27,094 bases of DNA from a virus, in the IMG/VR virus record IMGVR_UViG_3300006754_003350, positions 1 to 27,094 of that record; one strand, given 5' to 3'. This document shows positions 1-27,094 of this stretch, one piece after another; the first letter of the stretch is position 1; every line of letters starts with the position of its first letter. The notes beneath the pieces are model-generated. The model did no database searches. It was not told the origin of the DNA and was given only the letters and a program-made list of their open reading frames with translations. The translations under genes and the position numbers were made by a program.

Positions 1-2054
1 GACCTTGCTCTCCTCATCGCAAACTGAATTGGTTCGCCGTCTATCGCGTTCTGTATGTCCCTGCTTGATGTGCTGACCGGGAATGGCGGAAGTACAGACA
101 GGATCCTGTTGGACATCCGTCCCAGAGCAGCCCTGCGATCCAGTATGACCACAACCCCACTATCCCGCTTACTTCTAATCAATCGGCCCGCTGCTTGCTG
201 CAGAAGGTTGCACGCCTTTGGTATTATTCTGGCCTCGAATTCAGACATCTTGCTTCTCTTGACCAGCGACTTCGTCACGACCTTCTCAACAGGATCGCTG
301 GGTGGAGCGAATGGAATTCGGTCGATCACTACGCAGGACAAGCTCTCACCAGCCACGTCGATGCCCTGAAAGAAGCTCCTGGAAGCCACGAGAACGCCCT
401 CAGTGCAGTTCGCAAACCAGTCTTTCAACTCTGTCCGCCCAGCATCGCCCTGCACCTTTACGGGCCACTTGGTTTCAGTCTCGATGGCCTCTTTGTATCT
501 CTGCGCCATTCGCATGGATGATGACAGCACGAGCGTGCGTCCGCCCATCAGGTTTACTGTGTGGACCACGGCCCTTACTGCCCAGTCTGACCAGACGTTG
601 TAGTCGTTCTTTGGATCAGGAGCGTTCGTCGGAATAACCGTGACGCCCATGCTGGACAGTTGGTACGGACTGGGAACTGCCAGCGTGTAAGCTAGGTCTC
701 TTGGTGCCTCTTCCCCTTGCTTGTCGAATCCAAGGCACGATCTAAAGTAGTCGAAGGTCTTCTTCTGCGACATGGTTGCTGAAGTGAGTACGGCCACCGG
801 GTACTTCTCCTGTAGAGTACTCACAATGTGGCTAACTTCTGCCGGACAGGCTTCCAGCGTTACGCGATCACCGGACACGGAACCGTACACAGCCCAATCT
901 CCGTCAGCGTAATCCTTGAGCGTCTTGTGGTACCCACTTGCACACGCCATAGCCAGCATAGCTACATCCGTCATCCTCTTGTGGAACCGTCCAGCGACCT
1001 CTTTCTCTGCTGGATCGTGTATCTGCTTGGCTGCTGCGCCAACTGCTGCAACTGCCTCGAATAGTGGGTGCATGTCCTCTCCCTTCACCCTTCCCCATCC
1101 TGGATGGAACGACTCGGTCTCCCCGTCGTCCAGCCTTGAAGACACGTCAGCGAACAGCATGCTGAGTGGATCCTTGATTAGGGCTATCGACTCCTGGTTG
1201 CTGATGTAGTCCCTGGCCCTGGCGATCAGCCCCGTCAGGTGTGCCGACGATAGATTTAGCGACGTTGCGCTGCGCACGGAGTCCTCTAACTCGTGAGCCT
1301 CATCTATCGCCAGACACACTGCAGCAAAGCCAGGATGTTTGGCTAACATGTGATGATTCATCACCACGACGTCCGCTTCATTGGCTGTCTTTACGGCAGC
1401 GGTAGACGGACACTCGTCCTTGAATTGGCAAAACGATCCCATGCAGGAACCGGGTTCGACAGAGACTTTCGCCCAGTCGCCTTTCGGGTTGAAAGGCAGG
1501 TCTTCTTTGTCTCCAGAGCATCCTGGTTCTTTGAACCAACCTGTTAGACGGTTTACGCCGCGTGATTCAAACATGGCACCGAAGTTGCCGGAATCCACCT
1601 TCATTGGGCAGATGTAGTTGTTGCGACCCTTTAGGATCGCCCCAAATAGCGGGACACCCAACACTCTGGATACAGCAGGGACGTCCTTCTGGACAAGCTG
1701 CTGCTGCAGGCTGATGTTGGATGTGGACACGACAACCTTTGGCGAGTCAGGATCTTCCTGCCAGCCTGGATTCCGTGCGCGATACTTAAGGAGTGCGATG
1801 CAGGAAGGGATTAGATAGCCTATTCCCTTACCAGTCCCAGTCGGCGCTTCCACCGCACCCCAATTCACTCCACCCTGATCGATGGAGTCTGCTATGGATT
1901 GGGCCATCGCCCACTGTCCACGTCTAACGTCTAGCCCCATGGCCTTCAGGGGTCCTCTCTCCCCGAAGATAAAGTCGACGCAGCCCCTTACGGTAGTTCC
2001 GTTTGAAGCTATATATCTAGCGATTGCGCCTGAATTTACTTGTGTTTCCGCCAT
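1..2054 (-). CDS. DinG/XPD-type iron-sulfur DNA helicase, 3' end cut by the window
   Basis: The minus frame is open from ATG 2054 to the window edge, giving 684 residues with the C-terminal end missing. Walker A APTGTGKG (70-77, Lys76) and IDEAHELED (DEAH at 251-254) are clear, as are VAVLTSAT, SRSFFQGIDVAGESL, and QAAGRLIR (620-627). Cysteines 149, 179, 204, 209 and 215 lie between motif I and DEAH; the last three keep the CX4CX5C spacing of E. coli DinG, where they bind a 4Fe-4S cluster. It is a 5'-3' superfamily 2 helicase for forks, R-loops or flaps. The start overlaps the 99-aa gene by 38 nt. A GAGGGG lies 10 nt before the ATG. Confidence 0.93.
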   Translation of the reverse strand, partial: MAETQVNSGAIARYIASNGTTVRGCVDFIFGERGPLKAMGLDVRRGQWAMAQSIADSIDQGGVNWGAVEAPTGTGKGIGYLIPSCIALLKYRARNPGWQEDPDSPKVVVSTSNISLQQQLVQKDVPAVSRVLGVPLFGAILKGRNNYICPMKVDSGNFGAMFESRGVNRLTGWFKEPGCSGDKEDLPFNPKGDWAKVSVEPGSCMGSFCQFKDECPSTAAVKTANEADVVVMNHHMLAKHPGFAAVCLAIDEAHELEDSVRSATSLNLSSAHLTGLIARARDYISNQESIALIKDPLSMLFADVSSRLDDGETESFHPGWGRVKGEDMHPLFEAVAAVGAAAKQIHDPAEKEVAGRFHKRMTDVAMLAMACASGYHKTLKDYADGDWAVYGSVSGDRVTLEACPAEVSHIVSTLQEKYPVAVLTSATMSQKKTFDYFRSCLGFDKQGEEAPRDLAYTLAVPSPYQLSSMGVTVIPTNAPDPKNDYNVWSDWAVRAVVHTVNLMGGRTLVLSSSMRMAQRYKEAIETETKWPVKVQGDAGRTELKDWFANCTEGVLVASRSFFQGIDVAGESLSCVVIDRIPFAPPSDPVEKVVTKSLVKRSKMSEFEARIIPKACNLLQQAAGRLIRSKRDSGVVVILDRRAALGRMSNRILSVLPPFPVSTSSRDIQNAIDGEPIQFAMRRAR

Positions 2055-2316
2055 AGTAACTATTCCCCTCGTTTACATGCGTCCTACTGGTTAGGTAGTA
2101 CCGCTTTTCTACTTCAATGATGACCGGGTCTGTCCCGATGTTTCTCAATACCTTATAGGCGTCTACGACCGCGTTGTCTACAACTTTATTCAAGTCTGGC
2201 AAAATTACTTGAGTGCCAGCGGGCAGGTAAAAGGGTCCGAGTACAGGGTGAACATAGTTCAAGTCTCGCACTAGCGTTCCGCGCCTCTTCTTGGATTTCC
2301 TTTTACCCCAGCCCAT
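2017..2316 (-). CDS. Small basic protein of unknown function, 99 aa
   Basis: The ATG at 2316 overlaps the stop of the sigma-like gene (TAATG), with AGGGA 7 nt upstream. The N-terminus is very basic (WGKRKSKKRRG), and the rest (LPAGTQVILPDLNKVVDNAVVD) is strand and helix with no known motif. It overlaps the helicase start by 38 nt, so translation is probably coupled across three genes. The basic start suggests RNA or DNA contact, or an RNA polymerase partner. Function is unknown. Confidence 0.75.
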   Translation of the reverse strand: MGWGKRKSKKRRGTLVRDLNYVHPVLGPFYLPAGTQVILPDLNKVVDNAVVDAYKVLRNIGTDPVIIEVEKRYYLTSRTHVNEGNSYYGGNTSKFRRNR

Positions 2317-2804
2317 TACTTGTTCCCTTTCTCAAGTCGCTTGATGTGGCGCTTGATGCGTTGCTGCTTTGATTGTCCGCTTACGCCGAGTGCCTCGCGT
2401 GTCTCGCTGGATGAAAGTCCCAGGGCTTGGGCCATGAGGGCCTCCTGCACGATTAACGGTGCCCGTTCCATCAGAAGGCTCATCTCGGCCTTGGACTCAA
2501 CAACCTCTTGACCCATGTACATCTCGTCAAGGATGTCCCAGTTCTCTACGTATTGAGTGTTCGATAGTGGTTTGATTGCAGCGCGCCTAGTGTACCGGTC
2601 CCGGATCTTCATGGTGCGATACCATGCCCAGGTGCTGAATGAGCCCTTGCTTGGGTCATACTTCGCCCAGTGTGTCAGAACGTCCGCGATCACGTCGCCA
2701 GTGTAGTCTTCTAACTGGTTCTGTGGACCACGCCAATTCTTCGCACATAGCTTCTGCAGTGTGTTGTATTGGTCTATTGTCATCTCATGTTGTTTTGCCG
2801 CCAT
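2316..2804 (-). CDS. Sigma70-family-like factor encoded by the phage
   Basis: A 162-aa protein that reads like a minimal sigma factor. Residues about 14-75 (DYTGDVIADVLTHWAKYDPSKG, then FSTWAWYRTMKIRDRYTRR) fit region 2, with acidic and aromatic residues followed by the arginine-rich helix. Residues about 110-158 (IVQEALMAQALGLSSSETREAL, then GVSGQSKQQRIKRHIKRL) fit the helix-turn-helix of region 4. The linker is short. It could direct host RNA polymerase to phage promoters, perhaps the GGGGTATAAC elements. Direct recognition is not shown. ATG 2804 has GGAG 9 nt upstream. The 74 nt upstream of this gene (2805-2878) show no promoter, so it depends on the FmdB promoter. The next gene overlaps its stop (TAATG). 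Confidence 0.75.
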   Translation of the reverse strand: MAAKQHEMTIDQYNTLQKLCAKNWRGPQNQLEDYTGDVIADVLTHWAKYDPSKGSFSTWAWYRTMKIRDRYTRRAAIKPLSNTQYVENWDILDEMYMGQEVVESKAEMSLLMERAPLIVQEALMAQALGLSSSETREALGVSGQSKQQRIKRHIKRLEKGNK

Positions 2805-2878
2805 TTTAAGTGTCTCCTTTGTTGTTGTTTGTAAATTGAATTGACTATCTTGTTTCCCAACGCTGTAACCCTATTCAA

Positions 2879-3064
2879 TTATTTCTGGTATCCATCCTTG
2901 TACCAGCCCTTCCCTTTCAATGAGAAGGATGTCCTGTTTACTTCCAGCCTTTTAGCTGTCCCGCCGCATTCCTTACATGGAACTTCGTCCTTTCTCTGTG
3001 TGTATGCTTGCAGTTTCTCCTGTGAGACCCCGCAACCGCTGCATTTGTATTCGTATATAGGCAT
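2879..3064 (-). CDS. FmdB-like mini zinc-ribbon protein
   Basis: I place the start at ATG 3064, with GGAGG 8 nt upstream, giving 61 aa; an in-frame GTG at 3094 lies within the promoter. The start MPIYEYKCSGCG followed by a second CX2C (Cys8, 11, 30, 33) matches the small FmdB-type zinc-ribbon family, found widely in bacteria and phages with no settled biochemical role. The tail SFSLKGKGWYKDGYQ is the usual FmdB C-terminal motif. It opens a transcript that runs on to the sigma-like gene and the iron-sulfur helicase. A regulatory or nucleic-acid-binding role is guesswork. Confidence 0.88.
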   Translation of the reverse strand: MPIYEYKCSGCGVSQEKLQAYTQRKDEVPCKECGGTAKRLEVNRTSFSLKGKGWYKDGYQK

Positions 3065-3085
3065 AATAGTGTCCTCCACTAGGTG

Positions 3086-3114
3086 ATTATACACGCCCCT
3101 AAGGGCTATGTCAA
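3086..3114 (-). promoter_or_regulatory. Perfect consensus promoter for the zinc-ribbon, sigma-like and helicase operon
   Basis: TTGACA (3114-3109), a 17-nt spacer and TATAAT (3091-3086), 21 nt before ATG 3064. The spacer holds GCCC and GGGC around a TTAG centre, an inverted repeat like those in the Sak4 and SSB promoters. Confidence 0.9.
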
Positions 3115-3116
3115 GC

Positions 3117-5117
3117 CTAACTTGTTAGCTCGTCAGGCGTGTCTGCGTATTTAACTGACTCTGGATTGAACGCCAGCGTAGTACTTTGTCCAGCAAGGCC
3201 AAACTCAGATCGACACTTGTCTAGGTGTACCGTCGAGTGATTGTATGGAGTGTTGCGGTCAGGCTGACCACGCTCGATAACCATAACAATGCTGGCATCC
3301 TGACGAATGGCCGAAGCGCCTTTCAGGTCGTGCATCTGTACCCGACGTCTCTGGTTTACAGAGTTGTTGTTCGGGTGTGCGATGAGGCAGATCGTGATCC
3401 CCTCATTGTAAGCAAGCAAGGCCAGGGCACGGACAACGGTCTCGATTTCACGTCGCTCGTCTTCCGCTTCGCTGGAGATCAGGAACCCTAGATGGTCGAT
3501 GAGGATCATTCTAGTTCCGTGTCTCCGAACGGAGTAACGAACGGTTTCGACAACGTCGCTGAACTTCATGTGTCCAGCATGGTCGAGAATGTATAGGGGC
3601 ATCTCCCCAATCTCGGCCAGGGCATCGCGTCTCTGGTCCTTGCTTAAAGATGTAAAGTCTCCACCCACATGCTGACGAAGCAACTTCTGTACAGCGGAGA
3701 TCGGCCTGTTCTCGAACGATGTGATTGCAGTCGGAATCCCTCGGATCGCCTGCTGGTACATCGCCCATGTCATAAAGGTTGTTTTACCGGAGCCCGTGTC
3801 AGCAGTCACGATGGCCAGCCCTGGTCTCCATCCGCCCATCATGGCGTCTAGCTTGGCAGAACCCGTCGTCATACCCTTCAGCTTGTCTGGCTCGCTAATG
3901 AGCAACTCAAGCTCGTCCGCGAACGCGTCTGCGGTCTTGAAGTCAGACTTGAGCATTGACTTGGCTCTGTCGACTGCGCGTCTAACGTCAGCCTTGTCCA
4001 GACCCTTCTCTAGGCACGCTCCGATGTCGTTCTCTGGGAACAATGCGCGGGCACACCGGTATCGGCCCAGCTTTTCAGCCAGGGCGTCTGCGCCAGTGTT
4101 TCCAGCCTCATCGTCATCCAGGGCCAGAGTGAATGAGCGGTATGGCTCAATTAGGTCCAGCCATTCTTCCTTAAACGTGGTTGCTCCAGCAGTAGACGAC
4201 ACGACGTTCGAGTCATATCCGTACTGTGAAGCCGCAATAACGTCAAGTTCTCCCTCAAGCACAAGCACGCTGCTGTCAGTGTTCGCTGACAAGGTGTGAG
4301 CGCCGAACAGGACAAGCGGCCGACCTGTACATGGACGGTATTTCTTCTTTACTTCGCCAGTGTCCTTGCACTGCTTGCATCCTGCGCCAGCACAGTACTT
4401 GCACTTGCCAGGAACTGATCGGAATCGAAAGTTGACCGGACGCATGTGCTCGTTGAGCATAGGGATCGAGATGAACTCCTCGTAGACCTTGCCGCCCCTC
4501 TGCATCGTATAGAAGCCGATCTTCCAGTTCTTGATTGTCTCGTCCGTGAACCCACGGCCATCCTTGAGGTACTTTAGAGCGTTAGCGCCAGCGTCCGTGT
4601 AAAGGGCATCATGCCACACGTCAACGTAGCGTGGATCCCAGGGAAAGTCGCCCTGTGGTAGAGGCTTGGAGTCGTCTACAACTTCTGGCTCTGGAGCCTT
4701 CTCGACTGGCTTCTTCTTCTTTGGAGCGGTCTTCTGCAGGATTGCCTCGACCATCTTGGATACAGGGATCATCTTCTCGCCAGTATTGTGGCTTGAGTAA
4801 TTCTTCTCGGACTTCCATCCGTGACGTGCGCATGCTGTCTCGAAAGCCTTGCGGCCTTCTGCATTCAACTCACGAAACCTCTTGCCCATGAGCCGTTGAC
4901 AGATAAGGTCTGCAGTGTCGAAGCGCTCGTTGCATGCGTGACACACGCCGCCAGCCTCAGAGGATGTGCCTATCGGTGCCCGCGAGTCAGCAGAACCGCG
5001 AGTCTTGGACCCACAAAATGGGCAGTCTCCGAACGTCCCTCGGCTTCGTCCGCGAGAAATGCCGATAACGTGTAGTTCGGACATTTTCACTTCTTTTAAT
5101 CTCTCAATGATGCTCAT
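3117..5117 (-). CDS. Primase-helicase, T7 gp4-like
   Basis: The start is ATG 5117, with GGAGG 5 nt before it, giving 666 aa; an upstream TTG at 5129 has no site. Domains in order: zinc-binding CPFC and CHAC (Cys32, 35, 59, 62); TOPRIM primase with VLVLEGELD (285-292, Glu288) and LALDDDEAG (331-339); and a RecA-like helicase with Walker A ADTGSGKTT (439-447), Walker B MILIDH (537-542) and a DnaB-type HDLKGASAIRQDAS (596-609). A second knuckle CX2CX4CX2C at 239-250 lies before TOPRIM. It unwinds the fork and makes primers, as in T7 (566 aa, so this one is longer). Its partner polymerase is not in the window. Confidence 0.95.
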   Translation of the reverse strand: MSIIERLKEVKMSELHVIGISRGRSRGTFGDCPFCGSKTRGSADSRAPIGTSSEAGGVCHACNERFDTADLICQRLMGKRFRELNAEGRKAFETACARHGWKSEKNYSSHNTGEKMIPVSKMVEAILQKTAPKKKKPVEKAPEPEVVDDSKPLPQGDFPWDPRYVDVWHDALYTDAGANALKYLKDGRGFTDETIKNWKIGFYTMQRGGKVYEEFISIPMLNEHMRPVNFRFRSVPGKCKYCAGAGCKQCKDTGEVKKKYRPCTGRPLVLFGAHTLSANTDSSVLVLEGELDVIAASQYGYDSNVVSSTAGATTFKEEWLDLIEPYRSFTLALDDDEAGNTGADALAEKLGRYRCARALFPENDIGACLEKGLDKADVRRAVDRAKSMLKSDFKTADAFADELELLISEPDKLKGMTTGSAKLDAMMGGWRPGLAIVTADTGSGKTTFMTWAMYQQAIRGIPTAITSFENRPISAVQKLLRQHVGGDFTSLSKDQRRDALAEIGEMPLYILDHAGHMKFSDVVETVRYSVRRHGTRMILIDHLGFLISSEAEDERREIETVVRALALLAYNEGITICLIAHPNNNSVNQRRRVQMHDLKGASAIRQDASIVMVIERGQPDRNTPYNHSTVHLDKCRSEFGLAGQSTTLAFNPESVKYADTPDELTS

Positions 5118-5149
5118 TAAATCCTCCAAGATTTGTTTGACTGTGCATA

Positions 5150-5176
5150 AGTATACGCTGACCGTTTATTAGTCAA
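5150..5176 (-). promoter_or_regulatory. Promoter-like pair for the primase-helicase gene
   Basis: TTGACT (5176-5171) and TATACT (5155-5150) precede the primase-helicase, but the spacer is only 15 nt, which is short. The -35 overlaps the end of the 150-aa gene. The ATG at 5117 is 32 nt downstream. Confidence 0.5.
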
Positions 5177-5621
5177 CAAGTTTTTTGTTTTTCCAGTATT
5201 TTAATTCTTCCTCAAGCACGGGCTGAAACTTCCCGTCAACATTCCAATACCCCAGCTTGCCGCCGATCCGTACCCACTCCACATCATTCCTGATATAGTA
5301 GGGAACAGTGCTGGCGTCTTCGGCCGCTGATATGGAGTCCTGGATGCGCCTGGATATGTTCTGCTTGCGGAACAGGTTCTCTAGGTTGGTGTAGCCACCA
5401 CGCATGTGAATGGCCCAGTAGTCCTCACTGGTGTAGACGTACTTGAAGTACCCCTTGACCTGCTCGAATGTGCGCTCCTTCAGCACCTTGCTGATTAACT
5501 GGATCGCTTTTTGGCTCGGCTTTTCGCGGCGCGCTTTTTTGATGTAGTAGGCTTCAGCTTTGACCCAGAGGTCGTAGAGCTTTCTTGCTTCTGTATCTTT
5601 TTGGCTTGTTTCGTTCCCCAA
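5169..5621 (-). CDS. Unknown 150-aa protein, possible replication organiser
   Basis: The frame starts at TTG 5621, with AGGAG 7 nt upstream and an in-frame stop before it; no ATG is available until much later. It overlaps the resolvase 3' end by 127 nt in another frame. No known motif is diagnostic. The segment FEQVKGYFKYVYTSEDYW and YTNLENLFRKQNISRRIQD recalls the C-terminal part of phage replication organisers, where a short helix precedes a Leu-Phe turn, but the match is loose. The gene lies directly before the primase-helicase, which fits a loader or organiser role. Confidence in the open frame is good, in the function low. Confidence 0.75.
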   Translation of the reverse strand: MGNETSQKDTEARKLYDLWVKAEAYYIKKARREKPSQKAIQLISKVLKERTFEQVKGYFKYVYTSEDYWAIHMRGGYTNLENLFRKQNISRRIQDSISAAEDASTVPYYIRNDVEWVRIGGKLGYWNVDGKFQPVLEEELKYWKNKKLVD

Positions 5622-6178
5622 AATGCTACTCCTGCGCTATCGGTTATATCGTCTTCGTTTCCTAGATTAGCTAGTATTTGGGGCAAGTCAACAACTTTCT
5701 CAGGGACAAGCAGAAGTGAAAGCTCCTTCGTTCCCAGCTTGTCACCCTCAGTGTGCCTCTTTGTGGACGCCTTGGTGCCAATAACGGACTTGCGCCACAC
5801 GTTGGCCTTGACGAATTCTGGAGTATGGTTGTGTGCGTGAGCCTCAAGCGGGCCGCAGATGCGTCCTGCGTTCCTGGCCACAATGATGCTGGTCTTCTTG
5901 TTGCGACCCACGTATGCGTCTTCTACTGCGAGCAGGTAGCCAGGGCCGCATACTCTATGCGCTTCCTTCGACAAGAAGACACCTATGACGCCCATGGATG
6001 GCATGATCCTCTCGTCGTAAACGAACTTGCCGTTGATGAGGTTACAGTAAGAGACCTTGAACACCTTGACCTTGTTCCGGGTGCACCTCTTCCAGTGATA
6101 CACTGCAAGGATCCCCCCATCAGGCTTCATCATTGTAACTGCTCCAGCGGTAGCCGGATCGCATCCCACGACATTCAT
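5495..6178 (-). CDS. RuvC-like Holliday junction resolvase
   Basis: The start is ATG 6178, with AGGAGG 5 nt upstream, giving 227 aa; a longer in-frame reading runs through the promoter and terminator and is not real. The RNase H-fold acidic residues are in order: GCDPA (Asp7), LAVEDAYVG (Glu86), and NEDDITDSAGVAFWG (Asp177 and Asp180). GDKLG near 145 may bind DNA. A basic tail (about 192-227, rich in Lys, Arg, Ser) follows the core and is encoded in DNA that also codes for the next gene. It resolves branched DNA made by recombination before packaging. Length is slightly above the bacterial RuvC size of about 170. Confidence 0.88.
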   Translation of the reverse strand: MNVVGCDPATAGAVTMMKPDGGILAVYHWKRCTRNKVKVFKVSYCNLINGKFVYDERIMPSMGVIGVFLSKEAHRVCGPGYLLAVEDAYVGRNKKTSIIVARNAGRICGPLEAHAHNHTPEFVKANVWRKSVIGTKASTKRHTEGDKLGTKELSLLLVPEKVVDLPQILANLGNEDDITDSAGVAFWGTKQAKKIQKQESSTTSGSKLKPTTSKKRAAKSRAKKRSS

Positions 6179-6194
6179 ATTGTCCTCCTGACCT

Positions 6195-6204
6195 GTTATA
6201 CCCC
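6195..6204 (-). promoter_or_regulatory. Element CGGGGTATAAC before the resolvase gene
   Basis: The minus strand reads GGGGTATAAC, 16 nt before ATG 6178 and just after the terminator. No -35 consensus is seen. This is the clearest copy of the late-type element in the replication region. Confidence 0.5.
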
Positions 6205-6212
6205 GAAGACAG

Positions 6213-6241
6213 AAAACCCCCACCATCATGGATGGCAGGGG
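6213..6241 (-). terminator. Intrinsic terminator after the SSB-like gene
   Basis: CCCCTGCCATC, loop CAT, GATGGTGGGG form an 11-bp stem with two G-U wobbles, followed by a short T run (6216-6213). It limits read-through into the resolvase gene. Confidence 0.75.
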
Positions 6242-6260
6242 CCTTGGCTTTAGCCTTTGT

Positions 6261-6848
6261 TTAGAAAGGTACGTCGTCTGATGAGAACGGTGCTGCTGGT
6301 GTTGCAGCGGCAGCAGGTGCAGCGTTGTTGTTGCTGTACTGTGCGGCACGCTCTTGCTTGCGGGCAACATAGCCATCGAACCAGTCGCCTAATTCGCGAA
6401 CTGTGTCTTCCCACTCAGGTTGCTCGCCGCGTGATGGGTCGAAGAACACTGGGCTTGTTGAAGAGCCTTCAGAACCGTCTGACTTGGTGTACGTTTCAGT
6501 CTTCAATGTAGACTGCACGTATCCCTGTGACAGAGCCTTGTCCAGGTCATCATCGCTGTCGGTGTCGAAAGCGCTAGTGACGCCAAGGGCACGGAAGAAC
6601 TTGGCAAGCATAGAGATGCTCCGCTCTGTGATCCAGAAGTCGCGAGTCGTAACTGCGCCTTCTTCGCCCGAACCGTCAAGGTCCTGTACACATACAAAGC
6701 CGATGGTGATGCACGGGGTTCCTTTCTTGGAACTGTTCCATCGGTAGAAACCGACAGGTGCTAGGACTCGCTTGCCCGCTGTAAGGTAGCGAGTGCGGTT
6801 AGTGTTTTCTGCTGGAGCGAACTCTTCTGACATTGGATTGATTTGCAT
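6261..6848 (-). CDS. SSB-like single-stranded DNA-binding protein
   Basis: I start at ATG 6848, with GGAGG 11 nt upstream, giving 195 aa; a GTG at 6866 has no ribosome binding site. Residues about 20-90 are strand-rich (GKRVLAPVGFYRWNS, CITIGFVCVQDLDG, RDFWITERSISMLAKFF) and fit an OB-like or DUF669-type phage protein. The C-terminus is an Asn/Ala/Pro-rich linker ending SSDDVPF, which is the acidic-phenylalanine tip that bacterial SSB proteins use to bind partners (DDIPF in E. coli). It should coat ssDNA and recruit the nuclease, ATPase and helicases nearby. A strong promoter precedes it and a terminator follows it. Confidence 0.85.
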   Translation of the reverse strand: MQINPMSEEFAPAENTNRTRYLTAGKRVLAPVGFYRWNSSKKGTPCITIGFVCVQDLDGSGEEGAVTTRDFWITERSISMLAKFFRALGVTSAFDTDSDDDLDKALSQGYVQSTLKTETYTKSDGSEGSSTSPVFFDPSRGEQPEWEDTVRELGDWFDGYVARKQERAAQYSNNNAAPAAAATPAAPFSSDDVPF

Positions 6849-6921
6849 AGTATTATTATCCTCCACCGGATTAAGGCCCCGGTAATTGCCTTTATTAATG
6901 AAACTGTTTTGTTGTGTCTAG

Positions 6922-6950
6922 GTTATAGCCCCCGTGAAGGGGGCTGTCAA
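6922..6950 (-). promoter_or_regulatory. Consensus promoter for the SSB-like gene with a perfect operator-like repeat
   Basis: TTGACA (6950-6945), a 17-nt spacer and TATAAC (6927-6922). The spacer and its edges hold the perfect repeat AGCCCCC, TTCAC, GGGGGCT, which overlaps both boxes. It is not followed by a T run, so it is more likely a protein-binding site than a terminator. Confidence 0.85.
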
Positions 6951-6958
6951 GGGTTAAT

Positions 6959-7714
6959 TTAAGAATTGTTAAGAATAGTGAACCATTCGTGCATAGCGTC
7001 CTCACGGATGCCGCCCAACTCGCCTGCAGGCTTGCAGAGATACCGGCTATGTCCTTCAAACATTGAGATGCGTCGAACGGGTTGACCCTTGCGTGCTGGG
7101 TCGACGTTGGTGCAATACGCTACAGCAGTGAAGAACTGTGGAACTGCGTTGACTGTGCTCTTGCCCTGAAGCTGGAGTCGGATGCGTAGTGGCTCACTCT
7201 CTTGTCCGCCCTCTTCATTGGTCAAGCATGTACACACCACGTTGTACGGAATGCTGCGGAGCCATCGCATGAACTTGCGCATACGCTCCCCAAGTAATCC
7301 CCACTCCTGAAGTTGCATCAACTCTCGCTGATCCGCTGGCTTCTTGGCTAGGATCTCATCCTTAAGCAAGGCTTGGATCTCTGTGAGTCCATCGAATGCG
7401 ACCACTGTGACGCCCATGTCTTTCAACTGGGTGCCTGCGCACATCTTCATGGCTTGACGTAATTCGTCAGCGTTGCTCACGTAGTTACGCACGTTTCCTT
7501 CTGAATCCTCGAACTCCGGAAGGAGCACATTAGGGTTGGCCGCTTTGGCGCTAACCACACCGTTGGCCTCTGTTAGGATTAAGAAAACCAGTTCCTTATC
7601 CTGACTGGGGTCAACAGCCTGAGCAGCCCGGTATGTCTTGCCCGCACCTGATGGTCCGTGCATTAGAATGAGCGACTTGGTGTTTTTGATTTCGCTTGCG
7701 CGTCTTAGTTTCAT
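6959..7714 (-). CDS. Sak4-like P-loop ATPase, recombination
   Basis: The 251-aa protein has an N-terminal Walker A motif GPSGAGKT (20-27) and a Walker B stretch GVTVVAFDGLTE (101-112, Asp108), followed by QEWGLLGERMRKFMRWLR and a conserved CTCLTNEEGG loop. This is the compact RecA-like fold of phage Sak4 proteins, which anneal or pair single strands with the help of the phage SSB. Its neighbours fit: exonuclease upstream, SSB-like protein downstream. ATG 7714 has AGGAGG 4 nt away and its own promoter. A packaging or other AAA ATPase is a less likely reading, since there is no large-terminase nuclease domain. Confidence 0.85.
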   Translation of the reverse strand: MKLRRASEIKNTKSLILMHGPSGAGKTYRAAQAVDPSQDKELVFLILTEANGVVSAKAANPNVLLPEFEDSEGNVRNYVSNADELRQAMKMCAGTQLKDMGVTVVAFDGLTEIQALLKDEILAKKPADQRELMQLQEWGLLGERMRKFMRWLRSIPYNVVCTCLTNEEGGQESEPLRIRLQLQGKSTVNAVPQFFTAVAYCTNVDPARKGQPVRRISMFEGHSRYLCKPAGELGGIREDAMHEWFTILNNS

Positions 7715-7737
7715 ATTACCTCCTGTTTGGTATTCTA

Positions 7738-7766
7738 TTTATAGCCCTGGGGCTGATGTTTGTCTA
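7738..7766 (-). promoter_or_regulatory. Promoter for the Sak4-like gene with an inverted repeat in its spacer
   Basis: TAGACA (7766-7761), a 17-nt spacer and TATAAA (7743-7738), 23 nt before ATG 7714. AGCCC and GGGCT flank a 2-nt centre in the spacer, up to the edge of the -10 box, and could be an operator. Confidence 0.75.
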
Positions 7767-7776
7767 CAAAAAGTTT

Positions 7777-9093
7777 TTATTTCTTCCAGGACTGTACGCC
7801 CTTTCGCTTGTAGCCCTGGAAATTGTCGTGTGCGTCGGACGAGCATAGACCCTTATATGAACAGTACCCTCCTCCGCCCATGCACACCGGCATACGGGGT
7901 GCAGCGATGTCGAGATCCTCCACGCATTCAGCCTCTGCCACCATGCGCCTGCGTCCCGCCAACTGTGCTGCGAACGCGTAGAACTCCGCCTGATTACGCT
8001 TTAACTCAACTTCAGACGTCCGATCCTGCTCTCGGATGAACAGTTCGCGGTCTACGGTATACATGAGCGTCTCGATGTAATCCTCGTACTCCTCAATGGG
8101 TAGGTCGAGTTCTCGAACCTTGTCCTCGTACACGAATGAAAGAATCTTGGCCTTGGCCTTGGACAGCTTGCCGTTCTTTAGAACCTTTGGCTCGTAGAGT
8201 TTGCCGCTGTACGCTAAGTCAATCTGTAGGTCGCCCTTAAAGGTGGGCTCCATGACTGGCTTGACCAGCTTGAGCGTTCCGTTCTCAAGGTTGTACTTGA
8301 CTAAATTGCTGTATGATGGAATCTGTGGGTCGATCTCCATCTTGCTCAAGTAAGAGCGTGGCGATCCGGATGTCTTGTGTTCTCGAATCATGAGTGATCC
8401 GTTCTTCCTGTGCTGCATTAAAGCGTCCATCTTGCCGATGAAATACCAGGGCATGCCAACGGTCGTCTTGATGGTCAGGGACTCGTCACGGGCCTCTCCA
8501 GGACGCGCAAAGCGGTATCTTCCGTCTTCTTCCACAAGGTGTACTGTAGACTTGAATTGATCTCCCTTTACAGGGTGAACTACGGGCATGGCCAGTTGAA
8601 GCTCGACGCCCACTACCTTGTAGTTCTGATCGGGCTCCAGGCCCCATCTGCGCAGATAACCGCTCAAGACAATTCGTAGAGTCGTAAGATCGTCAGCGTA
8701 CTGCTTTGGGTCCAGCTTGCCTTCCCCGACGAACGCTTCCCAGTCCCGAATCGTGATGGCCAGGAGGTTCTTCCCTTCGCTACACAACTCGCAACCCTTG
8801 CCATCACAGTGTAGGCAGTTCCCGTCCATGTACTTCTCAACCGGGAATGTTGTATCCTCGTATGCGAACCACCTGTGTAGATCCTCCATGATAGCGTGAA
8901 AGGCAGAGCCGAACCGTAATGGGCGAGCATCACCGTCAAACTCAAGCCCGTGAGAGTGTGCGTACAGCCATTGGCGTGGACACATCAACTTCTTTACCTC
9001 ACTCTGCGTGAAAGTAACGCAGTACCCTGACTCTGGTAGGCCAGCGATCTCCTGCACGTCGTATCTCGGAATGTGTATTCTTGGTTCTGTCAT
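7777..9093 (-). CDS. PD-(D/E)XK exonuclease with Cas4/AddB-like cysteines
   Basis: The 438-aa protein carries the RecB/Cas4 nuclease signature: FTQSEVKKLMCPRQW (28-42), GSAFHAIMEDLH (62-73, His66), GKMDAL (Asp223), then REHKTSG with Glu238 and Lys240 as the ExK pair, and QIPSYSN (Gln257). Cys38 together with Cys404, Cys411 and Cys417 near the C-terminus fits the cysteine staple that holds an iron-sulfur cluster in Cas4 and AddB. An extra knuckle CX2CDGKGCX2C (93-104) looks like a DnaJ-type zinc knuckle. It probably degrades DNA ends to make ssDNA for the Sak4-like and SSB-like neighbours. ATG 9093 follows AGGAGG at 7 nt. Confidence 0.9.
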   Translation of the reverse strand: MTEPRIHIPRYDVQEIAGLPESGYCVTFTQSEVKKLMCPRQWLYAHSHGLEFDGDARPLRFGSAFHAIMEDLHRWFAYEDTTFPVEKYMDGNCLHCDGKGCELCSEGKNLLAITIRDWEAFVGEGKLDPKQYADDLTTLRIVLSGYLRRWGLEPDQNYKVVGVELQLAMPVVHPVKGDQFKSTVHLVEEDGRYRFARPGEARDESLTIKTTVGMPWYFIGKMDALMQHRKNGSLMIREHKTSGSPRSYLSKMEIDPQIPSYSNLVKYNLENGTLKLVKPVMEPTFKGDLQIDLAYSGKLYEPKVLKNGKLSKAKAKILSFVYEDKVRELDLPIEEYEDYIETLMYTVDRELFIREQDRTSEVELKRNQAEFYAFAAQLAGRRRMVAEAECVEDLDIAAPRMPVCMGGGGYCSYKGLCSSDAHDNFQGYKRKGVQSWKK

Positions 9094-9149
9094 GTTATTT
9101 CCTCCTAGTTGGCTCCAACCTAGCCAGCAGGTTTCTCCCTGTCAATAAC

Positions 9150-9178
9150 ATTATACCACAAAATAAAAAACCCGTCAC
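9150..9178 (-). promoter_or_regulatory. Extended -10 promoter opening the replication block
   Basis: GTGACG (9178-9173) lies 17 nt before a perfect TATAAT (9155-9150), which is preceded by TGG, an extended -10 motif. The -35 box overlaps the right arm of the terminator stem. The exonuclease ATG is 56 nt downstream. This is the first promoter of the replication region. Confidence 0.75.
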
Positions 9179-9211
9179 AGTGGACGGGCTCAGGCGGACA
9201 GAATCTGTCCG
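9161..9211 (-). terminator. Tandem hairpins and intrinsic terminator ending the structural block
   Basis: Just after the hub stop, CGGACAG and CTGTCCG form a perfect 7-bp hairpin with a 3-nt loop (9211-9195). A second stem, CCCGTC and GACGGG with a 6-nt loop (9188-9171), is followed at once by six T residues (9170-9165) and more T-rich DNA. The second is a textbook intrinsic terminator in the minus direction. Confidence 0.9.
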
Positions 9212-9212
9212 A

Positions 9213-11177
9213 CTACATACCTGGGACCACCGGGAACACTTTCAGTCCTACGATGCACTTCCCGCGCTGGTATCTGATCGTCTCGATTACGGCCCTGGAA
9301 TCCACGAATCCCACCTCTTCGTCCGTTAATTCTATAACGTCACCCAGATTAAGATGGAGCAGAACCCATGGAGCGAAGCAGTATTCCGCTGTATAGAATG
9401 GCCGCGACTTGTGGAACGCGTACCAGCTAAGTAGTGTCTCTGCGTCCAACTCATTGTTTATGTACGGACTCTCAATCACTGGCATCTTCTTGGTTCCAAG
9501 CATAGTCTCGGATCTCTTACAGTAGATGCTCTCTTCTGGTCCGACCTTTGAAAATAGCGTGTGCGTTCCCTTTACGGCATCCAGCTTGTACCTGACAGAG
9601 AACTCGTTGAACGTATCCTCAAGGTCTGACTCCTGAATTGTGGAGACTCTGTCCATAAGAGGATATGTCCCAACTTCAAACTTGCCCCTTGAATCGGATC
9701 TCGCGTCGAACGCGCATAGCTTGTACTTCCCATCGGAGAAGTACGCCGAAATCATCGGGAACGCTGGAAGCAAGGTCGTCTCGATCCACGTTAACGAACC
9801 AGACTGGTCTCCATCTCCAGAGCCGTTAATAATAATGCTTGGGAATACGCTGCCCAGAAGCGGCCTTATCGACTCGACGGATGAATAGTCCAGTATGCTC
9901 CCGCCTGCTGGCGAGTACCTTTCCATGACGTCCTTGATTACGTCTGGAACGCTATGCTTCTCTGTCATCGTTACGGACACGAACGCGCCGTTATTGCTCT
10001 TCCAGTCTATGCGCTTCAACTCGTCGTCGTTTGTGAACTCGACCTCGTCCTCACCCTTGGAGAACAGGTCCTCGTAGCCCGACGGCTCGTCAAACTTCAG
10101 TGACGTGTAAGAGTTCCCTCCATCGTCTATCTCGAACGATACGGTTGTTGGATTGTTGAGCTTAGCCAGCATCTCTCCCTTGGAGTCAAACACTCCACTG
10201 TCCTGGTCAATAGTCAGGCTGTGGCCAGAGCATACCACCCATTCGGACTTGTAGTACACAGCGACGTTGGATATGGTGCTTGTGTATGCTACATGCTCTT
10301 CAGCCTCAGTTCCAAACTGAGCCCGCTCTACCTTCTTCATCTCCTTTGCGCTGCTGCCAAAAGCAGTCGCTGACTCGTACTTCAGTATCTCGTCGTCTAT
10401 TTTGATGAATGCGTTGCCCTTGCTCCATCCAGGAGAGAATGAGTTGTTGCCGCTAAATAGGTGACCTGGAATAACCTCTTTGTCTGCTGGCATCGTTGAC
10501 CTGTTGACCTCAGAAATCACGCCTCTTTGAACTGTCCCTGCGTCAGCATTTGTCCTAATGCACGGTACGCTCGGCCACTCGTTGTATATTAGAGGAACCC
10601 GCTCGCCTATGGATTCCTTTGGAGCGCTCGGGAATCCTTCGCTTGTTACAACGTGGGTAGGGAACTCGCTATCCAGCATTGACCTGGGATCCTTTATTGA
10701 AAGAGTCACCGGCTCACCTGGGTTTCCGAATGACAGGCCCCCGGACATTTGCCCGCGAACAACCACTATCCTGTCCTTGTAGTCCTGCCCATCCATCTGT
10801 ATGCACACTTCACCGAAGCCCGCCAAGAACGCCCCTGAAGACACCATGGAGACCGGATCTATCGAGTCTCTCCTGATAGATACAGACACTTCCCTTGACT
10901 CCGCTTCAGCCCTTCCCATCTCTATAAACCAGCCAATCTCAGGCTCTTCGACAAGCTCTGGAAGGTAGTTGATCTCATCGGAGCCGTCGATGACAGTAAT
11001 AGGATCGGTTGCCATTCTGCGGACAGTGCCGTCTGAGAAATGTAGGTCAAACGTGACCCTGGCCCTGCGTAAAAACAGGTCCTTCTTGATTTCATTGTGC
11101 CAAGATGGCGCAGACGAGCCTATCGACCCCAGCACTGCTAGGTTGTTTAATAGGGTGGCCCCCTTTACTACAGACAT
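9213..11177 (-). CDS. Tail hub / tail-tip protein (Tal-like position)
   Basis: A 654-aa protein whose ATG (11177) directly follows the previous TAA, with GAGGAGG 8 nt upstream, so the two are translationally linked. Features match phage tail-hub proteins: an N-terminal beta domain (RARVTFDLHFSDGTVRR), PLIYNEWPSVPCI, an inserted FIKIDDEILKYES and VERAQFGTEAEEH segment, a middle WIETTLLPAFPMISAYFSDGKYKL, and a C-terminal LLHLNLGDVIELTDEEVGF then AVIETIRYQRGKCIVGLKVFP. That last pattern (GDVxxLTD, then a strand pair) is the hub domain that ends many such proteins. It should close the tail tube and trigger ejection. No lytic enzyme motif was found. It is the last gene of the structural block. Confidence 0.7.
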   Translation of the reverse strand: MSVVKGATLLNNLAVLGSIGSSAPSWHNEIKKDLFLRRARVTFDLHFSDGTVRRMATDPITVIDGSDEINYLPELVEEPEIGWFIEMGRAEAESREVSVSIRRDSIDPVSMVSSGAFLAGFGEVCIQMDGQDYKDRIVVVRGQMSGGLSFGNPGEPVTLSIKDPRSMLDSEFPTHVVTSEGFPSAPKESIGERVPLIYNEWPSVPCIRTNADAGTVQRGVISEVNRSTMPADKEVIPGHLFSGNNSFSPGWSKGNAFIKIDDEILKYESATAFGSSAKEMKKVERAQFGTEAEEHVAYTSTISNVAVYYKSEWVVCSGHSLTIDQDSGVFDSKGEMLAKLNNPTTVSFEIDDGGNSYTSLKFDEPSGYEDLFSKGEDEVEFTNDDELKRIDWKSNNGAFVSVTMTEKHSVPDVIKDVMERYSPAGGSILDYSSVESIRPLLGSVFPSIIINGSGDGDQSGSLTWIETTLLPAFPMISAYFSDGKYKLCAFDARSDSRGKFEVGTYPLMDRVSTIQESDLEDTFNEFSVRYKLDAVKGTHTLFSKVGPEESIYCKRSETMLGTKKMPVIESPYINNELDAETLLSWYAFHKSRPFYTAEYCFAPWVLLHLNLGDVIELTDEEVGFVDSRAVIETIRYQRGKCIVGLKVFPVVPGM

Positions 11178-14100
11178 TTAGACTACCTCCTCGATTGTTA
11201 TCCCAAGGTCTCCAGCAAGTCTCCACTTGCCGTTTGCATCCTGATACCATCCCTCTGATTCAAGGGACAATCCGGACTTGACAACACCGAGTATAGTCAT
11301 TTCAGAAGTGTTCGCCATTAAAAAAGCGAGGGGTTTCTCAGAATACCCACACAGTCCGCGAACCATGGACCTGAATGACTCCCGCTTGCGGTCCACATCT
11401 CCCACGAATCTGCCCGCAACGGATCTCCTTACTGGACCCTTCAGGAATGACCACTCAATTCCAGAGTATGTGCTGATTTCTTCAACCTGGGGGTCGTCGT
11501 TCTCGGAGATGGACCAATCTAACGGCACGTTGCCTGGATTGAATACCGGGCCAGCCACGAGCGTCCCAATCTGGAAATACCCCAGGACTGCATTCTGTGC
11601 AGGAACCCTGACTCTGAAGAACTCGTAAGACTCCACATCCGAATAAACCGATGACATGGAAGACCCGAACACAACAACCCGATCCCCGGCAGAGACTGCA
11701 CCAGGACTTGATACGCTTAGACTGTCGTCAGTAGGGTGACTCAATACCTCGTAAACCTCTCCTGCTGCGGACCCGTCCACCACAACCACCCACCTGCCCT
11801 TGTGCTCACCCTGGGTCATGCCATGGCCGGAGCTAAGTGTGATCCGGTTGCCGGACTTAGCGGACACCGTCATGTCGCCGGTTATGTCTGCCGACAAGTT
11901 GTGTGTTGCTGCTATTGATGAGAAGCCGCTAGATGATGAGTACTCCACGATGGCGGTTCTGAAGTTGGTGTTAAACAGCGCGATTCCGCCGTGAGTTGAA
12001 ACGTGCCCGGATGCCTCGTGAGACATCGCTAGAGACTGCTCTGTCGTGCCAGTCGAGCGCCAAGCTATCCGTGGAGACCTCTCCAGGGCGTTCTCCTTCT
12101 GGAAGTGTGTCCTGGTATTAAGTTCGAAGATGTCGCCCTCGTACGCGCCAGCCCCCCTGAAGTCCACCGATATACCGCTATGGACGTACACAGGGTTTGC
12201 CGACGTTCTCTTGCCGAAGACTTCCATTTCGACGCCATTTAATGACGAAGAGCCCAGCATTGACGGAAGGTTGTCGCCCTGCGCCGTGCCCCACGCTTCT
12301 GCTATGACGCCAAACTCTGAAAGCGCCAGCTTGACCTCTGACCCGAACTCGAATGAGTCCTCTGCATTATTCCCGCCAAGGGGTCCAATAACTCCGTCGA
12401 TGGGAAGAGAACCGTATATTTCCTCACCGTCATCCCCTGCAGCCAGTACGCCGGAAGTCTCCCAGGAGGAATGCTCCCCGACGTCAGATAGGCACCTGTG
12501 CGAGATTCTGCAATTAAGGTCGCCATCAACCGACACTATGATTTGATAGTATTTGCTGTCGTCCACCGTTCCATGTGTGTACGAGTCTACGTATGCTGAA
12601 GTCCCTGTGTCCCACGTCTTGAATACAATTCCGTTGGTAGAATCAACGAACACCCGAAACTTCCATCCGTCAGACGTTACCGCGTTTGTGCCTGCGGCTT
12701 CCGCGTAGTATGACACTGGCGTTTTGCTTGGCTTTACCGTGAAGCCTCCACAGAACCCATTCTTGTATCCGAAGGCATTCCCGAGACCCTCGTGTGAGGT
12801 GAATTTGTATCTTCTTGTGTTTACGGTGCTGGGAAAAATTCTAAGGGATCCATACTGCTGAGCGTCAAGTGTCTCTGCCGCTATGCCAGATGGCGTCCAC
12901 GCCTGACCTGCGCCTGCATTCGTTGAGTAGCTGGTCGGAGCCCCCATCGTTGATGACCAGTAAGCGATGGATAGGGGGTTGAGTGCAGACGAGTCCCTTG
13001 AGTCCAGCCCGTTGGTGATTGGGTGGGTTGTCCACCCGCCAAGAGAGAATTTGGATGCCATTACGCAGTCAGAAGTGCTTGATGGATCTATGTGAGAGAA
13101 GTGGACATCAAGTCTTGCGCCAACTGACAGCATCCTCATGTGAGACATGGAGCAGAACTGCATTCCGGACTGAATCGCCCCACCGTCAGCGAGGGAGGTG
13201 TCTTCGTACTTGTCTCCAATGGTTGTGGCCCTGACGCTGAAGTCTGGGTTGTAGTCGATGAACCCCATCACGGAGGTTTCTTTTGTGGATTTCTTGGAGT
13301 AGAACACTGCCCCAAGGAGAAGACCGTTGTCGTGCCATGCGGCTGCTACGTTCTGTGGCTGCTGGTCTACAGACAGAGTTTCCGCTGCACCCAGACCCAT
13401 TACCGGAACCAGGGCGCTACTACCTACTGACTTGGAAACAGCGAAGAAGTAGTCAGTGCCAGTAATGGTTACCTCGTAGCAATAGGCATAATAGAATGTT
13501 CCGGAGTTGTCGTCCATTCCGACCAAGTCGTGACACGCCTCGTCATTTAACCTTACTGAGGAGGAAACAACCGTTGGACCCGTGTCGACTCCGCCCGGAA
13601 TCGCGCCAGTTCCCTCGATTCTACGGCTCCAGGACCCGCCGTTCGTCACACTTGTGCAGGATATGACGGCCCCCGACTGGTCCAGCCATACGGCCTTGAG
13701 CGTCGATCCGGATGCCGCAAGCCTGAGCGACGTTACTCCAAGAGCGTCCTGACCCGACGTGATGTCAGACGCGATCTTCACAAATGAAGACTCACCCTTG
13801 GTCATCTTGTGTACATTCATCTCGTGAAGTAGCTCTGTTGAGAGGTCATGGTTCTCTCTCCAGTGATGCGAGGTTAGCACGAACAGGTCGCCAGTACCAT
13901 TGGCGGCTATCCCGAACTCAATCACTTGGTCGTACGCATCGTCAACAGCGCCACCCACTGGGAACTCTAGCTGAATCGTGTCCACAAGGGACTCGTCAGA
14001 GTAGACAGCGGACCCCTGTGGCATCTTGTAGACCTTAACCCGCAAGTTCGTTACGTCAGTCGCGTCAGCAACGGCATAGTAAGCCTCTCCGAGCACTCTG

Positions 14101-15725
14101 GAGTAACACGCGTCAACCCTGTCGGCCTCTTTCTCGCCAAAGCAGGAGCGTGATCCCCACGGGAACAGGGTGTGATCGGCGCCAGAGTAGTTGGAGTCTG
14201 AAGAGTTTTTCCAGGAGAACCTGGACTTTCCGACATCGCCAGCAAGTTCGATCCTCGCTGTTGCGTCCAGGGCCGAACTAGGGTTGCCTGACAAGCCAGC
14301 GATAAGCCCGCCTGTGCCTGAAATTAAAGGAGAAGAGCCGAGCCCTAGTCCCTTTTCCGAAGTAGCGGAGTCAACAACTGTTCCCTGGTCCGGGAATATG
14401 AACCTCTGACCAACGGTTCCGTCGTTACTGTCAACAGCGTCCGCCATGGCAAGACCGCCGAAGTCGACGGACTGGATCATCAGGTCGATCTTTGAACCGG
14501 CCATGTGATCGCTTACTCCGTGAAACTTGACGGCCCCATCAGCCTCGTAGTGAAGCCCGATAAGCAGCGATGCGTTGTCGTCAGTTGTGTTTGTGGCCTC
14601 ACCCTGGATGGAGGAGCTTAGAGCCCGCTCGCCGACCCAGATGTTTGACCCGAGAACTCCATCACTATACACTTCCGCGCCATTGGACGGGAGTGCGACG
14701 GCTACCGTGTCTGGGTTTGAGGGGCTGCCTAGTTCCGTATTGGCCAACGCAAGGATGTGCTGCACGTCTATCGACGGATGACTTACTGCGTGGATCGCGG
14801 TCTTGTAGGGTACGCCGTTCGCCCAGGAGCAAATTGCGACAGAGTTCTTCACGACTCCAGGCGATACAACTTCACCGACTGAGTGGATGATTGAAGCGTC
14901 GTGAGGCACGAGCATGTACTCGGTGAACTTAACGTCGTCGGTCGAGTTCTGTGATGAGAAGCTAGGGAAGAACATGGTCTTATTGGGAGTGTAGTCGAAT
15001 CCCAGGGCCAGAATCTGTTGACCTGACGCCGTTACGGATGCGGCGTTTCCACCTGATGCGCTACCCGTGTAGCGGTTGACGTCCCAGTTGGTGCCCCATT
15101 CGATAACACCGTGAACCGAAGTGAACCCGTCAGCCTCGCCCGAGGAAGAGCCGAAAGGGCTGTATCGCTCGATGGTGAGTTCTGTGGCTGAAGACAGGTG
15201 CTCTGCCGCATACATGAGATTAGGGATGGTCGAGCCTGACCCTTGCGTGGTCATGCCCCAACCGGACTGGATTCCGTGCACGGTGCACTTGTTGACGTCT
15301 ACGACACCGGACACAGCATGCGTAGTGGTCACTGCGCCAGAGGCTGATCCTGCAGCGTGAGTCACATTGATCACGTCACGCAGGATGAACCCGTCAGGGC
15401 TATAGGGATTCAGGCACTCGATGATTGTCATGTGCAGCATTGGACGCCTAGCGACAGCGACACCAGACTCCACAACGATTGTTCTTGAACTTCCTGACTT
15501 GGACAGGTCTCCGGTCCCGAAGGGATCGTGCGTAACCTGGAACGCCATGCGGTCAGGGCGCTGAGTGGTCAAGTCCTCGTTAGCAGAGCTAATCATGACC
15601 AGATAGTCCGGTTTCAGATCGTGCGGAAGGACGATCACATGCTGCGTAGAGTATTCATTGTCTGTGGCAAGCTCACCGACTTCATATTCGACGTGCGTCA
15701 CTCTAAAGGTATCCTGAATCGCCAT
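11178..15725 (-). CDS. Very large distal-tail-position protein with LamG-like domain
   Basis: A 1515-aa beta-rich protein placed where distal tail (Dit) proteins lie, between tape measure and hub. Residues 1 to about 440 are paralogous to the N-terminal module of the 575-aa protein. The middle (about 480-950) is a long series of Trp/Tyr-rich strands that could form a beta-propeller, which is a guess. Residues about 985-1140 look like a LamG/concanavalin-type jellyroll (GFCGGFTVKPSK, WKFRVFVDSTNGIVFKTWD), a fold that often binds sugars. The last about 150 residues (YEFFRVRV, LGYFQIGTLVAGPVF, VVKSGLSLESEGWY) resemble the core of small tail-tip proteins. I infer a tail-tip protein that carries a host-binding arm. 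ATG 15725 has GGAGG 9 nt upstream. Confidence 0.7.
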   Translation of the reverse strand: MAIQDTFRVTHVEYEVGELATDNEYSTQHVIVLPHDLKPDYLVMISSANEDLTTQRPDRMAFQVTHDPFGTGDLSKSGSSRTIVVESGVAVARRPMLHMTIIECLNPYSPDGFILRDVINVTHAAGSASGAVTTTHAVSGVVDVNKCTVHGIQSGWGMTTQGSGSTIPNLMYAAEHLSSATELTIERYSPFGSSSGEADGFTSVHGVIEWGTNWDVNRYTGSASGGNAASVTASGQQILALGFDYTPNKTMFFPSFSSQNSTDDVKFTEYMLVPHDASIIHSVGEVVSPGVVKNSVAICSWANGVPYKTAIHAVSHPSIDVQHILALANTELGSPSNPDTVAVALPSNGAEVYSDGVLGSNIWVGERALSSSIQGEATNTTDDNASLLIGLHYEADGAVKFHGVSDHMAGSKIDLMIQSVDFGGLAMADAVDSNDGTVGQRFIFPDQGTVVDSATSEKGLGLGSSPLISGTGGLIAGLSGNPSSALDATARIELAGDVGKSRFSWKNSSDSNYSGADHTLFPWGSRSCFGEKEADRVDACYSRVLGEAYYAVADATDVTNLRVKVYKMPQGSAVYSDESLVDTIQLEFPVGGAVDDAYDQVIEFGIAANGTGDLFVLTSHHWRENHDLSTELLHEMNVHKMTKGESSFVKIASDITSGQDALGVTSLRLAASGSTLKAVWLDQSGAVISCTSVTNGGSWSRRIEGTGAIPGGVDTGPTVVSSSVRLNDEACHDLVGMDDNSGTFYYAYCYEVTITGTDYFFAVSKSVGSSALVPVMGLGAAETLSVDQQPQNVAAAWHDNGLLLGAVFYSKKSTKETSVMGFIDYNPDFSVRATTIGDKYEDTSLADGGAIQSGMQFCSMSHMRMLSVGARLDVHFSHIDPSSTSDCVMASKFSLGGWTTHPITNGLDSRDSSALNPLSIAYWSSTMGAPTSYSTNAGAGQAWTPSGIAAETLDAQQYGSLRIFPSTVNTRRYKFTSHEGLGNAFGYKNGFCGGFTVKPSKTPVSYYAEAAGTNAVTSDGWKFRVFVDSTNGIVFKTWDTGTSAYVDSYTHGTVDDSKYYQIIVSVDGDLNCRISHRCLSDVGEHSSWETSGVLAAGDDGEEIYGSLPIDGVIGPLGGNNAEDSFEFGSEVKLALSEFGVIAEAWGTAQGDNLPSMLGSSSLNGVEMEVFGKRTSANPVYVHSGISVDFRGAGAYEGDIFELNTRTHFQKENALERSPRIAWRSTGTTEQSLAMSHEASGHVSTHGGIALFNTNFRTAIVEYSSSSGFSSIAATHNLSADITGDMTVSAKSGNRITLSSGHGMTQGEHKGRWVVVVDGSAAGEVYEVLSHPTDDSLSVSSPGAVSAGDRVVVFGSSMSSVYSDVESYEFFRVRVPAQNAVLGYFQIGTLVAGPVFNPGNVPLDWSISENDDPQVEEISTYSGIEWSFLKGPVRRSVAGRFVGDVDRKRESFRSMVRGLCGYSEKPLAFLMANTSEMTILGVVKSGLSLESEGWYQDANGKWRLAGDLGITIEEVV

Positions 15726-15754
15726 TACTCTCGGCCTCCGTATTTACTGTGATG

Positions 15755-15765
15755 GTTATACCCCT
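15755..15765 (-). promoter_or_regulatory. Late-type element AGGGGTATAAC before the 1515-aa gene
   Basis: The minus strand reads AGGGGTATAAC, 29 nt before ATG 15725 and after the tape measure stop. No -35 consensus is seen at 17 nt. It would serve both the 1515-aa gene and the adjoining hub gene. Confidence 0.6.
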
Positions 15766-15784
15766 GTGGGACGTTTCTAACGAC

Positions 15785-18700
15785 TTAGCTTCTTCCCCAG
15801 GGATTGTTCCCAGGGGCGCGTATTCCGGCCCTCTTACCAGCCGTTTTTCTAACCATCCTCGACACCCCGGTGGCCCGCCCATCGGCGTTGGCTCCAACGA
15901 CTGCGGAGTCTATCACCGAACCGTCCACAACAGACTGTACAATTACGGTTCCCATTCTTGAACTGTTACTGTAGTTCGAGGAGGGGGAGGTGGGTCCTCC
16001 ACTTGAAGCCTGTCCTGGCCTATTCTCATGCGCAGGAACAACGCGCTCTCCCTTGTGCAGCGTTACGCCCTTCATGTTCCGGGGTACGTACGAAATTCCC
16101 GAATAGTAGTTTCCGTCCTTTCCCTTCTTCTTTCCGCCCTTGGGGTGCTCTGCCTTGAGTGCCCTGAGTGCAGCATCCCTTTCTTCCTTGGTGATTTTTC
16201 CGGCCCTGTACGCGTCTTTGATCTCTCTTTTCTTCTCCCTGTATTCCTTGCCTCTGCCGCCGAATATACCGGCCAGAGCATCAGCAATAGCCTTTGCAAT
16301 GGCCTTCACGAATTCCCAGATAATCTTTGGAAGCTCCTTGATGATCGCCCAGACCAATCGAGGAAGCTCCTTGATGACCGCACCAACGATCTGCGGGATT
16401 CCTCTGGCCAGGGCCATCACAATGGCTGGGAAGTTCTTGATGAACGCATCCACGATTACAGGAATAGCCTCAACCAGCTTGTTGATTAGTATAGGCAACT
16501 GGTGAGCGATCTGTTCCATAATGTATGGGAGCGCCTGGATAACCGCGTCAATGTAGCCCATGATCTGGTCGACCTTGTCCGTCACAACGCTCTTGGCAGC
16601 CTCTTCAGCAGACCCACCCTCTTCCATCAACGTCTGCGTTTCACCAGCCATAGCGAAGATACTTCCAACGCTTGCGAGGTTCATTATGTCCGTTGCGATC
16701 TTTCCGATCTCGTCTATGACCTCAGTGCCGAAGTTGACAGCTTGACCAAACGTCTGCATGAGTTCGCCAGACATCTTGCCAACTGATTTCAGCGGACCCA
16801 TCACAAGAGACGAGATTCCCTTGGCGAGTCCAGCGATAGCTTTTCCGGCTAGGTCAACGGCACCCTTCAGGATGGTTGTTCCAAGGCCGAACTCTTTGAC
16901 GTCTGCTGCGAACTTGGCTAACTGAGGGAACTGGCTGGCCATGGCGTTCCCAATGGACTTACCCAAATTCAGGCCGCCGCCCTCCTTGAGTTCTTTGCGA
17001 TTCAGACCACGCAGTTCCTTCTTAGCGGACTTGACTCCAGCCTTGTCTCCACTCTCCTTGGCCATTTTCAGCTTAAGCTCAAGTTGCTCCCTCAACTCCT
17101 TGGTTGTTTTTTTCTCGCTTTCCACTACTTCCAGCGCAGCAGCCCTGCGCCTCTCCAGTAGCTTTAGGATGCCCTCCAGAAGCTCTGTCTCGCTTCCATA
17201 CCGCTCGACCAGCGCTGCTGTCTCATCGTCGAATCTTGCGTTTATGATAGCCTTGCGCTTTTCCTTGCCCTCTTCGAGAAGGTCGTTCTCCATGTCTCGA
17301 TGCGATCTGGCAGCGCTCAAGCGCAATTCCCTCAACTTCTCAATGTCGGCAGCAGCCTTTTTAGCGGCAACTTCATCCCTTACGTCACGGTCGTCGCTAA
17401 TTTTCTTGTTTGCTAACCCCCATGCCTCCAGAAGAGCCATTTTCTCCTCTGCGGTTTCAAGCTCCTTCATTCTTGCGGCGAATGTAAGGTTGCTTATCTT
17501 GGTCTCAAGCTCGAACCTTTCCTGGCTGTTCTTAGTGGAATCTTTCCTGGCCTGAAGAATCTCAAGCTCCAACTCCTTCACCTTGCTGACCCTCTCGACA
17601 GCGACACCACCACCGCCACCACCCGAATCGCCGCCAGCGCCCTCTGAGTCCTTAACAGAGTCCTCTGCGTCTCTCGCGGCCTCAGCCTTCAACTTTTCAA
17701 ATTCCGAATGCGCACTAGCGCCAGACTGGTCTCTTCCTGCTATTCCCGCGCCCTGCAACTGAGCACTGTTCGCCTTGACGCCATCAAGCCCCACGGCATC
17801 CCCGGCAGCGCCGATGACGTTGTTGATCTCGTTAAGTGCTGCAGCGGAATCTCCTCCACCGAACACGAACTTAAACAAGGAGGTTCCGGCGATCTTCTTC
17901 CCGACTTTGGATACCTCTTGCGCGACTTCCTTGATCTTCCGTATAGTTCCGCCGAGCCACTTGTTGATCAACTTCGAGAAGAACGCCGCTATGAGTGACA
18001 TAACTCCGCCAACCTTGCCGCTGCCCCCGAAACGCTTGGCTATAAGTCCGGACAAATACGTGATAATCTTACCTATAGATTGTAGTGCCTTGCTCGCCAG
18101 TGCCAAGTTCCAATGTATGAACTTGGTGAACAGGTTTGCCACTACAGCAGACAATATCTTTATTAGACCGTTGATGAAGATTAAACTCCGCTGTATCGGG
18201 CCAGTTACTCTACTCCACGTTGTCCACACGTCTCCAATGAGCGCTATCGCCCCAGCAATAGCCAGACCGATCCCGATCAGGGCGTCAGCCCATATGTCTG
18301 CGGCGTCCTTAGCGTCAACCGCAGGGCCCGTCCATGCCGCAAACGCGGTCCTGAATGCTGCCTCAAGTACGCCGAACCGATCCATAAAGCTCTCGTAGAA
18401 CTCGTCCAGGAATGTCCTTACAAAGTTTATGGCTCCACCAAGGCCAGAATTAGAGTCTTTGCCGACGATAAGCTCAAACAGACGAATCATTAGAGCGTTG
18501 AACTTTGAACCAATCTTGAGCATTGAGCCCGTTACAGAGTTCATCATGTCGCTCTGTATTTTGGCAGCCTTGCCTTGTGAGTCAGCGAACTCTTCAGCCC
18601 TCGTTTTCAATTCCGGGAATTTCTTTGCAAGACTGACTAGGTTGCCCTCGTACTGTGCCAGACCAAGTGCGGACGGAGCGAACCGTGCCCCGAATACATC

Positions 18701-19555
18701 AATGTAGTCTCCTGTTTCCGCGCCAGCCTTCTTCATTCTAAGGACTGCCTCTTCCATGTTCTCAACGCCCTTTCCGGGTGTTATGTCTTCAAAGGTCAGG
18801 CCAAGATCTTTAAGTGCGGCTTCTGCCTTGGGCGTTTCCTTAGCTAGGGCACTCAGGCCCATTCTCATGCCTGTTCCCGCGATTGATCCCTCAATACCAA
18901 TGTCGGCAAGTTTTGATAACGTGGTAAATACCTGCTCAACAGACTGGCCAAACTGGTTAGATATGGGGCCAGCGTACACCATCGCTGCAGATAACGATTC
19001 AAAGTTCAACATGGATTTCGTCAGCGCTACTGCCATCAGGTCAGCCACTTCAGACGCCTGTGTGGCCTCCATATTGAACTGCCGAAGCATCTTGGACACG
19101 AACTCCGCAGACTGGCCCAGTCCAGCCCCTCCGACTGTAGCAACAGCAAGAACCGCTTCCGTTGCAGCAGCGATCTCGTGAGCTTTGAATCCAGCCTTTG
19201 ACATGGCCTCAAAGGCATCCGTAACCTGTGACGCTGTGTATTCCGTGTCGGACGCTAGGTCCAGCGCCAAGGAAGACAGCATCTTCATGTCTTCGCCGGT
19301 TCCGCCGAGGAGGGCCTTTACTCTGACCATCTTGTGCTCGAATTCGGATCCGGCCTTTGCTATGGCCCCGAAGCCGACGGCTATGGCGCCGAGGCCCAGG
19401 CTCGCAGTCCCTGCCGCCGCGCCAAACCCCGCGATCACTCGCTTCATGTTGGCCATTTTCTTGGTGGCCGTATCAGCCTTCCTGTCGAACTGAGCCGTGT
19501 CCATCATCATCCGGACAACTAAGCCACTCGCTTTTCCAGCTTTACCAAATGCCAT
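15785..19555 (-). CDS. Tape measure protein
   Basis: A 1256-aa protein with the TP901-type tape-measure domain in its first third: GSEFEHKMVRVKALLGGTGEDM, LASDTEYTASQVTDAFEAM, SKAGFKAHEIAAATEAVL and GIEGSIAGTGMRMGLSAL. A hydrophobic stretch near 420-445 (IGIGLAIAGAIALIG) may insert into the host membrane during DNA ejection. A Gly/Ser linker near 640-650 leads to long coiled coil (about 655-850), then seven 11-residue repeats (1009-1085) and a basic tail. It sets tail length and forms the core around which the tube assembles; at roughly 1.5 angstrom per residue the tail would be near 190 nm. ATG 19555 follows GGAG. No lysozyme or peptidase motif was seen. Confidence 0.95.
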   Translation of the reverse strand: MAFGKAGKASGLVVRMMMDTAQFDRKADTATKKMANMKRVIAGFGAAAGTASLGLGAIAVGFGAIAKAGSEFEHKMVRVKALLGGTGEDMKMLSSLALDLASDTEYTASQVTDAFEAMSKAGFKAHEIAAATEAVLAVATVGGAGLGQSAEFVSKMLRQFNMEATQASEVADLMAVALTKSMLNFESLSAAMVYAGPISNQFGQSVEQVFTTLSKLADIGIEGSIAGTGMRMGLSALAKETPKAEAALKDLGLTFEDITPGKGVENMEEAVLRMKKAGAETGDYIDVFGARFAPSALGLAQYEGNLVSLAKKFPELKTRAEEFADSQGKAAKIQSDMMNSVTGSMLKIGSKFNALMIRLFELIVGKDSNSGLGGAINFVRTFLDEFYESFMDRFGVLEAAFRTAFAAWTGPAVDAKDAADIWADALIGIGLAIAGAIALIGDVWTTWSRVTGPIQRSLIFINGLIKILSAVVANLFTKFIHWNLALASKALQSIGKIITYLSGLIAKRFGGSGKVGGVMSLIAAFFSKLINKWLGGTIRKIKEVAQEVSKVGKKIAGTSLFKFVFGGGDSAAALNEINNVIGAAGDAVGLDGVKANSAQLQGAGIAGRDQSGASAHSEFEKLKAEAARDAEDSVKDSEGAGGDSGGGGGGVAVERVSKVKELELEILQARKDSTKNSQERFELETKISNLTFAARMKELETAEEKMALLEAWGLANKKISDDRDVRDEVAAKKAAADIEKLRELRLSAARSHRDMENDLLEEGKEKRKAIINARFDDETAALVERYGSETELLEGILKLLERRRAAALEVVESEKKTTKELREQLELKLKMAKESGDKAGVKSAKKELRGLNRKELKEGGGLNLGKSIGNAMASQFPQLAKFAADVKEFGLGTTILKGAVDLAGKAIAGLAKGISSLVMGPLKSVGKMSGELMQTFGQAVNFGTEVIDEIGKIATDIMNLASVGSIFAMAGETQTLMEEGGSAEEAAKSVVTDKVDQIMGYIDAVIQALPYIMEQIAHQLPILINKLVEAIPVIVDAFIKNFPAIVMALARGIPQIVGAVIKELPRLVWAIIKELPKIIWEFVKAIAKAIADALAGIFGGRGKEYREKKREIKDAYRAGKITKEERDAALRALKAEHPKGGKKKGKDGNYYSGISYVPRNMKGVTLHKGERVVPAHENRPGQASSGGPTSPSSNYSNSSRMGTVIVQSVVDGSVIDSAVVGANADGRATGVSRMVRKTAGKRAGIRAPGNNPWGRS
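16301..16531 (-). repeat. Seven tandem 11-residue repeats in the tape measure
   Basis: Residues 1009-1085 consist of seven consecutive 11-residue units, each beginning Leu, Ile or Phe then Pro, with hydrophobic residues at fixed places: LPYIMEQIAHQ, LPILINKLVEA, IPVIVDAFIKN, FPAIVMALARG, IPQIVGAVIKE, LPRLVWAIIKE and LPKIIWEFVKA. Eleven-residue periodicity is known in other tape measures and fits the helical repeat of the tail interior. Confidence 0.9.
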
Positions 19556-19579
19556 TCTAAACTCCAGGGATTCAGACCA

Positions 19580-19590
19580 GTTATACCCCT
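19580..19590 (-). promoter_or_regulatory. Late-type element AGGGGTATAAC before the tape measure gene
   Basis: The minus strand reads AGGGGTATAAC, 24 nt before ATG 19555. No -35 consensus is seen at 17 nt. Confidence 0.6.
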
Positions 19591-19594
19591 AACG

Positions 19595-19936
19595 CTACAT
19601 AACGGGTATACCCATTGACGCCAATCCAAGCAGCTTGTTCTTCTCTGCCGTGACCCTGTCCTCTTTAGAGGTAGCCTTCTTCTTGGCTGCCGACTTTGCA
19701 GGGCCGTCAGATGTGGCTGGCTTATATTCTGCGCCGAATGCTCCCATGAGGGGCTCTATCAGCGAGTTAAGGAATTCGACCTTGACCTTCACTATGCACA
19801 TCGCGGACAGTTGGATCTGATCAAACGTCATATCCAACACGTCATCCAGCGACATACCGGAGCCCATAAGGACCCCGATAGCAGAGTGTATGGCTTCCAG
19901 GCTACTCGCCCCCGACGAGGGGGAGTCACTGCCTAC
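19595..19936 (-). CDS. C-terminal half of the frameshifted tail chaperone (lambda T-like extension)
   Basis: This -1 frame continues from the G gene to a stop at 19595 and would add about 113 residues, giving a fused chaperone of about 259 aa, a common size for GT proteins. It includes VLDMTFDQIQLSAMCIVKVKVEFLNSL and a Lys-rich tail (SAAKKKATSKEDRVTAEKNK). An internal ATG at 19867 could start a free 90-aa product, but it has only a GGGG-type site upstream and no promoter element, so I prefer the fusion. In known systems the T part contacts the tape measure protein. The gene directly upstream of the tape measure supports this. Confidence 0.75.
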   Translation of the reverse strand, partial: VGSDSPSSGASSLEAIHSAIGVLMGSGMSLDDVLDMTFDQIQLSAMCIVKVKVEFLNSLIEPLMGAFGAEYKPATSDGPAKSAAKKKATSKEDRVTAEKNKLLGLASMGIPVM

Positions 19937-19942
19937 TTGCCC
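19904..19942 (-). promoter_or_regulatory. Programmed -1 frameshift signal between the chaperone frames
   Basis: At the end of the G frame the minus strand reads ATG GGC AAG TAG. The heptamer GGGCAAG (19942-19936) is a weak slip site, since only some codon positions re-pair after a -1 shift. Nine nt further, ACTC plus four C pair with GGGG and GAGT around a short loop (19926-19904), with one bulge, making a strong stem at the usual distance for a stimulatory structure. There is no T run after it, so it is not a terminator. The -1 frame has no stop from upstream of the slip site to 19595. Confidence 0.65.
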
Positions 19943-20373
19943 ATTAGATTCCCGGCCTTCGTCAGCGTCTTGGCGAAGGCTACCGCTAAAGGGCCGAATG
20001 CCTTGATGAGTTCTTCGATGTCGAAGTTGTCAGAGGGTGAGCCTTCAAAGTTCTTGGCGAGTGCTGGATAGCACGCGTCGAATGTTTCGTCGATCAAGTC
20101 TAGCAGTCGGTCATCACTTAGTACGCCCATGGCTGCACGAAGCATTGATTCCATGCTAGTGAACGCCTCTTCGTCAACATCGATTTCTTGCAGTAAGTCC
20201 GCCGCCTTCTCGACCATGCGTAGCGCTTTGATTTGTCGCCGTGCTGACAACTTGCTTGGCAACTTGTACTTGTTTCCTTCCAGGTCGTGGATCGCCAGGT
20301 CTGACGGCACTAGGTCTTCAAGTAACTGGACGAAGTCCACTGCTTCTGATTCCTCAACGGTATTCTCTTCCAT
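19933..20373 (-). CDS. Tail assembly chaperone, short form (lambda G-like)
   Basis: The start is ATG 20373, with GGAG 6 nt upstream, giving 146 aa; a longer frame from a TTG at 20421 runs through the promoter-like element and is not credible. The protein is acidic and helical (VQLLEDLVPSDLAIHDLEGN, then a basic KLPSKLSARRQIKALRMVEKA stretch and ELIKAFGPLAVAFAKTLTKAG). No family motif is diagnostic, but it lies between major tail and tape measure, and the -1 frame is open across its stop codon into the next frame. That is the signature of the G/GT pair, which binds the tape measure and recruits tail-tube subunits. It should be made in excess over the fused form. Confidence 0.85.
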   Translation of the reverse strand: MEENTVEESEAVDFVQLLEDLVPSDLAIHDLEGNKYKLPSKLSARRQIKALRMVEKAADLLQEIDVDEEAFTSMESMLRAAMGVLSDDRLLDLIDETFDACYPALAKNFEGSPSDNFDIEELIKAFGPLAVAFAKTLTKAGNLMGK

Positions 20374-20401
20374 AATACACTCCATTGTTATTGTGTACCC
20401 A

Positions 20402-20412
20402 GTTATACCCTT
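20402..20412 (-). promoter_or_regulatory. Late-type element AAGGGTATAAC before the chaperone genes
   Basis: The minus strand reads AAGGGTATAAC just after the major-tail terminator and 28 nt before ATG 20373. It would restart transcription for the chaperones. The -35 region falls inside the terminator stem and has no consensus. Confidence 0.55.
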
Positions 20413-20419
20413 GGGAAAC

Positions 20420-20450
20420 AAAAAGGGGCACCCGAAGGCACCCCTTTAAA
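20420..20450 (-). terminator. Intrinsic terminator after the major tail gene
   Basis: On the minus strand AAAGGGGTGCC, a TTCG tetraloop and GGTGCCCCTTT form an 11-bp stem that includes two G-U wobbles, followed by a T run. The loop is the stable C(TTCG)G type. The wobble pairs become mismatches on the plus strand, so it works best in the minus direction. Confidence 0.88.
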
Positions 20451-20468
20451 TGTGTTAATCTCTAAGGA

Positions 20469-21020
20469 CTAAGCGATTTGTCGGTGAATTTGCATCAACT
20501 GGCTTGTGTAAGCCAATGAGCCGCCAGCCCAGTCAACGCCAGCGCGAAGAGCCTTGAAGCTATACTCGAAAGAGTGCTCGTCTGCCGTGAAAGGAAGTGT
20601 AAGGCCACCGTTAGAAGAAGCCTTCCAGACGTTTACAAGCAGTGTGTCGCCAGTAACAGCCATCTGGTGCTCAACTTGAAGGGCAAGCTGAGTTACAAGT
20701 GGATCGCCACCAAACGCGAAGTGCTCTTCAGTGGAGGTCGTCGTGTGGACGCCAGCGCCGATAGCTTTAGCGAAGTTGTCGAAGTTCCACTCGATTCCGG
20801 TAACGCTAAGTTGAACGCCCTGTGCTTGTGTGAAAACAAACACTGGAATCTTTGGGTTTCCTTGAGAGATGTCTCGCTTTTCAGCAGTAATTTCGATGTT
20901 GATACCGTCTTCAGTGATAGCGCCAACGTCAACGGTTGGGGTAGCACCAGCGGCACCTAATCGGAAAATACCGGGACCGAAAGCGAAGTTATTTTCGGTA
21001 TAAGTTGGAATGTTAGCCAT
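20469..21020 (-). CDS. Major tail (tube) protein
   Basis: A 183-aa beta-rich protein with no membrane segment. It starts MANIPTYTENNFAFGPGIFRLG, then has TVDVGAITEDGINIEIT, VQLSVTGIEWNFDNFAKAIG and a C-terminal FEYSFKAL. Order and size fit tail-tube proteins of long-tailed phages: a small beta-sandwich that stacks as rings around the tape measure. The position is decisive: it follows the terminator-like gene and precedes two frameshift-linked chaperone frames and the tape measure. ATG 21020 follows GGAG at 6 nt. A strong intrinsic terminator lies 20 nt after its stop, which would let it be made in excess over the chaperones. No promoter was found directly upstream. Confidence 0.85.
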   Translation of the reverse strand: MANIPTYTENNFAFGPGIFRLGAAGATPTVDVGAITEDGINIEITAEKRDISQGNPKIPVFVFTQAQGVQLSVTGIEWNFDNFAKAIGAGVHTTTSTEEHFAFGGDPLVTQLALQVEHQMAVTGDTLLVNVWKASSNGGLTLPFTADEHSFEYSFKALRAGVDWAGGSLAYTSQLMQIHRQIA

Positions 21021-21045
21021 TTTAATCTCCAGATCTGTGAGAGTG

Positions 21046-21252
21046 TTATTGCTTGACCAGAGTCCATAGACCCATAGTCTTGTCGCAAGAATTACAAGTT
21101 AAGTTAATCTTCTCTTTCCTGTAACCGTCTGGAGTGTCTGCGCTGCGAGTGGATAATCCCTCTCCAGCATAGTCCAGAGCGCAACCGCACTCACAGCGTA
21201 CGGCCATGTTGAGATTGCGCAGGTTTAAAGGTCGAGAATCAAAAGTGTTCAT
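21046..21252 (-). CDS. Small zinc-ribbon-like protein, 68 aa
   Basis: ATG 21252 starts 1 nt after the previous stop, with AGGAA 9 nt before it. A second Met at residue 16 has no ribosome binding site. The protein has Cys at 20, 22, 24, 53 and 56 (CECGC, then CNSC), which reads as a small zinc-binding ribbon or knuckle. No enzymatic motif is seen. The gene lies between the terminator-like and major tail genes and shares their transcript, so a role in tail assembly is possible. Function is unknown. Confidence 0.75.
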   Translation of the reverse strand: MNTFDSRPLNLRNLNMAVRCECGCALDYAGEGLSTRSADTPDGYRKEKINLTCNSCDKTMGLWTLVKQ

Positions 21253-21253
21253 A

Positions 21254-22981
21254 TTACAAAGTTCCTACATAGGTGAACAGTCCACGGATAAAATACCCGT
21301 CTACCTGTTGGTTATACCCGTCATGGGGCCGTTCTGTTTCACGTATCAGCCCTTTAGGTGAAAATCCATCCCGGTGTATCCTGGTATGTTGCAGTTTCGT
21401 CCTTACTAATTCGTACATTTGGGCAGCGTCAGAATAACCGTTCCTGGAGTACACGTAAACTGCCACATTAACGGTTTGAACTCCACCATGCCATCTGGCG
21501 TTACCGGAGATGGCCTCGACTATAATCCGAGGCATCTTGACTGATGATCCGTCGTCTCCGGGCTTCACTTGCTCGTGAGTTCCGACAATGCGTCCGTCTA
21601 CGTGGTCGACCAATTCGTCAATCTCGAATAGCTCTCTAACGATCAGTGACTTCAGCCCAGGGATCCCCTGCTTTCCGGCCTCGTCAAGAGTGGGCATTGA
21701 TTCCAGCACATCTTGCTTGGCGATGTTTGATAGGTCCGCCACCTGCACGTACAGGTGTGAGAGGTCGTCCGTAGTAGCAGCCGAGATTGACTTGTACTTG
21801 AACGACTCGCCTTCCAGCATGAAGTCGGCAATCATTGGCCCGTCGTTGTTGTTGTCTGTAGATCCAGAGTCTCCGGTGTAGTGGACAAGCGGGATTCTTG
21901 CGCCAGACGTCTTGTGGAAATTCAGGTCTATCCCTGCTGACGCCGAGTCGGCTTGTTCTGACAGGGCCGAGACAATAGGCGCTGGCACTGCGAGGGTTTG
22001 CTCAACCCTTGGCATGCGTATGGTTCCGCGCTGAGGGGTAAAGTGCTGCACGCTCATGGCTGGATTGCTTGCCGTGTATGCCGAGATCTCGAATGAACCT
22101 GCGGCATTCACCGCGTTTGTGGCTGCAATATTTGTCTGGACGCCCTGCATGGTTGACGCTAGACCATTTCCTGGCCGCACTATGGGTATTTGACTGTGCA
22201 GTCTTCCGTTGCTTGCTTCGCTGTACCAGGACAAGTGCATCATTGTGTGATCGAAGTCTAGCGGCTTTGGATTGCCATCCCAGTCGATGATGGTGTGCTG
22301 CGTGTAGCTTAGTGGGTTCTCGAAGTCAGGAACAACATTAGTGTGGGTGAAATCCTGCCTGTAAACTTCCCACTCAGACCCCCACTCGATAACCTGAAGC
22401 GTTGTGGTCATGGCTGCATTCAGCACGAAGCCGAAGTTGGAGAACTTTTTAACCTCAAGGTCGGTGTTGCTTGTAAGGATCTCACGAGTAATGTTAGAAC
22501 CCAGGGCGGAACCCCCTCCAGCACCTGCTCCCCACATTCCTCCGACTACCCAGCACTGCTTGAAGTCAGAGACCCCGGACACGGTCTCGGAGTACGTGAC
22601 GATCCCTGTGGATGTTGTTGCTGGATGATTGATGACCTTGGTGTCGCAAAGCCTGAAGCCATTAGGGTCCGACCCATCCAGGCACTCCGTGATTGTCATG
22701 TGCACGCGTGGCGCTCTGGATGTGTTGGACTGGTTCTCGATAACTAGAAAGTTGCCGCCAGACGATCCGAGATCACCAGAACCATATGGGTCTGCAATAA
22801 CCCGGAAGCTCGCCCGGCTTGGCTGATAGCCTTCGTTATTATCGGGATCAGGCGCACAATGGAATACCACAAAGTAATTGCTAGACAGCGTTTGATCAAG
22901 CGGGACAACATGAAACCTCCTCAACTCGTCAACAACGTGATGCAGCTTAATTTGTGTTACTCTAAATAGGTTTCTGCTCAT
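21254..22981 (-). CDS. Tail terminator-like protein with a large N-terminal module shared with the distal tail protein
   Basis: This 575-aa protein has two parts. Residues 1 to about 420 match the start of the 1515-aa tail protein, with shared blocks FRVT, DPYGSGDL versus DPFGTGDL, HMTITECL versus HMTIIECL, VSGV, and VIEWGSEWEV versus VIEWGTNWDV. Residues about 425-575 (LKSLIVRELFEIDELVD, then NVAVYVYSRNGYSDAAQMYELVRTKL and a final strand GYFIRGLFTYVGTL) fit a small tail terminator fold of the lambda gpU or DUF3168 kind, normally a stand-alone protein of about 130-150 aa. It lies between the gp10-like and major tail genes, exactly the terminator position. ATG 22981 has GGAG about 7 nt upstream. 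The domain fusion is seen in sequence; the terminator role is inferred from pattern and position. Confidence 0.7.
   Translation of the reverse strand: MSRNLFRVTQIKLHHVVDELRRFHVVPLDQTLSSNYFVVFHCAPDPDNNEGYQPSRASFRVIADPYGSGDLGSSGGNFLVIENQSNTSRAPRVHMTITECLDGSDPNGFRLCDTKVINHPATTSTGIVTYSETVSGVSDFKQCWVVGGMWGAGAGGGSALGSNITREILTSNTDLEVKKFSNFGFVLNAAMTTTLQVIEWGSEWEVYRQDFTHTNVVPDFENPLSYTQHTIIDWDGNPKPLDFDHTMMHLSWYSEASNGRLHSQIPIVRPGNGLASTMQGVQTNIAATNAVNAAGSFEISAYTASNPAMSVQHFTPQRGTIRMPRVEQTLAVPAPIVSALSEQADSASAGIDLNFHKTSGARIPLVHYTGDSGSTDNNNDGPMIADFMLEGESFKYKSISAATTDDLSHLYVQVADLSNIAKQDVLESMPTLDEAGKQGIPGLKSLIVRELFEIDELVDHVDGRIVGTHEQVKPGDDGSSVKMPRIIVEAISGNARWHGGVQTVNVAVYVYSRNGYSDAAQMYELVRTKLQHTRIHRDGFSPKGLIRETERPHDGYNQQVDGYFIRGLFTYVGTL
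21311..21320 (-). promoter_or_regulatory. Possible late-type element CGGGTATAAC inside the 575-aa gene
   Basis: The minus strand reads GGGTATAAC within the last codons of the 575-aa gene, 58 nt before the 68-aa gene. It could serve the 68-aa and major tail genes, which have no other element, but it also encodes Gly-Tyr-Asn and may be chance. Confidence 0.3.
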
Positions 22982-23006
22982 CAGTCGCTCCGATTAGATC
23001 AGGAGT

Positions 23007-23017
23007 GTTATACCCCT
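23007..23017 (-). promoter_or_regulatory. Late-type element AGGGGTATAAC before the 575-aa gene
   Basis: The minus strand reads AGGGGTATAAC, 25 nt before the ATG at 22981. The hexamer at 17-nt spacing is TGGTCA, a 4 of 6 match to TTGACA, so a weak -35 is possible. Confidence 0.6.
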
Positions 23018-23020
23018 GGA

Positions 23021-23686
23021 TCATTTAAATGACCACCTGACATCCAACTTTCCGAACCTCCCTTTCGGCCCTCGCTCCCTGATTGTGTCAACCATGGCCT
23101 TCTTCATCTTTTTAACGGTCCCTGGCTCGTTCAATGTCTCGTTGATAACGTCTCGGCCCCGAAGAACCCTAGTTCCGTCTATCACATACTTGGCGTATGG
23201 GGCCACCGCCTCATCAAACTTGACCTCATACGTCGAACCGTGCTGGTTGCCCCTGCTCACAACTCTTAAAGCGTCAAGCATCCTACCATCTTGATCGTGA
23301 ATCTCGTAGGGCTTCATTCCGCCAATTCTTGTCGACCCCGCTCCATGCCTCTTAGCGTAAGGGTGATCCATTCTCTGCAGGTCGCTTTTCGAGTGCTTTG
23401 TGCTAGACATGTTCTCCCGAACTGCCTGATGCAGGACCTCCGCTGCTGCACGCATCGCCTGTCTGCCCGCCTGCTTCACCTTTCTAATGTCCCTTTTTGT
23501 TGATCTGAGCGTCAATCGGTACGAGTCCATGTCAAGAACCAGCTTGACGTCTCCCATTCCTTTATCGGACGGACTGCCCCCCGAAGTCAGGCCTCGAACC
23601 GCGCTCCTTCCGAACCTAGTAGCGAACTTCTTGCTCGCCTGACTTGTGATCAGCCTTCCTGCTGCAGCTATAAGTGGGATGGCCAT
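23021..23686 (-). CDS. HK97 gp10-like neck / tail-completion protein
   Basis: The 221-aa protein is basic. It has a central helix (KVKQAGRQAMRAAAEVLHQAVRENM, about residues 69-93), a Gly/His-rich loop, then VAPYAKYVIDGTRVLRGRDVINETL near 160-185. This order (long helix, loop, xxPYAxxVxxGT, short arginine turn, final helix) is that of HK97 gp10-like family proteins, which sit between head completion protein and tail terminator. Here it lies just upstream of the terminator-like gene, the expected place. ATG 23686 has GGAG 9 nt upstream and its own GGGATATAAC element. The first 45 residues are a basic extension not explained by the family. Confidence 0.75.
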   Translation of the reverse strand: MAIPLIAAAGRLITSQASKKFATRFGRSAVRGLTSGGSPSDKGMGDVKLVLDMDSYRLTLRSTKRDIRKVKQAGRQAMRAAAEVLHQAVRENMSSTKHSKSDLQRMDHPYAKRHGAGSTRIGGMKPYEIHDQDGRMLDALRVVSRGNQHGSTYEVKFDEAVAPYAKYVIDGTRVLRGRDVINETLNEPGTVKKMKKAMVDTIRERGPKGRFGKLDVRWSFK

Positions 23687-23712
23687 AAGGGGGTACTCCG
23701 AGTAACTGCTCG

Positions 23713-23723
23713 GTTATATCCCT
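23713..23723 (-). promoter_or_regulatory. Late-type element AGGGATATAAC before the gp10-like gene
   Basis: The minus strand reads AGGGATATAAC, a one-base variant of the recurring element. It lies 26 nt before the ATG at 23686 and overlaps the glycosyltransferase stop codon. No matching -35 was found at 16-18 nt. Confidence 0.55.
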
Positions 23724-25527
23724 ATTCGAAGGAAGGCACCTCAAAAGAAATCCCTGGCAGAGGCAGGCCCTTCTCCCGCAGTCCCTTTGGAGTGCCGAGC
23801 AGGGGTCGTTCTGGAGCCAGCTTTGTCAGGACTTCGTGAAGCGCCTTTGTTGATTCGTGTGAACCGTGACCCTGCGAGATCCGGTCAAGGACATTCCCAT
23901 AATAACGCTTAGCTTCTCTAAGGTGATATGATCCAAGTTCTCGGTGTGGCAGGTACGATCCCCCGGAGCACTTGACCCCGTTTTGGTAGCACTCGACGGC
24001 CTCATCAATGGAACCATCGTTCTCACACTGCAAGCCAAGCGCAACCCACGCCTGCACGCAGTCCTTGTCATGCTTCAACTCTTCCAGTAGCAGGGCCGTG
24101 TACTTGGCCAGCTTGGCGTCAATCTGTTCATCGTCCATGGCTTGGCCTGTATTGACCATGATGAAAGGAGCATACTGGCACTTAGGGTGGATGCCCGCTC
24201 CACGGATGTTGTTCAAGGAATCTCCAAAACCCTCGTGGATCCTGCCATTCATCCGCATGGTTCCGTTTCCGTCCAGCCTAGTCATGCGCAGGGTCTCGGA
24301 CTCGCTTGATTGACCGTCCCGCTGAATGTTCTCGAACTTGACCATCCATCCCCAACAGTTAGTAATGTCTGCCATTCTGCGAATGTCACGAGCCATTTGC
24401 TGCCAGTCTTCACATACCTCGTCAGGGTCGAAGAATAACGCCCAAGCGCATCCCTTGGACTCAAGGTAATCGATTCCCGCGTTACGGGCTTCAGCCAAGT
24501 GCTTGTCTAGCGGCTTGTAGATCAACTCGGCCTTGTATAACTCAACAACCTTAAGCATCTCGTCGCTGATCTTATCTTTATCGCCCGTCCATACGACGGC
24601 TATATGATCAACGATACTGTAAAGCTCGTCAAAGAGCCTCACATAGTCCTCTGGGCTTTCTTTCTCGTATGCGAGAACGTGGAGCCCAATTCCGTTCTTA
24701 GACACCACCTTGCCCATCTGTAGGCCCTCGTCGTCCAATATATACGTGTGATTCACTCCCGGCTGCTCCTGTCTTGCGCGCATAAAGGCTCTGACCCGGT
24801 CGTCCTGGTTTACAAGGCCGTAAGAGCGTGTACGAACAGCGCATTCTTTAGCAAGCGCTTCGCCCTCGATTTCCGCGTTGCGGTACATCTTGATGCTTCC
24901 CTGCTGACCGCGATACTTGTTGTTGTCTCCCCACGGAGCGTCAACTCGATATAGGCTCGTGCTATCCCAGTGTGTGTACCAAGACATTCCGTAGCCCATT
25001 ACGTTGGGGTTAGGGTGGGTCATCAGTCGCTCGATGTGTTCTCGCCCGATTCGGTCTTCGAGAACGTCGTCCTGATCCAGATACATGATCCAGTCAGGCT
25101 CGGTCTCTTTCGCCACTTCCATGGCGCCAGCCATCTCTAGCTCAGGGGAGAAGTCGCCCTGGTACAATTTGGCCTCTGCACGCTTAGCGATGTTGCCCTT
25201 GGTCTTCCCTGCGATAGAAGCAACCCACCCGGCAGTAGCCTTTCGGATCGCTTCAATCTCACCCTTAGCGCAAACTTGGAACCAAGTCAGATCGTCCCTG
25301 GACCAGTTGGATTCATTCTCCTTCCAGTCGCTGGCCTCTGATGCCGACAGAGGATTGTCCACCAAGAGGATCGCGATAGCGTCTGCTACCGTACATGATT
25401 TCTGGATGCTAGACTTTAGCGTGAAGATGTCGTGCGCAGACATCAGTCTGGCCTTGTACAGAACTGTGAGCGTCTGCTCTGCCTGCGTAGACTCCTGGTT
25501 CTTAGAATAAAGTGATAGCTTAGACAT
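23722..25527 (-). CDS. Two-domain family-2-like glycosyltransferase with C-terminal TPR-like region
   Basis: The 601-aa protein looks like two GT-A glycosyltransferase units in tandem. Unit 1 (about residues 18-260) has WIMYLDQDDV at 146-155, a DXD-type motif for metal and nucleotide-sugar. Unit 2 (about 272-460) has the GT2 hallmarks ARNAGI (347-352), FFDPDE (365-370) and GRIHE (428-432), the pattern found in TPR-linked glycosyltransferases. Residues 485-550 read like one or two TPR helix pairs (AWVALGLQCENDGSIDEAVE). There is no signal peptide or membrane segment, so it acts in the cytoplasm. ATG 25527 follows GAGGAGG and a consensus promoter. It sits between neck genes, so a virion protein is a plausible acceptor; host glycans are an alternative. 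Sugar and acceptor cannot be told from sequence. Confidence 0.85.
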   Translation of the reverse strand: MSKLSLYSKNQESTQAEQTLTVLYKARLMSAHDIFTLKSSIQKSCTVADAIAILLVDNPLSASEASDWKENESNWSRDDLTWFQVCAKGEIEAIRKATAGWVASIAGKTKGNIAKRAEAKLYQGDFSPELEMAGAMEVAKETEPDWIMYLDQDDVLEDRIGREHIERLMTHPNPNVMGYGMSWYTHWDSTSLYRVDAPWGDNNKYRGQQGSIKMYRNAEIEGEALAKECAVRTRSYGLVNQDDRVRAFMRARQEQPGVNHTYILDDEGLQMGKVVSKNGIGLHVLAYEKESPEDYVRLFDELYSIVDHIAVVWTGDKDKISDEMLKVVELYKAELIYKPLDKHLAEARNAGIDYLESKGCAWALFFDPDEVCEDWQQMARDIRRMADITNCWGWMVKFENIQRDGQSSESETLRMTRLDGNGTMRMNGRIHEGFGDSLNNIRGAGIHPKCQYAPFIMVNTGQAMDDEQIDAKLAKYTALLLEELKHDKDCVQAWVALGLQCENDGSIDEAVECYQNGVKCSGGSYLPHRELGSYHLREAKRYYGNVLDRISQGHGSHESTKALHEVLTKLAPERPLLGTPKGLREKGLPLPGISFEVPSFE

Positions 25528-25552
25528 TAGTCCTCCTCATTTGTTCAATAGG

Positions 25553-25581
25553 GTTATACCCCTACAGAGGAAGGTTGTCAA
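25553..25581 (-). promoter_or_regulatory. Consensus promoter for the glycosyltransferase
   Basis: TTGACA (25581-25576), a 17-nt spacer and TATAAC (25558-25553), with AGGG extending the GGGG motif directly before the -10 box. The ATG of the glycosyltransferase is 25 nt downstream. This is the only structural-region element that has both a perfect -35 and the GGGGTATAAC core. The flanks TAGGG and CCCTA around the -10 box also form an inverted repeat. Confidence 0.85.
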
Positions 25582-25583
25582 GC

Positions 25584-26222
25584 CTATTCCTGGCTTTCAG
25601 GGTCTCCGTGATCTCTCTTGACGCATACGACTTCCCAGTGGTGGAATCGTCTTCCCCCACGGTATATCTTGATCCCGGACACAAGCCACTCCTCGCCCGT
25701 ATCGTCATCGACTATAAAGTCTCCAACCAATGGAGTGAAGTCTGTGGTGTGCTGGATGGCGATCATGCAGCTAGAGTCAGCGCGTACGCCCAGCTTGACG
25801 GTGTTGACCTCTTGTTCTCCACGGTAGCTGATTGCTCCACGAGTGTTGGCAACAACTGTCGAGTCCAAGCCTATAACCGCTGACCCGTCAGAACCGGACA
25901 CTCTCAGGTCTATGGTTGCGCCAGAAATTCCAAGGTCACCCTGCACGCTCGTGATCTCTGCAAGCGTCTTGTCTCCAACGAACCAGCCATTTCTCTCAAC
26001 CAGTATATCTTCAGTCAACGGACTGCCAGCAGCGTCTATCCCGCTAACATGCAGAACGCCTGAACCAGAAACACCTGAAGCCTTCCCCTTGATAAAGGAA
26101 GGCACTGAAGGCGTGTAGCTAACTGGCTGAATCAGTCCAGTCAAGACGATGTCTGACGACGCAACGCTGGAGCCCTCCCTCTTGATTGTGAGATTGCTTG
26201 AGGCTAAGCTAAAGATCGACAT
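25584..26222 (-). CDS. Probable head-tail joining (neck) protein, 212 aa
   Basis: I place the start at ATG 26222, because GGAG lies 5 nt before it. A GTG at 26228 is in frame but has no room for a ribosome binding site. The protein is beta-rich, with no membrane segment. Its C-terminal part (GDFIVDDDTGEEWLVSGI, then a basic stretch and HHWEVVCVKR) resembles phage head-closure or stopper proteins, where a DDDTGEEW-like turn precedes two strands. The N-terminal half carries many Ser/Gly/Val repeats and is not recognised. It lies upstream of a gp10-like neck protein and the tail terminator, the usual place for a stopper. The family assignment is an inference from pattern and order. Confidence 0.5.
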   Translation of the reverse strand: MSIFSLASSNLTIKREGSSVASSDIVLTGLIQPVSYTPSVPSFIKGKASGVSGSGVLHVSGIDAAGSPLTEDILVERNGWFVGDKTLAEITSVQGDLGISGATIDLRVSGSDGSAVIGLDSTVVANTRGAISYRGEQEVNTVKLGVRADSSCMIAIQHTTDFTPLVGDFIVDDDTGEEWLVSGIKIYRGGRRFHHWEVVCVKRDHGDPESQE

Positions 26223-26246
26223 GGGCACTCCACTTGGTTCGAAGTG

Positions 26247-26257
26247 GTTATACCCCT
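26247..26257 (-). promoter_or_regulatory. Late-type element AGGGGTATAAC before the 212-aa gene
   Basis: The minus strand reads AGGGGTATAAC, 24 nt before the preferred ATG. No good -35 is seen at 17 nt; TTAAGC at 18 nt is the nearest candidate and overlaps the previous stop. Between the element and the start codon, CCACTT and AAGTGG form a perfect 6-bp hairpin that touches the GGAG ribosome binding site. Confidence 0.6.
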
Positions 26258-26272
26258 GCCAATACGTTTAGC

Positions 26273-26773
26273 TTAACGGCTGCGAGTCTTATTGAAGTGC
26301 TCAACCAGCGAATAACCAAACGGGTAGCACCTGTGTACCCTGCCACCATTGTACTCACACTTCTTTAGGTGAGCCATGAAGATGGCGAAATCATATGGGC
26401 ACTCGAAGATTACTTCGTTGGCCTGCTGCTCAGAGACCCAATGTCCGTTCGCGCTACGCTTGCGGAACAAAGTTCCCCCAGCACGGATTGCTTCGTGCTC
26501 TCTGACGGTCCCTTCAAGTATAGTGACGAACTCGATTCCGCCGTCAATCTCACCACTTGCGCCAGACTTGTTCTTGTACGACAAGCCCTCGCCACTGACG
26601 TGGAAGACGGCCTTCTCGTAATCAACTCCAGCCTCGGCCCTGTTGTAGAACAGCACTAAGGTCAGAGATTTGCTACGCTGCTGCAGTATGATGTTCGGAA
26701 CGAACGAGGAGTCCGTCATCTGGAACCCCATCTGAGTCGCCTTGTTTGTGATCCTAAATAGTTTGTCTGACAT
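26273..26773 (-). CDS. Unknown 166-aa protein of the structural region
   Basis: The ATG at 26773 is preceded by a good ribosome binding site (GGAGGAAAC then ATG) and by its own promoter. I do not recognise a family. The protein is soluble, with no signal peptide or membrane segment, and is rich in short beta-like stretches such as SLTLVLFYNR and EVIFECPYDFAIFMAHL. It opens with MSDKLFRIT, which resembles the openings of the 575-aa and 1515-aa tail proteins (NLFRVT and DTFRVT). The similarity fades after about 60 residues. Its place at the head of the neck-gene cluster suggests a virion or virion-assembly protein, but that is context only. Confidence 0.8.
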   Translation of the reverse strand: MSDKLFRITNKATQMGFQMTDSSFVPNIILQQRSKSLTLVLFYNRAEAGVDYEKAVFHVSGEGLSYKNKSGASGEIDGGIEFVTILEGTVREHEAIRAGGTLFRKRSANGHWVSEQQANEVIFECPYDFAIFMAHLKKCEYNGGRVHRCYPFGYSLVEHFNKTRSR

Positions 26774-26796
26774 GTTTCCTCCGGTGTTGTGAGTAC

Positions 26797-26825
26797 GTTA
26801 TACACACTACGATCCGGACAGTCAA
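26797..26825 (-). promoter_or_regulatory. Sigma70-type promoter for the 166-aa gene
   Basis: On the minus strand TTGACT (26825-26820) is followed after exactly 17 nt by TATAAC (26802-26797). The start codon of the next gene is 23 nt further on. The GGGG that precedes the -10 box elsewhere in this region is replaced here by TGTG. Confidence 0.75.
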
Positions 26826-26830
26826 CAACT

Positions 26831-27094
26831 TTAGGAGAAAATCATTAGTTCCCGAGTCAGGATCGCAGAACCCCTCGCATAGTCAGTGTCGGGCACATAG
26901 CCGGTAAGATTGGCTAGGTCGCGGTTCAACTTGCCGTTCTCTGGCCCCTCGACCACGACGAGTTCGAATGCGTCCAGGTTGTGCCTATTGCTCGAAAGCT
27001 GCACGATGGCCTTACACAGATCGTCGATGTACAAGGGATGGCTGTCAGGCTCTCCCAGGGAAACTCCCCCGTTACGGTGCAACTGGTTATGGTA
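26831..27094 (-). CDS. Partial gene, 3' end only, unknown function
   Basis: An open frame runs from the window edge to a TAA stop, giving the last 87 residues of a protein whose start lies outside. A TTG codon at 27082 could start translation, but the frame is open upstream of it and no ribosome binding site is visible, so I treat this as truncated. The segment PLYIDDLCKAI followed by a beta-like stretch FELVVVEGP loosely recalls the C-terminal part of extended SDR sugar epimerases. That is a weak resemblance and I do not assign it. The gene sits just upstream of the head-tail joining genes, so a structural role is equally possible. Confidence 0.6.
   Translation of the reverse strand, partial: YHNQLHRNGGVSLGEPDSHPLYIDDLCKAIVQLSSNRHNLDAFELVVVEGPENGKLNRDLANLTGYVPDTDYARGSAILTRELMIFS

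Follow-up and report, generated by a model that had tools for sequence, protein, structure and literature searches.

An ECF-like phage sigma factor and a repeated late promoter-like element in the genome of an uncultured phage

The virus of IMG/VR record IMGVR_UViG_3300006754_003350 (the 27,094-nucleotide stretch of that record, here called the window) encodes a 162-aa protein whose sequence supports its assignment as a diverged sigma-70-family factor, and carries the repeated sequence GGGGTATAAC, which is supported as a real promoter-like signal, found genome-wide and mostly late. Given a sigma factor and a repeated element ahead of most particle-building genes, the protein probably switches the host polymerase to the late genes. 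In the reading preferred here, to which a probability of roughly three in four is assigned, an ECF-like sigma factor of the phage is made early from a host sigma-70 promoter, binds the host core enzyme and redirects it to GGGGTATAAC, a promoter consisting of a single block of about 10 bp; that this sigma factor is the one recognizing GGGGTATAAC is our best inference. The features of the window are listed in Table 1.

Table 1. Sigma factor gene, promoters, terminators and GGGGTATAAC-type elements of the window
Feature	Position	Strand	Remarks
Sigma-70-family (ECF-like) sigma factor P0001	2316..2804	-	Sigma70_r2, TIGR02937, phrog_1740, homologues, region-2 fold
FmdB-like zinc-ribbon protein, 61 aa from ATG	2879..3064	-	Pfam Zn_ribbon_8, E 2e-12; first gene past the perfect promoter
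Host sigma-70 promoter, TTGACA-17-TATAAT	3086..3114	-	12/12 match; ahead of FmdB-like and sigma genes
GGGGTATAAC, exact	6195..6204	-	16 nt upstream of gene 5495-6178
GGGCTATAAC, 1 mismatch	6922..6931	-	-10 part of sigma-70-like TTGACA-17-TATAAC (6950-6922); ahead of SSB gene
Sigma-70-like promoter, TG before -10 box	9150..9178	-	10/12 match; ahead of replication block (exonuclease 7777-9093)
Terminator-like hairpin	9168..9191	-	between tail-gene block and replication block
GGGGTATAAC, exact	15755..15764	-	29 nt upstream of gene 11178-15725
GGGGTATAAC, exact	19580..19589	-	24 nt upstream of tape-measure gene 15785-19555 (Pfam PhageMin_Tail)
AGGGTATAAC, 1 mismatch	20402..20411	-	just after terminator hairpin; upstream of gene 19933-20373; identical arrangement in G004
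Intrinsic terminator-like hairpin	20422..20447	-	11-pair stem, then T run; directly upstream of the element at 20402
CGGGTATAAC, 1 mismatch, doubtful	21311..21320	-	within coding sequence; 58 nt upstream of gene 21046-21252
GGGGTATAAC, exact	23007..23016	-	25 nt upstream of gene 21254-22981; conserved in G004
GGGATATAAC, 1 mismatch	23713..23722	-	26 nt upstream of gene 23021-23686; conserved in G004
GGGGTATAAC, exact	25553..25562	-	25 nt upstream of gene 23722-25527
GGGGTATAAC, exact	26247..26256	-	upstream of gene 25584-26222

The open reading frame of the sigma factor has an ATG start codon, an AGGAG ribosome-binding site and a length of 162 aa, which identifies it as a real gene. The initial annotation had called the product sigma-like, and the profile searches bear this out. 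The match to Pfam PF04542 (Sigma70_r2) was significant, with an E-value of 2e-6 and a score of 27.9 bits (cut-off 24), and phrog_1740 of the PHROG collection ('RNA polymerase sigma factor') was matched with 4.7e-7. Regarding TIGR02937 (sigma70-ECF), the match over residues 13-159 showed an E-value of 4.8e-10 and a score of 39.3 bits, which is below the curated cut-off of 42.9; the protein is ECF-like in sequence and fold and formally remains under the cut-off of this ECF family. The key stretch of the protein is YDPSKGSFSTWAWYRTMKIRDRYTRR. A search of solved structures with the profile of the sigma family yielded ECF SigE at 5e-6, and the same structures searched with the single sequence gave chance matches only. 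The region-2-like and region-4-like patterns previously noted in the protein fared differently: region 2 is clear from both profile and fold, whereas the C-terminal 69 aa produced weak matches to HTH_20 (E 0.007) and to a sigma-70 subfamily (0.008) and the protein produced no match to a Pfam region-4 profile, so that its C-terminal helix-turn-helix may be region 4, an assignment that is weakly supported.

Structure prediction, which the initial annotation had proposed as a check, returned a sigma region-2 fold. In the AlphaFold model (three sequences) region 2 comprises the helices 10-23, 28-44 and 56-77, with a pLDDT of about 90 for residues 10-77; the linker is unordered, and the C-terminus is helical with a pLDDT of 55-65. 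Nearly all of the Foldseek matches listed were sigma factors in holoenzymes or initiation complexes, with ECF sigmas on top. Alignment with VIA-align gave Z 9.5 and an rmsd of 2.4 over 78 residues for SigH of M. tuberculosis, and Z 7.7 and an rmsd of 2.3 over 74 residues for T4 gp55 (7d7c_F), in both cases inside residues 1-84 of the model; Z values of about 7.7-9.5 are by themselves not decisive for a small helical domain, and here the profile matches agree with them. Since only region 2 is clearly conserved and the linker and C-terminus are poorly predicted, the protein could also be a sigma derivative that is no longer an initiation factor (e.g., an inhibitor occupying the polymerase clamp). 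This is improbable, because four diverged phages have retained region 2, which serves both to bind the core enzyme and to recognize the -10 box, TIGR02937 covers most of the protein length in two of them, and a dedicated promoter set exists.

The sigma gene adjoins genes for a primase-helicase, SSB, Sak4 and an exonuclease, in agreement with its earlier placement in a replication block. The consensus promoter also described earlier was found again as a perfect sigma-70 promoter upstream of the FmdB-like and sigma genes, for which 0.01 occurrences are expected by chance in 20 kb. The FmdB-like gene, situated between this promoter and the sigma gene, is also present in the related phage G022 (see below). 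The exonuclease, primase and sigma genes are without a good GGGGTATAAC element, and sigma-70-type promoters stand ahead of the replication and sigma blocks. The SSB promoter at 6922-6950 (-), which overlaps GGGCTATAAC, is perhaps a dual early/late promoter.

Within the window GGGGTATAAC occurs six times exactly and ten times with up to one mismatch, always on the minus (gene) strand, whereas 100 shuffles of the window contained on average 0.75 GGGGTATAAC-like sites (maximum 6). The two elements originally reported, at 19580 and 25553, were thus confirmed but are an under-count. The same virus is also represented by the 59,283-bp contig G001, which is 99.98% identical over the whole window, and there 23 elements lie on the gene strand vs two on the other strand. 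Among all 9-mers counted de novo upstream of genes, GGGGTATAA ranked first (20 found, 0.78 expected, p 1e-24), and of 50 upstream regions submitted to motif-finding about 25 contained.agGGGTATAAc. The information is essentially confined to the 10-bp block. A text search of the literature for GGGGTATAA gave no phage work among the matches listed.

The genome uses the element some 20 times, mainly ahead of structural and lysis genes: those for portal, protease, tape measure, several tail proteins and a lysis protein of the peptidoglycan-binding type, in addition to gene 5495-6178, whose product is RuvC-like by eye and had no profile match. The name 'late element' given to it earlier fits most of these genes and is only approximate, because of the roughly 20 uses along the genome and because the corresponding elements of the relatives G002 and G011 also precede replication genes. 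Within the protease gene (L035; G001 position ~56,815, minus strand), GGGGTACAAC is located 32 nt upstream of an internal ATG with which an acidic C-terminal part begins, and may be the promoter of a scaffold gene nested there. The gene at 23722-25527 (-), among the tail genes and behind a late element, encodes a 601-aa protein with a glycosyltransferase family 2 domain. The 1515-aa (11178-15725, minus strand) and 575-aa (21254-22981, minus strand) proteins share a related stretch, with 31% identity between the former and the G004 version of the latter, which suggests duplicated virion modules.

The element is nearly always followed at a short distance by a ribosome-binding site and start codon, a position that would also suit a signal acting in the RNA leader, on translation or processing, instead of a promoter. 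Such a role is very improbable, since the element lies at varying distances from the start codon (mostly 16-32 nt, range 16-45 nt) and is distinct from the ribosome-binding site, several copies directly follow transcription terminators, the element has the form of a -10-type box, and many genes in the same operons have no element of their own.

Regarding the relatives, a search of 50,697 phage records with the sigma factor and the exonuclease, intended to find cultured relatives, gave no match, and primase, portal and terminase matched proteins of cultured phages only at about 21-28% identity. Among bacterial genomes, one genome scanned with the primase profile contained partial matches only (25-27%). 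Diverged homologues of the sigma factor were found in three further uncultured phages which share replication and tail genes with this virus, G002 (49.6 kb, GC 65%), G011 (64.0 kb, GC 69%) and G022 (85.8 kb, homologue at E 1.9e-25). Overall identity to the sigma factor of the window is about 19-23%, and each of the three homologues matches sigma-70 region 2 independently (PF04542: 30.6 bits for that of G022, just under the cut-off for that of G002).

The closest comparison for the element is G004, a 39-kb contig with a capsid protein 78% identical to that of G001, in which the top upstream 9-mers are of the GGGATA type; this contig is a fragment that stops short of the replication block, which leaves its sigma factor out of view. 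Compared at 10 genes that are orthologous in G001 and G004, the element shows 84% identity, vs 31% for the 40 bp upstream and 34% for the 24 bp downstream. At position 4 of the element nearly every G001 site has G, and most G004 sites have A (GGGATATAAC); a concerted change from G to A at many separate sites points to one trans-acting reader. In G002, GGGGTA ranked first in enrichment among all hexamers upstream of start codons (9 vs 0.67, p 1e-8), and the sites read GGGGTAGATC. The GGGGTA core is weaker in G011 (p 2e-3), and in G022 the sites seen were a few copies of GCTATAAC only. When applied to G002, G011 and G022, general motif-finding gave motifs at noise level; GGGGTA in G002 emerged only from the targeted ranking of hexamers. 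No element signal was seen in the relatives without a detected sigma factor (G005-G009, G023 and G024, mostly fragments); regarding G023 and G024, with primases of 38-41% identity, neither sigma factor nor element occurs within their fragments.

A third alternative accepts the sigma factor as real and has GGGGTATAAC read by the host sigma factor as an extended -10 promoter, or with the help of another phage regulator, while the phage sigma serves other promoters. TATAAC does resemble a sigma-70 -10 box, one site lies within a near-consensus sigma-70 promoter (6922-6950), and G011 and G022 carry the sigma factor with a weak or altered element. Reading by the host sigma is nevertheless opposed by the missing -35 box, by the last -10 base, for which sigma-70 has a strong preference for T and 16 of the 18 sites have C, by a GGGG block conserved as much as TATAAC, and by the right half of the G002 element, TAGATC, which is unlike a sigma-70 -10 box. 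As to another regulator, the FmdB-like protein is the only other regulator-like neighbour, and it was rejected as a common regulator because it is missing from the element-bearing G002 and G011. Altogether this alternative appears unlikely, though less so than the two discussed above. Regarding the -35 region, columns -45 to -1 of 18 sites showed a weak GT at -20/-19 in G001 which was not repeated in G004. The bipartite promoter with a -35 box that is a trait of ECF sigmas was accordingly not found at the elements, an observation which applies to this sigma factor only if the element is its promoter.

Under the preferred reading, in which the phage sigma reads GGGGTATAAC, the host polymerase would transcribe the early block including the sigma gene from the perfect sigma-70 promoter. 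The sigma factor would then use region 2 to bind the core RNA polymerase of the host, which it would redirect to the genes behind GGGGTATAAC, many of them structural or lysis genes and some of other kinds, and the early block would thereby precede the GGGGTATAAC genes in time. By analogy with phiEco32, the expected transcription start is about 6-8 bp past the element, with leaders of about 10-25 nt. No phage RNA polymerase gene was noticed when the translated ORFs of the contig were read by eye. Sigma factor and element are linked here because of their co-occurrence, the concerted change of the sites, the expected order of expression, the missing -35 box, the consistent C in place of the T favoured by sigma-70, the terminators before elements and the precedent of phiEco32. 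Several points count against the link: no sigma factor is in view for the element-bearing G004; the relatives without a detected sigma factor are mostly fragments; the sigma-bearing G022 and G011 have a weak or different element; the putative region 4 is expected to read a -35 box, as region 4 normally does, yet none is consistent across the sites; and in G002 and G011 the element stands ahead of replication genes.

A wider picture is offered tentatively, at clearly less than even odds: these phages may form an uncultured lineage with fast-diverging sigmas of its own, accompanied by sets of promoters across the genome that shift together (GGGGTATAAC, GGGATATAAC, GGGGTAGATC and perhaps GCTATAAC). 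In this picture the GGGG block may serve as a specificity element, located upstream of the -10 box, whose reading needs no -35 box even though a region-4-like domain has been retained. The pair proposed here would add a phage sigma factor and promoter with an unusual, compact code, no close relative in culture having been found for the phages concerned. Their relatives would represent a natural series of sigmas with shifted promoter sets, which makes the joint change of specificity in a sigma factor and many promoters directly testable, and the pair may also offer a small orthogonal promoter system for laboratory use.

Among known systems, T4 gp55 recognizes the -10-only late promoter TATAAATA, and late transcription of T4 needs the co-activator gp33 and the sliding clamp gp45. 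The likeness to gp55 proposed in the initial annotation holds for the region-2 fold; otherwise the protein is nearest to ECF sigmas in sequence and fold, its C-terminus is helix-turn-helix-like, and the element contains a GGGG block. T4 gp55 is therefore an analogue by region 2 only, because the protein is closest to ECF-type sigmas and its C-terminus may be region 4. With the ECF (group 4) sigmas SigH, RpoE and SigK it shares the two-domain size, region 2 by Pfam and fold, and a TIGR02937 match over part of the full length; it differs in its score under the TIGR02937 cut-off, in the weakly supported region 4 and in an element without a -35 box. Phage 7-11 gp47 is likewise a phage sigma factor driving late genes with the host core polymerase (PMC8948821), and its own promoters are bipartite, GTAAtg-(16)-aCTA, in contrast to the single block found here. 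The circuit was initially thought to match no described phage, but phiEco32 provides a match: gp36 reads the single-block middle/late promoter tAATGTAtA, with starts 6-8 bp downstream (PMC8948821). Both phages have a small sigma factor of the ECF superfamily. In phiEco32 the early genes are served by host sigma-70, as they probably are here, and late genes stand behind a promoter that is one block of about 9-10 bp, with TATA in it and no -35 box (PMC8948821); promoter-like elements of this single-block type upstream of late genes are what was found in the present phage. The differences are that gp36 is said to lack region 4, that hhalign of the new sigma family with gp36 gave a probability of 0.3%, which is not significant (both match TIGR02937), and that phiEco32 has a helper, gp79, the likeness being drawn from sigma factor and promoter only. 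With tAATGTAtA there and GGGGTATAAC here, phiEco32 gp36 and its single-block promoter are the nearest known system, built on the same plan with a different DNA code.

Follow-up and report, generated by a model that had tools for sequence, protein, structure and literature searches.

Phage phiEco32 encodes a sigma factor, gp36, that serves one-element middle and late promoters with the consensus tAATGTAtA and a start 6-8 bp downstream (PMC8948821, PMC4331800), and the lack of a -35 element in these promoters has been attributed to the missing region 4 of gp36 (PMC8948821). Phage T4 reads its late promoters with gp55, together with gp33 and gp45 (PMC2988020), and the late promoters of phage 7-11 gp47 have the form GTAAtg-N16-aCTA (PMC8948821). 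SigB/SigF promoters follow the pattern GTTTAA-N15-GGGTAT (PMC9847131).

The window analyzed here is the whole of IMGVR_UViG_3300006754_003350, a 27,094-base IMG/VR virus fragment on which nearly every gene lies on the minus strand. The gene set marks a tailed phage: it includes a portal, a major head protein, a head-tail adaptor, a tail tape measure, and a neck protein, next to a replication module of primase-helicase, SSB-like, Sak4-like, exonuclease, and DEAD helicase proteins. The window is contained, with six differences over 27 kb, in a 59,283-base contig, IMGVR_UViG_3300025118_000014 (G001). A 39-kb contig, IMGVR_UViG_3300002242_000342 (G002), is a relative with 67% identity in the 601-aa protein and 72% in the portal. 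Further comparisons involved the remote relatives G003 (IMGVR_UViG_3300011013_000020; GC, 65%; primase-helicase 45% identical), G012 (IMGVR_UViG_3300034104_005580; GC, 70%), and three genomes tied to the window phage by the portal alone (G007, G010, and G011). A host search by portal found no relative among the 84,980 genomes scanned, and one by helicase returned remote homologues only (26-32% identity), spread across many phyla. Three minus-strand genes of the structural region (26273-26773, 21254-22981, and 11178-15725) encode proteins with similar starts (MSDKLFRITNKATQMGF, MSRNLFRVTQIKLHHV, and MAIQDTFRVTHVEYEV), which may represent a common N-terminal module with no family match.

The putative transcription system of the window resembles that of phiEco32 in having a small phage sigma, several late promoters made of one element without a -35 box, a start 6-8 bp downstream, and early genes on host sigma-70 promoters. 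However, its element, AGGGGTATAAC, is entirely unlike tAATGTAtA and does not conform to that consensus, and the promoter copies per genome are far more numerous. The original prediction had likened the element to T4 late promoters, a comparison that holds for the mechanism: a -10-type TATA box stands alone before presumed late genes with no upstream element, and a small divergent sigma-70-family protein is encoded. It does not extend to the sequence: T4 has an 8-bp TATA box that lacks a G-tract (TATAAATA), a type not found here, whereas the present element joins a G-tract to TATAAC (GGGGTATAAC). Moreover, T4 needs a sliding clamp and a coactivator, neither of which is seen among the annotated genes here, and the protein of the window has a C-terminal HTH-like segment (low confidence). 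Phage 7-11 is similar in that a phage sigma reads the late promoters and host sigma-70 the early ones, but its promoters are bipartite with a -35-like part. SigB/SigF promoters share the GGGTAT core of the -10, yet no consistent GTTTAA element occurs here, and none occurs in G003 or G012. By analogy, the window system would work like those of phiEco32 gp36 and T4 gp55, with a new element whose sequence places it in neither group. A literature search for the literal string GGGGTATAAC returned nothing about phage promoters, as judged by title or abstract.

Copies and position of the element

AGGGGTATAAC stands ahead of most particle-building genes and is very probably their on-switch. Exact copies lie at 15755, 19580, 23007, 25553, and 26247 on the minus strand, and one-mismatch copies at 6195 (C first), 20402 (AA), 21311 (AC), and 23713 (GGGA); every coordinate put forward in the original prediction thus holds the element or a one-mismatch form on the coding strand. 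A GGGGCTATAAC variant at 6922, ahead of an SSB-like gene and combined with TTGACA-N17, adds to that list. No exact copy of AGGGGTATAAC lies on the opposite strand of the window, and a reversed control pattern gave none either. The sites in the window are as follows.

26247..26257, minus strand: AGGGGTATAAC, predicted single-element promoter of gene 25584-26228, with a predicted start site at G 26240; orthologous copy GGGGATATAAC in G002 at 9424
25553..25563, minus strand: AGGGGTATAAC with TTGACA at N17 (putative hybrid promoter), ahead of gene 23722-25527, with a predicted start at G 25546
23713..23723, minus strand: AGGGATATAAC, ahead of neck/tail-completion gene 23021-23686, with a predicted start at G 23706; G002 carries an identical core at 6885
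23007..23017, minus strand: AGGGGTATAAC, ahead of gene 21254-22981 (575 aa), with a predicted start at G 23000; counterpart AGGGATATAAC in G002 at 6181
21311..21321, minus strand: ACGGGTATAAC, in the 3'-terminal part of gene 21254-22981 and 58 nt ahead of gene 21046-21252; a doubtful member of the family, with no ortholog among the G002 matches
20422..20447, minus strand: stem of an intrinsic terminator, immediately upstream of the 20402 putative promoter
20402..20412, minus strand: AAGGGTATAAC, directly after that terminator; ATG of a 146-aa gene at 20373; counterpart in G002 at 3560 with identical terminator-motif order
19580..19590, minus strand: AGGGGTATAAC, before tape-measure gene 15785-19555; predicted +1 G at 19573; counterpart AGGGGTATAAT in G002 at 2726
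15755..15765, minus strand: AGGGGTATAAC, ahead of gene 11178-15725 (1515 aa), with a predicted start at A 15748
6922..6931, minus strand: GGGCTATAAC with TTGACA at N17 (putative hybrid/early promoter), before SSB-like gene 6261-6866
6195..6205, minus strand: CGGGGTATAAC, right after a terminator and ahead of a 227-aa gene whose start is at 6178 (in frame over 5495-6178)

The end of TATAAC lies 24, 25, 26, 25, 28, 24, and 29 nt from the start codon at the seven near-identical copies, in agreement with the predicted spacing of 23-29 nt; the 26247 copy is also 18 nt from an alternative GTG start. The distance is 22 nt at 6195 and 58 nt at the intragenic 21311, and at most sites the element is 16-36 nt from the start. 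The 227-aa protein 5495-6178 (minus strand; MNVVGCDPATAGAVTMMKPDG...) has by eye the look of a RuvC-type resolvase, and its gene overlaps the next one and has a late-type promoter in front.

The motif is much more frequent than chance predicts, and its placement is specific to upstream regions. The window holds 16 matches with at most two mismatches; dinucleotide shuffles hold 3.99 +/- 1.65 (maximum, 9). In the held-out part of G001 outside the window, 9/15 matches fall 8-60 nt ahead of a called start (expected, 0.025; p ~1e-11), and in held-out G002 10/13 do (expected, 0.037; p ~1e-12). G001 beyond the window carries nine more upstream copies, and copies there precede the portal, prohead-side, tail-fibre-like, and possible lysin genes. 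De novo expectation maximization (EM) on upstream regions recovered the element independently from G001 beyond the window, from the window itself, and from G002; the motifs of the three gene sets (GGGGTAT, GGGTATAAC, and GGGATATAA) scored log-likelihood ratios (LLR) of 60.6, 85.4, and 93.2, with shuffled maxima of 44.8, 37.0, and 42.0, respectively.

Two places show copies in opposite orientations. At 18185-18241 of G001 (L005), AGGGTATAAC and, past the palindrome GGGGTTAGATATATCTACCCC, an inverted copy, CTATAACCCT, lie directly ahead of a tail-fibre-like gene, and a hairpin or operator is possible. In L013, divergent copies at 2173 (minus strand) and 2207 (plus strand), between a head/packaging gene and a rightward gene, overlap palindromic sequence.

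Start-site signature and two promoter classes

Since TATAAC as a -10 hexamer would occupy -12 to -7, the expected start site is position 12, counting the first T of TATAAC as 0. Of 30 upstream sites, 28 have a purine there (G at 17 and A at 11; p 4e-7), with T or C just before it at 18, and no purine enrichment is found in this set at the neighboring positions 11 and 13. The signature recurs in G001 outside the window (10/10), in G002 (9/10), and in G003 (13/14), and is weaker at matches elsewhere in the genome (48/83 with at most two mismatches; Fisher p 2e-4). By this sequence signature, the element behaves as a promoter -10 box, with a predicted purine start at a fixed 7 nt past the hexamer. 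In addition, 6/29 sites have an intrinsic terminator 8-26 nt ahead of the motif, an arrangement absent from motif-less genes (0/64; p 6e-4). Orthologues in G001 and G002 retain the core GGGRTATAAC amid diverged flanks (neck, 576-aa, 213-aa, and 174-aa genes), whereas other orthologues (epimerase, 167-aa, and 185-aa genes) keep TTGAC and a -10 instead. Across 30 aligned sites, information is limited to A-GGGG-TATAAC and the +1 base, the G-tract being the most conserved part besides TATA.

From these features, we consider the element very likely to be a promoter of the -10 type. The notion that each gene or pair has its own promoter and a short leader, as originally predicted, finds support in the +1 purine, in the order terminator then motif, and in the conservation of the element. 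As for the term "late," the promoter part has good sequence support, and the timing is a reading of gene function, which is also how we assign genes as probably early or late throughout.

The absence of a -35 box from most sites was correctly predicted: among the copies originally listed, TTGACA-N17 occurs only at 25553. As a set, the sites lack TTGACA at the sigma-70 spacing of 16-18 nt, five or more of its six positions being matched at 3/30 sites; boxes matching at least four positions are not above composition-matched shuffles at the motif sites (p 0.19). Between G001 and G002, the element is conserved and the -35 box is not. A de novo search for a second upstream element reached an LLR of 19.7, versus a null maximum of 22.1. 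We rejected a classic -35 box as part of the element, since it is not enriched over shuffles.

A second promoter class consists of TTGAC or TGGAC, N17, and a -10 without a G-tract, and precedes small ORFs at 9-11 kb and 24 kb of G001, the epimerase gene, and the sigma operon described below. TTGAC-N17 promoters precede mainly small ORFs and DNA-metabolism genes, and the genes of this second class are of a type that tends to be expressed early. The two classes are largely separate, the -35-bearing promoters being mostly without a G-tract, and hybrid sites with TTGACA-N17 and GGGG occur at 25553, at 6922, and in G002 at 24251. In the window, one further site belongs to the second class.

26797..26825, minus strand: TTGACT-N17-TATAAC without a G-tract, before gene 26273-26773; putative early-type promoter

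On the minus strand of G001 (L005) at 9087-10954, five consecutive small ORFs each lie behind a near-identical stretch, composed of TTCTTGACT or TCTGGACA, a GATC-containing palindromic spacer, and ACAAAGGAGAAC, which has the appearance of a duplicated early promoter cassette.

A candidate sigma factor and its relatives

The gene that could supply a reader for the element, and the promoter upstream of it, are located as follows.

2316..2804, minus strand: sigma-70-family protein of 162 aa, with region 2 at residues 21-72; candidate late sigma
3086..3114, minus strand: perfect TTGACA (3114-3109)-N17-TATAAT (3091-3086), ahead of small gene 2879-3064, which the sigma gene follows

The product of 2316-2804 matches PF04542 (sigma-70 region 2) with 27.9 bits, above the Pfam cutoff of 24, and PHROG 1740 (RNA polymerase sigma factor) with an E value of 4.7e-7. 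In its AlphaFold model, region 2 has a pLDDT of ~90 and aligns to region 2 of sigma-E at 2.1-2.6 A over 67-72 columns. The top PDB structure matches of the model are nearly all sigma factors, mostly of the ECF type, with weak E values (best, 0.004). The C-terminal helices are modeled at low confidence, and a region 4 HTH scores under the cutoff (HTH_20, 14.4 bits), while a profile of the protein aligns with both halves of a sigma-H chain (E, 0.008). By the sequence and model of region 2, we assign the protein to the sigma-70 family. Single-protein and pair-profile scans for sigma relatives gave nothing beyond the three already known, and the 2316-2804 sequence has no match in the phage record collection, which includes cultured phages.

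Homologues of this protein are encoded in G003 and G012; against PF04542 they score 23.6 and 20.9 bits, just under the 24-bit cutoff. In G003, the homologue lies within the corresponding module and the genome has its own repeated element, AGGGGTAGATC (GGGGTAGATC), with 7 exact copies versus 0.07 expected and 25 with one mismatch versus 2.8, mostly on the coding strand. In G012, the homologue is found by profile (E, 1e-29) and the AGGGGTA version is AGGGGTANNNC, with AGGGGTA 12 times on the coding strand versus 2 on the other. Because the gene caller is crude at 65-70% GC, these two genomes were retested by the criterion of a ribosome site plus start after the element, which 13/25 sites satisfy in G003 (p 5e-8) and 5/8 in G012 (p 0.005), a modest result from fewer sites. 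G007, G010, and G011 have no sigma homologue and no AGGGGTA excess. G002 has the motif and is a fragment without the replication region, where the sigma gene would lie.

AGGGGTA is thus kept in relatives of 52, 65, and 70% GC; the first six or seven bases of the element persist, and the remainder of the -10 tracks genome composition, which suggests a phage-borne reader. The co-occurrence of sigma and AGGGGTA also fits such a reader, in few genomes of common ancestry, and is confounded by descent in that the three genomes with both also have a common replication module, the controls being more distant. With slightly less than even confidence, we propose that a lineage of small two-part phage sigmas reads a contiguous G-tract in an extended -10 and places a separate late promoter before nearly every structural gene or pair. 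We hold equally tentatively that AGGGGTA is kept within this lineage while the rest drifts with composition (TATAAC, TAGATC, and TANNNC). If true, this would be a class of G-tract extended -10 elements not described for systems of the T4, phiEco32, or SPO1 type. The three divergent sigma/element pairs could reveal by what means a small sigma recognizes a G-rich extended -10 with no -35 present. In G003 (L033-L035), AGGGGTAGATC also precedes replication genes, e.g., at 23496, 30861, 28495, and 27606, so that the use of the element there is broader than late genes.

Proposed scheme and competing explanations

On balance, we favor the reading that copies of AGGGGTATAAC are single-element late promoters for a phage-encoded sigma, and the 2316-2804 protein is, in our estimate, their probable reader. 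The host polymerase with its own sigma would read the TTGAC-N17 promoters, including that of the operon holding 2316-2804; the sigma gene could be switched on by the host enzyme because the small gene upstream has a perfect TTGACA-N17-TATAAT promoter. As the phage sigma accumulates, it would steer the host core polymerase, as in phiEco32, to the AGGGGTATAAC promoters ahead of the head, tail, and lysis genes and of some late DNA genes, with TATAAC acting as the -10 box and AGGGG, just upstream in the extended -10 position, standing in for the -35 contact. Starting at the purine 7 nt past the box would give leaders of ~18-30 nt holding only a ribosome-binding site, and each gene or pair would have its own transcription start. 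Tail modules need not then be one long transcript, since nearly every gene or pair here seems to be separately started. The scheme provides a testable sigma-promoter pair, from sequence alone, for a group of uncultured phages and, if confirmed, a compact orthogonal promoter system.

The element could instead be read by the main sigma of the host, accepting a G-rich extended -10 without a -35, with the phage sigma serving something else. TATAAC is near TATAAT, its spacing to the +1 purine is appropriate, and the hybrid sites would suit such a reader; we nevertheless find this unlikely, given that the two promoter classes are largely separate, that -35 matches at motif sites do not exceed those in shuffles, and that AGGGGTA is kept over the range of GC contents above while the -10 half changes. 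It appears less plausible still that the phage recruits an alternative sigma of its host, from the SigB/SigF group (GTTTAA-N12-17-GGGTAT). AGGGGTATAAC does include GGGTAT, the SigB -10 (PMC9847131), and GTTTAA-like hexamers occur at N11-17 in 14/22 terminator-free G001 and G002 sites, the top count of 60 anagrams (mean, 6.1). This excess is, however, post hoc, its spacing is loose (10-17 nt), the de novo search gave no second element, and GTTTAA is found at 0/14 sites in G003 and 0/6 in G012.

The original prediction entertained an RNA-processing or translation element as an alternative. Such a signal would act within a polycistronic late transcript, and the fixed strand, the short distance to start codons, and the proximity of a ribosome-binding site would fit it. 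We rejected it as very improbable because of the purine exactly 12 nt downstream, and not 11 or 13, and of the placement immediately after intrinsic terminators; the distance to the ribosome-binding site also varies (16-58 nt to the start). Sites for a phage transcription activator overlapping weak -10 boxes, for which the conservation of the G-tract might speak, have an equally slight probability, as the sites lack a second box and any inverted or tandem symmetry, and the G-tract is contiguous with the -10 in a fixed register, as direct sigma contact would give.

Directly upstream of the sigma gene, behind the strongest consensus promoter, 2879-3064 (minus strand) encodes a Cys-rich protein of 61 aa with CxxC pairs and, by eye, the look of an FmdB-type zinc ribbon, which might be a transcription cofactor.
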